A stretch of DNA of 64,000 bases from Polytrichum commune (taxonomy: Eukaryota > Streptophyta > Polytrichopsida > Polytrichales > Polytrichaceae): positions 37,081,081-37,145,080 of the forward strand of contig OX485809.1 of assembly GCA_950295325.1 (NCBI GenBank). Direction: 5' to 3'. The notes below the pieces were generated by a model that was not told where the DNA came from, ran no database searches, and saw nothing but the letters and a program-made list of their open reading frames with translations. Shown piece after piece: positions 1-64,000 of the stretch (positions within the stretch are counted from its first letter, which is position 1; each line of letters opens with the position of its first letter). Made by a program: the position numbers and the translations under genes.

Positions 1-970
1 CTTTTGAAAACCCCGGGCTCACCATCATAATCCACATTTTTGATAGCCATCTCTTCCTCAAAGTGCTAGCTTAAATATTGGAACCCTGCTCTGATACCAC
101 GTGTCGCAACCCTCGCTAGCTTCCCTTAACTATATTGATCATTTTCATTTCTAGCAAGGGTCACGAGCATTAACCCTTCGCATTCCGCCATGCTAATGGT
201 TAACTCCTCCTACCCCGGACCTTATAGTTCATAAGAGGGGAACCAACCCTCCTACTTTGCTTTCAGAACTCACTCCTTAATCAGTAATCAATTCTTAGAT
301 GTGGACTTCCATCCATGGAAGTCCAATCTTATGTTGATCATCGCGTTGCCGGAGAGCAACACTATAACAACCCGAACCATACTAAGCAACTATGTCCTCA
401 CATTGGGCCAAAGCCCATGAAAGCCGTGCCGTTCGGCCTCAGGTGGGTGAGGCCACACCACCTCACCCATATAAGCCTGGAAGATTTTTGGCAGGGCCCC
501 TACCCCACCGTCAAGAAACCTTTTGTCTCTCTATCAAGAATTGGGGCCGAGTAGACATTTTGCCTTAGCCGTTGGGGCTAGAACCCCCAGTTGCTTCAAG
601 ACACCATAACTTCCTTGTATGATGTCTGATGCTAACAAACAACCACTCCATCGTCATCTACGTTTCACGTAAATGCCAATGGATCCCTCACTTGCCTCAT
701 TCATATAAGTAATGAGGAATTTATGCCTGTTCAAACCTTGGCAGTCCCGGGAGCCACTCCTAGGCCACTGCTGTACCAGGGCGCTGTCCCGGGACAGTGC
801 CCCACTCAAATAGCCATATCTCCTAGCTCACACCTCCGATTAAGGTATTCTTGAGCATTCTAGAATCACCAATCCATAAGCTACACATAGCTCATGGCCT
901 TACCCTTGTGCCTTTTAGTCTCCGTGGGTAGGAGGTGTTTCGGGCACTCATCATGGAGAGGTGCGCAACA
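1..970 (-). mobile_element. Partial Ty1/copia-type LTR retrotransposon: one LTR plus primer binding site, internal part off the left edge
   Basis: On the minus strand the sequence reads LTR, two bases (cg), then TGGTATCAGAGC, the plant initiator-Met tRNA primer binding site used by many Ty1/copia elements. I place the LTR at 102-970: it begins TGTTGCGCAC and ends GGTTGCGACA on the minus strand, giving the expected TG...CA ends and short imperfect terminal inverted repeats. The element's gag-pol part would lie to the left, outside the window. No coding sequence of the element is visible in the first 87 bases. The outer LTR edge (970) is inferred from the TG/CA rule, because the second LTR and the other target duplication are not in the window. 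Confidence 0.6.
88..99 (-). other. Retrotransposon primer binding site (initiator Met tRNA type)
   Basis: The plus strand reads GCTCTGATACCA, whose reverse complement TGGTATCAGAGC matches the 3' end complement of plant initiator tRNA-Met. It lies two bases from the inferred LTR edge at 102, the usual arrangement for copia elements. Confidence 0.75.
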
Positions 971-2037
971 TGGGCACTTCTTATCTCTTGTAATTCGTGT
1001 ACCTTCCTTTGTCTACAATGTTCACTTGGTCTTTGTTGACAATGTATGTTTCCCTCAGTCTATGTGATTGCAAATGTGTTCTTTATGGAAATCAAATTGG
1101 ATTCTAGGGTATAAAAATATTTTGCGAACCTCAATGCTGGCAAATTACAATACAAACTCATTTTATATATGAAACATGTCAATGATATACAAGATGAACT
1201 TTAAAACACTTCAATTGTAATACTACTAGCTCAATGCAATCCCTTCGTTAAACATTAACTACGCCAACAAACATGCCACGTGCATTGGTATGAAATCAAA
1301 AGTTTTGAATTAGAGTTGAGACGCATCGATCATATTAAGATATCAAAGTGAGCACTTTCAATGCAAATGTCATTGTCCACATGTGTCTTGCTTACATGTG
1401 TCATTGGAAAATTGCTCATGTGTTGACTTTGAAGTCCCTAGCAAGACCTAGTAACATCTTTTTCAATAATTTGTGGCAAACAACTTTTCTTAAATGACAT
1501 ATGGTGTAGGTATTGCAGGGTGATAAAAGAAACAAAATTGGGAGAGCTCTCCACACACACATATAAATATAAATATATATCAGTTTTATTTTTATTTATA
1601 TAGAAAATGATTTTTTTCCATATTATATGGGTCCAAGCACAATAAAGTTTACAATAAAGTTGATACTATTTGTGTTGGAAATGTAATTTAGCACTTTGAG
1701 TTACGTAATAGAGTTTTTTTGAATAAAAATTTAATGAACAAAAAATATAGGTATAAGAATAATGATCATAAATATATTTTATTATCTAATATAAATTTAA
1801 CCTACTTCCATCTCATTTTTCATTTTGTTTGTTGTGGTCGATTTAAAAAAAAGTAGACCATATATTGACAATGCTCATGTTGAGATCATAATGATAATTA
1901 CAGTGCATTGTAATGCACCAATTTTCATATTTTAAAGATGTTTTCTTTGCGATATGACAAATAAATGAACTCAAATAATGATTTTTTTCCACTTTTTAAA
2001 ATTGCACTTTTTAATATTGATTTTTTTGTTCATTAAA
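971..2037. other. AT-rich intergenic DNA, no gene seen
   Basis: This is AT-rich sequence with homopolymer and TATA-like runs (for example around 1555-1640). I find no convincing coding frame, RNA gene or repeat. It is the host DNA to the left of element 1. Confidence 0.5.
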
Positions 2038-2045
2038 AGAAGCGA
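2038..2045. repeat. Left 8-bp target site duplication of element 1
   Basis: AGAAGCGA directly precedes the CAGGG terminus and recurs at 20462-20469 directly after the CCCTG terminus. Confidence 0.93.
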
Positions 2046-2125
2046 CAGGGTTGTCTATTGTGTCGTGACGGAGGGTAATCCCGACATAATGTCGTGCCGT
2101 CACGATACGTATCCGTCACGACATT
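2046..2125 (+). repeat. Left terminal inverted repeat and subterminal repeats of element 1
   Basis: The 13-bp TIR CAGGGTTGTCTAT is followed by three copies of a CGTCACGACA-like motif in both orientations (about 2061-2071, 2097-2107, 2112-2122). Such clustered subterminal motifs are the usual binding sites of hAT transposases. That role is inferred here from position. Confidence 0.8.
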
Positions 2126-2280
2126 ATGCCGGATGCTGTCTTTATCCTGACGGACTTGAATTTTACCGATTTTTTTGTGTAATTACATTAACCCATTTCT
2201 GACACGTAGGATTTACAATGTCCACGTGTGATGACATGTCAGCAAAGTAAAGGTAAAGTGGGGAAAAATTTACTAGAGCC

Positions 2281-2412
2281 CGTCCGCCCCCCCGTCCGCC
2301 TCCGTTCCCAACCCCCGTTCGCCCCCGTTCCCCCCCGTCCGCTCCCGTTCACAATCCCCGTTCGCCACCGTTCCCCCCCGTCCGCTCCCGTTCCCAACCC
2401 CGTCCGCTCCAT
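2281..2412. repeat. Left-end array of CGTCCGC / GTTCCC units (element 1 private motif)
   Basis: About 130 bp of alternating CGTCCGC and CGTTCCC units on the plus strand, the same units as the arrays at 5245-5728, 12657-13225 and 19330-20190. It lies about 235 bp inside the left terminus. No obvious gene starts beside it, although TA-rich bases follow at about 2449. Confidence 0.75.
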
Positions 2413-5233
2413 GTGGTACTTTTGGGCCACCCCCTTTCGAGGGAGCCTAAAAGTATCACACAAGCCCTTCGGTGAAGGTGGCCTGCATTTGCAGGCGCCC
2501 AAGCCGAATCCGGATGATAGGTGTATAACGTGAGTAGTTAGATTTTTAAGGGAGATTAAATATGCGTCGTAGTACCTCCGGAGGTTAGGCCTTAGTTTTT
2601 TACTAGTGTGGCTTTAAACTCCACTAACCAATTTCATATCTAGTTCTAACCTTAACCTACAACCTATTCTACGCGCAGACGCACCAGCCTTGAAACCAAG
2701 GCAATCCTAATTTGTGAATTGGGATGGTTCTGATACACCCAACCGGGTGTGACTCATACCACCCTAACTCAACGAACGGAATAACGACAATTTGATGGAC
2801 CATTCAATTCTTCCTATTTATTTATTTAGTTCTATTTAGTTTTCTAAGCGGGGGAACTTGGCCTAAGTCCCACCCTTCACACAAATTCCTTCTTAATTAC
2901 TTACTTTTGTTTGCACGTCCTAACTCACTACATTAACATATTAGGCATCACCCCTTACCTCGGGTCTCTTGCCAACAAGGGTTTACGATTTATTTTGTAT
3001 GTTTTGATTGTTAAATGTGTTTACACTGGATAGACCACGAAATGCAACTCAATGGGACCAGGGTGACGGGCGACCTGTAGGTTCAACCTGTTGCGCAATC
3101 TTCATAAATTGGGGCCATTACTCCCAATCTATGGGGCCAACAACATAATAGTGGATTCGCGGGTCATTAACCCCACCTTTCCACCAACAACATTCAGAGT
3201 GGTCGTGTCGGTGATTAATCCGACTTACCACACACGAAACTTGCTAATAAATGAAGCTACTACCACAAAACATACCAAGGGCCCCGAAAACAATGGAATT
3301 GGGTACTCCCTTGGCGGTCAAGTGGTCAAGCCACTTGACCTTACGAGATAGGTGAGTGGATTTAGAAATGCGTACCTTAGCCGTGCTCCCTCCAATCCTA
3401 AATGGAAGGCTTAAGGTTAGTTAATTTACCTCAATTTTCCTCGGTTGATTTGGGCTTGATGTAGGCCGAGCCGCTACCTCCTTCCTTGCTCCACTTTCCG
3501 AGCGTCGACCTTGCCTCCTTCTTTGTAATTAGTTTGGTAGTAAGCGTACCTTAGTTAACAATTAAAATATAAAGTGTTATTCTGCCCTGTAATTTAATCC
3601 TAAGCATAATATTTATACTTAGTGCACCAAATTATCTTTCCAATGATCTAAAAATCACTCTAATCGGATAAGAAATGCAAAAGTTATGAGGGTTGGAAGT
3701 GTGAGGTCGATTCAACCGACCCTTCCAACCCACCTATCTACCTTCTAACTTCAAAAATTCATAGCACATTCCTTACTACTTGGATCTAGGCTTTCCTGAT
3801 ACCATTGGAAAGCTATGAACAAGCTCTAACGAGAAAAATTATGACATCAGCAGGTTAAGCTAATAGAAATTCAGCGGACTCCTTGTAACACAGCAGTCAA
3901 TCAAGAAGGCTTAAACTATGTATCTCGCCTTCAACAATTCATATCTAATTCAAATCTTAGTCAAATCAAACGTTCTATATGACCCTGGAGAGATATTAAA
4001 AAGATGTATTTGATAAAAATATGTGATTAGAAAGGTAAGCCGAAGTGAACCCAGCAGGTCCTCTGTAATGCAGCAGTCAACCAAAAGTTCTCAAACTATG
4101 TGTCCCATCTTGCACAATTCATATCTAATTCAAATCATGCTCAAATCAAATGTTCTAAGCCATTTTGGAAAGCTACACAAAAGTTCTACTTGGGAAAAAT
4201 ATAATTTCTTGGAATTAAAATTCCTATTGGGCTCGCAGGTCTGATCCAGCAGCCGCTACCCACAAGACCACCCAGTTTTTCTACTCCATCTTTGAAAATC
4301 CATAACTAATTGTCATCTCAACCAAATCACAAATGGGAAACGGCTATGGATAGCTATATGAAATCTCTCTAAGAGAAAAATGATAAGTATCTTGTTCTAG
4401 CTTTTGAACTAAGCCTTCAGGGCATTGGCAGATGAGGTCTATAATGCCTCTACTCAAAACTCTACCATCCAACCTACCTCTACAAAAGAAGGAATAATTT
4501 TGTTGGTGTGTTAATAAACACACAACCTAACTAGGAGAGAGAAAGTAGAGGAGGTTCTCAAGCCTTTCTTTTAGACCATTGAGAATACATGCTAAAGGAT
4601 TTTTTCCTAACTACATTGAAGCAGGGCTTCGCCCAAAAACTAGAGAAAGAGAGAGAGCTACAAGGTGGAAGGAGGGGTTTTTAAACCCTCTCACAAAAGG
4701 GTTGGACCCCTCCTCCACCGGATCCATTTTTCAAACCCTTTCCCGAAATTTTGGCTCGGGGGTTTTCCCGGTTGAGGTTGCCACCCTCTCGCCGAGGTGG
4801 CTCCGACAAAAAACCTTTAGAAATCTTTCTAATTTTTCCGCCATCGAGTTGGCAAGGGGGCAAGTGGGCAAGTATCCCCCTTGCTCTCTTTCTTTTTTGT
4901 CTTCAAAATTCTTCACGCCGATTTTATCTTCTTACGTAAAACACCTCCAATAGTCTTGTGTGCCTCACACTAACTAATAAACTAACACTTGCTTAGCTAG
5001 CATCTACTAACAATTGCTTAATAACTAGCATCTACTAATATTTGCTTAGCTAGTTGTTTTTACTAGCTAGCACATTTTTTCTACTTTGCTATCTTCTAGC
5101 ACTACTTAGTTTCATTTTGACCTTCCTTCTTCTAGGCTAAATGCTAAATGAACTAATTTTCCCTAAATTCCCTATCAATTCTAACTTTTAATGCTAACAT
5201 TCTAACTAAAAGTGATCCCGCAGAGTGGTGGAC
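2413..5233. other. Non-coding interior of element 1, possibly containing decayed LTR-type sequence
   Basis: No coding frame is convincing here. A diverged tandem repeat occupies 3660-4430. The stretch near 2726 (GGTTCTGATAC next to TGTGACTCATACC at 2748) resembles a decayed tRNA primer site beside an LTR, and 4580-4960 has the look of LTR leader sequence, but I could not define ends or a target duplication. A short direct repeat of GCTTAGCTAGCATCTACTAA-like units lies at 4980-5070. Confidence 0.4.
3660..4430. repeat. Diverged tandem repeat, period about 180 bp
   Basis: The landmark CAGCAGTCAA occurs at 3891 and again at 4071, with similar flanking sequence (AATTCATATCTAATTCAAAT, then CAAATCAAA, then a GAAAGCTA-like block). 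More diverged units precede and follow at roughly the same spacing, giving about four units. Confidence 0.6.
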
Positions 5234-5244
5234 CACTCAAAGGG

Positions 5245-5728
5245 TTCACACTCCCCCCCCCCCTGTCCGTCCGCTCCCCCGTCCGCTCCCCCGTCCGCGT
5301 CCGCCCCACCCCCGAGCGCTCCCCCGTCCGCCCCCCCCCGTCCGCCCCCCCCCCCGTCCGTCCGCTCCCCCGTCCGCTCCCCCCCCTCCGTCCGCTTCCC
5401 CGTCCGCCCCCCGTCCGTCCGCTCCCCCGTCCGCCCCCCCCCGTCCGCTCCCCCCCTCTGTCCGCTTCCCCGTCCGCTCCCCCGTCCGCTCCCTTGTCCG
5501 CTCCCCCCCCCTCCGTCCGCCCCCCCGTCCGTCCGCTCCCCCATCCGCTCCTTTGTCCGCTCCCCCCCCCTCCGTCCGCTTCCCCGTCCGCTCCCCCCCG
5601 TCCGCTCCCCCCCGTCCGCTCTCCCCCCGTCCGCTCCCCCCCCCCGTCCGTCCGCTCCCTCGTCCGCTCCCCCCCCCCCTCCGTCCGCTCCCCGTCCGGT
5701 CCCCCCCCCCTTCCGTCCGCTCCCCAGT
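5245..5728. promoter_or_regulatory. CGTCCGC array upstream of the transposase TATA box (element 1)
   Basis: About 480 bp of C-rich sequence on the plus strand is built almost entirely from CGTCCGCTCCCC-like units. It ends 14 bp before a TATAAAT box and so occupies the proximal promoter of the transposase gene. The same motif sits next to the TATA boxes of two other element-1 genes. A promoter role is inferred from this repeated arrangement. Confidence 0.65.
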
Positions 5729-5741
5729 CCGATTCGAATAC

Positions 5742-5748
5742 TATAAAT
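5742..5748 (+). promoter_or_regulatory. TATA box of the element-1 transposase gene
   Basis: TATAAAT lies about 235 bp upstream of the probable start codon. A splice acceptor (TTTATTTGCAG ending at 5964) follows, so the leader probably contains an intron. Confidence 0.6.
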
Positions 5749-5978
5749 TGAGGGTTCAAGGTGCCATTTTTGCCTCCACTGACATAGTGTGTCTCAAGTC
5801 TTTTGAATCTCCTTTGAGGAGTGAGGATTGAATGCGTGAGACCCGAATGCAGAGGATACTTTGTCCAATCTAGTGACTGTGAATTAGGGTTGCCCTTGTG
5901 GCACTCTTGAACAGGACCTAGTATGCGATCAAAGTTACTTGCTCTAACTTGTTTTTATTTGCAGGTTTTGTTGAAGTC

Positions 5979-8900
5979 ATGCCACGCCGAAATGATGCAT
6001 GGGATCATTGGTACGAGGATAAGGGGATGGTTCCCGGTAAATCACAAAGGCAGGTTAAATGTAGGTTTTGCCCGTTCGTCATATCTTACCGAGGAAATAG
6101 AATGTTGGCCCACCTTGGTTATAGACCTCCTGTAGGGGGTGCTTGTGATGTTTCCACATGTAGGATGGTACCCCCGCATATTAGGGTCTTGTTTGAACAT
6201 TGCGGAGGCATTGTGCCCTTACATGTAGGCATTGTAAATGAGGACTCTCCGGTGCCAGATATTGTACCTCTGGAGCCTATTATAGCGGATTCCGTAATTA
6301 GTGAAACAGAGCCTTTGCTTATGTCCCAATCCACTCAACATTCTGATGTTGTGATATATGGCACACCTCCTCGTGAACTACGTCAACTCAACATAACGGA
6401 GGGGTTCAATGTGTCAACAAAACAACTCCTTGATAGAGCATGGGCAACGGCTTTTTATGAAGCTAACATTCCTTTCAACATTGTGAGACATCCTGCATTT
6501 GTTCATGCTGTGCGTGAAACTGCCCGTCATCGAATGCCAGCCTACACACCACCATCGTACAATGCCATCCGTACGAAGTTGTTAACTGATAAAAAGGTTG
6601 ACCTAGATAGGCAAGTGAAGGAGAAGATGGGGAATTCCGTTGAAAAATACGGTGTTACAATATGTTGTGATGGATGGGACAACGTGCAAAACCGACCTCT
6701 CCTAAACGTTCTCCAATGTGGCACAAAGGGAGATGTTTTCTTGGGTACCATTGATACCACGGGAAATCACAAGGATCATGTATACGTTGCTGCTCAAATT
6801 CAACCATTTGTGGAAAAGGTTGGTCGACATAATGTGGTCCAGATTTGCACCGACAATGCCCCAGTTATGGCCTCCGCTGCTCGCGACTTGATTCAAGCAA
6901 ATCCCGATCTATATTTTCAAGGATGTGCTGCGCATTGCCTAGATCTCCTCTTAGAAGATTGGGGGAAGGAGGAATGGGTGAAAAAATTGGTAAAAAAGGC
7001 GCGCCATATTTGTGTTTTTATCAAAAACCATCATGCTTCTCAAGCTATATTCCGGAGGTTGTCACCAAATCTCTCACTCCGCCTACCTGTAGAGACCCGT
7101 TTTGCAACGAACTTCATCATGATAGATCGTCTTCTTCAAGTACGCAATGCTTTGGAAAGAATGGTGGTTGATGAGGATTGGCCTACTCTAATGCGTGATA
7201 TGAGGAGGAGATCTCGCACCTCTTACATGAAGGGCTCTGCTGTGCGAAGCTTTATACGTTCTAATGGATTCTGGAACACGTGCGAAAATTTCTTGTATAT
7301 GGTGATCCCGGTTGTTAAAGCTCTTCGTGTATTTGATGGCAAGGCGCCTGCAATGGGAATGGCTTGGAGGGTCATGCATGATTTACAAACCCATATTCGT
7401 GGATTCAGTAAACCTCCATTTCGCTTAAGCCCTGAGCTTGCTGCAAATGCTATGCTAACGTTTCAAAATAGATGGAGGTTGATGTTGAATGATCTACATT
7501 GGGCTGGAGCGATGTTAAATCCGCTTCTACGTGGTTGGGTCCCACTCCATGAGGATGAGAATTCGAGGACAATCCTAAATCGAGTTCTTCGCAGGCTTGC
7601 TCAAGATGAGGACACTTATGTCCAAATCCTCCACCAGTACCAAGATTTCCTTGAAAATCGAGGGCCTTTTGCTGATTCTACTGACCCGAGCGTGCATGCC
7701 GCACCTCTCCATGAATGGTGGGATGCAATGGGAGGTGGAGCTAAAGCCCTCCAAACAATAGCAAGACGTATCCTTGCACAAGTATGTTCCGCATCCGCAT
7801 GTGAACGCAATTGGAGCATGTACTCATATGTTCACAACAAGAGTCGCAATCGCTTGAAGCATAGTCGTGCCGAGGACCTCGTCTACATATATACCAATAG
7901 TAGGCTCATTCGACATCGGAGGGGCCCAAGACCTGCGCAATGGTACGAATTGAATGAGGTCCATTCTGACGATGACCTTGACGAAGAAGATGACAACGAA
8001 GATGACGTGGATCCAAATGATAGTGCCGGAAATGATGTTGACAACAATGTTGATGACATCGACTTTGATTTGGATGACCTCGATTCCGAGAATCATGATT
8101 CAGAAGATGAGGATGGCAATGGTAGTGATGGAAACCTTGGGGTGTTTGATTTTGATGAACCGGATGTCCCCCAACATAACGACGGAATGCATGACGATCA
8201 TGAGGGGTCTATTGGAGGACCGCCTTTTGAAACTCTCCACATTGGACAAGGGTTTCGCCCTGCCCATAATGTTGCTATGGGGGCAAGTGAGAATGTAGGA
8301 ATTGAAGTAGATTCCTTGCAACCTCGGAGCGATTCTCTTTCTTTTGGTGAAGGTGACAATGTACTACCCGCAAATGAGCCAACGCACGTTCAACAGGATC
8401 CATTTCCAGCCCGAGTACATTCTGAATCCATGGACGCCTCCCTCATATCCAACCATCGTATAGAAGATCAAACACCCAATGTTCCTGAAATACCTACAAC
8501 TCGATTCCGTGCTCTTCAAAGAACTGCATCAACCTCTACGGTGCAAGTGCATGCACAAGGTCAACGTCGTCCTCTCACTCGAAGTATTGCCAATACTTCT
8601 AGATTGGGTGTTTCACGTGCAACTGCGGTGGGTGCTACTTTGGTTGCTATACACAATGTTTCAAGAAATGTTACTACAGAGGCGCCACGTCGTCATTCTG
8701 TTCGTCGACATGTTGTTGAGAACATACCAATTGCAATTCCATCCGCATCAGTTTCACTTCCACACAGTCAATCCAATGGAACATGTGGCCTTGGAGTTGG
8801 AGGCGGAAGTACAACGGGGGATGCTTTTATAGATGGAAGTAGAGATGAAGTGCACTCAAGTCGTGGTACGGGTGGAGGGCGTCAGAGAACTACGAGAGGT

Positions 8901-9176
8901 GTCAAACGTACTAGGAAGAGGTATCAGGGAAGATCGCTTCCGTTTACTGCTGAAGACTACAATGAAGATGAGGGTAGACCACATCTAGATGAAAATGGCA
9001 TACAGGATGCAGAGGGCTCCCGGCCGACCAAGAAGATAATTTTCTCACAACGTGACCGAGAGTTGCATCTTCGGAGCGCGACTCCCCAAACGGATGATGA
9101 TTGCAGCACAGACGAGTCTGAAGAGGACCCAAGATGTGTCGAAGCAAATGATCCCACAGTACGGATTCGAACGTAA
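5979..9176 (+). CDS. hAT-superfamily transposase (BED-type zinc finger, DUF659-like core, hAT C-terminal dimerisation region)
   Basis: This is a 1065-aa protein when started at the ATG at 5979. I prefer this start because the in-frame ATG upstream lies within a polypyrimidine/CAG splice acceptor that ends at 5964. An N-terminal BED-like zinc finger has C28, C31 and H45 plus nearby Cys. The RNase-H-like core carries the expected acidic residues: D231 in CCDGWDN, D292 in CTDNAP and E609 in SACERNWS. A hAT C-terminal dimerisation segment (roughly 580-650, LHEWWDAMGG to KHSRAEDLVYI) follows. The last 400 residues are low complexity: an Asp/Glu-rich block, then Arg-rich stretches. This tail is long for a hAT transposase. 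The protein would cut and paste element 1, acting in the nucleus on the CAGGG termini and subterminal repeats. The frame is intact, so the protein may be active. Confidence 0.9.
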   Translation: MPRRNDAWDHWYEDKGMVPGKSQRQVKCRFCPFVISYRGNRMLAHLGYRPPVGGACDVSTCRMVPPHIRVLFEHCGGIVPLHVGIVNEDSPVPDIVPLEPIIADSVISETEPLLMSQSTQHSDVVIYGTPPRELRQLNITEGFNVSTKQLLDRAWATAFYEANIPFNIVRHPAFVHAVRETARHRMPAYTPPSYNAIRTKLLTDKKVDLDRQVKEKMGNSVEKYGVTICCDGWDNVQNRPLLNVLQCGTKGDVFLGTIDTTGNHKDHVYVAAQIQPFVEKVGRHNVVQICTDNAPVMASAARDLIQANPDLYFQGCAAHCLDLLLEDWGKEEWVKKLVKKARHICVFIKNHHASQAIFRRLSPNLSLRLPVETRFATNFIMIDRLLQVRNALERMVVDEDWPTLMRDMRRRSRTSYMKGSAVRSFIRSNGFWNTCENFLYMVIPVVKALRVFDGKAPAMGMAWRVMHDLQTHIRGFSKPPFRLSPELAANAMLTFQNRWRLMLNDLHWAGAMLNPLLRGWVPLHEDENSRTILNRVLRRLAQDEDTYVQILHQYQDFLENRGPFADSTDPSVHAAPLHEWWDAMGGGAKALQTIARRILAQVCSASACERNWSMYSYVHNKSRNRLKHSRAEDLVYIYTNSRLIRHRRGPRPAQWYELNEVHSDDDLDEEDDNEDDVDPNDSAGNDVDNNVDDIDFDLDDLDSENHDSEDEDGNGSDGNLGVFDFDEPDVPQHNDGMHDDHEGSIGGPPFETLHIGQGFRPAHNVAMGASENVGIEVDSLQPRSDSLSFGEGDNVLPANEPTHVQQDPFPARVHSESMDASLISNHRIEDQTPNVPEIPTTRFRALQRTASTSTVQVHAQGQRRPLTRSIANTSRLGVSRATAVGATLVAIHNVSRNVTTEAPRRHSVRRHVVENIPIAIPSASVSLPHSQSNGTCGLGVGGGSTTGDAFIDGSRDEVHSSRGTGGGRQRTTRGVKRTRKRYQGRSLPFTAEDYNEDEGRPHLDENGIQDAEGSRPTKKIIFSQRDRELHLRSATPQTDDDCSTDESEEDPRCVEANDPTVRIRT

Positions 9177-9875
9177 TGGTTTTGTTCAAATGTGGTATTT
9201 CGGTGCTCCCACGTACTTCCATAATTTATTACTTACGTCAAAATTGATACAAGTTACAACCTTAGGGCCTTCGGTAAGACATTTAGACCACAAAGCAAAC
9301 GTTACCTTCGAAGTTGTAACATTTTATTATAGTAATAAAATTATTTATTGCATGTTTTTTAAAATTTTGAAAATACAATATGGTTGTCAACTTAGCATTG
9401 CAATTAATTTCCAATAACATGTTATGCCTTTATTAATTACTATTTTGTATAATTCTTACTGTGAATGGAGTTTTATGTTTATTTATTGAGCTTCTTAAAG
9501 AATATGCTTTTATAAATATTGCAATCCCCTATTGCTCGATTGTACATGCTTCGTTGGTGACATCCTCTTTTTGAGGACCTTTCTATCCGTTTTATATAAT
9601 TATATCTTTATGTGGTATTCAATATTGACTATGTAGTCAATAGTACTTTTGGTTAGACTATCATATGAATTACTAATATTCAAGTAAGTTTTTAAATGTT
9701 TCAAATAACATTAAAACATGTGGCATCCATATGTTATCTTTTACACGATCTTAGAAATGACAACTTGTCGGTAAATCCTCTTTATATTACATATACTTTG
9801 AACATGAAATATGTTCATTGTGTCCAAAGTCTTCATCCGTTCCTATACAACTTCCTAAACATGGTACAAAAATGC
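9177..9875. other. AT-rich gap between convergent genes in element 1
   Basis: This is the 3' flank shared by the transposase gene (plus) and the RING-type gene (minus). I see no coding frame or repeat; it probably holds both polyadenylation regions. Confidence 0.5.
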
Positions 9876-12178
9876 CTAATCCAAATCTGAATCGAGGTCT
9901 ATTCTAGCTGAAGTAGATCCTCGTCGTGCTCGTGATGATTCCCCCGCTTCCATGCTTCGCGTTGTTCCACGGGTGAGGTATGGACGACTACCAGGAGACA
10001 ATGGAACGGCATTACGTGGTCTAGGCCCACCATTTAGCCATCTCAATACCACATCATCCGCAACTCTATGCAAGAGTGCATCAATTGCAGCCAACTGCAG
10101 CCTGTTCTTGTGGTACCCCACCTCTAACTGCAATTCATATCTCGGATCCCGTTCCGTAGGCATGTCATCTGCATCTTCTTCCAAATCATGCTCCGATACT
10201 GATTCGAGACCTGCTGCATTGTACCAAGGAGGATGAATGCCTCTCTTTAATTGTCTGCTGGTTGAATCCCAATGTCATTCAAGAGTTTGGTACAAAAATC
10301 TTTTCAAGCCATGATCGGGGGGCTTGTTGGGATACAACTCGTCTGCAACATACAAAATTTGACGTGCATTCCGTGTCCAGTCGCCATCTCTGTTCTCGTG
10401 CCATAGCTCAACCTTGGCACAATTGTATAACCAACTCCATTCAACATTCTCTCCATCAAACTCTTGAAGATCGAAGGGAAAGTCCCATGGCTTTAATACC
10501 CAGTCGTTAGGCATGTAATCCCGAAGGCCAAATTGGAGGTACAAACGAGGGTGGAAGGGTGATCTGCAATGAGGACATTGGCGTTTCTTGATCATATTCC
10601 CTATTAGACATTGTGGATGGAATTGGGCCCCACATGATCCAACTTGATAGCATCCCTCTGGGCCAAATGGACATTGGCAAATCGCACATGCGGTTCCGTC
10701 GAAGACCATTGTATGTGGATTTGGCCATAACAACTCACCCCTCATGCGGAATGGATATTCATGCACTTGGGTCACATCCCAATGGTGATCTGGGTCGGTC
10801 ACTTGACGCCAATCGATGCTCCCGCTTGGCAATGTCCACTCATTATCCCTATCCCACCTACTAAGGTATATCTGCTCATCTTCTGGCCATGACGTGAGCA
10901 TCATATTCCGCATTCTCTGATTGCGGTTCCATTCTTTTTGGATGCTCTCAAACTCAGCTTCAAATTGATGAGCCTTGGCCATAGCAAGCAATGTGCTTGT
11001 CCTCATATTTTTGCGCTTCACAATCGCATCCAACAGAAATTTTTTCAACCTTGCATTCTGCTCCTCCAGTCCGCCAATCTTGGCTTTGTGATCAACAACC
11101 ACTTCATTGACCACTTGAAGTTGTTGTTGCATGTCCACCACCTCCTTTTGCAAAGCCTCCATCTTTCCTCGCATTACTTCATTCCTCATACATACCTCCA
11201 GAGCTTGTGACTTTGCAATCTTGGCCTCCTGTAAAGCTGCGTCCCTCTCTGCTTCCAAAGACTGAAGGTTAATTGGTGTACTACTTGAACTGCTAGCTTC
11301 CCCCATCGTAAGTGTTGCAACTCGATTTTCCAACTCGAAAATCATCGTTTTATACTCACGAATTTCCAACGCATGTTGCTTACGCAATTCCTCCATTCTG
11401 CTCTCCGTCGGGTCCACTCCATGTTCACCAAGGTTTACCTCGTCTAGGACCTCGTTAACCACGTCGTTGATCAGGTTGTTGACCTCGACATTTGCCTCCA
11501 TGCCCTCATCCATATGCTCAAACGCCTCCTCGATGGCCATCTGCACGTCATTGGCTGGTCGTTTACGATTACGTGGTTTTTTTGGTTCCCGACCCTTTGG
11601 AATTGGGCCCCAGGCTCGTCCACTAGTCGAGGATTCCTCCTGAACCACTCCGGAACGGGAGTGTATGGAATATCTGGAACTGCGCATTTAGTGAATGCAA
11701 TTCCGATACCCCCAAATTTTTGACCATGCAGGGTAGCCAAACTTGACCAATCCACCCTAATTCGCAACACGTGCTCCGCATACATCATACACGCCACCGA
11801 CTTTGGAATTGCACTCTTGGGCCATCTATCCAAATTGGAGATACTTCTAAGTATCGTTAGGAATCTCCATTTTGCCTCCACGTCATCAAGCTGCATATAA
11901 CTCACACTGATGGCCTTGCAGTGTCGCTCGTGACAAGGTCTTGGCCACAACCGATCAAAGTGAGGGAAACCCATGTACTGCATTGCAGTCTTCACTGACC
12001 ACGGTTGTGGTACATTCTCCCAACCTGCCCTGGCTTTTTGAGTGTTGTCATCATAAACATCCCACTCCAACCCAGCGGCCTTGCGTACATGTGATCTGTG
12101 ACAACCTGATCCCCCACTTGCCATGTTTCCAGATCCTCCACTTGCACTTGCCATGTCTCTAGATCCTCCACTTGCCAT
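9876..12178 (-). pseudogene. Coiled-coil and RING-type zinc-finger protein gene of element 1, interrupted by a frameshift and an in-frame stop
   Basis: Three segments read as one gene. The N-terminal part (12178 to about 11583) begins with MASGGS repeats and contains a Trp-rich conserved-looking domain. A 7-base T tract at 11577-11583 marks the point where coding continues in a neighbouring frame; one base more or less there would join them. The middle part (to 10278) has a Lys/Arg-rich patch, a long coiled coil (about 150 residues), then a RING-like finger at about 10555-10690 (CAICQCPF, H-x2-C, CPHC). A TGA at 10275-10277 ends it, but the same frame stays open for 132 more codons to 9876 with similar composition. 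If repaired it would resemble a RING ubiquitin ligase with a coiled-coil partner region. The first in-frame ATG is at 12178; the frame is open further upstream, so a spliced leader is possible. The breaks could be real decay or assembly error at the homopolymer. Confidence 0.65.
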
Positions 12179-12645
12179 GTCTGGAAATCCTTCACTTGCC
12201 GGATCCACCCAAATTGTAGTTTCTAATTCTAATCTAGAACTCTAATTTTTAAATTACTAATTGCACTTCATAATAGTGCTACAAAACATCCAAGCATACA
12301 CTTCAAAATAGTGTTGCTGTGGAATTAGTTCAAAAATGTCGTTAAAAATTAAACTACAAAAATTCAGCATACCCTTCGAGCACCCCGCTACCAGCGCTCA
12401 CGCAGAGGCCAGTTGACTGGGCGCGTCACAAGGAATATGCCAAAAAGGCAATATGCCACGTCACAAGGGAACGGGTCCACGTGGATCACACCCACAAACA
12501 GGTCAGTAAAAAAAGTATAAAAGGATCCCAAAAAAGGGATCCTTAACTCCTCCGAGCACCCCGCTAAACCCCGCACTCTGTAGTAGAGGAGGGTCGTCCG
12601 GGCGCCCACAAGGAGTGGAGTGGGGTATGTAAGTGGTCCCCTCCA
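12179..12645 (-). other. Probable 5' leader of the RING-type gene
   Basis: This lies between the TATA box at 12646-12653 and the first in-frame ATG. The AT-rich part at 12215-12320 looks intronic and has a possible acceptor (TAGAATTAG) near 12230. The GAGCACCCCGCTA motif occurs twice (about 12378 and 12554). Confidence 0.4.
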
Positions 12646-12653
12646 CTTATATA
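12646..12653 (-). promoter_or_regulatory. TATA box of the RING-type gene
   Basis: TATATAAG on the minus strand, immediately beside the 12657-13225 motif array and upstream of the minus-strand gene. Confidence 0.6.
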
Positions 12654-12656
12654 CCC

Positions 12657-13225
12657 CTCCATCCACTCCCCGTTCCCACCCTGTTCGCACCCGTTCCCTC
12701 CCGTCCGCGCCCGTTCCCCTCCCAGTCCGCACCCGTTCCCGCCCCCGTCCGCACTCGTTCCCCTACGTCCGCCCCCCGCGTTCCCCCCAGTCCGCACCCG
12801 TTCCCTCCCGTCCGCGCCCGTTCCCCCCCAGTCCGCCCCCGTTCCCAAACGTCCGCATCCGTTCCCAAACGTCCCCTACGTCCGCCCCCCGCGTTCCCCC
12901 CAGTCCGCACCCGTTCCCTCCCGTCCGCGCCCGTTCCCCCCAGTCCGCACCCGTTCCCGCCCCCGTCCGCACCCGTTCCCAAACGTCCGCCCCCTCGTTC
13001 CCTACGTCCGCCTCCTCGTTCCCTACGTCCCCCCCCTCGTTCCCTACGTCCGCTCCCCTCAGTCCGCTCCCGCGTTCCCCCCGTCCGCTCCAACCCGCCC
13101 CCCCCCCTTCCGCCCCCCCCCCGTCCGCTCCATGTTCCCTTACGTCCGCTCCAACGTTCCTATAAGTCCGCCCCATGTTCCCCTACGTCCGCTTTAGAGT
13201 TCCCCTGCGTCCGCTCCCGAGTTCC
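12657..13225. promoter_or_regulatory. CGTCCGC / GTTCCC array upstream of the RING-type gene TATA box (element 1)
   Basis: About 570 bp of repeated CGTTCCC and CGTCCGC units on the plus strand. It starts within a few bases of the minus-strand TATA box, so it lies directly upstream of the RING-type gene. The composition is the same as the arrays at 5245-5728 and 19330-20190. The open frames through it (Pro/Arg/Ser-rich) are products of the repeat. Confidence 0.65.
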
Positions 13226-13680
13226 TTTGAATCTGCACTTTTTAATTTTTTTTGGAAGTTTGGACATAGTCTCGGTTTTTTGGCTCTCAAAAATTCATAT
13301 GAAGTCCAAAAAATGATTTCTTGGTATCCATGGATAGGTAATGAAGTCCTCTACATGAATATGCAATAATATTTCTACTGCGCATTCCTGCGTCCCTCCA
13401 TCCGCACCCCATCTAATTTAGGCCCTTTGCAAATAATATATGTGACACTAAATATCATTACCGGTGTACTTATCCACACAGAACTAATGAAGGATCCCTC
13501 AAGCAACAAAGTAACCAATGTAGTATGATGACCAACAAATTATCACCCCTATGGAGACAACGATGTACAAGTAATGACTTTATTATTGCGACGACGGTAC
13601 AAATGCCCTTTATAAATCACATACATGAACAAACCATGCACGATTTAATATTCCACTTCATTCTGTCAACTTGACTTCCG
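13226..13680. other. Non-coding gap in element 1
   Basis: This is unremarkable sequence between the array and the 3' end of the small acidic gene. No repeat or coding frame was recognised. Confidence 0.4.
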
Positions 13681-14241
13681 TCATGGCAACCTCGTAGATG
13701 CTTGTGGTTTCCGTCGAGGGTCCATTTTTTTAAGAGGATTCGGTCGAAGTAAATCAACATAGCTAATCGTTCGGTCTTTCATCCGTTCCTTCAATGGTAG
13801 CCGATGAGGCGATAATCCTCTCCTCTTCTTACGAAAAGACAAAGTCCTTGAAGATTCTTCCGCTACCTTGACATCTTCAATGTCGATTGAAGTCTCCTCC
13901 ACATCCACATCCCCGGGCTTCTCCAAAATATCCGCACACAAATCAATCAGATCATTTAGATCTCCACCCACGCATTGTGTGTTGTCATTCTCCACCGCAT
14001 CGATCTCAAAGTTGTCCGCATATCGTCGTTGGTCCTCCTCCGCCCTCATCCTCCAAGCTTGTATAGATTGTGAGAAGGGAGTCATGACATACTCATCATG
14101 AAATCGATCCCTAGCACATCTCTCATCTTTCTCACGCTCGGTTGATGGATTGAATGGAATATCGGGTTCACCTAAATTTTCTATCTCCTCATCACATCCT
14201 AGACCCTCAAACATGTCTCTCTTCTCTCCCATCCTATCCAT
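13681..14241 (-). CDS. Small acidic protein of unknown function, element 1 cargo
   Basis: This is a 186-aa open frame starting at an ATG (MDRMGEKRDMFEGLG). The first 130 residues are acidic (many Asp/Glu, with LNDLIDLCADILEKPGDVDV) and the last 55 are basic (FRKKRRGLSPHRLPLKERMK). A TATATAAG box lies about 40 bp upstream on the same strand, and an 80-84-bp tandem repeat lies beyond it. I do not recognise a family. The charge layout could suit a nuclear DNA-associated protein, but that is a guess. Unlike the other element-1 genes it has no CGTCCGC array at its promoter. The intact frame, upstream TATA box and minus-strand placement with the other cargo genes are the reasons to call it a gene. 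Confidence 0.6.
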   Translation of the reverse strand: MDRMGEKRDMFEGLGCDEEIENLGEPDIPFNPSTEREKDERCARDRFHDEYVMTPFSQSIQAWRMRAEEDQRRYADNFEIDAVENDNTQCVGGDLNDLIDLCADILEKPGDVDVEETSIDIEDVKVAEESSRTLSFRKKRRGLSPHRLPLKERMKDRTISYVDLLRPNPLKKMDPRRKPQASTRLP

Positions 14242-14282
14242 GATACTCTACCCTCGTTATATGTATGAGTCTAAATGCTCTA

Positions 14283-14290
14283 CTTATATA
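14283..14290 (-). promoter_or_regulatory. TATA box of the small acidic gene
   Basis: TATATAAG on the minus strand, 42 bp from the start codon at 14241. Confidence 0.5.
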
Positions 14291-14489
14291 TTGAGCTCAA
14301 AGGACTTTATGAAATATACAATATTTGATGTAATCCAAGATGTAGAGGATCCAATTCTCGTTGGTAGGATAAAGACAACACAATAGGAATAAAAAGAAAG
14401 TTGGTGAAGTCAAAAAGTTAGTTGCACTTTTTGAAAAAATCCCCCGACACCCGCATTGGAAACCTCTTTGAAGCTTCTATATTTGATGG

Positions 14490-14795
14490 GTTGTCCTTTC
14501 ATTCAACAATTCACATATTTGAGCTTCAACCTTAGTGGTTCGTATAGTTTCACAATCCACACGCATTCGAATGTCATATTAATTCAACAAAGTACATATT
14601 TGTGCTTCAACCTTTGTGGTCCATATGGTTTCACAACGCATATTAGGCATCCGAATGCCATCTTCATTCAACAATTCACATATTTGAGCTTCAACCTTAG
14701 TGGTTCGTATGGTTTCACAACCCACACGCATCCCCTTGCCCTTTCATTCGACAATTCACATATTTGTGCTTCAACCTTTGTGGTTCATAAACCCT
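14490..14795. repeat. Tandem repeat, four units of 80-84 bp
   Basis: Units share CAACAATTCACATATTTG, then GCTTCAACCTT, then GTGGTTC(G/A)TATGGTTTCACA. The ACATATTT landmark falls at 14513, 14594, 14678 and 14758. The array ends in AAACCCTAAACCCC telomere-like sequence. It lies upstream of the small acidic gene. Confidence 0.8.
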
Positions 14796-14799
14796 AAAC

Positions 14800-17154
14800 C
14801 CCTAAACCCTACGTCATTCCAAATTGCTACCACATATGTGCCGTTGTTTTGTTCTCTCACTCATGTAGAAGTGTTTCCATACATGGTTTGAGGGTTTAGG
14901 TTCCCAGCTTTCCAACGAACCCACCCGCTTTTTTTTACGATGCCTACAACGAAAGTTAAACGTTCGCAAATCGCGAGGACTACTTCAAGTTGGCACAATC
15001 TCTACTTAGACATATAACTTATGGTATACATTGGGGTTTTTAGAAGGGGTCATGAACGCACGTGATTCTCAAACATAATGTAGAGTGCATCCCCCGAGTT
15101 CCTATAGGCTTCATAAAGATATCTTACCAACACCTTACACAAATTAGAACATTCTAGAAAAGCAAATTAATATGGTCCACATTGATATTAAACTAGGGAT
15201 TTGGTGTGGGCTTAAATTTAATGTGGCCCACATTAGTGATCATTTGGGGGGGGGTGCACTATACTAAATCCGTATGAGTATATGTGAGTGCACAAAAGAG
15301 GTATTGATTTGAACTTTGTTGTATTATGTATTATTCTTCACAAAATTATAAGTTGTAGTTATGTAAATATATAGAATAATTTAAAAAAATATACAACATC
15401 TCTACTAACTTGTATGGTAGTGTCATTAGATTTTATAGAATAAGGTTTATTTTATTTTAGTATTGGCTTAAACTGGTACATAAAAAGAACCAACCACAAG
15501 TGAACATACGATCTTACATATCATTTGATGGTAGACTTCAAAACAATAATTGCATTAGCTTTTATGACATGTATTACAAATCAGAGTATGGGAGGATTGA
15601 ATGGAAACAGATGCTTAGGGACTTGGAAAAAGCCCCGGACGTGGCCTACCATGACATTCTTAACAAATTTGATTTGATTTGGGGGGTCAAAGGTCTTATT
15701 GTGACCCGTAGCAACTTAGTCCCTACTTGGAAGGATAGGCCTCAAATGAGCATTATTTCTAGATTTCAACTTAGGCTGCGCTGTTTCGGCTGGGTTGGTT
15801 GTATTTTCAATTTGAATTTTCAATTTGTGCCAAAAAAAGAATAAGACATGTATTGCAAATATAAGGGCCGGTTCACAATATGGCCAAACTTTAAGAGGTT
15901 CAACATTTGGACCAATGAAAATGCTGAAATGCCCAAAGTCCGTCCTCTCGGCCTTCACACTAGAGGCCGAAGTTCAAAGGACGTGGCCTCCAAAAGAGCC
16001 TAGGTGGCAACACTTTTAGGAAGTTATGGCGCCAAGAGTTTGGCCTCTCGAGCAAAGATTGGGTATAGCAAAATGCTCAACCCAAACTTCCGTCGAGAGG
16101 CCGAACTTTTTTTTCATTAAAATAATCAATCATTGACAAGATCTTGGCCGTTAGATTGGAGGGGTTATTTTGAGCAAGGAATAAAGTGGCATGCTCCTTT
16201 GAGTTTGGACTTTGGGATTGGCCTTTGGAGGCTTCACACTTTGGCCATCCAAGCCGAGAGGCCGTGGGAGTTCATGGCCAAAGGTTTGGACTTTGCGCTT
16301 GGCCTTTGGAGGCTTCACACTATGCCCAACTAAGGCTACCCTTACTATATTTTCTTGGCTATTTTCAGTTCATTTCTTTGGACTATCAACAAAGTTGGGC
16401 CACTTAATCGCACGGCCTCTTCACTTGGACGGCCAAGAATATGTCCAAACTTCCAAAAAAAAATGATTGTGAATTATATAAATATAAATATAAGCAATTG
16501 TGAAGATTCCTTGTGAGAGAATACCATTCATAAAATTGCACACCCAATCAAAACTTTATTCAATATCAAGTTTACAAATCACGAGTGAATATGAATCAAT
16601 GTAACTGGATGTGTAGTTTTTATCATCCATATTATGGTTGTATTTCATCCGTTAACGTTTATAGAGTCAGATTTACAAAGAAGGGAGTACCATTTTGTTA
16701 ACTGTTAACACGTTTAACATTTATAGTGTGCAATATGTGGGGAGTAGAAGAAAGATAACATTTAGAGATGTTTTGGATCACGTGTACAACCGATATAACT
16801 ATAGTTTACTATATTTTGTGGCATACCAAAATTAGAATAAATATAGGTAACTGCATTTTTTCAAGACATATCACAAACAACTATAGTTAACTTGAACTTA
16901 GCACATGGATGTGATAACAACGATGTGAAAGAAGGATGTGGCCTCACGAGAGGCGAGAACCTTGGTTAGCCTCCCATAGATTTCTTCTCGATTATGGAGC
17001 AAAGGCCTCATGGAGTAGTATGAACATTGCACTAAGATCCATAAACCTCATACAATATACAAGTTTTGTATGAAAAAATGATGGCTTTATTTACATCTCC
17101 AACGGTTACAAAATTGGTATGATTCAAAATTGTTGCAAAAAAAACAAAAAAAAT
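14800..17154. other. Non-coding interior of element 1
   Basis: No gene is recognised. A frame at 15500-15844 is open for 114 codons but has no recognisable domain and ends in low complexity. Between 15940 and 16430 the motif GAGGCC/GGCCTC recurs many times, and a segment containing TTGGCCTTTGGAGGCTTCAC is duplicated about 75 bp apart (about 16217 and 16291). GGCCTC motifs recur at 16940-17010. Confidence 0.4.
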
Positions 17155-19057
17155 CTATTTTGCAGTGTCACGGAAGCACATTGTCGGGTTAACCATGTTG
17201 TATGGAGGGGACTTCAAAATGTTCACTACGTGTGTGATGGTTGACCTTTCCGCTGGATTGGTCTTCGTCAATGAATCCAATGCTAACGCAAACCACATAT
17301 TCAAGCCATTTGGATCACTGTTTAGCTGAAACAAGGGGGAAGTCGCATCCCTGGCATAAATCTTCTTTGCCAAAGCACCCACTGAGAAGGACTCCGATAG
17401 AAACGTGTGCCTATGTTTCCGAGCCATCCTCACCGGAGAGGTGGATGTTCCACGCTGCCCTCGTACATGGAATAATTCTGGACCAGCACAGTTGTATTTT
17501 GCTTTGTGCTTGTTCATCTCATCCACTGAATCTTTTCCATAGTTGGAGGGTGCGTCTTCACCTCCCCAGGATGCCATGCCCCAATCACACACACCAATGT
17601 AAACCGTGTTCTCACGGTCTTGTGGGAAATGCAACATGACATTGTTGGAATTAAGGTCATTGTGCAACACGTCATGCTTGTGCACTACATCCACAATGCA
17701 CATTAGAGCCCATGCCAAATAAGCTCGATGCCTTCGATATACAACCAACCGTTTCCGTGCTTCAAAGTCTGCCCCAGGCATGTGAAGGATTGTGCGCTCG
17801 TGGGTTTCCGGAACGCTGAAGTCATAGATCCTCATGTTTTTCAAGGAGCCTCCATTCCACCACATCGAATAGGATTCGTATGTTTTCATATTGAGGTATT
17901 GTAGCTTGATTACCCCAGGATGATCTACTGGACACGCCAATGCTTCGACTGAACGTTCCTTTCGATTCTCCAAACTATTCGTGGCCTTCATGGTCTTCCC
18001 AGCCCACTCTATCCAGCTAGGGATGAATGATGCTCCATGAATTGCGACTCTCCGCACCACTCCGAAGGTCCCTTGGAAGATTTCCTTATCCAAGGCTTTG
18101 ATCTCCGCATTCCTAGGCAACCATATGACACCCTGCCGGCCCTGAGTGGCAATGTTGTCTGCCATCTGCCTGTCAATAAAAATGGGAAGGTTGCGGGCGG
18201 ATGTTCCTTTTGCTGCTATTACGCCTCTTTTCCAATTCTCTAGCTTCATGTACAGCTCGGACTTCCTGCCACTACTACTTCCCTCGCTAGGATGCACAGC
18301 ATCATATGCCATTGTTGGATTGTAGATTGCTTCCACGGCTTGTTGTTCAATCCAGGTGCCCCAATCGCTCATGCCCCTAGCATCTTCAAACTCCGCTCCA
18401 GCCGTGGCTTCCGTGAGAATAAGAATCAAATCGTTCCTCACCAAATCCAACCCCTTTGTACCATCATTGAGGTATTTTTTTTCCAAATAAACCATGCTGT
18501 TATTTCTAAACCACTCCAACAGCACGACCCTACAATGGTTTCGAGCCTCATCGATCCGCGGGTCGCGTTTGCCTCTATTTTTCCTTTTCCTCGATTGCGA
18601 ACCTGAAACCCCGGACCCCTCCTCCGTCCCTTCCGAAATTGCTGGGCGTTTTTGTCCCCGTCTTTCACCATGCTCCGAACCCTGAGGTACATCACGTGCT
18701 CTCCGGTCTTGATGTCCGCCGTGTCGGAGATCGTGGTGGCACGGACTCTCCATGAGTGGCTGCATTTATATCGGTGGAACTGCCTGAGCTTGGTCCCCTT
18801 CCTGTTCTCCCTCTATGTCCACTGTTTCCCCGACTCCCACGGCTTCCACGTGTTTGGTTGCCTCCTGAATGGCCAACTGCAAAGAACTCTTCGTCAAACC
18901 GAAAAGGATCTGGACGTGGGGGACGTGCTGCAGTGCTTCCACTTCCGGCCTCGTTTCCCGTACCCTCTCCAGTATGCGCAAGTGGAGTGCTTTGGAGCCA
19001 AGCACGGTGCAGCCTCGTATCCTCGTCTTGGTAAGGAGCAATGTCCTCCCCCTCCAT
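17155..19057 (-). CDS. Protein-kinase-fold protein, element 1 cargo (one apparent frame change near 18700)
   Basis: The main frame runs from about 18700 to the stop at 17155 and contains a protein kinase domain. A glycine-loop-like QGTFGVV lies near 18065. A beta-3 lysine is in WAGKTMK. The catalytic loop HNDLNSNNVML is near 17650, with HxD and the downstream Asn kept and Arg replaced by Asn. CDWGMA stands in the DFG position near 17580, and a C-lobe TNPAERSTI ends the domain. The catalytic Lys, both Asp and the Asn remain, so activity is possible. Upstream, the ATG at 19057 opens a frame (MEGEDIAPYQDEDTRLHRAW) rich in Gly/Arg/Ser that ends at 18692 and overlaps the kinase frame. Joining them needs a 1-base shift or an unseen small intron near 18700. 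The start is supported by a TATATAAAG box 205 bp upstream. It sits inside the transposon, so it is probably captured or long-held cargo. The substrate is unknown. Confidence 0.75.
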
Positions 19058-19261
19058 CGTGAAAAAAACCGCGTGAGTGAATGAATGTAGAAATGAGTGC
19101 GTGAATCTGGAAAAAAAATTGCGAGGGTTCCCCCACAATTTGCCCTGCCCTCCCAAACCCCCTGAGACCCGCGCGGTGCCGCTGTCCTTGGGACGGCAAC
19201 AAGGTCTCGGGTCCCTTTGTGGTGGGAGGAGAGGAAAGTGAGGGGAACTAAAACCCCACGG

Positions 19262-19270
19262 CTTTATATA
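19262..19270 (-). promoter_or_regulatory. TATA box of the kinase gene
   Basis: TATATAAAG on the minus strand, 205 bp upstream of the ATG at 19057 and 60 bp downstream of the motif array. Confidence 0.65.
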
Positions 19271-19329
19271 GGCAAAGGGGAGCACAATCATTATGGGATC
19301 CCGGTCGGATTTGACATGGGGCACGAAAA

Positions 19330-19858
19330 GGACGTATGGGGAACGTGGGAACGCGGGGGCGGACGGAGGGAATGAGGGGGCGGACGTAGGGGAACACGGG
19401 CGGACGGAAGGGAACGGAGCGCGGACGGGAGGGAACGTACGGGAACATGGGGCGGACGGGAGGGGAACGTGGGGCGGACTGGAGGGGAACGCGGGCGGAC
19501 GGGAGTGGAACGTAGTGCGGACAGGAGGGAACATGGGGCGGACGGGAGGGAACATGGGGCGGACGGGAGGGAACGTGGGCGGACGGGAGGGGAACGTGGG
19601 CGGACGGGAGGGGAACGTAGCGCGGACGGGAGGGAACATGGGGCGGACGGGAGGGAACGTGGGGCGGACGGGAGGGAACGTGGGGCGGACGGGAGGGAAC
19701 GTGGGCGGACGGGAAGGGAACGGGTGCGGACTGGGGGGGAACGGGCGCGGACGGGAGGGAACGCGGTAGGGAACGGGTGCGGACGTTAGGAAACGTGTGG
19801 GAACGTGAACGCACGGCGGGGGAACGTGGGGCGGACGTAAGGGAACTTGGGGCGGACG
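19330..19858. promoter_or_regulatory. GCGGACG / GGGAACG array upstream of the kinase gene (element 1)
   Basis: Here the purine-rich form (GGGCGGACGGGAGGGAACG units of about 17-19 bp, some nearly identical in tandem around 19525-19720) is on the plus strand. It lies upstream of the minus-strand kinase TATA box. Confidence 0.65.
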
Positions 19859-20190
19859 GAGCCCTCCGCGTTCCCCCCGTCCGCCCCCGCGTTCCCCCGT
19901 CCGCTCCAGCGTTCTCCCCCCCGTTCCCAACCCCCTTCCGCCCCACCCCTGTCCGCTCCACCCCCCTCCCCCGTCCGCCCCACCCCCGTCCACTCCACCC
20001 CCCTCCCCCGTCCGCACCACCCCCCTCCCCTGTCCGCACCACCCCCCTCCCCCGTCCGCTCCACCCCCCGTCCGTCCGCACCACCCCCCTCCCCCGTCCG
20101 CACCACCCCCCTCCGCCGTCTGCACCACCCCCCTCCGCCGTCCGCACCACCCCCCTCTCCCGTCCGCCCCACCGTCCGCCCCACACCTTC
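19859..20190. repeat. CGTCCGC-CACCCCC array, opposite strand polarity
   Basis: At about 19858 the array flips: the plus strand becomes C-rich (CCGTCCGCACCACCCCCCTCC units) up to about 20190. The two halves are imperfect inverted copies meeting at GCGGACGGAGCCCTCCGCG. The flip lies 270-600 bp inside the right terminus of element 1. Confidence 0.75.
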
Positions 20191-20375
20191 CTTAGTCATA
20201 TTTTTCTACTTTGATTTTAACAGAACCCTAAACACAATGGCAAAATGGTTTACTTGGCAAGGGAAATATGCACATCCACGTCGGCGTTTTCTGCCACATA
20301 GGACGCCACCTTGGCAAGAAGGTAAGTATTTTACCCACCCTAGTCCATTCCCCCTATGTTGACCCTACGTGGACC

Positions 20376-20461
20376 CTATTGTGTCGTGACGGAGGGGTCC
20401 GTCACGACACGACCTGACATGACGGCACGACACCGTCATGACGTCGCGATAGACAACCCTG
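20376..20461 (-). repeat. Right terminal inverted repeat and subterminal repeats of element 1
   Basis: It ends with the inverted 13-bp TIR (ATAGACAACCCTG) and carries several CGTCACGACA-like motifs, including a perfect inverted pair around 20382-20410. Bases 20376-20396 also repeat, in direct orientation, the segment just inside the left terminus (from 2054). Confidence 0.8.
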
Positions 20462-20469
20462 AGAAGCGA
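20462..20469. repeat. Right 8-bp target site duplication of element 1
   Basis: AGAAGCGA follows the right terminus and is identical to 2038-2045. Confidence 0.93.
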
Positions 20470-21822
20470 AGCTGCTCATGTATGTAAGATACAAAGGTCT
20501 TATCCAAGTAAGCATTGAAATTACAATTCAAGCATATCATCAAATGAGAATGTTGAACTAGATGTAAGGGGATAGTAAAACATAAATATACAAGTAGGCA
20601 AAAAGTTTTTATTACTACAATAGTCAAAAGGATTAGGGGAAAGAGGTACCCACCCCCTTCTTTCAGGTCGAGGCCTACTTCATTTGATTCTCACACCATT
20701 AAATTGAATTTTATTTCCGTTATGTGAAGGCCGATGCATTGCTTTGTTGTTTACCTCTTATCAGGCTTACCTCTTGGAGGTGGGCCTGCTGCAAATTCCG
20801 GTAGACCATGACACATTCTTTATAGTCTACCATGTAGGAATCCCTGTAGATTTTTCATCCATGATAATTTGTTTGGGCAATCAGACCTTCAACTTCTAGT
20901 GAGAAGTGAACTTGAATGATCTCCGCCTTTTCGACCAATGAGAGATCTCAGAATGCAATGGTCACGGTCGTTCATTCTTGTGTGTGAATTGGCCCTCACT
21001 CACATGATTAATGGGCATGTTCCAATACTATTTTGGTCACATTCACTTAGCCCACTGCAAGCCAACTCGTGTTGAGCAACTATTAACCAACGAACATGGG
21101 TGTTATATTCAGACATCAAGCTTGCAAATGTTAAGGCCCCGCGGAACATTTTTATGCAAGAAAGTGCTCGTGAGAAAACAAAGATTTGGCCTCAAAGGAG
21201 ACGAACACTCTTTTAAGGTACATTTAAATTCCTAAAGCAGTATGTCGTAAAGGAGACACATGTAAGGAGACACATTTCAAGTGACACGTATCCCTTACTC
21301 ACTCTTGTGACTTGGACTTTGATGAAAGGCAAGATAAAAAGTCATGTAGGCAGACGTAAAACAAGAAAACGAATCATTACAAGTGCGTGGATCCTTGTCA
21401 CCGAATGTTGTAAAATCAACACGTCATATATATATATAAAAGGTGAATAAATATCATACATGATTTATCATATTCTAAATCCAAAGAAGCTAGAATTCAT
21501 GATTGAAATGAGGATAGGGATACAAAATTGTCACAAAATCATAACAATTTGTAGTGTATGTTTGTAGTGTAACAAAACCATTATAAAACAATAACAAGCT
21601 ACAAAGTCAACGTAAGAAGGTCATGTTGCAAATTTGTTATAGAATTTGATTTGCTAATATTGTTACAACGTGGGTGTTCTAAAACCGTTCCAATTTATTC
21701 ATAACCAATCGCTCATCAAAAAACAACAAGATTTTTAAGAACCTGCTGCAATTTTTCATCCAAGAGACCGATATCTTCCATAATTCCCAGTCTATATAGA
21801 GTGAATTAGTTATGAACAATAA
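20470..21822. other. Host DNA between the two large transposons
   Basis: About 1.35 kb with no recognisable gene. It contains short AT-rich runs (for example TATATATATATA near 21427). The longest open frame (21011-21235) shows no domain. Confidence 0.5.
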
Positions 21823-21850
21823 AACACTATATTCGTTAAATTGAGACTTT
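21823..21850 (+). repeat. Left terminal inverted repeat of element 2
   Basis: Starts AACACTATATTCGTTAAATT and continues GAGACTTT. It matches the inverted right end with a single C/T difference. It is preceded by ATAA. Confidence 0.87.
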
Positions 21851-21974
21851 TTGGGCATTTTGAGACATTCACAAAAATAAGAACAAGGATAAATGGAACA
21901 CATATTGGAGAAAGTTGTAAGATGCGAACACTTTGAAGCGGGTGTTTAGAACAAGAACCCCATTAATAACTCAT

Positions 21975-22235
21975 ATTTGGGATTGTTTAGGGTGGGCAAT
22001 CCAAACCTTAGGCCAAGTTGAAGGGGAAATCTTAAAACATTCATATTATCGCACAAAAACTTGTATGAATATGGTTTAGGTAGGGCAATCCAAACCATAG
22101 ATCATATTGAAGGGGAAATATGTGAACCAATATAATATAACATACAAAATATTCCAAACTCATATTTGTGATGGTTTAGGTAGGGCAATCCAAACCTTAG
22201 ACCATATGGAAGGGGAAATCATGTGACACTTATAT
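21975..22235. repeat. Subterminal repeats of element 2, three units
   Basis: GGTTTAGGTAGGGCAATCC followed by AAACC, then a GGAAGGGGAAAT-like segment, occurs three times, with starts near 21985, 22073 and 22173. The spacing is about 90-100 bp and the set lies 160-410 bp from the left terminus. The core is an imperfect palindrome (GGTTTAGG...CCAAACC). It is possibly a transposase-binding region. Confidence 0.65.
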
Positions 22236-22360
22236 TATTGCAAAAAAAACATACAAAGTGTGGCATGTAAAATGCATAGCATGCTAACACCACACATCCA
22301 TTGGATAGTGCGACCCAAAATGTTCTTGCCTATGGCCCACAACCCTACGCCTACTATGGC

Positions 22361-23165
22361 CTATCTAGCCTCGGAGACTACCTCTTTTTCTTTTGCTTCA
22401 TTTTCTTTTGCTTTTTTTTCTTTTGCCTCTTTTTCTTTTGCTGCGGCTTCTTTTGCTCGCATTGCTTCAACATTCCTGAAAATCTCCGCCCCGCGACTAT
22501 AGCCATTCTTGGGGTGACCGCCATCAAAAACACATTTTGGATTCCGTCGGCCGCCCGAATTATACGACGAAGAATTCGAATACGATGAAGTGGACTGTCT
22601 TGCATTTCTGGTCATGGAGTAGAAACGCTCCAACTCGACGGACGCACTAGCCCGCATAGGTTTACGGGTGGGAGCAACCTGCAACGCGTCAATGCAAGAA
22701 CACATGTGTTAGTTTAGGGAGGAAGACCCAAACGTGTCACACGTTCAATTTTTAAGTGCGGGATGATTGTAATGCGCGGTTAACCATGTTTTTTGGGGGG
22801 GGGGGGTTCACCTTGTCACCGGGGGCGTTCCCGTCGGAGTTGGCGAGGAGGGGCAAGGCGTCCCGCAAAGGGATAGGAAGGGTGCCACTCTTCGTGGGCC
22901 GAGCGTCCATCCGCAGCCGCCGTTGAGGTGTAATACTGCCGCCGGGCCGAGAGGGGGACGTCCGGACGCATTTGCGATTTATGCCCTTGAGCGGCGACGG
23001 GGACGGAGATGGCCGGAAGATTTGCTTGGGTGGGGGGCTATCGACGACGCCGGCGTCGATAGGCTCCTTGGAGTAGTCGATGGTGGACGCGGCATCGTAG
23101 ACGGTCTCGTAGAAGAAGCTCCCCAAGTTTGATTCGTTGACGATCTCAATCGAGGGCTCCAAACG
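22361..23165 (-). CDS. Lys/Glu-rich protein of unknown function, element 2 cargo (two exons seen)
   Basis: Two exons join in phase. Exon A is 23165-22812: acceptor TTTTTTGCGCCAG upstream, donor AAG|GTGAAC. Exon B is 22678-22361: acceptor GCGTTGCAG, ending in a stop. The encoded segment starts RLEPSIEIVNESN, has a Pro/Ser-rich middle (PPPKQIFRPSPSPSP) and ends in a helical repeat of KEAKEK type (VEAMRAKEAAAKEKEAKEKK). The start is unresolved. A tiny first exon (ATG at 23279, donor TGT|GTGATA) would join in frame, but I cannot confirm it, and the HAD-like gene upstream shows no in-phase donor. No family is recognised. The C-terminal charged helix could be a coiled coil. Confidence 0.55.
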
Positions 23166-23292
23166 CTGGCGCAAAAAAGGAAACAAAACAAAACCCAAGG
23201 GGAGGGGGGGAGGGGGGGAGGGGGGAGCATGTGAAAATCGATATACAATTGAGGCATAATATATCACACACAATGGCACACCATGTAGTATC

Positions 23293-24057
23293 TCAAATGA
23301 GTTTATTATATTTCGCGTGAGCGTACAACTCTCTGTACATATAGTCCTTCGGATCCATGTATCTTTCGCCTATCGGATTACAACTAAGGAACCGGGGCAC
23401 GGGTAGTCCGCTCCCCACGAGCGTTTGAATGTACTTAAGTAGGTCTAACAAAAAGCGGTCTCGGACCTTCTCGACCGTCCACGTGGGGCAAACTATGAAG
23501 TTCGAGGTCGGGTTCAAAATGTTTTTGGAAGCGTTGTCGTCCACCATCAACGTGTTGTCACGGGTGGGGCGAACGTCGTAGGGACAGCCGACCATGGTCG
23601 GACGCTGGTCCCATACGACTGGCTTCAAGACCTTAAGAAATTGGTTTACGGCGGGGTTGTTGGGCTTTTTCACAACCCTGCCCTCGGGGGTGTATAACGT
23701 TCTACAAGAGTCCTGTCCTAGGACCAAGCACGGGGGTTGGAGTCCCTTGAAGATGAACTCCACGACGGCCTGGGTGTTCTCGGACTTCATGGAGCTCCAC
23801 ACGATCACCCACCATTTGGATAGGGCGACCTGCAGGAAGCGCCGAAGCCACGGGCGGAGGTACACTAGCTTGCTTTTGATGTACGCGGGGGGACCATCGT
23901 AGTTGGCGTCCTCGGGCTTGCAGAAAGGCACCGTGGGGACCCTCGGACAATGCACGCACTGGACAAGGACCCCGTTGAGGTCTAGCACCAGGAACCGGGT
24001 CTTGGGAGGCGAAGGTGGCGAGGGCAAAATCGGGGGGACCACCGCGCTGTCCTCCAC
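23293..24057 (-). CDS. HAD-superfamily FCP1/NIF-like phosphatase-domain protein, element 2 cargo
   Basis: About 254 residues show the order of FCP1-like HAD proteins. Motif I is FLVLDLNGVLVQ (about 22-33), motif II is VIVWSSM (84-90), and motif IV is LMVDDNASKNILNP (about 170-183). The nucleophile Asp is present but the usual second Asp of DxDx(T/V) is Asn. Plant FCP1-like relatives with DLNG exist, but the general-acid position is lost, so phosphatase activity is doubtful. The frame begins at a GTG. It is open upstream to a TAG near 24140 without any ATG, and a good splice acceptor (CTCGTCGCCGCAG) lies near 24103, so an upstream exon is likely. It ends KYNKLI at 23293. It lies downstream of the ParB-like gene on the same strand within element 2. 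Confidence 0.7.
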   Translation of the reverse strand: MEDSAVVPPILPSPPSPPKTRFLVLDLNGVLVQCVHCPRVPTVPFCKPEDANYDGPPAYIKSKLVYLRPWLRRFLQVALSKWWVIVWSSMKSENTQAVVEFIFKGLQPPCLVLGQDSCRTLYTPEGRVVKKPNNPAVNQFLKVLKPVVWDQRPTMVGCPYDVRPTRDNTLMVDDNASKNILNPTSNFIVCPTWTVEKVRDRFLLDLLKYIQTLVGSGLPVPRFLSCNPIGERYMDPKDYMYRELYAHAKYNKLI

Positions 24058-24587
24058 ACTCCTCGGAGAGGATCGGTGGGGAGCTGCGACGCTATGCTCC
24101 GAACCCTGCGGCGACGAGCGAGAGAAGGCGGACGAGGACTATGTTATGCTATGTCCATCTCAAGCAGAACGGAAATTTTGTGCAAACACAAGAAGAATTG
24201 GACCATTGGTGGCAACAAAAACATACAAGGGGAACAACATACATTGGGACACGGATGCAAACATATGGGCGCCAAAAATAATAATTTTATTTTTACAAAT
24301 CTCTATGTACAATTTGATTGGGGGGGGGGGGGGACCGCGGTGAACGAGGGCATTCACACTATCCTAATTCTACATCTACAAAATTGGTTGCGCGCCGCCA
24401 AGGTCGAGCATAGTCGAGTGCAGGTGAGACGAAGGGGATCGCGGGGGGGCACGTTGGGGGGAGGGGGAGCAAGTGTAGAGCATGGGGGGCAGGGGGTGTG
24501 CATTTCCTCCTAGCAAGGGGGACACGACCACGCCAACAAGACAATGACCCAGGAAGTTTGGGTCGGTCGACCCAAACTGGGGAGGGC
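24058..24587. other. Spacer between the ParB-like gene and the HAD-like gene in element 2
   Basis: It contains a G-run (near 24320-24333) and one copy of the element's palindrome (24556-24577), just after the stop codon of the ParB-like gene. No coding frame is convincing; it may hold an upstream exon or promoter of the HAD-like gene. Confidence 0.45.
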
Positions 24588-26084
24588 TCAGTGTATTACC
24601 TCGCCCTGGTCATGTCTCGACGATGTGGAAGCCTCCACCGTCCCCACTGCCCCGCCTCTCTCGCCACCGCCTTCTCCGACGACGTCAGGAACCTTCTCCT
24701 GCAAACGATCGGCATCAGGCCCTTGTCCTAAACCAATCTCCGCATTTGCATCATGCATGGGTTCATCGATTTGGTTAGGAGTAGAGGTATCACCAGGCCC
24801 TTGCAAGCCTTCAACATCTAGCATGGCCGTGTCTAGTTGACACCCATGTTGGTCAAGGGAGGACTGCGCTGCAACGGGGTTTGGGTCGCCCGACCCAAAC
24901 TGTCCTGCATCTGGAGAGGGCCCTTCGGACACTCCAGTGGATGGTGGGTTTGGGTCGGTCGACCCAAACATCCTGGGGTCGTCCGATTGGTGAGGGGGCG
25001 CCATGACTATCGGGGGCCGAAGTGGTGGAGGGCCCAAAGGGGAGGAGGCTCCAGAGACGCGCCAGATGTTGGGGTCATCCACTTGCTGGACCGGCGCGTA
25101 CGGAACTTGGTGGGGCCGCATCAAGTGCTGGAAGCTGAAAGACGATTGCGGCACAGGCTGCTGAGGAATGCTCTGCGGAGGGAAGCCGGGGGGCAAGTGT
25201 GGGAAGGAGCTGGAGGGAGCCACCACCAAACCTTGCGCCCACATTCCTTGTATCACTTGTGATATCAATTCGGCGTGGGACGGAGGTTGGGCCATCGCCC
25301 TCTGTCGTTCCTGCTCCAACAGGAGAGCCCTTAGCTCTGCTACCTCGTTCCGCATTGAGGGTTCTTCTGCGGCAGCCTTCTGCATGCGGACTCGCTGCTC
25401 CTCGTCCCTCCTCATCTTCTCGTTCGCCTCCTCCACAGTCAGGACCTCGGGCTTCACCCTAACCATGCCAGCGAACGCTGTCGGGGACGGGGGATCTGAT
25501 CTTAGCCGTTTGGCGAGCTCAATGTCATCGTCGTCCTCGCTGCTTATGGCAATGGTCTCCTCCACGGAGTAGTCGCCATACAGCTTCTTCCCCTTCATCT
25601 TCCTCCTCTCCCTGAACGTGGCGGTCGCGTCCCTGGAGTACATGTCCCGTGCATCGTCCACCGTCAGGACGGGCACGAGCTTACTCTGCGGGGTTGCCGC
25701 CCGCATCGCCTTCTTCCGTTGAGGGGCTTCGGATTCTTGCGTGAAGCCCGTTGCCCCTTCCTCCACGTCGCCTTCCTTCTCCGCCTCCTCGTGCTCCTCT
25801 TCTTCCTCCTCCTCCTCGACATCGCCACCTTCTGTGCGGGACGGATTGCCCGGATGCAACCCGACAAGAGGTTCGGGTTCTTGGGTTGTGGCCCTCATGG
25901 CCATTTCTTCCGGGTTGATCCGCCTCACCCTATCAAGAGGGTTTTCGCCCCCCTGAACAACCTCGTCGACGTAGCTACCCGGGATCCAATCGAGGATGTC
26001 CATCTTCTTCGCCAACGATCTCTGCGTTCTGTAAAATGGCAGATCGCCATCCTCTATGTAGGAGTATATACTCAGCCCCGACAT
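24588..26084 (-). CDS. Last exon of the ParB/methyltransferase-like gene: acidic then Gln/Pro-rich tail
   Basis: The exon begins at acceptor GACTGTGTAG|ATGTCGGGG and runs 498 codons to a stop. Its first residues (MSGLSIYSYIEDGD) continue in phase from the preceding exon and complete a segment that resembles a methyltransferase SAM-binding loop. An Asp/Glu-rich block (a run of Glu near residue 95), a coiled-coil-like segment (NEVAELRALLLEQERQRAMA) and a long Pro/Gln-rich disordered tail follow. Two copies of the element's palindrome lie inside the coding sequence (24879-24900 and 24948-24969), where they encode FGSGDPNP and FGSTDPNP. The exon could be read as a free-standing gene, because it starts with ATG, but the flanking splice signals and phase favour an exon. 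Confidence 0.65.
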   Translation of the reverse strand: MSGLSIYSYIEDGDLPFYRTQRSLAKKMDILDWIPGSYVDEVVQGGENPLDRVRRINPEEMAMRATTQEPEPLVGLHPGNPSRTEGGDVEEEEEEEEHEEAEKEGDVEEGATGFTQESEAPQRKKAMRAATPQSKLVPVLTVDDARDMYSRDATATFRERRKMKGKKLYGDYSVEETIAISSEDDDDIELAKRLRSDPPSPTAFAGMVRVKPEVLTVEEANEKMRRDEEQRVRMQKAAAEEPSMRNEVAELRALLLEQERQRAMAQPPSHAELISQVIQGMWAQGLVVAPSSSFPHLPPGFPPQSIPQQPVPQSSFSFQHLMRPHQVPYAPVQQVDDPNIWRVSGASSPLGPPPLRPPIVMAPPHQSDDPRMFGSTDPNPPSTGVSEGPSPDAGQFGSGDPNPVAAQSSLDQHGCQLDTAMLDVEGLQGPGDTSTPNQIDEPMHDANAEIGLGQGPDADRLQEKVPDVVGEGGGERGGAVGTVEASTSSRHDQGEVIH

Positions 26085-26154
26085 CTACACAGTCCAAGTT
26101 ATATAGACATTAGAATTAGGCGAGGGACATAAACAAGACCAAGTACAATGTGTA

Positions 26155-26320
26155 GTTTGGGTCGATCGACCCAAACCAACAAAGAACCTAGTTTGGGTCG
26201 ATCGACCCAAACCAACAAAGAGACTAGTTTGGGTCGATCGACCCAAACCAACAAAGAGCCTAGTTTAGGTCGATCGACCCAAACCAACACAGAGCCTAGT
26301 TTGGGTCGATCGACCCAAAC
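26155..26320. repeat. Five palindromes at an exact 36-bp spacing, inside an intron (element 2)
   Basis: Copies of TTTGGGTCGATCGACCCAAA (flanked by G and C) begin at 26155, 26191, 26227, 26263 and 26299. The 14-bp spacers are nearly identical (CAACAAAGAGCCTA). The set lies in the intron between the 26349-27680 exon and the 24588-26084 exon. Confidence 0.9.
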
Positions 26321-26348
26321 TGCGCACGAGTTATAGAAAGTCGCTTAC

Positions 26349-27983
26349 CATGGCAGCATAGATAGGTTTAGAGCCTCCGAAGACGTTGAAGATGCAATCC
26401 CCTCTCCTCGTCAGCGTCCTCATCATTCTCACGTAAAATTCCATCCGCAGCTCATCTAAAGGATAGTTCGCGTATTTAGCCTCGTCGTAGAGGCACTTGT
26501 TGACACCCAACCCTTCTGGAACTTGGAAGAGTTTGTCCATCCGGGATATAGGGTGGTTCGGCACCTTCAGCAACTCCGCTTTGTACACGAAGTACAAACA
26601 CAAGACGTTGACGAACTTGGTCTTCTTGTCCCTCAACGTCGTGTAAGCTCCCTCCGCCGGTGCGGCGATGTAATGAGACTTGGAGACTGCATACTCCGGC
26701 TGCAGTTTCCGGGCAAGCTCGTACACCTGCTCCGCCCTTCTATCCTCGACTATCCAAAGCCAGATATCTACCTCCCTGAACTTAGGGCTTGCATAATCGA
26801 CGAACTTAGATAGGAAGGGGTCATAGAAGAGGGTGCTCATCGTGCCCTCAAATGAGCTTCCAGGAATATTCCTGAAATCAATCATCCCAAAAGGAAAGCG
26901 GTCCCTTGCTTTCGTCCTTATTACCATTCTGGCGTCTTGACCTGGCCAGCCCTGAATTTTCAACGGGTCGGCGGTGACAAGGTTGAAGTACGCTTCCCCT
27001 TCAAACTGGACAATCTTCTTCTCCTTGATGAAGTTCGAGAACGCACGCGCTGTGTGATCCGGAAGCGCCCGGTTCTTCCCACCCTTCACCATCTTGGCCC
27101 GCAAGAAGTCGTCCCCCGCTTCCCTTATTAGAGCCGCCATGGAGGCACTGGTGAACTTATATTCAGCTTTGAATGCTCTCCAGTTAGCCTCATGGACCTC
27201 GCCGTCCACGACAATATTCCTCTCTGGCACTAGTTTATGCAGCTCCTGCACGATAGTCGTCTTCTTTTTCCTGTTATCCGTCCATTCCTTCATGGTGTAG
27301 CATGAAGGAACGAAGGATTTGGGCTTTTGGAAGACAATCTTCGGGTGCACCCAACACCTCTTCGCCGTGGGTGCCACGTGCAGGATGTGAGATGCCGCCT
27401 TCTCCACCTCCGTCTCTGACAGCCCTTGAAGAGTTCTAAAGAACTCTCTCACGAGAGGCTTCATCTGCTTGAAGCGCGAGGTTTGGCTGAAGAAAATGCC
27501 AGTGTCGGGGTCGATCAAATCCCCCGTCTCGTGCTTTTCAAACACGGTTTTCCACTTCCTCCAAACTGAGTCAGATGCTGTAATCAAGTAAATCTCCCCC
27601 TTGAGGTCGCTGTATTTCTTCTGCTTGTGGCTCGAATTATCAATGGAGGAGAATTTGTTGATCATTTGGTATTTGAAATCCTGCACGTCCACAAAACAGA
27701 ACATTTGAATGCGTGTTAGATATGTACATGTGATTTCCAACCCATATCATGACCAACATCTGCAACAACAGTTTGGGTCGATCGACCCAAACTAAATAAA
27801 CTAGCTGCATCAGGAGTTTGGGTCGGTCGACCCAAACTAAATAAACAAGGCTGCATCAGGAGTTTGGGTCGGTCGACCTAAACAATACTCACCTCCCATT
27901 TGGGATTCTTGTCCTTCGCATTCTCCCTCTCCTTGGGAGGCCTACCATAGAACTCCCACACCTCCCGCGAGGCCATGATATTC
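26349..27983 (-). CDS. Middle exons of the ParB-like gene: region resembling an N4/N6 DNA methyltransferase
   Basis: Exon 27983-27893 (reading NIMASREVWEFYG, acceptor GGATAAG, donor GAG|GTGAGT) joins in phase to exon 27680-26349 (acceptor GTGGACGTGCAG, donor ATG|GTAAGC). The large exon encodes about 444 residues. Its end, LTRRGDCIFNVFGGSKP followed by IYAAM, then MSGLSIYSYIEDGD from the next exon, matches the pattern of the SAM-binding motif of beta-class N4/N6 DNA methyltransferases (GD-hydrophobic-x-D/N-x-F-x-GS...AA...G...E-D). I do not find a clear DPPY/DPPW catalytic motif; YDPFLSKFV is the nearest, so activity is doubtful. ParB-like domains fused to such methyltransferases are known in phages and mobile elements, which supports the reading. 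The family assignment is by eye only. Confidence 0.55.
27771..27883. repeat. Three palindromes in an intron of the ParB-like gene (element 2)
   Basis: Copies begin at 27771, 27816 and 27862, spaced 45-46 bp with related spacers (CTGCATCAGGA). They lie in the intron between exons 27983-27893 and 27680-26349. The third copy has one mismatch in its right arm. Confidence 0.88.
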
Positions 27984-28629
27984 CTTATCCAGGATGTGGG
28001 AACACGCGAACACCAAAAATGTCCGGATTGGCGGTTTTAAGTGCCTAATCCGGGTTGTCCGGATGACCCTAGTATCGTCCAGGGATTCTGTGAAGTGTAG
28101 GAGGTAGAGATTTTCCGGAACTGTTTGTTTCCCCTCTTCTTTTATATTTTCCGGAAATCCTAGTTTCCGGCCTTTTTGAAGTCCTCCTGTATCTGGAACT
28201 TCCTCTTCCGGATTTGACTCCTAAGTCCCAGACGGATTGTTTCCTCCCTAAAATATCTTTGTACTACGTTCTATCCTCCCTTAATGATGGGTATTTTCCG
28301 GTGAAGACGTCCTTCTCTAGAGGGGGGTCCGGATCTTCCCTCACAACCAAGCCGGATTGATCAGGTCCGGATTGGCAGGTCACACAGGGAGTCCGGATTA
28401 CCTCCTAGGACCACAACGACAGGAGGGTGCCGGATTCCACGAAGGGGGGTAAGCTCAACAGAGTGAAAGAGTGATCTGTACCACGTTCCGGAATATCTTG
28501 TCTCTACGCTACTCGGATATCCGGATCGATGGTGTCTCCTTCCCCCTTCCTCCGGATCTGTATCCCCTCATCCGGAATCCTAACTTACTCCTATACTTCT
28601 CCGGATCTCATCCGGCTAGTACTACCTTT

Positions 28630-29190
28630 GGCTCTACTGAATCCGGGCTAACTAGGCGATCCGTACCATTTTCCGGATTGGTCCGTCTAAAGGCGGTGGG
28701 ACCTCTTCAGAAGCTCGGATGGCATGAATCCGGATCCCTCCCGGACTTCACCCAATCCTCCCAGCGGCTATCCCACCTAGACGTTTCCCGACCAGCCGGG
28801 AAAATGAGGTTTCCCTCCCACTACACCCGGAAAGGTTCTGGAAGGTAATGACTAGTGATCTGATCCGGGTCTCCCCTTCCGGCGGACGGATCCGGTATAC
28901 AACTGCCTGGGGCTCTACTAAATCTGAGATAACTGGGCGATCCGTACCACTTTCCGGATTGTTCCGTCCGAGGGCGGTGAGACCTCTCAAAAGATCGGAT
29001 GGCGTAAATCCGGATCCCTTCCGGATTTTACCCAGTCCTACCAGCGGCTATCCCACCCGGACGTTACCCAAACATCCAGAATAGTGAGGTTTCCTTCCCA
29101 CTACACTCAAAAAGGATCCCTAGGCTTGCAACCGGATCTAATCCGGGTTTCCTCTCCTTTGTCCTATTCGGACTTCCTACTCCTTCCTTA
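28630..29190. repeat. Tandem duplication, period 281 bp
   Basis: GGCTCTACT starts at 28630 and again at 28911. The following sequence (GGCGATCCGTACCA, TTCCGGATTG, then GCGGCTATCCCACC, then GAGGTTTCC) is shared in order with scattered differences. Confidence 0.85.
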
Positions 29191-29397
29191 CTTCTAGCGT
29201 ACAACAACCTCCCAATCCGTCCGTGCACAAAACAAATGAGAATAGGTGAAGATCTAGAGTTTTATTGAGTAGGGAGCAACACAATACAACAATGGAGAAG
29301 GAACACTTCTCCAGCTCCTTATTCAACCTTAAGTAGAGGCTGTGATCCCTAACTAAGGGTGGCGGCCCAGGCGGCCGCCCTGGAAAACCCTAACTGC

Positions 29398-29457
29398 GAG
29401 AAATCCGGAACTTCGGACTTTCCGGATTTCTCGGAAGATCCGGAATTCCCGGATCTT
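29398..29457. repeat. Two adjacent hairpins containing CCGG
   Basis: GAGAAATCCGGAA at 29398-29410 pairs perfectly with 29420-29432, and AAGATCCGG at 29435-29443 pairs perfectly with 29449-29457. They lie inside the CCGGA-rich insertion. Confidence 0.8.
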
Positions 29458-29904
29458 GATCTGCTGACACAAAATTTGAATTGCATGCTCGCCTAAGTCT
29501 GATCTACCTATTCCTGCTGTCCTAATTCTGATCTACCTACAGCTGCATGCTTAAGTCTAATTCAAGTGGTGTGGTGCTTTTTCGCCGCCTTTCCATTTTT
29601 GGTTTGACTTGGTAATCCGTTGATGGCGGAAGCTCCTCCTCCGGGGGCAAAATAGTCTCCTTGGTTGCTGAAGGCCCTAGCCGCTGAAGGCCCGGTTTGC
29701 TCCCGGGATCCGGAATTTGACTTAAATTCCGGTCCGGCCAAAGTATCAGTTTTAACCATTTTATCGTGTAAGGCGGAGTTCAAAAACCCATTATTCCTAA
29801 TACGGCTAAAACACTCAAATAAACCTGATTACCCCTAGGTTAGCATGGTAAAATATGGAATTTGGATCCGTATTTCCGTATTTCCGTATTCCGGCGAAAA
29901 AGTG

Positions 29905-31143
29905 GGCTCCCACACAGGAAGCTTGGTAGGCCCTCTTCTTATTTCCCATATTGAAGTACCGGGAGATGTCGCTGAGCTTGGTCTCGTCGTCAGACCACAC
30001 CACCAGTGCCTTCCAAACCTTCAGCTTTTCCTTCTGATTGTTCGGATCATCCCACTCATTCATGAGTTGGATTTTCTTGGATGCCTCCACGCTGTGCTGG
30101 CCGTCTATGAGCCAAAAATCGCCCTTCTGAATTGTGGGCCACATTTCAGGTGTAGGCATTTTCTTGAGACCCTGTGGCATCACTACTATCGTTTGCCTGT
30201 CGTCTTTAAACTGCTCGCAAACGATCTGCGCGATTATCCAGTCAACGTAGGCGTCCTCCTTTGCCCGGACACACTTCTCCGGTGGCGCTAGATGGCACTG
30301 GCTGATGTTCACGTCGAACTTAAAATCCCTGCCCATGAAAAAACAGTGGGAGCATTTCGTCGTGAAATTGTTCACGATTTTCTGCAGCTCCCCTGCATCC
30401 ACCTCTTCGCCGGGCTTCGGCATGCGCAACTCCGGTGAGACTGGCTCGTCAGTCATCACAGATGACTCTCTCCCCCTCTTGGATGGAGTTGTTTGACGGC
30501 TCCCAGAAGGTGTAGGCGTCTCGCTATCCGCAGGTGTTTGGGAGGGAGTGGTCCTCCGTGAGTCAGCCGGTACTGGTCGCGGCTTCCTCACCGATTGAGG
30601 TCTTGACGACCCTGCTCCTTCCTCTGTGGTTGCTTTCCGCCTCACGGGTTGCTGAGACTTGGTTTTGCTCTGCAGGGCTTTGTTGAGCACGCTGATTGCA
30701 TGCTTTAGTTTCGTGAATCTGCTCGACACCTTTGTGTTCGATGTACTGTTATCGATGAATATGGACTCCGGTTTGATGACGACTGGTTCTACACATGTTT
30801 CTTTTGCATAGATAGCGTCAAAGGGTTCGGAGAATTGGTGCATAAACATATGCGCGTTCTGGACAGCGTTGTTCTCGAGGATGACATCCACGTAGTCTCC
30901 AAGAGACTGAACCGATGCCACCTCCCACCCCGTAAGAGTAGCCCATGTGTGCTTCTCCACGGTCCCAACCTTCACAACAAAAATCATTTTGTATTGCGAA
31001 CCCTTAACCACTTGTATAGACCACGCGAGGACAAGCCCGTCCTTAGGGGAATAGGAGTCATCCTGCGGGGTTTCGTGCTCCTGCCACAACATGTCTGGCG
31101 CAGGCATGAACCACCTTTCGTCGGGTCTTTTCTTTGGAGCCAT
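29905..31143 (-). CDS. First coding exon of the ParB-like gene (DGQH motif), element 2 cargo
   Basis: The start is the ATG at 31143 (MAPKKRPDERWFMPAPDM), which directly follows TTTTCTTACAG, so a leader intron may end there. The first 150 residues have no family I recognise. A Ser/Thr/Pro-rich basic linker (about 185-250) follows. Then comes a domain with DFWLIDGQHSVEASK, where DGQHS lies at about residues 347-351. DGQH(R/S) is the signature of the ParB-like/DGQHR group, whose members bind DNA or cut and modify nucleotides. Later, SRYFNMGNKKRAYQAS resembles the helix that follows that motif. The reading is lost near 29905 at the CCGGA-rich insertion; the frame runs on to a stop at 29815 through inserted sequence. 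Palindromes lie 5' of it (31169-31190 and 31431-31664). Confidence 0.6.
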
Positions 31144-31430
31144 CTGTAAGAAAATAATGTGCAATGTTAGTTTCGGTCGTTCGACCCAAACATCTACGAC
31201 ATGAATAGGTTTAGGTGGATTGTATATTTATATATTTCAGCATCATTTGTATTGATAATAAGAATGTTTTGATTATTGGGTGGATTTGCATTTTATATTG
31301 TTTGTGACATGCAGGATTACTTGATACTTTTCCTTGATACATTCCTTGATTATTATTTTTTAGTGGATGTGAATTTTATATTGATGCAAAAATCATGGAT
31401 TTCTTTATGAGTTTATAATTAGAAGACGTT

Positions 31431-31664
31431 GTTTGGGTCGTTCGGCCCAAACATGATGCTTTGTTTTGTGTTTGGGTCGGTCGACCCAAACAAGAGGCTG
31501 TGTTTGGGTCGTTCGGCCCAAACATGATGCTTTGTTTTGTGTTTGGGTCGGTCGACCCAAACATGATGCTTTGTTTTGTGTTTGGGTCGGTCGACCCAAA
31601 CAAGAGGCTGTGTTTGGGTCGACCGACCCAAACCTGTGGCCGTGTTTGGGTCGTCTCCCCAAAC
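31431..31664. repeat. Seven palindromes 5' of the ParB-like gene (element 2)
   Basis: Copies begin at 31431, 31470, 31502, 31541, 31580, 31612 and 31644. Spacing alternates between 39 and 32 bp because two spacer types (one with CATGATGCTTTGTTTTGT, one with CAAGAGGCTGT) are mixed. Some copies read GTTCGGCC at the centre. A degenerate copy lies at 31169-31190, close to the start codon. Confidence 0.88.
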
Positions 31665-31920
31665 TTTCCTATTTTAATGTAATTTTTAAAAGTTGGCACG
31701 TAGCATATACAATGCTTATGCGTTGTGTATGCTACAATACCTTCAATTGACAAACACTTATTGCATATAATAAAAGAAAATACCTTTGTTGTATGTAGCA
31801 GTTGTTGTAAACAGTTGCTTTAGAACAGGTGTTCTTCTTCCAATAACACAGAAACAGTTGAATGTAACCTCTCACACAAATCCACAATATCTCATACAAC
31901 TCCTAGATCTCTTTTGAATC

Positions 31921-32316
31921 TCTCAAACAACAATTCAATACTTCAAACAACCTCTGAATCTCTAAGAACAAGTGAATCTCTCAAAACAATAACTGACTCT
32001 CTCAAATGACTTAGATATCTCTCAAACAACAATTGAGTGTTTCAAACAACCTCTGAATCCCTAAGAACAAGTGAATCTCTCAAAACAATGACTGACTCTC
32101 TCAAATGACTTTTGTATCTCTCAAACAACAATTGAGTGTTTCAAACAACCTCTGAATCCCTAAGAACAAGTGAATCTCTCAAAACAATGACTGACTCTCT
32201 CAAATGACTTTTGTATCTCTCAAACAACAATTGAGTGTTTCAAACAACCTCTGAATCCATAAGAACAAGTGAATCTCTCAAAACAATGACTGACTCTCTC
32301 AAATGACTTTTGTATC
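31921..32316. repeat. Tandem repeat with an exact 99-bp period, four units
   Basis: TCTCAAAC landmarks fall at 31921, 32020, 32119, 32218 and 32317. Each unit runs through CAACAATTGAGTGTTTCAAA, then ACCTCTGAATCC, then AAGAACAAGTGAATCTCTC, with very few differences. It lies 5' of the ParB-like gene in element 2. Confidence 0.92.
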
Positions 32317-32319
32317 TCT

Positions 32320-35280
32320 CAAACACCTCCTGATTATCTTATAGAACTCCTAAATCTCACAAACTCTCCAACTACAATACAGCCTCCAAAACCCGCAAGC
32401 TTAGAATGTTGGAAAACCCTTCAACAATCTTCTACTTACTTCACTCTACAACAATCACTCTACTAACTCTCACGCACTCTAAAACTCTCTCCTTAGGTTT
32501 CTGTTCTATTGCAAACACTTCCTAACTTCTACAGCAAGAGAAGGGAGGGAAGGAGAAGAATCAGTAGGCGCCAAAGCAACAAGAAGGGAGGGAAGAGAAG
32601 AAAATCGCCACCCTGAATCGCCACGGCGCTTCGCGAAAGCGGCGCTTCAGGAGAGGCGGCGCTTCCACAAGAGGCGCGGAGCGAATGCTTGGCGCGGAGA
32701 GAGAGAGAAAGAGCGAAAAGTTGTGACGGCTGGGGTTTTGTATGCCTCGGGAATTGGCCCCCAACCGCACGAATAGGGTGCCAACGGGATTAGGGCACCA
32801 ACGGAATTAGGATTACGGGGAACCCTAAATCCTAAAGCCAAACTGTAAACCCTTAGCGGGCATTAGTATTTTCAAGACACTTTGGAGTACCCTAATGGGG
32901 CATTCCCACTTGACTTTAGTTAAGACCCTCACTATTTTATAAAGACCGGGTAAAGCTCCCTCGGTTATAGCGGAGGCATCCAACTATCCCAATGCACCTA
33001 CAAGAACTTGCTCCGGAGATTTTCAAGTAGGTTTTAGTTAAGTAGCTTTCACACATGTTCATGGTTTTATCTACCAAGCAATGAATGTTGGGTAGTTTTT
33101 GTCCCATCCCCAAATGCCTTACTACTCACCTATCTTACCATCGGTTTTTGTTAATGAAGCTCCTCGTGCCCTCATAGCTAAGACTAAAAAGCAACCAATC
33201 ACAAGGGTGGGAGGCGACACTTTTAAAATTCCTATATTCTTGCCTAATGTTTAGGTACCGATGGGAGCGTCGGTGGTTGAGGCTTAAAACCTCCACTTTT
33301 GAGCCATGCCACATCATTTGCCACCTAGGCTCGGCACTAAAAAGAGCCATATGTGTGAAACCTAGATAACTAAAACCGCATTTAGACTAATACTACTTCT
33401 AACTAATGTCAAGAGGGAATGCCCCATAAGGTGCACATCAAATGCGGTATTCTACAAAATGAAACCATTTATACAACTAATGCATTTTTACAACGCAACG
33501 TTATGCTAAAACTAAGACTTAACCCCTACTCACATGACACCATAACCTAAATTTCCCAAACAAGTTGAAATCATTGGTTTCTCTTTTGTTTGAGCAAGTT
33601 AGAAAAATAATACAATTGCGTGACATTTAACGATGTAATCGTTGACATTTAGACTTTACCAATGATGCCAAGAACTCACACAATATGCAATGAATAAAAA
33701 ATATAACCCCCGTCCCCCAACATGAAATTCGGAAATTTAGGATATTTGAATGTGTTTGCTAAATGTATACCTTCCCCAAGAGCATTTTCTCAGGGTTTGG
33801 AATTGCATGATCCTTATGTCGAAATGCTAACATGCTCAAGTTTTTAGTAAATCCCTTACATACTCACTTGAATGAATCACATAGTCGCCAATAAACCATG
33901 GATCGTGATATATGTACTTCGAATGTGATATAAAAGTAAATCGGAGAACCACAACATCAAATGAAGCCCTTTGACGCAATCATGTTGTTATTGAATGTTC
34001 CCTCCACGTATATTACATAATGGCGCAAGATAAAGTTCATGTTGTTTGTATGTGGAGGTAGCAGTGAACAACTACGAATTTTTGTATTTAGGGTTTAGGG
34101 TTTAGGGTTTAGGAGTTAGGTTTATAACATATTAATCTATCCAATATTAACATATAACATTGACTTACTGGTGAGAATAGGTTTTTACTGGAAGGTAATA
34201 GAAAAGACGATCTTGATTATGTTTATTTGTTATTACGGACGTTTAAACGTGATATAGTGAATGGTCTTGTGTTTATTCAAATAACATGAAATGTTGTGGA
34301 TGTTATTAGGGGTAAGGGGTTCAACTTTGGATGTTTTGCTCACTTTAGGGAATCACATAGTCGCCAATAAACCATGGTTCATGATGTATTTAATATATGG
34401 AATGTGATGCAAAAGTAAATAAGAGAAGCACAACATCAAATGAAGCCATTCACGCAATCATGTTCTTATTCATTGTTCCCTCCACATGTATTGGATAATG
34501 GAGAAAGATATAACAGATATTGTTTGCATAATATGAAGAAGAGTCTAATAGGAAGGTTATAGTAAATACAATCTTGATCATGTTAATATGTTATTTGGGA
34601 CGTTTAAACATGATATACTAATTGGTTTTGTATTTTGTCAATACGTATTTCATGTTGTGGATGTTATAAGGGTTTAGGGTCCAACTTTGGATGTTTTGGT
34701 CACACACATTAGTAAACTTGAAGTGAACTTGAGGATGGATTGAAATAACATTAAAAGATTGAACCAAAAAGCGACATTGCTAGTTAGTATCCCCTTAACA
34801 ACGTCCACATACGTTTATCATTGCCACACTTCCATGCGAGATAACAGAGCCGCAATGTTCTAGGGTTTAGGGTTTAGGGGAGACAAATAAATAATTTTAT
34901 TCATCATGACAATGGCCTCAAGCCTTGGAAACTCTCTCATAATTGCAACCTCCAAATGGCCCCAACCCCACCTAAATAGGTTTGCACTTGAAAGCATTGA
35001 ATGGAGTTGTGGTTGGGTATACATATTGGTTAAAATATACCGTTGTGACACTTGAAAAAATTAATGTGGCCGCCACCCTTCCTCCCAATGTCGTATGTCA
35101 TATACACACAAAACCAAAAAAAAATTAAATATCATAGACTAAGACATATGACGGCTGGGGTATGAGAGGGGCATTGAAAGATGCGCATTTTCTACAATAA
35201 ACAGAAAACGGGGAATTCTGTCAGGAGGTTTGAAATAACAAGGCGGGAAAGGCATCCAATGAGGAAGTCGGGCAAGTGGA
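32320..35280. other. Non-coding interior of element 2 with duplicated segments and telomere-like motifs
   Basis: No gene is recognised. A segment starting AATCACATAGTCGCCAATAA occurs at 33875 and again at 34351 with about 170 bp of similarity. A second pair (around 34200-34330 and 34560-34700) is also duplicated. Four TTTAGGG units lie at about 34088-34115 and further copies at 34861-34880. Confidence 0.55.
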
Positions 35281-35289
35281 GGTGGATAG

Positions 35290-35296
35290 TATAAAG
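35290..35296 (+). promoter_or_regulatory. TATA box candidate for the element-2 transposase gene
   Basis: TATAAAG lies in a plus-strand setting (GATAGTATAAAGGGGCGC) about 1.3 kb upstream of the start codon at 36624. A leader intron ending at TTTGTGTAG (36619) would bridge the distance and contain the palindrome array. Confidence 0.45.
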
Positions 35297-35574
35297 GGGC
35301 GCACCCCCCAAAAGTTGGTTCTTTTTTGCTCTTCTCCCACTCCTGAATTCGTAGAGAGAACTCTTAGTCGGAGCTGTACTTCGAGGTTCGTTCACGCTGT
35401 TGTTCATGAGGACCTATTCACAGCATGCAAGTCCGCAGTGAACTTTGCAATGAGATGAAATTCCACACACCTCTCAATATCCGCTGCATTATACGCTGCA
35501 TTATACGCTGTATTATACGTCGGTCGACACTAGTGTTGGCGGGTTTCAGTCTGACCCTTGTGAGGTTTGGGTCG

Positions 35575-36422
35575 GTCGACCCAAACCCCTCCACTAGTGT
35601 GGGCGGGTTCTAGTCTGACCATTCTGAGGTTTGGGTCGATCGACCCAAACCCCTCCACTAGTGTGGGCGGGTTCTAGTCTCACCCTTGTGAGGTTTGGGT
35701 CGGTCGACCCAAACCCCTTCACTAGTGTTGGGGGGGGGGTCTAGCCTGACCCTTGTGAGGTTTGGGTCGATCGACCCAAACCCCTTCACTAGTGTTGGGG
35801 GGGGGTCTAGTCTGACCCTTGTGAGGTTTGGGTCGGTCGACCCAAACCCCTTCACTAGTGTTTGGGGGGGGGGGGGTCTAGTCTGACCCTTGTGAGGTTT
35901 GGGTCGGTCGACCCAAACCCCTTCACTAGTGTTGGGGGGGGGGTCTAGTCTGACCCTTCTGAGATTTGGGTCGATCGACCCAAACCCTTTCCCAGTGTGG
36001 GTGGACTTACCCTGTGAAAGTTTGGGTCGACCGACCCAAACCCCTTCCGAGTGTGGTGGGTTTACCCTGTGAAAGTTTGGGTCGGTCGACCCAAACCCCT
36101 TCCCAGTGTGGATGGATTTAGCCTGTGAAAGTTTGGGTCGACCGACCCAAACCCCTATCCAGTGTGGGTGGATTAACCCCGTCAAAGATTGGGTCGGTCG
36201 ACCCAACCCCTTCCCCAGTTTCGGAGGTTGTAGTTGACCATGACAAGGATTGGGTCGGTCGACCCAAAATTTTCCCCACAGCGTGATGGAATTCTAAATG
36301 GCCCTCAACCCATCATTGTACAAGGTTTGAGTCGGTCGACCGGAACCCGACCCTATCCCACGGGCAAGGTGTGGATGGCCCTCAATCCCTGGTGCCACAG
36401 GGTTTAGGTCGGCCGACCCAAA
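35575..36422. repeat. Palindrome array upstream of the element-2 transposase (about 14 copies)
   Basis: Copies begin at about 35575, 35629, 35693, 35760, 35826, 35897, 35964, 36020, 36075, 36131, 36187, 36249, 36323 and 36401, spaced 54-78 bp. The centre varies (GATC, GGTC, GACC), and the last four copies have mismatches. Spacers share CCTTCACTAGTGTTGGGGG and GTCTAGTCTGACCCTTGTGA. It probably lies in the leader intron of the transposase gene. Confidence 0.9.
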
Positions 36423-36623
36423 CTCCCACCCAAAATATTTTGTGGAACATTTTGTGGACTGGCGCATAGTATTGGGAGCTCACATTGCATTTGTGTTGCA
36501 AATGTCTTGATCCTCAGTGTCCCCATTTATCGTGATGTTTTGCATTTTCCAATATTTGATTTTTTTGGACCCTTATGTTGTGTCCATGTTTGTTGAGGTT
36601 TCATGTGCATTTGTGTAGGCGCA

Positions 36624-39293
36624 ATGGAGGGAGTTGGTGGAAGAGGGGATTCCTTCTCTGAAGACATGGGCAGCACCCAATCTCTGTCTGGGGATGAGCT
36701 AGACATTGTCGGGGAGGATAGTTTTGATGACAGTGCAGATGAAGGTCATTTGGGGAGTCCTTCGCCATCTGACCCTTTTTGCCCCATTGTGGAATGTGCG
36801 GGGCTTTCACGAGCTTCATGGGTGAATTTGGATGTGGTACTTGTTAATGACAGTGGAGTTGTTGTGGCGGAGGGTATTTGTCGTAACACACATCCACAAG
36901 ATTGCATTGATGAACACTCCCTTGGCACCGAGGACGTTGGAGTTGTTATATTAGAATCACTTGTACATTCGGAAGTCAATCCAACTCATAGGTTCTCGTT
37001 GCGAAGGTGGCCGTTGAGGAATGTGACAATTGAGGGGGTTAGCTTGCGCGACCATGAGCGACGACACGTCCAAATCCAACAGGAGCTCCAAGCAAACATT
37101 CGGCCACGCAAAGGCCTTCGGAAGTACGAAACATTGACACGTCCTACTCCGTCTGCAAATAAGTGTAAACGTCAAAGGTTGCTCTGTGAGGAGTCTATTA
37201 GAGAAGTTGCTACGAAGGATTGTTGTGTACATCGTTGTTGCCAATTGTTCCCAAGAGATAAATTGAAGGCCATCCGTGAAGAAATGTGGCTTGGAGATTT
37301 CCGTCTAAGATCCACCAAAAAACTTGATGTCCATAGGGCGATACACTTTAGCGAATACATCACAAAAAGACGAGGCGACAAATTTGCCCGTTGTTCCAAA
37401 TGCGAGAAGTTGAAACGCCTTCGAGATGCACACACGATGGGAACAGAGTCCTATGCCGCACATCAAATGAACTATTTCAAGCATGTGAACATGCAAGAGG
37501 CACACCGTAATGATTACTACACAAATAGAGCTTTGTCCATCTCCAGGCCTTTGGAAGTCCTTACAATCATCCATGACAAAATGGACCATGCCAAAACAGC
37601 CTCACCATGTTTTGCAAATCGAATAAAAGCCACGGATGGCCTTTTTAAGCTTCCTGTTTCGGTTACAGGTGATTTTGATAACAATTGCATTGCATTACCT
37701 AAACACAAATTTGTGCGTTTAGGTTTGTACTTGGGGCCATACATGTACACCATGTGAATTTTTTGGTGTTATAGTTGAATATTAAACCATTGGGTTGCCT
37801 TTGCAGGAATGATTGCACATGGGCATGGAGATGTCAAGTATGCTCATTATGCTCTTGATTTGTATCCGGGGGATTCAAACCACACGATAGGGTCATTTGC
37901 AAAGCTTTTACGTGATTTGGAGAAACCGCCGTCCTATTCATCAAGATTGCTATTTGAAAACTCGGGATCAACACCTCTATATGAAGCGGTCTTGGATGGA
38001 AGAGATGTATGCGTGCACTCATTGCCGGAGCCACCAAGTGAAGATGTGATTGCCAAGAATTTGCCCCCAACTCTGCGTGTCCAATTGGACAATTGTGCGA
38101 AGGACAATAAAAGTAGATATGTTTTTGCATATTGGTCGTTGTTGGTTGCGAAAGGCATTTTCAAGGAGGTTTTTGTGTCCTTTCTATTGGTAGGCCACAC
38201 GCACGATGATATTGATGCGTCCTTTGGGCGGTGGAGCATGAAGTTGCGCGAGGAGGATTTTCCAACAATCCCATTGTTGATGAAGTCGTACATGGATTTG
38301 GAGAACATTCCCGTCATCCCACATATGATGGAGGAGGTTCCAGACTTCAAGGCATTTATAGAACCGTATATTCGAAGCGGAGCTCACCGATTGATCGGGC
38401 ATACGAAGGCACAACAATTTCGGTTCTACGTGCGTGACGATGGTGTCCCCGCCATGCAATACAAGTTGTTGTGCACATCACAAGACTGGAGCCCGCCGGA
38501 GGGTCTCCTTGTATGGCGTGTTGATGGGGAGGGAAGGACGATGTTGCCTGACGGAGAGCCTAAGCCTTGCAAACCAATACCCATGAAGAATTTGGAGGAC
38601 ATTTGTAAAGGCATATCAGGCTTCATACAATATTGGGAGAGTTTGAGGGTAGCGGATGTTGGTGGATCGTGTTGGCTTCGTTACGGAAGTTGGATACAAT
38701 ATTGGACACGTGTTCGTGGCGCTTTGGCAAACCTTCATCAAGATACACCCCTTACTTTAAGGCATGGGTTTTGGCCACAAACACGTGTCAATGTACAAGC
38801 TTCGAAGGCTAGTCTTTTGGGAAATGGAGAGGTTCGAGAGGAGTTTGATGTGGACGACCATTACGTGGGGCCTGCTAGTAGTCGTCCGCCACCATCTTTC
38901 CGCATTGCAGTGGATTGTCATGAAGGTTATATGCTCATTTTGCGTCCTGGAGATGAGACATATGCAAAGCCAGTGTGGGTGGCAAGAGCTTTGTCCAAAC
39001 CAAATTTTGTAACTTCCAGCCCTCATTTTCGACAAATACAAGTAGAGTACTACCGACCGACATCACGGAATGAAGATGTTGTTCGGCATTATACAGGCTG
39101 GAATACAAACCCTAACTTTCGGTGGAAGGTGGATTCTGAGCATGGTCCATCTTGGATAGATACAGATTCCATATTCATAACATGGAAACCACGGAAAAAT
39201 CATAGTGGATCGGTGTCCATCCCTCAAAAGTACATAACTTTTGCAAAAGACAACCTTGCTCGGATCGCAGAAGAAGCAACCCACGTTAAATGA
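36624..39293 (+). CDS. Transposase-like protein of element 2 (resembles DUF7869 family), two exons
   Basis: I join exon 36624-37722 (donor G|GTTTGT) to exon 37807-39293 (acceptor GCCTTTGCAG), giving 861 residues in one frame. The start is the ATG after TTTGTGTAGGCGCA. The N-terminal half holds Cys-rich pieces (DCCVHRCCQLF, ARCSKCEKLKR) that could bind zinc. The second half has LDNCAKDNKSRYVFAYW (the Asp near residue 461) and FLLVGHTHDDIDASFGRW (HTHDDID about 497-503). This D-N...K-N plus GHTH..D pattern is what I remember of DUF7869 proteins, which look like RNase-H-fold transposases. Position close to the right terminus supports a role in mobilising element 2. The intact frame over two exons suggests it is functional. 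An alternative donor cannot be excluded, but this one keeps the frame. Confidence 0.75.
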
Positions 39294-39796
39294 GAAGTTG
39301 GTAGGATTGTGTTAGCATGATTATAGTGTAATATGTAATTCGACGAATATATATTACTCATATGTGTGCTCCTCAAACTTGGGGCAAAGTTTGGGTAGAA
39401 CTTGCGAATGCTATATTGTTTGGGGTTGGATGAATATCCATTTACTATATTTCAATACAAATGTGAAGTTCATTTTTTTATTAAGTTTGGGACTAAATTG
39501 TCCATTGAAGAAAAATGCATTTATTGCATGCACTTTGTATGTTGCAATGTCTATATTTTATTGACCATGCTAATAATATAAACCATTTTATATGTTTATT
39601 GGATGAAACTAGTTTGGAGTGCTCTACCCAAAGTGTTTTTGTTGATGAAGTTGGTGTTGAGTGCTCTACCATATGTGCTTATGTCCACACATAATAGATT
39701 TGGGATATTAGAACATATAATATATTTGAGATTGTTCGCAATATAGTTTCGGAACACGGAATGTTGTTTGATCCATATATTAATTTGAGACTAGAG
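39294..39796. other. 3' flank of the transposase gene inside element 2
   Basis: AT-rich, no coding frame. GGAGTGCTCTACC-like sequence is duplicated at about 39616 and 39657. Confidence 0.45.
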
Positions 39797-39824
39797 AAAG
39801 TCTCAATTTAACAAATATAGTGTT
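39797..39824 (-). repeat. Right terminal inverted repeat of element 2
   Basis: The reverse complement starts AACACTATATTTGTTAAATT and continues GAGACTTT. It is followed by ATAA at 39825-39828. Confidence 0.87.
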
Positions 39825-39828
39825 ATAA

Positions 39829-40284
39829 TTAACTCGAGTAGGTGAATGACTGGTAACTCACGTGGCTCAACATCCACTTGATTTTCACCCATTTTTTAGT
39901 TTATAACCATTTGGTGCATGAGATAACATTATAAGATTGGGAAAGCATGTGCATTCCACATAGCTCAACCCTTTCCTTCTCATGCCTTCAATCTGGGCCA
40001 TCGATCTCCACGATCGGAGGACCCAATGGGGAGGGCGCCAAAATGATTATGTCATGTAACCCCTTAATCCTCCTAGCCTGAAAGGTTACCTAGTCCTTAT
40101 TGTAGAAGTGCACATTGCCACCAATCTAACTTGCATTTCAATTATGAGGAGGTTAAGAAGTCAAAATGTTACATTGACGTTCCAGTCAAGAAGAAGTAAA
40201 GAAAATATGTGCAAGGCGGCTGGCCTTTTCGTGCACGGTTGATCAAGATATGTACACCTGTGCGTTTAGCCACTCGATATTTAG
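39829..40284. other. Host sequence between element 2 and the thaumatin-like gene
   Basis: This is promoter-side DNA of the thaumatin-like gene. It includes an ACGT core in CTCACGTGGCTC (about 39858-39866). No other gene is visible. Confidence 0.45.
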
Positions 40285-40291
40285 TATAAAT
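40285..40291 (+). promoter_or_regulatory. TATA box of the thaumatin-like gene
   Basis: TATAAAT, 170 bp upstream of the start codon at 40461. Confidence 0.65.
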
Positions 40292-40460
40292 TGGGCCCTT
40301 CCTACTCGATGTTCTTCACATTCACCTCTGAAGAGTTCTATAGCACATCAGATCGCTTTTCCCACCATACTGCTCGAATCCATCATAGGACTCCAACGGA
40401 TTTCGACAAGATTTGAACATTGCGGTTCTGAGTGAAAATTACTCTCTCAGACGCTTCGAG

Positions 40461-42368
40461 ATGGCAATGGCGCATTCACAAAGTAATTTTGTTGCAGGGC
40501 TGTTCTTGCAGGCTGTTCTGGTGTCAGTAGTGATGATCAGCTCTGTTCAAGGTCTGTTCCCTAAGCTCCATCATATTTGATACATGACTCAATTGAAGAA
40601 TAATATAAGTTGCTTCAAGGTTCAGTTTGTGTGAAGATGTTGTAGACCTCCCAGCAGGCTAGGTGATCTTAACTTGACAATCATGTATACTGTAACCATG
40701 CATTGCCTTGAAGTCTGACATTGATTCTGACTCCTGAGTATGCTAGAAGGGGCTAAAATTACATTCTTTCTAGATGAGTAACAGATGATCCAAAATCTCA
40801 TGTACTCTTAACAAATTCTTGCAGAGGGCCCATGCAACTTAGATTTCTGTTATTGGTTCACATCTGATCCAATGTACTTGTGTTCATGTAAATGTTTGAA
40901 CATTGCTTTAGCTCTAGACTATATGAGTTTCATAAGATTTAGATGCAATCTTCTTTGCAATAGTGATTCTGTATGTGAGTTGTAATGAATATGGGAACAG
41001 ATAAGTTAGTGCGTGATAAGGCCGAATTGCTGCCATTTCGCTTGTGCCATTGTGGGTCAGTCTGATGATTTATACCAGTCTGCTGATGAAGTGTATCATG
41101 AGTCATGACCCATGATGTGGCACAAAGTGCACAGACTCTAACAACTTGTTGCATTGATTTATTTATTTATCTTGCAACGATGTTGGTGATGGATCACCTA
41201 AATTTATGGAGAGTCATGACATAGTCATCAATTACAATTGATAATGTATCTCTTCATATCCAACCAAGAACAAACACATCAATAAAAAAAAATTACCTAA
41301 CCATTACATTCGATAACGGGTCACATGTGTCATATGCCATCTGATCAGATGTAGTAGACATCAAATGCCTACCTTGTTGCTATTCTTCTTCCCTGTTGAA
41401 TTGCTTTGCAGGTTGGTTAGGTGTCAACTACAACCTATGGCATGACTCCTCCTCGCATGCACAAACTAGTTTGACTAAAAATGAATCGTCCAACTCATGT
41501 TATCATTCGTCATGTGTAGGGGATACGACTATCAATCTCCTCAACTCGTGCACGGAGGACTTAACAGCATGCCAAACTAGCAGTAGCGGAACCATTGCTT
41601 GCTACGTGTTGGGCGCCAATGGCGGTTCTTACTCCCTTGATGTGGGCACCACGTGGACAGGCGGTGTCATTTGGGCATTCCCAGCCAGCAGTGGGACAAA
41701 TACAACGATTGGGAATGACGCCAAGCCTCAAGCTGATCTAGCTGAGTTCACCATAAATGCCAATGGCGAGGATTCTTATGACATCAGCCTCGTGGTACAC
41801 AAACATAGACAACGATCAATCGCTTTCAATCGCCTCTTAAATTCTTTGAACAAGATGCCCACTTTCTCTTACTCTCTCTCCTGCCCGAAAGGAACACATC
41901 TACGTATCATCATTTTGTAGAAAGTGGCCCTGCATGCGAAAGGCTCTTATCTATCTATCTATCTATCTATCTATTTGTGCTTGATGATCGATTTTGTTTC
42001 CATTTCCTACTATTATGATGAATCTCTCACGAGATGTGAAATGTCAACCTTTGCAGAATGCATACAACCTCGCCATGCAGATCAGCCTACCCTCTCCCGC
42101 TGGCACACCATCTGGACTCACGTGCACTTCCATCACTTGCTCCATCAGTGACATCAATAGTGTCTGCCAATCACCCAACACCTTCACCGGGGCTCCAGGA
42201 GAAGGTTGCTACAACACTGATGGCCCCGGAAGTACTTCGCCCACTCCCGGGACGATGCTATTCGCAAATGTGTGTCCCCAGGTATACACGTACTCCACGG
42301 ATAACGCCAACCATGTGTACGGGTGCCCGACAACGAGCAATTACCAAGTTCAATGGTGCCCATCGTAG
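40461..42368 (+). CDS. Thaumatin-like (PR-5 family) secreted protein, three exons
   Basis: Exons 40461-40551, 41412-41794 and 42057-42368 join in phase with GT-AG introns (TCAAG|GTCTGT, TTTGCAG, CTCGTG|GTACAC, TTTGCAG) to give 261 residues. The first exon encodes a signal peptide (GLFLQAVLVSVVMISSVQ). The middle holds TGGVIWAFPAS and LAEFTINANGEDSYDISLV, and exon 3 continues NAYNLAMQISLP, matching the thaumatin pattern LAEFTL...YDVSLVDGYN. The end, FANVCPQVYTYSTDNANHVYGCP, matches the family's CP-AYSY--DD---TF-C signature. Family members are extracellular defence or stress proteins, often with antifungal or glucan-binding activity. The N-terminal third is unusually divergent, and the Arg of the usual acidic-cleft REDDD set is not evident, so its binding may differ. 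Element 2 ends about 640 bp before the start codon. Confidence 0.85.
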
Positions 42369-45300
42369 GCCACCTTCGTAGAGCTTGAAGTGGTCGTCCG
42401 GAATTAGGAAGGACATAACATCACTCAGCCATTTTGGTTAGTTCACGGGACCTTGAAATGAAGTATATTGATAATGTGTGTTCCATGAATAAAATGGTAG
42501 TATATAATGAATGTTCATACACACATGCTGACAATCGAAAACTCGGGTGGAATTATATTTTGACACTATTAATAGAGAATATTGTTCATGTTGGCACTAG
42601 TCACTAGGAACATTATTCATCATAAAATATTTATTGCTACTGTTCATTATTTATACCAATGTTAATTTCTTCCCATGAAAATAAGACAGTGGAGGCCTTG
42701 TCAAATGTGAAAAAATTGAACTCATCCATATATGGCTAAGTAATGTTTTGGAGGATGATTTCTCCATAGTCCCATAGCTTAATCCTTGTTAACATGTCCC
42801 TTCCGTTGTTGAAGTTGCCAATCTTCATGATTGAAGAGCCTAGAGGAGAGGACACCGAAATTGCTATTAAGGGTTATTAAGTTCATATTGGTGGCTAATA
42901 GCTATGGTGGCAGCTAGCTAAACTACATGGGAACAACATAGCATATACAAACTACTTTAGCATCAGCATTGATACTCACACATACATAGCTTAGTTGCGA
43001 AGACGTCACGATTTAGCAACTAGCAGCTGCTTGCACCAAGGGCTAGATGTGGTCTTGAGTACCTAAAAACTGAATTAAAGATAACTTACCGGTGCCTACG
43101 TTTGTGGAAATTCAAGTGAAGGAAACCCCATCATGATGGTGTATCTAAATAAAGAAGGTTACAATCTGAGTGAATTATTTACTGCATCAATTTGTAAGCT
43201 GAATTGTGATGGATCCACTTGAGCTTCCTTTAGCCACTGGTGAAGTCAAAATTTCTTCTGCATCTAGAAATTAAGTATTGGGTTATGTACAGTGTGTCAC
43301 AAAACTTAAAATCTATCAAATTACGAGGCTTCCCTGAACAGAGCTTGAATGAAGCTTTCAAGTCTCTAACATCTTTTGAGAGGTCATTTCTATCACGAGT
43401 TGAGTTTGGGAATAGGATAATCTGGTGCAAATATGAATAGAAGTGACACATTGCTGATGAATCTTGAGATATAGCATGTTGCCCATGAAGAGACCTGCTA
43501 AATTACATAGTAAAAGCACTTGCAATTGTCATTTTCCTTATTTGGTATAGACAACTATACACATCATGTCTCCAAGATCACTTGCAAACTTGGCACTTCT
43601 TCATGATGGAGGAGCATTTGTTAAATGAATTGAGGATCAGTACGAGGTGACAATTCCAGGCCGTTTCCACATTGTTATGAAATAAAATTGATTTTAAAAT
43701 CTAGAAGTCAAAAAGGCTAATGGGACTATAAGTATATCATGATGGTTTCAAACCGGCTAATTTTTTAGAGTGGTGAAGTGTAGTAGCCTTCGTGAGATAG
43801 AGGTTAATGCCAACTTGATGGTCTAATTAAAAGAAAGACTTGAGGCTCCCTGGAACTACATTCGTAAACAATATTGAAAACTTATCTCTAATAAGATTAT
43901 ATAGGGGACATTCCTACATGAAATGTGCCTCATTTTCAATTGCATTAAGCAAAATAACATAACATAGTATCTCTAGAGATAGGGATAGTTATAACGCCCA
44001 ATGATGACACTTTACGCCCAATAAGACACTCTCTTTGAGGCAGCCCATGAACTTTGCCCCCGCAAAGGCCCTTAATCAAGGATACCATGGGGCTCAAACC
44101 TTAATATCTACCACCTCAACATGTATTGCCATCCAAAATTGGGGTTAGATTGGGGTTGGGGTTAAGGTTGGCAATTGGGCCTCCTCAACCTATATTATCA
44201 TCCATAATGGGGCTATTAGGGTTGGGATCAAGGTTTGGGTTGCCTTGCTCTTACACACAAAATTTCAAATGGGCACTTTTAGTTCCACACCCACAATTTG
44301 TAGGATATGAAATACACAATTAATGCAAGATTATTGACAAATCCAAATTGTTGTCGTAGCCATTTCCTCATAGTTTTTGGAGCTCATATGTTTATCTCCA
44401 TTCATTTTCAAAATCAAGATTCTTGAGCTCATTAAATGATCATAAAGGTCCCCCAATTATTTTGAACTATTGAATCTAGAATGTTTTAACAAATTTTTAG
44501 CATGTAGTCCTATCTTTTTTTCCAACATATGCCATTTTAATGCTTGTTCTCAAATCCACATTTGATGACACACCGCTCAAATATGGGTGTATGATTTAAG
44601 GAAAGCAATTAAGTGCATAAGAAGAAGAGGATGCAGGAAAAAAATGCAAGGAAAACATAGGTAGGTGTGACATGTTACATGACCAAACGCTCCTTGGATG
44701 GCGTATGTCCGTTGTAACCACCGTCTGTAGACGTTGCGCTCATGTGGCACTCAACGTACTGCGGCAAAATGGCAGCCCTCCCTACTTCTTGTGGTACTTA
44801 AGAAATAAACCTACACAATCAAGAGGACCTCAATCAATTTTATGCGACAGTTGATTCGGAGTTTCCACTGTCGAACCCAACTTGCTGCTGTATACATTAT
44901 TCCTCTACGGCCTTTCTTAATCTCCTATTCTTTGCTCTATTCTTTGTGGCTTTAGCTCTCGCAATCTCCACTCGCAAGCACTCCTTCCTCTGTTTTGCAG
45001 CCTTACGCTTTGCTGCAACAGATCTTGAAGCTCCCATCCTCCCGAAACCCTAGTCGAAACCCCTTCTCCAAACCAGGAAACGATCACAGTCGGCGAGTTG
45101 AAACGGAAGAGAGAAGTCGAAACGAGAGAGACGAAGTCCCTGCCGTTGGATCTGTGCCCGCGCATCTTCGACGGTCGAGACTCTTCATGCATTTCCCCCG
45201 CGTGAGTCATTTCAAGATGAACAGTCCATGATTGAAAGAACAAGCAGTTACAGCGCACTAACTGTCATCATTATTCTCCTAAGGGATTTGCACTCCTAAG

Positions 45301-46743
45301 GGATTTGGAAATTAACGAAATAAGAGTACTGGGATACCACCGAATTAATGCAGTAGTTGTAGCATAATTTTATCACAAATTCCTCCAATTCTTTTACCTA
45401 TGAATTAAAATTTCCAGAGATGGAAAAAGGGATGTATCGTTCAATTTAAAAATTTAAATTTCAATGTTCATAAATTAAAAGGAATTCCAATGATTTCAAG
45501 TCAGGTGAATCAACAATTAAATGTGAAGATGATATGGTTTTTAAAATAAACAATGAAAAAAAATCCAAACATAAAAAGGAACACGAATTATTGGAATTTA
45601 TGATATTTTTCTTGCCTAACTGTATGTTTGAATGGTAAGCTTTGGGGGCATTCACGGTTGGGGTACTACTTTTGGGTGTCTAACGGAAAAATGACTTTTT
45701 TAGATAACTTCACATGCTTGGTATGCTTAGATTTATATTGTGAAGCATATTTTGGATCATACCTACATTTCATACTCCATATTGAGTACACCTACAAAGT
45801 TAATTTAGAAGGAATAGGGTCATCTAAGATATCCTTTTGATTCCTTAAAGGACATTTAGGAGTGTTATCTTAATTGTTCACCTTAGGATCAAGGAATGAA
45901 AAGGACAAGAAGAATCAATCGAAACGATCCCAAATTTTTTCCTCACTATCATCCTTCAATTGTGTACCAATAGAACCAAATATGTATTGAATACCAATTG
46001 CCCAACTTTACATGTGGCACCAAACATGGCCAAAAATACATATAATCACGGCCACACGTAAAAGGAACGTCTACTATTAGAATTGGACAAAAAAAATTAT
46101 ATGAACGGACACATGACACTTATACCAAGGTACCAAGATGCAAAACAGGGAAAAAATGACCTATGATGTACACTTGAATAATAAAAAATGCCATTGATGT
46201 GGCCGAAGGGTTTAGGGTTTTGGGTTTTGGGAATCTACAAACCCTGTAGATTCCCCGGAGAACCCTTACCTAAACCATGAAGATGCCCTGAAACCCTAAA
46301 GATGCCTGGAATATTCCCCCGAAACCCTATAGATTCCCTACAGATTCCCCGGAAAACCCTTACCCTAAACCCTGAAGAATCCCCGAAACTATGTTCGGGG
46401 AAAACCGACGGCTAGTTCATTATCAGCCGATGGATTTCCCCTCATGGCCAGTCCAAATTTCCAACCATCGGATGGCAATCCGATTGTAATTTCAATCCTC
46501 CAGCAATTAGCTGATGGACTAGAAAATGTCCCGGAAATGTAGCCGATTCTTCTTGTGAGTTACTGGATTTCAGCCGGAAGCATCCAGAGCGCTATTTGTC
46601 TGGGGCATTTGATGATGCACTTGAGGAAGTACCCTAAACCTTAAACTTTTTGAATTATGCAACCTTTTCATGACCAAATCCAATTGTTTCTATGAAGAGT
46701 TGGGGGACCCTTGGCCTTCAAGCACTGAAGGCATTGCTAGGTT
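42369..46743. other. Gene-poor host DNA
   Basis: I find no gene that I can support. A 113-codon frame at 44917-45258 (minus) shows no domain. Around 44120-44250 a short segment (GGGGTTAGATTGGGGTTGGG and relatives) is loosely duplicated. From about 46200 the sequence becomes a diffuse repeat of AAACCCTNTAGATTCCC-like phrases, which reappears at 47400-47520 and 49255-49345 on either side of later insertions. Confidence 0.45.
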
Positions 46744-47129
46744 CAATTGAGGAGAACGCTAAATTGCATGTAAGGAAGGATAAGGCGGGAGCGGTGCGCC
46801 TCGGCGTCCACCGTGGTGCGCCACGGTGGACGCCTAGTTTTCCTTGCGGCCCGCCTCCGCCGGTAACTTCCTCGCTCGGTAACTCCGACCCGTCGCATAC
46901 AATTCTATACTTGGGGCACACGTTCTATACTTGGGGGCCCCAAGTGGAGGAACTGGGGCCCCAAAGTGTCTCAATCTCTGAACTGGGGCCCCAACTGTAG
47001 CACTTCGGGCCCTGAGTGTAGGAACTGGGGCCCCAAGTGTGTCCAGGGTGGCGCGCCACGGTGGACGCCGAGGCACGCCGCTCCCGCCTTATCCTTCCTT
47101 ACATGCGATTTAGCGTTCTCCTTCAATTG
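46744..47129. mobile_element. Foldback (long inverted repeat) element with GGGGCCCC-rich loop
   Basis: About 85 bp at 46744-46830 (CAATTGAGGAGAACGCTAAA onward to GGTGCGCCAC) is repeated in inverted orientation at about 47045-47129 with only a few differences. The loop of about 215 bp has four to five copies of AACTGGGGCCCCAA-like palindromes. The length and form suit a non-autonomous foldback or MITE-type element. I do not see a clear target duplication. The transcript would form a long hairpin. Confidence 0.75.
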
Positions 47130-47523
47130 ATGCCAAGGATATTAACTCTTCAAATTTAAAGTTTTGAACATGCCTTTATTTTCACTTATTCAAGATTTTG
47201 TACTAGGAAATGATTTCTAATAACTTTTCATACATCTTTTAAACAATTAGTGCCGATATGAATTCCATTTAATCAGATATTGGCCAATGAAAATATGAAA
47301 ATATAGGCAATTGGCCGATTGATTTTACAAAAGAGCGGCTCTTGCCGATGTAAATTGGAAAAAATCCGACCCTTCGTAGCAACTATCGGCAATTAGCCAC
47401 TAAGACTTCAAAAACTTCCCGAACTTTGCCCCGAAATCCTAAAGATGCCTAGAATATTCTTTGAAACCCTTTTGCATTCCTTGAATCCCTGCATATTCTT
47501 AGAATATTCTCTTTGATTCCCAT

Positions 47524-49243
47524 TGTGAGGCCTAAACCTCCACCCTTATGTGTCGTAGTCCGGGTGGGGGCGAGGAATCACATGCGCTACGATGGCTCTC
47601 CATAAGATCCAGACAACCACCCAAGGTCTCATAATCTTCTAACAAAACCCTTTTACTTTTATTCAAACATTTAGCCCACAAGTATTTAGAAATACTTGGG
47701 TGTATACAAGGTCCTAACTAATCAACCTATGGACCTGACTTCCCTTCCCACTATTCACTAATCCCTAAATCCACATGAAGTCACAACCCCACCCTTAATT
47801 CAAATCCTTAGACACTGCTGCCCATTAGTTAGCTCCCGCATCAATTCCCATAGTACTCCCAACCCCCTCACTTAGCTGAACCTATTCTATTCACCCCCGA
47901 CTAAACTCTGCTCAACCTCGTGGCAGATGCGTCCCCGAATAGAGTCACGTCAGCGAGGGGAAGCTTCCTCGGCCTCCTCCAGTCCTTCCGGCACAGCAGG
48001 GTCATAGCACCCAACCTTCCTTCACAGAACCCTGTCGTCCCCCTCCAGCTGCATTCAAGGGCCCCTGGTACTACACCCCCATCATGGCAGGGACGAGCGT
48101 CCACATTGGTCACCAAGCACCCCCATACTGGACATGCCCCCAATGCCACTCCGAGCTGGACCTCTCCAGCTCCTCAGCTAGCTTACCCGGTGGTATCCTT
48201 ATTTCCTCTCCCAATATTGAATTTAGATGACCCAAGGCAACTGATTCACCGCATTTCTGCAGACTAGTCACCCATGTTCGGTCTGGAAGAATCACTCGTA
48301 TGTTGGCCTAGGTTGCAACCAGTAAATTGACAGCTCCAATTCAATGCCCAATCTCACAACCTGGTGCTGGCGAATCCCTTTACCCAGGCATTCCCTCCTG
48401 GTTCGTCCTCTCCCCTCTCACAATCAATTCAGCAATTTTTTCATTACCAGTGGGGAAATTCTGTTGGCCAGAACCCAGATTCGAGCTGGATTTTAGCAGC
48501 TTCTCCTTTCCGCGGCAGCGCTGCTCATTAATTCTGTTAGCTTCTCCTCCTGCTGCTGCTGCTGCAATTGGGTCTGAGGCGACCTCGAGGTTGCTCCCTT
48601 CCTGCCACATTCAAGCTTCGATAACCCTTGTGGCTAATCATCTCCCCGCATCAGCCCCTCTCGTATTCGCCCCAGTGCTGACCATTCTCGGTCGTATTCC
48701 TCCGAGTGCATGTCTCCAGCCAGTAATACATTCAGCTAGCTCATCCCTTCGGCACCCACATTCTCAGTGGGTTTGATGAATCCTCGCCTCGCCGCCATTA
48801 CCTCATTTCTCAACCAGCTAACCCCACCGCCGAACTAACTGTGAGAGAGAATGCGGCTGCTCCCAGCCTCTCCAGGCCCCCTGCTTGCTGGATCCGAGAT
48901 TCAGGCCTCATCCCCAATCTCAGTAGCGGTCCCTCTCCTTCTACAACCTAGCCTTTACTAAAAAATGACAATAGCACTGCCTAAAACAATCACTAATAGG
49001 CCTTAATCGGCCAATAAACTCAGCTTGCACCTAAATTCCAACCCCCGAACACCTTAACTAATTCCAATTAACCCCGGCCGCTTTCCACCATAAAGCACTA
49101 CCCCTTGAACTTTAAACTTAATTCTAACACAAGCTAACATTCACACTCTGTTTATGTTTTATAGTATTTTATGAAAAATGGAAGTCTAGATTCTAACACT
49201 TAAGAGGTTAACAACACATGTGGCCATTGTTTTTGGGCTCACA
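47524..49243. mobile_element. Solo LTR (or non-coding LTR element) with 5-bp target duplication
   Basis: The segment begins TGTGAGGCC and ends GGGCTCACA, giving TG...CA ends and a short inverted repeat. CCCAT flanks it on both sides (47519-47523 and 49244-49248). It is 1720 bp long and has no convincing coding frame, which suits a solo LTR left by recombination. It interrupts the diffuse AGATTCCC-type repeat seen on both sides. Orientation is undetermined. Confidence 0.75.
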
Positions 49244-49248
49244 CCCAT

Positions 49249-51481
49249 CAACTTCAGATTCTCATAAGATTCCTTGAAAATAGATGGCATATTCCCTTAA
49301 AAACCAAAAGATTCCCTTAAATTGCTTGAAAGAGTCCCTGAAACCGGCCTCAACCTCTTAATACAAATTAACAACTAGATCCACCATAATTCATTCACTT
49401 TATAAAAAAATCCTAGAAATTCTAGGTATTGGTAGATCTTGTACTTAAAGCACCACACATGTATTAGAGGTGTACATAATCATTTCATTCTTTCCCGCCC
49501 ACCATCACTCCACTCCTTCCCCATATCTTTCCTTCATCATTGCATTCCTTCCCATGCACTCCGTCCTTCTTTTTCCTATGTCCTCTCCTTTTACTTGTTC
49601 TCTCTTCCAACTCATCATAATAATGATGGCACATGCAAGAATTGTCACACCACACCCAAATTCCGGACCTTACCATTCCTTTGAAAGTCCTTTCCGGATC
49701 CTTAAATTAACGAAGACTACACATCTTATTTTAGAGAGGTTTTTGAAATTTTGATGCATTGGGCATCTTTATATAACCATTTTAATCATATTACTATCGA
49801 TCATTCAAAGAAGTAAAATAAAATTCTATTAATTTGGGTATGTTAAAAAAATTGAGCAAAATTGAACTTTTGATTGTCGACTATTATCTTGGGGGGGGGG
49901 GGGAGGTTTCCCTAAACTAATACCTTCCATTAACATTGCACTCAAATGCCCATCTCTCTTTAAAAATTTAGATCCAAAGAATAAATTGACCTTGTCCGGA
50001 TGATTCCTTTTCTTACCAATTGGGGTTCAAGATAGATTCCGGTTATTCCCACAAAAGGACATATACGGACATTAAATATTGGGCGAAACAAGTTGGTGTA
50101 AACTTATATGCAAAATTTGAGGGACTATGCTCCAATATTTGGATTAAATATATGGTAAGGGCCTATGCTCAAACCGTGGGGCGAAGGCAAAGAAGGGGGG
50201 GTGTCGGAAAACTGGGCTGAGACAGTCCTTTTTCATACCCATATCATGCCAGTACCCTATTGTTTGTTAGTGGTGGTTGGTACTCAAGCTGTAGTGACAC
50301 ACGATCGTTATGTACACGACAAACTTTTCATCCAAATTTCAATCATCCATGACAATATTTAATCACAAGATGCTAACAAGAAGGTAGGGCTTTGGCCAGT
50401 GGATGAAATCATCCATCTACCATGATAATATTTGTTCACTTATTCACAAAAAGTGTCATCCGAAAAGTTACCATAGTGATGTAAAATACCATATGACACT
50501 CAATATTAAATATAGTGTAGTCAGTACGCATTGCAAGTTTACCACACCACCAGTAACATCTTATGTGTAACAGTTCCTCTATCTCAGGTAAAGCTAACTT
50601 AACAATGTTGAAGTCCACAGCTTTTCTATCAATCTTCTCTCAAGAGTACATAATATTGCGTCATTTTAGATGCACAATGTTACTGAAGGCACCGTACAGT
50701 CTCTTTGATGTTGTACGTGCCTATTCCAATTCCAACCACAACCTCTTTGAAGACCTGAGGTTAATATCTATATCCTCGTCACTGTTCTGGAGAAGTAGTT
50801 CACAATTCGACATTGCCTGTTTTAAAAACCAAATGGTCATAGTTGCTTTAGCGTGTGGATCAGTGCTTTCACAAATTTGTACCAAGCATTAAAGGCCAGT
50901 AATGCAGGGCTGCAGGAGCTTGAGTACTTAGAAAGCTTCTCCCGAGTGCAATACGTTAGTCTTAATATTCACTTGAATACTACGAAAAGAAGAGCAAACA
51001 TAGCGTACTTAGATATTTCACTTGGGAGAATTTTATCCTAACACCAGCTGCTTTTGTGTATCCTAGTGAGTATGGCAATACTACGTATTCAGAAATTCAA
51101 GCTAATGAAACAGCAGCACAATGCACATTGAGATTAGTGGATAAATGGTGCATTTGGTCGAGATTCAGAACATGGAGGTTATGTTGAATTCATTACATCT
51201 CAAACTACTTCCTGTCATCAGGTATGTCGATGTGAATAATAGGTGCGGTGAATAAAAGAGACATTGAACAATCACCACAAAAGCGTAGTTCTAATGTGCT
51301 CTACTCAAGGTGGGCAAGGAGTGTTTGCAGGAAAATATCATATAACTGTTAAAGACAAAGAATGTCACAAAATCTCAACATAACCGCTACATGGAGCTTA
51401 TATGTATTATTTTAGTCAAGTAAATTCTTAACAAATTCCTCTACTATTCACAAAAGCTTTCTTTCTCTAAGAATGTTTTTT
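49249..51481. other. Non-coding host DNA 3' of the LEA cluster
   Basis: No gene is recognised. A G-run lies at about 49891-49904. The segment TCCTCTACTATTCACAAAAG near 51437 is part of the 3' flank that is repeated beside the other LEA copies. Confidence 0.45.
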
Positions 51482-52423
51482 CTACTGCTTGGGAGTGACA
51501 CTGTCCTTCACGCTCTGGTAGGCATTGCCCAACGCATCTCCGGCCTGCTGCAAAAGGCTGCCAGCTCCATCCTTGGTTTGAGCGGCCTTGTCGGATGCAG
51601 CTTGTGCGGCGTCGGAGGAAGCTTGCTTTGTCTGCTCCCATTTCTCCCCTACGACATTGCCAGCTTGGTTGGTCTTGTCCTGTGTAGCTCCTGCGGCATC
51701 GGAAGTGGCCTGCTTCGTCTCCTCCCACTTTTGACCTGCAACATTACCAGCTTGGTTTGCCTTGTCTCCGGCAGCCCCTGCTACCTCATTCGCCTTGTCC
51801 TGGGTGGATCCCGCGGCGTCCTGCTCAAAAACATCCCAAACTCTTGAGCACACATATTCTATTAGCACTCCTCAATCACTAATACTGGCCATGCCAAATT
51901 CTGCTCTATCTGCCACTAGCGCTGAACCTTTGAAACTTGATTCGAAAGGCCTGCCAAGATCTACTCCACGGAGATTGAGACAATTCATGGTCAATTGCAA
52001 AGCTATGTTGAGATCACATTTATCGACCTTCAATTAGAATCCAGTGGCTTGACCAAAACCCGGGTTGTGGACCTATGATCGGGGAGAACCGGCAGTTAGG
52101 TACACATGAACCGGTTGAGTTTGAGAAATAACCGGATGAAAGTTCAAGACTGCAGGAAAATTACCGATCATTTTAGAGGAATTTATAGAATATACGCCGA
52201 TTTAATAAAGGATGTCAACATGTAACCGATTGGACTTGCAAACACTAGGATCTCAACCGACTATGCCCAAAAATCTCCCCTATCGCTGTTGTGGACGAGA
52301 AATAGCTGCTAGGCATCTTACCTTGGTTGCCTGCTGAGCCTCGCCAGCTTTCTGCTGACCCATTTGCTTGGCCTCCTCTGTCTTCTGGGCAGCTGAGTCC
52401 TTGGTGCTCTCGTAGCTTGACAT
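51482..52423 (-). CDS. LEA group-3-like protein, copy 1 (two exons)
   Basis: Exon 1 (52423-52322) encodes 34 residues, MSSYESTKDSAAQKTEEAKQ onward to QQATK, and ends AAG|GTAAGA. Exon 2 (51820-51482, acceptor TTTTTGAGCAG) encodes 112 residues to VTPKQ. The 146-aa product is hydrophilic and rich in Ala, Lys, Gln, Thr and Asp. It has repeated helical units (DKANQAGNVAGQKWEETKQA, then DKTNQAGNVVGEKWEQTKQA), typical of LEA_4/group-3 proteins. Such proteins are disordered when hydrated and form amphipathic helices on drying, protecting membranes and proteins. There is no signal peptide, so cytosolic or nuclear. A perfect ABRE-type GCCACGTGTC lies about 235 bp upstream, suggesting ABA/drought control. 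It differs from the other copies by starting exon 2 with Asp. Confidence 0.88.
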
Positions 52424-54151
52424 GGTCACAAAAAACGATCGAAGTCTGGAAAAAAATCAGGTGAAGTGAAGGATAAGAGACACTGTGAACAATGTATAGA
52501 AGAATGTAATTGGAATTGCAAGTGAGGAATGGAAAACTGTGTAGCAAAGGATGAGAAGGACGATTGCTTGAGTATGTCTGCGCGAGTGTGGTATATGTAC
52601 AGAGGATGGTTGGACAGTTGGCGGGCTCACATGAAACCTCGTCGACAACGTCGCCACGTGTCCTCACAACTTCCAAGTAGGCGTCCCACTAGGAAACCGT
52701 GGCGTCACCATTATCCAGAAAGAGGTATCTCTCAAGAGACCGACGTGGCAAGTTCACGTCAAATGGGCAATCCTGGACCTCAGTTAAGTTTCGCTGGATC
52801 CTGACCCGCCGTCCGTCAGAAAGCAGACTCCTTGCACACTGGTTGCGAAACCTATGGGATACCCATTGCCATGTGCAATTTTTCTTGACCTGACTATTTG
52901 TACCAGTGAATTTCTTCATCAATGTTCCAGCTTCCAAACAGTATCACTTCACAAGACTGATAATTCTCTTACGTGATGAAGAAAATGCTTCAGTAAGTTA
53001 TGTTTTACAACTAAGACTTGGCATCCATTGAATTTTGAAATCTTCTCTTGTTTGCCTTGATGCAAAGATGTACCATCAGACTCAAAGGAAAGATTCTGCT
53101 TCAAACAATGAATCTGTTGTCTGTTTGTCGCAGCATTCTGTGTTGAGCAGTATACTCGAGTACTATCTTTTTCGCATCACGTTCTGATTGCTGCGTGGAA
53201 AATTAATTGGGTTGGCACGCAATGGTTACTCCTAGAATCGACATATCCATGAGAATCTCATATAGATACAGAGTTGTAGCTGTGGTGGGAATCACTGGGA
53301 GAATAGCTGATGCAATTGAGTCACTTGAAGTATAATAACACCATTGATGGATGTCGACAGACATGGTGACTATTAGAACTGTACTAACTATATGGAGTCC
53401 ATTTCGCAAGGGTCTTTCAAAAAAGCAGTAGCATTGTCTGTGCATTATCTTGTATACGCCTCACTTTGGGACGCAAGATTTTTTCCATGCTCTTATGCGC
53501 ACGTCGAATAAACGCGGTCAGTGGTAATAAGCGAGTGGGGATTGGCACGAGGGAATAATAGCTTGGTGTTCAATGTGCACATTCTATTCACACAGTAATA
53601 CCTTGACGACAGGGCAGACGAGTTACGCCATCCGCATGCCTAGATGATAATTATTCAATTACTTCAATTGTTTGAAGAGATTATACTTGTACGTTGTATT
53701 GGTGAAATTGCTAGAATATTGGCGAATATGTTCTATCGAAAAGGTCCCTTCATTTATTACAAGCATTAACACGTCTGCAATTGTTTGTTGGCAGTGACTT
53801 GTGTGCCAATCCACTGCGTGCTGGCAATGACACTCTGACGCCGCTCTACGAGATGACGAGACACAGCCAACAGATTCGTCTCTATACCAAACATTCCTCT
53901 CACCAAACAATCTTTTTCAAACATTCGAAGTGTCTCGAGTATTTGTCATGTTTTCCCTAACGGTGCTCGGAAGGTAATAAATGAAGAGAACCAAATGTGC
54001 TTACACGTTCAAAATCAGAACAAAAACCTGGGGCAAACTGCGAAACTGCGAAAGTAAATTTGAATGTACTAAGTTGATCAAAAAATTTCTTTACAATTTT
54101 CTTTACAATTATTCACGATTGTAAAAAAAATTCCTACAAAAGAAGAAACCA
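52424..54151. other. Spacer between LEA copies 1 and 2
   Basis: It contains the LEA copy 1 promoter (52424 to about 52700). The rest shows no gene. Frames such as 52245-52676 and 53659-53910 lack domains. Confidence 0.45.
52653..52662. promoter_or_regulatory. ABRE / G-box upstream of LEA copy 1
   Basis: GCCACGTGTC (minus strand GACACGTGGC) is the classical ABA-response element with a G-box core, 230 bp upstream of the ATG at 52423. Confidence 0.65.
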
Positions 54152-54870
54152 CTACTGCTTGGGAGTGACACTGTCCTTCACGCTCTGGTAGGCATTTCCC
54201 AATGCATCTCCGGCCTGCTGCAAAAGGCTGCCAGCTCCATCCTTGGTTTGAGCGGCCTTGTCGGATGCAGCTTGTGCGGCGTCGGAGGAAGCTTGCTTTG
54301 TCTGCTCCCACTTCTCCCCTACGACATTGCCAGCTTGGTTGGTCTTGTCCTGTGTAGCTCCTGCAGCATCGGAAGTGGCCTGCTTCGTCTCCTCCCACTT
54401 TCGACCTGCAACATTACCAGCTTGGTTTGCCTTGTCTCCGGCAGCCCCTGCTACCTCATTGGCCTTGTCTTGGGTGGCTCCAGCAGCGTTCTGCTCAAGA
54501 GAATCAACATAATTTTTAGCCAAAGATCCTTTCTCTGTGGTACTTTTCAGTTCCCACTCGGATCACCATCTAAAGAGATGCAACACAAATACGGCTACAT
54601 TGCAAGGTACTCAGAACAGAATCGTCCTCTATATAACTTGCCCTCTTCCATTGACGGCGACCTGTTTTAGATTCAAGAAGCGCTCTCAATCTAATCTTGA
54701 CCATTTGATCCCTTGAAATCTACAGAACACGATGTATATTTTCAAAGATAATGACATGATGAGCTCACCTTGGTTGCCTGTTGAGTTTCACCAGCCTTCT
54801 GCTGGCCCAAATTCTTGGCCTCCTCAGTCTTCTGGGCTGCAGAGTCCCTGGTGCTCTCGTAGTTCGACAT
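54152..54870 (-). CDS. LEA group-3-like protein, copy 2 (two exons)
   Basis: Exon 1 (54870-54769, donor AAG|GTGAGC) encodes MSNYESTRDSAAQKTEEAKN to QQATK. Exon 2 (54490-54152, acceptor CTCTTGAGCAG) encodes NAAGATQDKANEVAGAAGDK onward to VTPKQ, giving 146 residues. It is nearly identical to copy 1 in exon 2, including the DNA, and differs by a shorter intron (about 280 bp) and by changes in exon 1. It has the same repeated KWEETKQA helical units. A TATATAT box (55011-55017) and an ACGT core in GCCACGTACC (about 55070) lie upstream, consistent with stress-regulated expression. Confidence 0.88.
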
Positions 54871-56340
54871 CGTCAAAATTCGAGCTGATAATCGCTTACA
54901 AAGAAATGGGCAACGAGATGGAGAAATATATCGGAGACGTAAGAAGGTGCAGAATATGTAGAAAGCTGATGGAAATGTGGTTGATAAGAAGAATGGCGAT
55001 GCGGTGGGGCATATATACAAGAGGTGGTGGGACAAGTGGCGGCCCCACAACGAACAGCCTCCATACGAGAGCCACGTACCCCTCAGTTTGCACAATAGGG
55101 TGCTGCAGCAGAGACTTCCTGCATGGCCTGTCTTTTCTAGAAGAGGTGTAACTCGTGATTCATAAGGTTCTGCACTTCATTAGTTATTTATCTCATTATT
55201 CTTCCAACTATCGTGGCAAGACACTCCTCCAATTTGCGACCAGATCCTCCTAATTTCTCTAAGGCATTGTAGTAGCTATGTAGCTGATAGCTAGGGACAA
55301 TTCGTGGAGTAATTCTACAAATATTTTGAATTCATTTCCAAGATAACTTCTGGCGAGTGATTCTTGGCCTGAGGTTAGCTTTGTAGAATTTCGTTCTTTC
55401 GTTGATTCATGGAATGTGTACCGAGTGCTGCCTGTAAGTTAGAGCATCTTGAGTCTATTGTTCTTATGTTTCACCTTCGGGCATTTGGTTGAAATTTAGC
55501 ACTCTTTATCATCAACAAGGATTTAAGCACTAGCCATCAGATACGTCATCAACGAAGACTTGAAATTGAACAAATTCATTAGATTAGGTAAAAGACGGCA
55601 TATGATAATTTTTGAAATTGGGCAAGCGCATGAATCGAATGTATAAGGGCTCTTCAGCAGTTCATATACACTCGATACTTTATTGAAATGAACGATTCGT
55701 AAAACGCCCGAGTGCAATGTTGACGTTGCTAGTATGTGCACTTTTGGATTTCTCCAAGAGTTACTCTTTCACAGCACAGAAACCACAAGAAACAATTTGA
55801 AGGCGTCCTCTCTGGTTAATCGTTCCACATGTAATGGGAGATATTCTCCAACTGAAGTTTGTCTAAGTTTGTTTTTCCCTGAATACCAAGTTCCAATCAC
55901 ATAACTCTTGATGACGACTGTGAGGTTTGGTGTATTCGTGCACACCGTAAACCGTAAACCCTAAACCCAGATTCGTGCATACGCATAATTCAATGCCATG
56001 AATACTCTCAATGCCACCAGTATGTCAAACTTTCCGATTTGGAACGATCATTCCAAATGTTATCTACAAAGCAGACATTTCTACAAGAGAAAAAGCTCCC
56101 CTTTTGCACGATCCTTACAGTTCAAATATGTCCGCAGGACATGCATATATGTTTAAGTTCATCAATGAGCATAACCGTTCCAAAACCAGAGGAGACAATC
56201 CATAGCTCATCGCTCACAACAAATGCACCACAGAAATTAGAAACTGCTCAATTGAGCTTGAATTCAATAGACTTCTTTACAAGGTTCTCTACTATTCACA
56301 AAAGGTCCTTCTTATAATAAAACGAAAAAGGGAAATTCTC
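54871..56340. other. Spacer between LEA copy 2 and the LEA pseudogene
   Basis: It contains the LEA copy 2 promoter. Telomere-like GTAAACCCTAAACCC lies near 55952-55967. From about 56100 it resembles the 3' flank of copy 4 (57360-57570), showing that the duplicated unit extends beyond the coding region. Confidence 0.5.
55011..55017 (-). promoter_or_regulatory. TATA box of LEA copy 2
   Basis: TATATAT on the minus strand, about 141 bp upstream of the ATG at 54870. Confidence 0.5.
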
Positions 56341-56515
56341 TTGCTTAAGAGTGACAGTCTCCTTCACGCTCTGGTAGGCGTTGCCCAAAGCATCACCGGC
56401 CTCCTGCAAAAGACTGCCAGTCCTTGGCTTCAGCTGTCTTGTCCGATGCAACTTGTACAGCGTCGGAAGAAGCTTGCTTTGTCTGCTCCCACTTCTCGCC
56501 AGCGACATTGCTAGC
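56341..56515 (-). pseudogene. Truncated LEA copy 3
   Basis: Only the last part of a LEA exon 2 remains (from AGCAATGTCGCTGGCGAGAA on the minus strand down to the former stop region). Compared with copy 4 it lacks 5 bases after GCCAAGGA, which shifts the frame, and the terminal stop is altered (reads CTTAAGCAAGAG). Exon 1 and the first half of exon 2 are missing, and sequence upstream of 56520 is unrelated. The 3' flank matches that of copy 4, so it arose by the same tandem duplication and then decayed. Confidence 0.8.
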
Positions 56516-57582
56516 TTTGTACTACATTATGTCACTGACAAACTAGAGGGTTTATTTAGTGGGACGATCATTCATTCGATAGAGCAAACTACAGAGCATT
56601 TCGTCACTTTCAAGGGACACCTTCCGATAATTGACCTACTATATACTGCAACAGATTCTCACTGAAATTCTGTTTTGTTCTGAATTTCAAATTAACTTGT
56701 TTTCGATGATTACTACAGAGTCGGAGAACTCCAAACAAAGTTGTTGCCAGTCTATTGCAAATTTTTCCATTTTTTTACGGGCTTCTCTTAATTGAGACAG
56801 ATTGTGGGCTACAAGTGGAAGCTATAGTAGCAAATTGCAATGTCAGTACCTCCACATTTTAGTGAACCACCAACATTTCATTTCCTTCCGAAAATGGAGA
56901 AACGGAGAAAGCGCATCGGCAGGCGATGATGTAACTCAGGCTGTGAGGAGAGCGAAACAGAATCAACTCTATCACAAATCTACGAATGGGTTCCAACAAA
57001 CTTAACATTTGTGTATTGGATTGCTATGGCCTAAGAAGCAGATTCGCCAGGGCATGTTGAACAAAATGAATCAGAGGATGCACCGTCCTTTGTTAAATAT
57101 TAGCAATTTCTCCAATACTTCAATGTGTGGAAACCCCGCTAATCACAATCCTCTCGAGTGAATTTGTTGAACCGCCTTTGATTCACAAGAACGTGCTTGG
57201 AAGAATTTTCCTACTGCAAATTCTGGGGTCTCTCTTTACCTTCCCGACTAAAGCCCCTCATTAGGTCAAAGGGGCACACCAGGATCATGCGACAGAAGCA
57301 TCCATAGTATCGAAGAAGAATGTCTAGGGTTGTAAAAAAGTTCCCATTTCTACAGGATAGTTACATTGTAAACACGTCCGCAGGATAATTCAACTTATGT
57401 TTATCGTTCAATGTGCGTGAGCTTTCCAAAACCAAGACAGAAAATGCATAGCTCAGTGCTCAAAATTTTTGCAAAAACTGCTCAATTGCGCTTGAATATA
57501 CTGATTTCAATCAAGTAACGTCTTTACAATGTTCTCTACTATTCACAACATGCTCCTTCTCACAACAGGAAACTGGAAATCA
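56516..57582. other. Spacer between the LEA pseudogene and LEA copy 4
   Basis: No gene is seen. The right part (57360-57570) is a diverged copy of 56110-56310. Confidence 0.45.
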
Positions 57583-58341
57583 CTACTGCTTGGGAGTGAC
57601 AGTGTCCTTCACGCTCTGGTAGGCGTTGCCAATAGCATCACCAGCCTGCTGCAAAAGACTGCCAGCTCCATCCTTGGCTTGAGCTGCCTTGTCCGATGCA
57701 GCTTGTGCGGTGTCGGAGGAAGCTTGCTTTGTCTGCTCCCACTTCTCCCCTGCAACATTGCCAGCTTGGTTGGTCTTGTCCTGTGTAGCTCCTGCGGCAT
57801 TGGAAGCGGCCTGCTTAGTCTCCTCCCACTTCTGTCCAGCGACATTGCCAGCTTGGTTTGCCTTGTCGCCAGCAGCCCCTGCTACCTCATTAGCCTTGTC
57901 CTGGGTGGCTCCAGCAGCATTCTGTAGAAAGTACCCCAAAATTGTTCAAATTCCAATTAACTTGCTACTTGACCCACAAACCTAACCACTTAAGCTGCAA
58001 GATCCAGTTGAGTTCAATACACCTCACTCATATATTCACATGAACCCCTTTCAAACAAGTCCGACTTCAGTCACAAATTGTGTGCAGTAACCTTCAAGAG
58101 TTCTCATTCCATCTGCATAGGGTACACCAACCAACATCGACTATGAAACCAGAACTGAGCTCGTTCCAACAATACTCCTGAACATAGACACAAAAGATGC
58201 ATCTAAAACACCGTAATTAGATCTAGGTCAGGACCTCACCTTGGTGGCCTGCTGAGCTTCACCAGCTTTCTGCTGGCCCACATTCTTCGCCTCTTCGGTC
58301 TTCTGGGCTGCAGAGTCCCTGTTGCTCTCGTAGCTAGACAT
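57583..58341 (-). CDS. LEA group-3-like protein, copy 4 (two exons)
   Basis: Exon 1 (58341-58240, donor AAG|GTGAGG) encodes MSSYESNRDSAAQKTEEAKN onward to QQATK. Exon 2 (57921-57583, acceptor CTTTCTACAG) encodes NAAGATQDKANEVAGAAGDK onward to VTPKQ. It has 146 residues, the same length and exon layout as copies 1 and 2, with substitutions such as QAASNAAGA and DAIGNAYQSVKDT. Repeated Ala/Lys/Gln-rich helical units mark it as LEA_4/group-3-like. TATAAAT (58505-58511) lies 164 bp upstream. It is the most diverged of the three intact copies and so perhaps the oldest branch of the cluster. Confidence 0.88.
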
Positions 58342-58504
58342 TGTCGAAAATGACCGAACTCGACAGCCGACACAAACGTAACAACTAACGATAGGCTTGG
58401 CTGACTGATTGATCTGAAAGACTTGAACTAAGTTCACTGTAGCGCAGATCAGTGCTGCTGGTTCTAATGCACTTGAATGATGGACGGAATGGTCGAACCA
58501 TGTG

Positions 58505-58511
58505 ATTTATA
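58505..58511 (-). promoter_or_regulatory. TATA box of LEA copy 4
   Basis: TATAAAT on the minus strand upstream of the ATG at 58341. Confidence 0.55.
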
Positions 58512-58514
58512 CAG

Positions 58515-60728
58515 CAGGAGGGGTGGGACAAGTGGCTCTGGGCCCGCATGCAACAGCTTCGCAGGAGGCGCCAAGTGTCTCTCGCCACCTCCGCAGCGCC
58601 ACAGTCGCTGGGTGCTGGCACCTTTGCATTGGTTGCGATTCAATCTTCAGGCAGTGGAATTGCATGCTTGATGCGAACGATACCAAGGGTGCATTTCCAT
58701 TGAGGGGCTGATCACACCAGCCACTTCTGGCACCATCCACCAGCGTAAGAAGTGGTGGGCCAACATCTATTTCTGAACATAATCCCCAACAAGTTCACGG
58801 TTGGAACCGAACATATAGTTAGGTGTGGTTAGGGCATGAGTAGAAGTGGAAATACAACATTGTTGTTGTCAACAATTCATGGCACAACCTTTCTTTATAA
58901 GGAGCAATTCTCAACAAACTTTCTACTCCTGCCATTTTGTCATCTCTTATGAGTTTTTGAAGACCAAAAAGGCAAAGATTCTAGCTATGAACTCCTTAAC
59001 CACTAAACACTCAAGCCTTCACATTTCATTTTCGGGTAATTTTAGCACCAATGCTGAAAATTTCTGTTAAGTATAAAAATAGACTATGTTTAATTGAAAG
59101 CCAACCGTACGGATGTGAACTAGACTCCCATATATTCTTGTTGAGAAAATTTAAAGTTGATTGTACCACAATTTCCAGGTTAGAGTGATACATGAATAGG
59201 GCCTTCATCAGGGAGCAACTATAGAAAATTTTGAAAATTTTCATTTCATGACCATTTCGGTCATGCCACAAATTTTAGAAAGTTGGCAACTTTGCCATTA
59301 TATGTCATATGATTGAAAAATGAGCTACTCCCAAAATTGTGGGGTTATTGGAGCAAATTTAGATATAGTTCATCACCCTCAAAAGTTTGAGGGGCCACAT
59401 GAGGTCATTTGGGAGATTTCCCCCTTTTCATGGAGCAAGCAACATATGCACTTTTTTTTCCCCAAATTCATATAGTCAAGGGAAAATGCCATCACCTTGT
59501 CCTGAGAGGATTAAAAGTAAAAAAAATTAAAAAAACCAACTCAAATTGGGCTTCATATGTGAAAGACATTGGCTCCTAAATTTGGCAACACATTGAACTG
59601 CCTCCCGAACAAGCACTGTCAACCTAACAAAAAAACCTACATGCTTGAAGTATGAGGTTTTTTTATGTGTTATTTTGGCCCACATAGAGTGACACCACCC
59701 TACACCAGTACATACCTTCCATCCATGTGGATTGCCACCTAGTAGGTTGCAAATCCATCAGAATATTAGGTGGCAACCCATTTCGGGTTGCATGAGCATT
59801 TAAGAGTTAAAAGCACATAAAATTAAATATTTGTTTTCGCCTTCATTGACCTCATCATGCCCATTGCTGAAAGCTCCAATTTTTCTCATTCCGGAAAATT
59901 GTTCAGTGCTTTGCGCATTCTAAATGTCAAAAAATCAGGCTGCTCTTGTTACTTGTATCGACCTATGTAGACTGGTAGAAACAAATTGGCCAGCCAGTGT
60001 CTAGGTCTGCAGGCTACATCCATTTAGATGGCATTCATCTCACATAGCTTTCAGATGAGCTTCGTTAACATAAATGAATTCAGACCCAAACAAGGTTGCC
60101 AGGGTGTCATTGAAGCTATGTTCATAGCTATTCGAGCCAGTGAACCAACTTGCTCACCCATGAAATGCAAGGATCACTGTTTTGTATTGCACAATGACTA
60201 CTGCAAGTGGGGCCCTAGAGTTAAGGAAGTGCAATTGAATCTGGAAGTAATGGAGATGAAATCTGGAGATCGTCTGGTACCATTTTCATACACCCCAAGA
60301 CCATCAATTAATATACCAACAATCAGAACCTACTTCCATTGGTTTTTCGAGCCAATATCACCAGCACCAATAGAAAGCTGATCCATCTGCATTATTGACA
60401 ACTGAAAGAATTAACTAACAGTCTAAAGAATTCCACTGTACAGGGAAAATTACAGCTGCATACTCTTCACTGCACATGCAACTAAATGAATTATCTTCAG
60501 GGGAATATAACTTCCATAACTATCAAAATAAAGTGATGTACATAATCTGCACTAGGCGAGGAAGAATTAGCAGCAATACACTACACACCTCCAATACGCG
60601 GTTGCCAAGACTGCATAAAATATTATCTAGGCACCACTTACTCTTCGTTTCATGCGTAAAATTGCCATAGTGGTATTGTAAGAGAGCCATTGGGCTCAAA
60701 ATTTCCCAGATGCACAGCAGTTCAACCC
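58515..60728. other. Gap between LEA copy 4 and the 3' end of the diacylglycerol kinase gene
   Basis: It holds the distal LEA promoter on the left and the 3' flank of the kinase gene on the right. A 117-codon frame at 60028-60381 (plus) shows no recognisable domain. No repeat of note. Confidence 0.45.
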
Positions 60729-63700
60729 TCAAACAACATCGACGCGGGGGTTGAATGTCTTTGCTGCACCAAATTTCCGTTTCATTTGGTCATCATCAAA
60801 GGAAGAAGACGACGATGACGATCTCCGGCCAGTTGCCATTTGATCCTCCACTTTCCGGTTCACTTCAGTCTCCTCCTTTGCTCCGACTTCCTGACCAGGT
60901 ACAATAAGAGGTGCATTCGAATCCGACTTTGCAAGACTCTTCTCGGTGGCCAAGACAAGTGATTGTCCAAGTTGTGTAATCTCAAGTACTCTTGGCTTTT
61001 TCACATCTGGTAAGGGTTGTAGCCAAGGCTCGCCGTCCATTCGCATGTATGTCTCCTTTGCAGCACCCGAGTTGAATACAATTTTCACTTTGTGTGCCTG
61101 TTGCCAAAAAAATCCAGTCTCAGGTTGAGACATACTTAGAACTCAAGTAAAACTTTCAAGCGTTCCTGAATAGAGGTACATATATAGCCAATAATGAAAA
61201 TAAATTTTAAATTTTAAAAATCCTCTACATAATATTGAAATCTTAAAGAGAAACACCGGATGGGTTTTGAAGGGACATGAAAGGAATTGTCATCATTTTT
61301 GGCTCTGCAAGGTTGCAAAGTTCAGCATTCAAATATCTCTCTGATCCTGTCAATCACTTGAATGCACAACTTTCTGCATCCATTTATGCAAGCCCTAAAA
61401 GAGCTACAACAAGCAAAGACCTGCAGGTTGGTAGATTTCAGTGCAACAAACCTGTGATAGGCGTACACCATGGCCTCTGGCCAAAAGAACAGTCCCATGC
61501 CATGCATCCTTGAAGCCCACTATCTCCAATAGCCCATCATCAACAACAGGCGGAGTGAGGTCCCTCTGTATCACCCACGGTGAAAGGTTTGGCTGTCAGA
61601 AGTTTCCCAAGTCCCATTTCATAAATCTTCACAAATTTTAGTTTCTTGTGCATGAGAGTTCTGTAACTTCAGAGGGGAATTTATCATGGAATCGTCAAAT
61701 AGTCATTGGTTTAAGATGGTTTTGTACGTACATTTTTCTTTTTTTTAGAGCTGGGTGTGGCCCATGGATTTAAGCCCCCAGAAAAACTTGGAAGATTCAT
61801 AATCACAATGGCACGTATACTGAATCAAAAACACCAAAACACAATCACTTAGTGTCCCTTTATATGGAAAAAGTGCTCTGAAGACACATACACATGTGTA
61901 AAGATATAGCAGACGGTGATCCCTTGGACTGCCCTGGCTACACAACACCAGAACCTCCTGTACTTATTGTCTCAAAACGAACAAAAATAGAAAATTCCTT
62001 TTACACTAGGAAGATTTCCAAATTCAAATGAATAAGTTACCAGGTCAGAGAGAACCTGCTTTACCTTTTAGCGACTTCAAGTTCTGTATATTCTTCACCA
62101 TGCTTGGCAACTTGAATGGTCGCCAGTTTTGGTATATTTCTGCACCCCCGCACATTCTACCATGATAAATGAATTGATTGATGACATAGAAATTTCATGA
62201 AAAAGGTCCTATGCGTCAAAAACATAGAAGATTGAGATTCTGTGTGTACTTGGAGGCAGGATGGGTACAGCCGGCACAAAACCAGCCTTGCGTGCACGTA
62301 ATCTTGGCATACTGAAGCTGCAGTCATGCAAATCATAGTGTCAGAGATGTAAGTGAAGTTAGCGTCAGAACCTTCATTGCAGGTTACATTTCAAGGTTGC
62401 ATGTGGGATATGTCACTGTGTACAAAGCGCAAGGGTGAAGAAAAGATAAATTATGCTTTGATGTTTAAAAAAGGTGGTGAGCACCTGATTGGTGAGCTGA
62501 TTCTTGAACTTGTCAGGATGGTTTTCCCTTTCCGAGTGAAATGCATATGCTACTTGAGCATCCATACCTGCCATACTCGTGTGTCAAAATTTGAAGTCAA
62601 TGCCAAAAAGGAGTTAGCCAACTGTTAAGAAAGAGAGTTCCAACACAAGATTGAATGCTAGTGAGTTGATACAGGAAATCACAATTGGGGAAGAAAGAAA
62701 CCTCGCACAATACTCTTATGTCGCTGAGTATACTCACCTATACTGAAGTAATTCCAGAAACCGCCCCGGAAAGTGATACGTCCTTTCTACAACACGAACC
62801 CATCCACCAATTTGCACATTAGTAATATTCTCAATTCGCACTTCTACTCAAACTTTGAATTTAGATCCGACACCTGTCATTTGCAACCCAACATTCCAAT
62901 ACTGTAAGTTCAGGGCAACGATTGTTGATCTCCTTACCTCTTTATCCTTTTCATCCCGCTTGAAAGAGTGCAGCGAATGTGGGACTTTCACAGGCTCCAA
63001 GGAGTCGCCATGTTTCTCTTCCACCACCATCTTCATTGTGACATGCCAGCTGCAGGAAGGATATCCCAGCCCCACCCCAAGTTAATATTCGTAACCATCA
63101 TGGAGTTTGAGGTCCGTTTCCAGCAAACATCATCCTGTGAGCTTCTAGGATTACCTGTCCACACGCAAGGGGGTGGCAATCAAAACCTCCTTCATAAACT
63201 TTTGCACTGAGTTCACATCTGTGCCGGGATTCTTCTTGCCCTGCCAAGAAACCGCCAGGCATGTCAATTTCAGATGAGTTCCTGACGTGAGGGAAGCATG
63301 TCCTTTTATTTCAATATCACCGGCACTAGTGGTAGGAGTTGCAAACTCACCCAGCCGAAGGAGAAGGGGAGATTGTTTCCTGTTCCCAGTGGCATCGTTG
63401 CAATGGGTGGCGGATGCTCCAGCTTCAGATCCCCCATGATTCCAAGCAACCAGCCGGCTGTGCCATCTCCTCCTGCTACCTGCGAAATAACGCAATCCCA
63501 CTAAATAAACCTAACTGCTCAGGGGAATTAATCACCAAAAAGGGAAGGCCGCAGAAGTGCAAAGACCTAAAATCTTGAGCCACTGGGCAAAAACTTGAAT
63601 CTCGTTTTTTAGCTGAAAATATTTCAATCTGCAAAGGTAAGACTATCCTTTACACAACTGTTTCCGAAATACTCACACTCAAAAGGCGCATACGAGGCTT

Positions 63701-64000
63701 ACAATGATACGCAAGTGTGTCCGAACATGGATTGCAACCTTGTCTCCATCATTCTTGAGCTTCTCAAGATGCCCCAGCACTTGGTGCAGTATATCCTCCG
63801 GCTTCTCATCAGCTAGATCATACACCTGGGGAGAACCAATAATATCAGCCAAACATGAAGAAATCGAGCTTTTGAAACCCCCACCATTTCTTGATGGACT
63901 GCACTGCATTTGCGCAGCGCAACCAGTGAAAAGATTTTTCTTTGAGAAGTTGTGTGCACCTGCTTGGGGTTCAGCAGGTCACGAAATGACTTGAGAATAG
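60729..64000 (-). CDS. Diacylglycerol kinase, plant type, 3' part of gene (11 exons visible, 5' end off the window)
   Basis: Exons on the minus strand: 64000-63960 (partial, [13 protein letters not shown]), 63825-63739, 63479-63351, 63240-63155, 63049-62938, 62786-62738, 62567-62485, 62317-62250, 62139-62065, 61819-61733, about 61565-61452, and 61097-60729. All have GT-AG borders and join in phase, except that the 61733/61565 junction could use a slightly different site. The catalytic domain has [13 protein letters not shown], containing the ATP-binding GGDGT, and [14 protein letters not shown]. The accessory domain has [39 protein letters not shown] and [15 protein letters not shown]. The C-terminus has [14 protein letters not shown], then a Ser-rich tail ending FNPRVDVV. 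The enzyme phosphorylates diacylglycerol to phosphatidic acid in lipid signalling. No C1 domain can be judged because the N-terminus is outside. Confidence 0.93.

Follow-up and report, generated by a model that had tools for sequence, protein, structure and literature searches.

The palindromes that are found throughout element 2, an 18.0-kb DNA transposon of Polytrichum commune, appear to form a regulatory system of the element itself. We infer, with a probability of about 60%, that these palindromes are bound by a dimeric regulator, that this regulator is encoded by the element, and that its binding sustains the expression of the element genes. In the proposed mechanism, the palindromes would be cis-acting sites for a sequence-specific dimer, one subunit being bound to each 10-bp arm, with two variable bases in between. 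The binder would most likely be made by the element, probably by its accessory gene, and the dense clusters of sites in what are predicted to be the first introns of the two genes, together with the sites in further introns, would recruit it almost solely to copies of the element. The recruited binder would sustain transcription of the element genes, most likely because it lifts or prevents silencing by the host. Judging from the sequence, it is highly probable that the palindromes are protein-binding sites; that the binder is encoded by the element is favoured with some reserve, and the odds of anti-silencing, as opposed to simple activation, are slightly below even.

Element 2 lies within the window, which is the whole stretch of 64,000 nucleotides that was analysed, and carries two divergent genes. 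Its parts are as follows (strand given where one applies).

21823 to 39824: element 2, DNA transposon with 28-bp TIRs and the 4-bp target-site duplication ATAA
21823 to 21850, plus strand: left TIR, beginning AACACTATATTCGTTAAATTGAGAC
22361 to 31143, minus strand: predicted accessory gene, based on ORFs, splice borders, the PF03031 NIF match and matching exons in other copies
ending at 22361, minus strand: two predicted C-terminal accessory exons, with borders read by eye (22361 is the end of the last one)
24138 to about 23293, minus strand: predicted accessory NIF-phosphatase exon (PF03031 NIF, E=1e-13)
24600 to 26084, minus strand: predicted accessory coding exon (ORF and splice borders)
26349 to 27680, minus strand: predicted accessory coding exon (ORF and splice borders)
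29920 to 31143 with 27893 to 27989, minus strand: predicted first coding exon of the accessory gene (exon A), split by an LTR
27995 to 29914: probable solo LTR that interrupts the first accessory coding exon, with TG...CA ends and the TSD CAGGA
36624 to 39293, plus strand: DUF7869 gene, predicted DDE transposase (PF25273, E=3e-40), with exon 2 from about 37807
39797 to 39824, minus strand: right TIR, inverted repeat to the left TIR

The 28-bp inverted repeat has one mismatch, and the termini recur in eight of the ten other loci read at length, including copy L006, which has both ends and is flanked by AAGT. The intron borders of the DUF7869 gene have been read by eye, and a splice acceptor is located immediately 5' of its ATG. 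The predicted structure of the DUF7869 homologue P0034 is RNase H-like, and an RNase H-like core with three conserved acids, the hallmark of DDE/RNase H-fold transposases, is found for DUF7869; the protein is accordingly predicted to be a DDE-type transposase, with no Pfam match besides PF25273 (DUF7869). Among the 120 matches listed, the DUF7869 proteins that bear organism names come from mosses (Ceratodon, Physcomitrium), and no mention of DUF7869 was found in the literature searched.

In the accessory exons scanned, no DNA-binding domain is recognised: four scanned exon pieces have no Pfam match and a fifth has NIF alone, the last exon (22361-22690) and the short piece 27893-27989 lying outside the scan. 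The single-sequence structure model of the exon at 29935-31143 has a pLDDT of 34.7, too low for interpretation. This exon also contains DGQHS, which at first sight resembles a ParB/DGQHR-like motif; this assignment received no support from searches of Pfam, NCBIfam, PHROGs and PDB sequences and is not claimed. The query pieces of exon A and exon B are 378 bp apart in the sibling copy L018 and about 2.26 kb apart in the window copy, and the solo LTR is not part of the palindrome system. Rfam gave no matches at gathering scores.

A scan of the window with the palindrome TTTGGGTCGATCGACCCAAA finds 31 matches at three or fewer mismatches, the first starting at 24557 and the last ending at 36422, compared with 0.01 expected from 100 dinucleotide shuffles, which agrees with the approximately 30 copies reported in the preliminary description. 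Two decayed palindromes, at 31645 and 36326, bring the total to 33 window sites. When these 33 sites (two of them decayed) are aligned, the conserved unit is seen to be GTTTGGGTCG-NN-CGACCCAAAC, and it is 22 bp long rather than 20 bp because the flanking G and C are retained (in 32 and 31 of the 33 sites, respectively). The palindrome had been described as 20 bp long with a variable centre of four bases; the palindrome itself stands, whereas its length has to be revised and the variable centre narrowed to 2 bp (positions 10-11 of the 20-mer). In 22 of the 33 sites, neither 10-bp arm has a mismatch, and each arm column carries at least 1.3 bits of information, a value that falls to 0.42-0.46 bits at the first base beyond the unit. 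Without exception, the 33 window sites have T or C as the second centre base, a rule that other copies do not follow. The arms are thus nearly invariant while the centre varies, as had been pointed out for sites bound by a dimeric protein, and this interpretation of the pattern seems the best supported on sequence grounds.

All 52 window occurrences of the half-site GTTTGGGTCG fall within 24500-36430, so that, as far as the window goes, the previous statement that the palindromes are absent from element 1 and from the host genes holds. Outside element 2, the window has no site with four or fewer of 16 arm mismatches. Within the element, the sites are found in introns A, B and C, in the upstream regions and, in two cases, in a coding exon, in agreement with the introns, gene flanks and coding sequence named earlier. 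Their positions are as follows.

22712 to 22733: late accessory intron with a degenerate relative of the palindrome (3 of 16 arm mismatches)
24556 to 24577: palindrome in accessory intron C
24879 to 24970: two palindromes, 69 nt apart, in the accessory coding exon (peptides FGSTDPN and FGSGDPN)
26155 to 26320: accessory intron B array, five palindromes in 36-bp units
27771 to 27883: accessory intron A array, three palindromes with 45-46-bp spacing
31170 to 31665: array in the 5' UTR intron predicted for the accessory gene, seven palindromes and the decayed one at 31645, six of them in 32/39-bp units
35565 to 36423: DUF7869-side array, 13 palindromes and the decayed one at 36326, with 55-77-bp spacing, between a TATA box (35290) and the ATG

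For the predicted 5' UTR intron, the acceptor is TTACAG|ATG, immediately 5' of the start codon, and a possible donor lies near 31784. An ORF in the DUF7869-side array (35661-36206, minus strand) was compared with 429 candidates, none of which matched at E <= 0.01.

Most sites lie within predicted introns of both genes, and palindromes of this kind would fold into hairpins. It could therefore be imagined that they act at the RNA level, where 10-bp hairpins in introns, those of the 5' UTR included, would influence splicing, processing or the production of small RNAs. This is very unlikely, since the arm deviations on the transcribed strand are mostly mismatches, with one clear G-U wobble (at 26264) when counted by eye, and since the asymmetric centre is present in both orientations (GT in 15 and AC in three window sites). 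The same clustering in predicted introns also speaks against sites that would be bound by the transposase for transposition, which is equally improbable. The element does encode a DDE-type protein, as predicted, and imperfect relatives of the palindrome are present near both ends (22075, 22175, 22300 and 39613), but the proper sites are at least 2.7 kb from the left end and at least 3.4 kb from the right end. Because the sites are so far from the element ends, the accessory protein is the likelier binder of the two element proteins.

It is the site, and not the repeat unit, that is conserved: when five groups of sites are compared (all but the single sites 24557 and 31171), identity is 87-95% across the 22-mers and 8-30% across the 12 bp next to them. 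The 33 window palindromes retain 67 CpGs. The observed/expected CpG ratios of the array spacers are 0.19, 0.23, 0.46 and 0.56, compared with 0.50 and 0.57 in two host stretches, and since only the first two values are clearly below those of the host stretches, CpG loss is clear in only two of the four arrays. The CpG retention in the palindromes is compatible with selection or protection and is no proof of either.

In the host assembly (407.8 Mb, 64 contigs), the exact 20-mer with the GATC centre has 1,661 copies, whereas the reversed control 20-mer has none and simple arithmetic gives a chance expectation of about 0.0004. The first 50 of these 1,661 sites were examined; all are on contig C1, in 14 clusters, and their neighbourhoods were read over 20 kb (19 or 20 kb for neighbouring stretches) round ten clusters and over 6 kb round four. 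Forty-nine of the 50 sites are inside copies of element 2, and 13 of the 14 clusters contain element-2 exons. The confinement to element 2 that was proposed previously, and the expectation that the palindrome always falls within copies of the element, are therefore borne out for 49 of the first 50 listed of 1,661 sites and fail in the strict sense, as one site is in an array outside any recognisable copy. The copies were located via the GATC-centred 20-mer, such that copies with decayed or different sites would escape.

The copies hold sites at the same six places, whereas array units, site numbers and centres change. In the nine copies with exon A that were read at length, sites are present upstream of exon A, in intron A and in the coding exon in all nine, and in intron B, in intron C and on the DUF7869 side in eight of nine each; the gaps fall in L012 and L014, both of which are apparently damaged or rearranged. 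Common spacings across the copies are 32, 36, 39, 56, 64 or 78 bp. In a set of 15 loci there are 337 sites with two or fewer arm mismatches (40 of 377 sites, with three or four mismatches, being excluded from the centre and position counts), of which 252 are perfect, and 12 of the 16 possible centres are used. Of the single mismatches across the loci, 27 of 67 are at arm position 5 and none is at position 4, and these uneven positions would be explained by protein contacts; the two arm CpG positions account for 15 of the 67, which is no excess. The single site of intron C has both arms invariant and a variable centre in nine of nine aligned copies (L014 omitted).

The sites within the coding exon allow a further comparison. 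Translated within the accessory exon, the palindrome reads FGSxDPN, and all 20 coding sites of ten copies use the codons TTT GGG TCG NNN GAC CCA AAC. There are 0 synonymous differences in 540 comparisons at these sites, compared with 108 in 681 at 21 other conserved F/G/S/D/P/N columns of the same copies, and among 5,000 random column sets the fraction equally low in synonymous change is 0.0052. This comparison uses ten of the 12 copies that show the coding exon (L026 and L028 omitted); the two coding sites were identified through exact DNA matches, and none of the ten copies lacks either of them. In L020, the middle codon of the coding sites ends in T, and both sites are without the innermost base of one arm. 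The absence of synonymous change is difficult to reconcile with a functionless palindrome that is spread as a neutral repeat by tandem duplication or gene conversion. Tandem units are indeed present, and they grow and shrink between copies; the identical site is nevertheless found on unrelated spacers, and the intron C site, which is single, keeps its arms while its centre varies. A neutral origin is therefore scarcely probable.

Thirty-seven homologues (47-90% identical) were read for the motif, and 26 of these contain 45 units. Of the units, 42 could be encoded as perfect palindromes with 9-bp arms, compared with seven of 15,362 other heptapeptide windows, the units having been picked by a regular expression that favours the motif and the counts including related sequences. 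When the right arms are shuffled among the units, 31.2 are encodable on average and 38 at most. The pairings are FGS with DPN (36), FRA with ARN (5) and FGP with GPN (1), and each of these left arms fits solely its own partner; the three mispaired units are FGS/DRN, FRS/DPN and FRA/DRN. P0142 is frame-shifted and reads VWVVRPK and VWVGRPK, which is the DNA of the palindrome in another frame. The predicted alternative palindrome with GTTTCGGGCG arms has 0 exact copies in the genome, for one codon choice and with source homologues that may be from other species.

Strict confinement to the element is contradicted chiefly by the array at L016/L017 (C1, about 4880180-4880460), which has nine sites in 32-bp units, five of them perfect. 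The gene around it is unrelated; its predicted first intron holds the array, with a TATA box at L016 9669 on one side and coding sequence on the other. This gene has no element-2 coding sequence, its scanned pieces have no convincing Pfam match, and the inverted-repeat search round L016 finds none longer than 11 bp and no TIR. Either the array was acquired by this gene, or the regulator is also used by a host gene or some other mobile gene. A 38% match to one piece of this gene adjoins the element copy L018. Because of this nine-site array, it is possible that the binder is a host transcription factor, that the element built arrays of the host site and that the L016 gene is an ordinary host target. 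Many host targets would then be expected, and just one of the first 50 listed sites is outside the copies; the window outside the element is also free of sites at the threshold of four arm mismatches, and the paired arm changes in the homologues better match a coevolving partner that is borne by the element. A host factor is therefore considered unlikely. Dimer-binding sites that are private to the element remain the best-supported reading of these sequences, with a confinement that is strong, although not absolute.

Among viral contigs, one contig has a single 18-mer site, and no relatives of DUF7869 or of A1 are found in them; the prokaryote species genomes have 0 exact 22-mers. The literature search found no title or abstract opening that describes this palindrome/element system.

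Self-targeting anti-silencing by transposons is already well shown for VANDALs, and it has also been shown for Spm. CACTA/En-Spm elements are two-gene elements whose TIR begins with CACTA and which generate a 3-bp TSD, and their accessory protein TNPA binds repeated subterminal sites and counters methylation. Element 2 shares with these elements the two genes and the repeated sites. Its termini, on the other hand, begin with AACACTATA, the two copies with both ends have the 4-bp TSDs ATAA and AAGT, and its proper sites are at least 2.7-3.4 kb from the ends, whereas the TNPA sites are subterminal. The 4-bp TSD, the non-CACTA termini and the non-subterminal sites rule out that element 2 is a CACTA element.

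VANA is a MULE-type transposase, whereas element 2 has a DUF7869 protein. The accessory protein of element 2 has a NIF phosphatase domain, and DUF1985 was not found in the exons scanned, whereas the VANC accessory protein carries DUF1985, according to Hosaka et al. 2017 (PMC5735166). As described there, VANC21 is directed to its targets in VANDAL21 by motif density, and VANC causes methylation loss; the VANC21 motif of Arabidopsis is 9 bp (YAGTATTAY), in single-orientation arrays that are mainly non-coding, whereas the site of element 2 is a 22-bp palindrome that is also present in coding sequence. When element 2 is compared with the system of that article (PMC5735166), the likenesses are a short motif that is enriched in one TE family and rare elsewhere (here 49 of the first 50 listed sites, of 1,661 in total), dense tandem arrays in accessory-gene introns and upstream of the transposase, a rapid turnover of array units, and different motifs in related families. 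The best reading of this analogy is that element 2 may work like the VANDAL/VANC anti-silencing system, yet is no member of it.

More tentatively, and with the odds somewhat against it, a lineage unrelated to VANDAL by its transposase may have independently evolved a private anti-silencing code, in which a dimeric element protein would read a palindrome that is written even in its own coding sequence, in which arms and protein would coevolve as lineages split, and in which a site once captured by an unrelated gene would now place that gene in the circuit of the element. The paired arm changes open a direct route to studying the way in which a selfish element alters its own address. If true, the system would provide a compact protein/site pair for the locus-specific control of silencing, and it would be an apparently independent case of anti-silencing, distinguished by another transposase, by a dimeric site of greater length and by a high copy number in the genome, and pointing to a general strategy.

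The copy of element 2 in the window may be defective, because its DUF7869 gene, encoding the predicted DDE transposase, lacks about 0.4 kb (at about 37345) that is present in L018, the 99% identical sibling copy elsewhere in the host genome. The divergent accessory gene is interrupted in its first coding exon by a probable solo LTR, and a tandem repeat lies upstream of this gene:

27995-29914, probable solo LTR, with the TSD CAGGA
31911-32325, 99-bp tandem repeat, 4.2 copies

Imperfect relatives of the palindrome, GTTTRGG...CCAAAC, are found close to both ends of element 2 (21985-22320 and 39612-39633), three of them in 89/100-bp repeats, and these are possibly older or separate binding sites.

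Elsewhere in the host genome, in the adjoining stretches L016 (9830-10000) and L017 (1-4200), an array of nine palindromes is located in the predicted first intron of a gene unrelated to element 2. The reading frames of this gene contain a DGNHR motif and the methyltransferase-like stretch VVDLTCSTGAS; the Pfam search of pieces of this gene gave no convincing match. The host genes of the window include one with DKANQAGNVAG-type repeats, presumably LEA-like, in three adjacent copies (51482-51871, 54152-54562 and 57583-57945).

Element 1, with an 8-bp TSD, AGAAGCGA, read from the sequence, carries two genes besides that of its transposase, one RING-like and one kinase-like, whose Pfam scores fall below the cut-offs. 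At three genes of element 1, a GC-rich CCGTCCGC-type array lies immediately 5' of the TATA box:

2046-20461, element 1, 18.4 kb, hAT-type, TIR CAGGGTTGTCTAT
5949-9176, DUF659/hAT-dimer transposase
5259-5731, array, TATA box at 5742 (+)
12669-13217, array, TATA box at 12653 (-)
19347-20190, array, TATA box at 19270 (-)

It is possible that these arrays are a second private regulatory code, independent of the one proposed for element 2.

Follow-up and report, generated by a model that had tools for sequence, protein, structure and literature searches.

Results

The window (the whole stretch of DNA analysed, 64,000 nucleotides of a Polytrichum commune contig) contains a whole DNA transposon of ~18 kb (21823..39824; no strand assigned), as delimited by terminal inverted repeats (TIRs) of 28 bp (AACACTATATTYGTTAAATTGAGACTTT; 21823-21850 and 39797-39824), a 4-bp target site duplication (TSD), ATAA (21819-21822 and 39825-39828), and edges shared with other copies. 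The left edge at 21823 is common to three other copies, and 39 further genome matches run to the right edge at 39824, ending 0-9 bases past it; the 4-bp TSD is perfect in 10 of the 11 copies in which both ends were read. Sola1 DNA transposons have TSDs of 4 bp, as this element does, and CACTA/EnSpm elements have TIRs that begin with CACTA and TSDs of 3 bp. CACTA/EnSpm identity was rejected on the basis of the 4-bp duplication and of the AA that precedes CACTA; this AA was present in four copies read without requiring it, the search pattern of the TSD survey having itself required AA.

The transposase gene (36624..39290, plus strand) consists of two open frames, ~36624-37754 and 37803-39290, the 3′ exon end of the first not being fixed, and was identified by a match to Pfam DUF7869 (PF25273, E 2.4e-41, at ~38052-38477). 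Divergent from it, on the opposite strand, lies a three-exon accessory gene with a ParB-like candidate domain, hereafter the DGQH gene (31143-24588, minus strand). As further cargo, the transposon carries a NIF/CTD-phosphatase-like gene (23293..24138, minus strand; PF03031, E 1.4e-13); this stretch is common to three other copies and was not found in the portion fetched of a diverged copy. Pfam scans of nine of the larger ORFs of the element gave only NIF and DUF7869 above the cut-off and revealed no ParA-like gene.

The exons of the DGQH gene were delimited by frame and splice sites, all on the minus strand: exon 1 at 31143-29915 and 27994-27893, exon 2 at 27680-26349 and exon 3 at 26084-24588. 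The window gene is interrupted because a solo-LTR-like insertion of 1920 bp (27995..29914; no strand assigned) with TG...CA ends (TGTGGG...CCCACA) sits in exon 1, flanked by a 5-bp TSD, CAGGA (27990-27994 and 29915-29919). We rejected 27995-29914 as an intron: this TSD-flanked sequence is missing from three other copies examined, in which the site is empty. In the insertion-free copy cC7, splicing of the exons at GT/AG junctions gives one continuous frame for a protein of 1366 aa from all three, which makes the spliced gene proposed in an earlier, sequence-only reading of this DNA plausible at the DNA level; that the gene lies in a plant transposon, as also proposed, is borne out by the mapped ends (21823-39824). 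Measured against one diverged copy, dN/dS is 0.07-0.12 across the three exons, and the gene is under purifying selection.

Palindromes of the form GTTTGGGTCGNNCGACCCAAAC lie upstream of both the DGQH and the transposase genes, and also in the DGQH introns. The window holds 32 matches to TTTGGGTCGRYCGACCCAAA with at most 3 mismatches, compared with 0 in each of 100 shuffles, and the genome (408 Mb) contains 9731 exact copies of TTTGGGTCGNNCGACCCAAA and 0 of its reversed pattern. Seven sites with 0-2 mismatches form an array in the DGQH 5′ flank (31171..31632), three lie in intron 1 (27772..27882) and five, with a period of 36 bp, in intron 2 (26156..26319); those at 24557..24968 are in exon 3 (24880 and 24949; 24880-24968) and just past the stop codon (24557). 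The palindromes that had been noted in introns, coding sequence and 5′ flank are therefore real and correctly placed; the array upstream of the transposase gene (35566..36422; 14 sites with ≤3 mismatches) is larger and lies beyond the coordinates of that reading. None of these sites is assigned a strand, and several arrays are tandem repeats with a nearly constant period (36, 64 or 73 bp). In 22 of the 32 window sites, picked from differing contexts, 20 of 22 positions carry 1.4-1.9 bits of information and the two at the centre carry less; the conserved site includes one base per side beyond the search pattern, and outside it values are mostly <0.4 bits, with a maximum of 0.63. The palindromic site is thus sharply bounded. 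Its central dinucleotide varies, and therefore no constant GATC is common to the sites.

The DGQH motif (30094..30105, minus strand), read from the translation, lies in the putative ParB/Srx-like domain, and all 12 aligned relatives share its GQH without variation. The corresponding motifs of ParB (GERR) and DndB (DGQHR) both contain arginine, and GxRR is the CTP-binding (nucleotide) motif of ParB; we presume that the [ND]GQH seen here occupies the same place. In all 12 sequences GQH is followed by S or T, which stands in place of the motif arginine, and GQH[ST] is found instead of the GxRR of ParABS systems. Sequence profiles of the GQH domain matched nothing in Pfam or PDB, the DGQH exons reached threshold with no family in sequence searches of Pfam, NCBIfam, PHROGs, PADLOC and PDB, and TIGR03187, the DGQHR model, had no match in the genome. 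Alignment of the domain to a ParB-like set with hhalign gave E 0.087, and 8 of 100 column shuffles scored equally high. Structure prediction from a 3-sequence input yielded an AlphaFold model of low confidence (pLDDT only 38), but its neighbours were of ParB type: Foldseek ranks 1-19 were ParB, Noc, KorB or sulfiredoxin (E 0.04-0.83, none <0.001). These predicted neighbours lend weak but specific support to the claim of a ParB-like domain. Exon 1 modelled from a single sequence was uninformative (pLDDT 34).

At the end of exon 2, a segment resembling methyltransferase motif I (GDCIFNVFGGSKPIYAAM; 26349..26402, minus strand) was recognized by alignments and hhalign, and is found in 8/8 exon-2 sequences. 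Its alignment to YhdJ-type amino-methyltransferases over motifs X and I (hhalign E 0.012) was matched by none of 100 column shuffles. To this extent the methyltransferase-like region proposed earlier holds, but the catalytic motif IV, [DNS]PP[YFW] (DPPY), is absent from all eight exon-2 sequences and from 13 frames checked, all window exons among them; D[FT]R[NF][TIL]P is present instead, upstream of the motif-I-like segment. The segment matched no PDB entry by sequence profile and no Pfam family at threshold. Profile searches of the exons yielded a sub-threshold N6_N4_Mtase match (E 0.033) in a single relative, L078, but none to a ParB/Srx family. These comparisons partly support the presence of a degenerate amino-methyltransferase segment, and since the catalytic motif is absent, active methylation by the DGQH protein is doubtful.

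Relatives of the DGQH gene elsewhere in the genome, down to ~18% identity, have different palindromes, which form seven site classes (S1-S7). Across 25 loci, each assigned to a class from its own sites, 232 of 234 exact sites belong to the main class of their locus; one of the two off-class sites adjoins a neighbouring element of another family. Five of the seven classes are monophyletic on the protein tree, S3 and S5 being the others. The new observation here is that the proteins of relatives differ and bring with them matching, different palindromes. The sites recur at equivalent positions, namely the gene 5′ flank, the start of intron 1 and the transposase 5′ flank. Among 21 loci in which the GQH motif was found, 14, representing six classes, have an exact own-class site 353-406 bp past the motif, with placement in the first intron judged by frames, and seven do not; five loci with the motif lack any site 1.2-2.5 kb upstream, and one locus (L059) has zero sites. 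Own-class sites lie immediately upstream of the transposase ORF in S1, S2 and S4; in two S3 elements, they precede the DUF7869 match by 1.8-2.1 kb.

S2 and S3, S4 and S5, and S5 and S6 are each separated by one change per half-site, at protein identities of 74-87%; between S1 and S4, with a protein identity of 25-26%, just 3 of the 9 half-site bases differ, and the inner 9 bases of S6 and S7 are identical. Judged from these sequences, the distance between sites does not simply parallel the distance between proteins. S2 is nested within S3 on the protein tree, which includes only two S3 sequences, and each of its half-sites has TG where S3 has CG. This is the change expected from loss of methyl-CpG, and host methylation may therefore help to drive change of the protein/site code.

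Discussion

The co-diversification of protein and palindrome indirectly supports the parS-like recognition proposed in the sequence-only reading and suggests recognition, by each protein, of the transposon that encodes it, although protein and palindrome reside on the same DNA and their agreement is therefore partly a matter of common descent. We consider it probable that the DGQH gene encodes a family-specific, transposon-borne regulator that binds the palindromes of its own element and acts like VANC of the Arabidopsis VANDAL elements, through anti-silencing or autoregulation. Most likely, the GQH protein would bind the 20-22-bp palindromes as a dimer, both at the promoters of its own gene and of the transposase and where the first intron of its gene begins, and would thereby switch the promoters and chromatin of the element; with one protein/site pair per transposon family, its action would be confined to its own family. 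The C-terminal methyltransferase-like part may serve to bind SAM or as a structural module, and not as an active methylase. Regulation of the element's own promoters fits its anatomy at least as well as the marking, pairing or silencing suggested previously. For the superfamily as a whole, it is conceivable, at somewhat less than even chances, that a diversifying code, made up of ParB-like proteins and their cognate parS-like palindromes, keeps families separate, each protein counteracting the silencing of its own element only.

By analogy, the VANC proteins provide the most likely model for this effect. In PMC5735166, these accessory proteins of VANDAL elements, which are Mutator-like, are described as anti-silencing factors for which loss of methylation is demonstrated; their targets are short motifs in tandem arrays, located in accessory-gene introns and upstream of the transposase, and related VANC proteins have differing targets. 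The P. commune element likewise has family-specific arrays of putative targets in the accessory-gene introns and upstream of the transposase. In contrast to the YAGTATTAC/T motif of VANC (PMC5735166), however, the sites here are palindromes of 20-22 bp, the transposase is of the DUF7869 and not the Mutator type, and the VANC domain DUF1985 had no Pfam match in the DGQH exons.

Marking of the element by an active N4-cytosine/N6-adenine methyltransferase, guided to the palindromes by the ParB-like domain, appears unlikely; this idea comes near to that of the sequence-only reading. The same proposal is in print for Sola1-1_Ec32 of Ectocarpus, and published algal relatives are described as combining ParB-like and DNA methyltransferase domains (PMC12477816, main text); the motif-I-like segment in every exon-2 sequence, its superiority to all shuffles and the sub-threshold match of L078 point in the same direction, but the missing [DNS]PP[YFW] motif and the variable site centre without a constant GATC speak against catalysis. 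We regard it as quite unlikely that it is the transposase that binds the palindromes, as with the subterminal repeats of En/Spm, and that the GQH protein has another role: sites and transposase do share one element and one array is close to the transposase gene, but the arrays are internal rather than subterminal, lying 3.4-4.3 kb inside the right end and 2.7-9.8 kb inside the left, and many sites are located within the GQH gene, its introns included, or next to it.

A ParB/parS-like function in segregation, pairing or spreading, in which the protein loads at the palindromes, spreads as a clamp and clusters element copies, is very unlikely. It would account for the combination of palindromic sites with a ParB/Srx-like domain, and parS is close in size to the sites found here; against it, the GxRR nucleotide motif is not retained, the nine ORFs scanned include no ParA-like gene, and partition would be superfluous for an integrated transposon. 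With neither ParA nor GxRR found, a partition system was set aside. Finally, that the palindromes are a passive repeat, by-products of hairpins or tandem duplication whose class matching reflects common descent alone, seems hardly credible. The linkage of genes and sites and the near-constant period of several arrays would agree with such an origin, but the half-sites change jointly in arrays at separate positions of the element, the edges of the sites are sharp although the spacers differ, and differing families retain a palindrome at the same intron position with other letters.

The family-specific regulator that we favour would share its predicted fold and palindromic sites with the ParB/Srx superfamily (ParB-parS, Noc, KorB and DndB), but unlike these proteins it has lost the motif arginine, has no significant sequence match and resides in a eukaryotic transposon. 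Similarly, the end of exon 2 resembles N6_N4_Mtase (PF01555, e.g., YhdJ) in motif X and its motif-I-like segment, but lacks DPPY. Accessory genes of the ParB-methyltransferase kind have already been published for algal transposons: by its description in the main text of PMC12477816, Sola1-1_Ec32 is likewise a large DNA transposon (21.5 kb) with an opposite-strand accessory gene that has ParB-like and methyltransferase domains, and similar genes occur in transposons of green and red algae. Unlike in that element, the host here is a plant, whose genome includes LEAFY-type genes, and the catalytic motif is missing, and the methyltransferase part may here be inactive by loss. That main text mentions neither palindromic arrays nor their pairing with protein groups ("palindrom" occurs 0 times), the text of PMC10045372 contains neither "Sola" nor DUF7869, and among the matches listed in the open PMC literature, titles and abstract openings revealed no cognate palindromes of ParB-like transposon proteins. 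The present sites may hint at the possible appearance of targets for the algal proteins.

With at least seven site classes, a single genome offers a natural collection of candidate proteins for sequence-specific DNA binding, together with their targets, and these pairs make it testable how transposons distinguish one another and escape silencing outside the VANDAL elements of angiosperms. Viral contigs searched with the protein and its alignments contained no relatives. The only two found beyond this genome, in one scan of prokaryote genomes, were L077 and L078, on contigs of a cyanobacterial metagenome bin. Both consist of two reading frames that match exons 1 and 2 and are broken as if by an intron, for which reason we infer that they are probably eukaryotic DNA inside the cyanobacterial bin.

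Results

The window comes from the genome of a land plant or close streptophyte, judging by LEAFY-type genes there (four PF01698 matches, each above the cut-off). The DNA transposon at 21823-39824 carries a 28-bp inverted repeat, AACACTATATTYGTTAAATTGAGACTTT, at both ends. Fourteen copies were examined (the window, three long copies and ten more), with left and right ends paired by distance and duplications compared by eye; the left end was not found in the stretch read in two of the 14, and the right end was unread in copy cC1. A perfect 4-bp duplication, ATAA in the window, flanked 10 of the 11 copies with both ends readable, the exception being C5:20265205, which had no target duplication. 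The transposase gene lies on the + strand in at least two exons (Pfam DUF7869, E 2.4e-41), and at 37344-37345 the three other long copies hold approximately 400 bp that the window copy does not. The accessory DGQH gene is encoded on the - strand (24588-31143), its exon 1 starting at 31143.

In an insertion-free copy, the DGQH exons fuse in frame with GT/AG junctions to encode 1366 amino acids, which makes the spliced gene proposed in the sequence-only reading plausible at the DNA level; the window copy itself is broken, because a solo-LTR-like insertion of 1920 bp (27995-29914; TSD CAGGA), missing from the three other copies examined, splits exon 1. Across the 408-Mb genome, 104 copies of exon 1 were scored among 1047 candidates, with identities of 90-100%; stop codons were present in some of the scored copies, and intact copies occur. 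Relative to one diverged copy, L047+L048 (C4:4566000-4585999; protein identity 86-91%), dN/dS was 0.068, 0.105 and 0.118 for exons 1-3 (399, 445 and 131 codons aligned), which places the DGQH gene under purifying selection. Comparison with two near-identical copies gave DGQH ratios of 0.09-0.55, values resting on few changes, and the transposase showed no clear constraint in close pairs (0.24-2.3). In the diverged copy, DGQH dS against the window was 0.41-0.74 and transposase dS was 0.025-0.029 (~0.03); this copy additionally contains a duplication of some of the DGQH region.

Palindromes of class S1 were found at 32 window sites at ≤3 mismatches versus none in 100 shuffles, and at 9731 exact sites genome-wide versus none for the reversed control. 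Sites occur in the upstream flank of the DGQH gene, within both introns and exon 3, beyond the 3' end of the gene, and upstream of the transposase gene, in agreement with the earlier placement of palindromes in introns, coding sequence and 5' flank. In a subset of 22 of the 32 sites, picked to span different contexts, information content was 1.4-1.9 bits at 20 of the 22 positions of GTTTGGGTCGNNCGACCCAAAC and 0.3 and 1.1 bits at the central pair. The inner values arise partly by construction, since sites were selected by match, and the outermost G and C lay outside the search pattern. Most flanking positions were below 0.4 bits (maximum 0.63). Between the divergent genes, 31900-32300 is occupied by a tandem repeat of approximately 100 bp, CTCTCAAACAACAATTGAGTG...

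A genome search with DUF7869 yielded 150 scored matches among 1491 candidates, with several frame lengths; the three best-scoring (L043-L045) share the palindrome TTGGAAAATTTTCCAA, which may represent either another site class or coding sequence. The '692' family (L049-L050) lacks exact S1 palindromes and has no BLASTN match of at least 120 bases to the window, yet it carries an opposite-strand GQH gene and a palindrome of its own, CCCACGGGTGNNCACCCGTGGG (S2), upstream of both genes. Its GQH protein matched 111 places, with identity down to 23%, and is 21% identical to the window protein (BLASTP E 0.002 for that pair); the relative L077, at 32% to the window sequence, bridges the two. L077 and L078 are DGQH relatives whose frames are broken as by introns; they come from the GTDB cyanobacterial metagenome bin AVDCRST_MAG81 (Synechococcales), where they are probably eukaryotic contamination.

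Five further site classes emerged from 19 loci picked from the '692' GQH match list, with half-sites CCACGGGCG (S3), TTTCACTCG (S4), TTCCACTCG (S5), GTTCCTCTCG (S6) and CTTCCTCTCG (S7); further single palindromes outside the seven classes were also present in the loci read. The seven patterns gave 234 exact sites in 25 loci (S1 copies making up five) and their flanks, 232 of them of the main class of the locus. Because each locus was assigned its class from its sites, this figure denotes a single class at each locus, and it is the tree that links class to protein. One off-class site lies in copy cC7 beside a neighbouring 692-type copy and the other in L056. L059 had no site of the seven classes, and its GQH match holds two stop codons.

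Positions were counted from the GQH motif, found in 21 of 22 loci (L060 did not match the expression). Fourteen of the 21, from six classes (S1-S6), have an exact site of their own class between +353 and +406; L053, L055, L059, L061, L067, L068 and the window do not. Of these, L053 has a frame open throughout with no intron seen at that place, the stretches of L067 and L068 end at +409 and +412, and in the window the intron site is displaced by the insertion. Further upstream, 16 of the 21 loci hold sites at 1.2-2.5 kb from the motif; the exceptions are L056, L058, L059, L062 and L066, the nearest upstream sites of L056 being at 10.7 kb. Own-class sites also lie directly upstream of the transposase ORF in S1, S2 and S4, the S4 ORFs being transposase relatives whose DUF7869 part is outside the stretch read. 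By coordinates, the sites of two S3 elements precede the DUF7869 match by 1.8-2.1 kb; the S6 locus L071 has a palindrome cluster, with no transposase ORF of at least 150 amino acids found.

A FastTree phylogeny of the GQH domain recovers five classes (S1, S2, S4, S6 and S7) as monophyletic but not S3 or S5, which have two sequences each; S2 is nested in S3 (support 0.72 and 0.93), from which it differs by CG to TG in both half-sites. The pairs S2/S3, S4/S5 and S5/S6 have protein identities of 74-87% and each differ at a single base of the inner nine in the half-site; among the three large groups (S1; S2-S3; S4-S7), 3-7 of the nine differ at 18-32%. S6 and S7 have identical inner bases and differ in the outer ones.

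Within the domain, GQH is invariant; N or D stands before it and S or T after it. Structure prediction gave a pLDDT of 34 at first and 38 in a second model (L077, L078 and the window), for which ParB, Noc, KorB and sulfiredoxin entries filled Foldseek ranks 1-19, with E values of 0.04-0.83 and none under 0.001; the later entries among the best 50 of 61 were mainly unrelated enzymes and three weaker ParB entries. With hhalign, the GQH motif fell opposite DGFHR of a YbdM-type ParB-like set (E 0.087), and it was left unaligned against SopB alone. The end of exon 2 aligned with motifs X and I of YhdJ-type methyltransferases (E 0.012, probability only 3.6) at a level reached by none of 100 shuffles; the two crossed comparisons gave 47/100 and 49/100 shuffles. 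One relative had a sub-threshold N6_N4_Mtase match (E 0.033), and the catalytic motif was absent from all eight exon-2 sequences and also from all 13 frames checked.

Discussion

The fusion of a ParB-like domain to a methyltransferase-like region, as read from the sequence alone, now stands in qualified form. The GQH protein is likely ParB/Srx-like on its Foldseek ranking, although the model is of low pLDDT and the hhalign match was equalled by eight of 100 column shuffles, one far better; it is likely methyltransferase-derived, but an active methyltransferase is doubtful. The idea of such a protein has already been published for algae, as the main text of PMC12477816 has it. That main text does not contain the term "palindrom", and, by titles and abstract beginnings, none of the open PMC papers listed concerned the site arrays.

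Among characterised systems, VANC offers the closest parallel: according to PMC5735166, its targets form arrays in accessory-gene introns and upstream of the transposase and differ between related elements. Beyond the observed anatomy, selection and class matching, we propose as the most likely mechanism that the GQH protein would bind its own palindromes as a dimer and regulate both promoters of the element. Autoregulation would be a reasonable second form of this mechanism, since DndB, formerly classed in the ParB superfamily, is described in PMC10853773 as a proposed ATP-dependent negative regulator of transcription. The pairing of protein and site is partly common descent, because gene and sites travel together; the joint change of separate arrays and of both arms of each site is unexplained by descent alone.

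With its diverged DGQH gene and near-identical transposase, L047+L048 looks like a chimera of modules, and modules thus seem to have been exchanged between transposon subfamilies. A NIF/CTD-phosphatase-like gene (23293-24138, - strand; PF03031, E 1.4e-13), perhaps a captured host gene, lies in a stretch common to the window and three other copies and was not found in the part of the diverged copy read. Outside the element, 18692-20205 is GC-rich and repetitive, and more than one reading frame stays open there over long distances, several in all.
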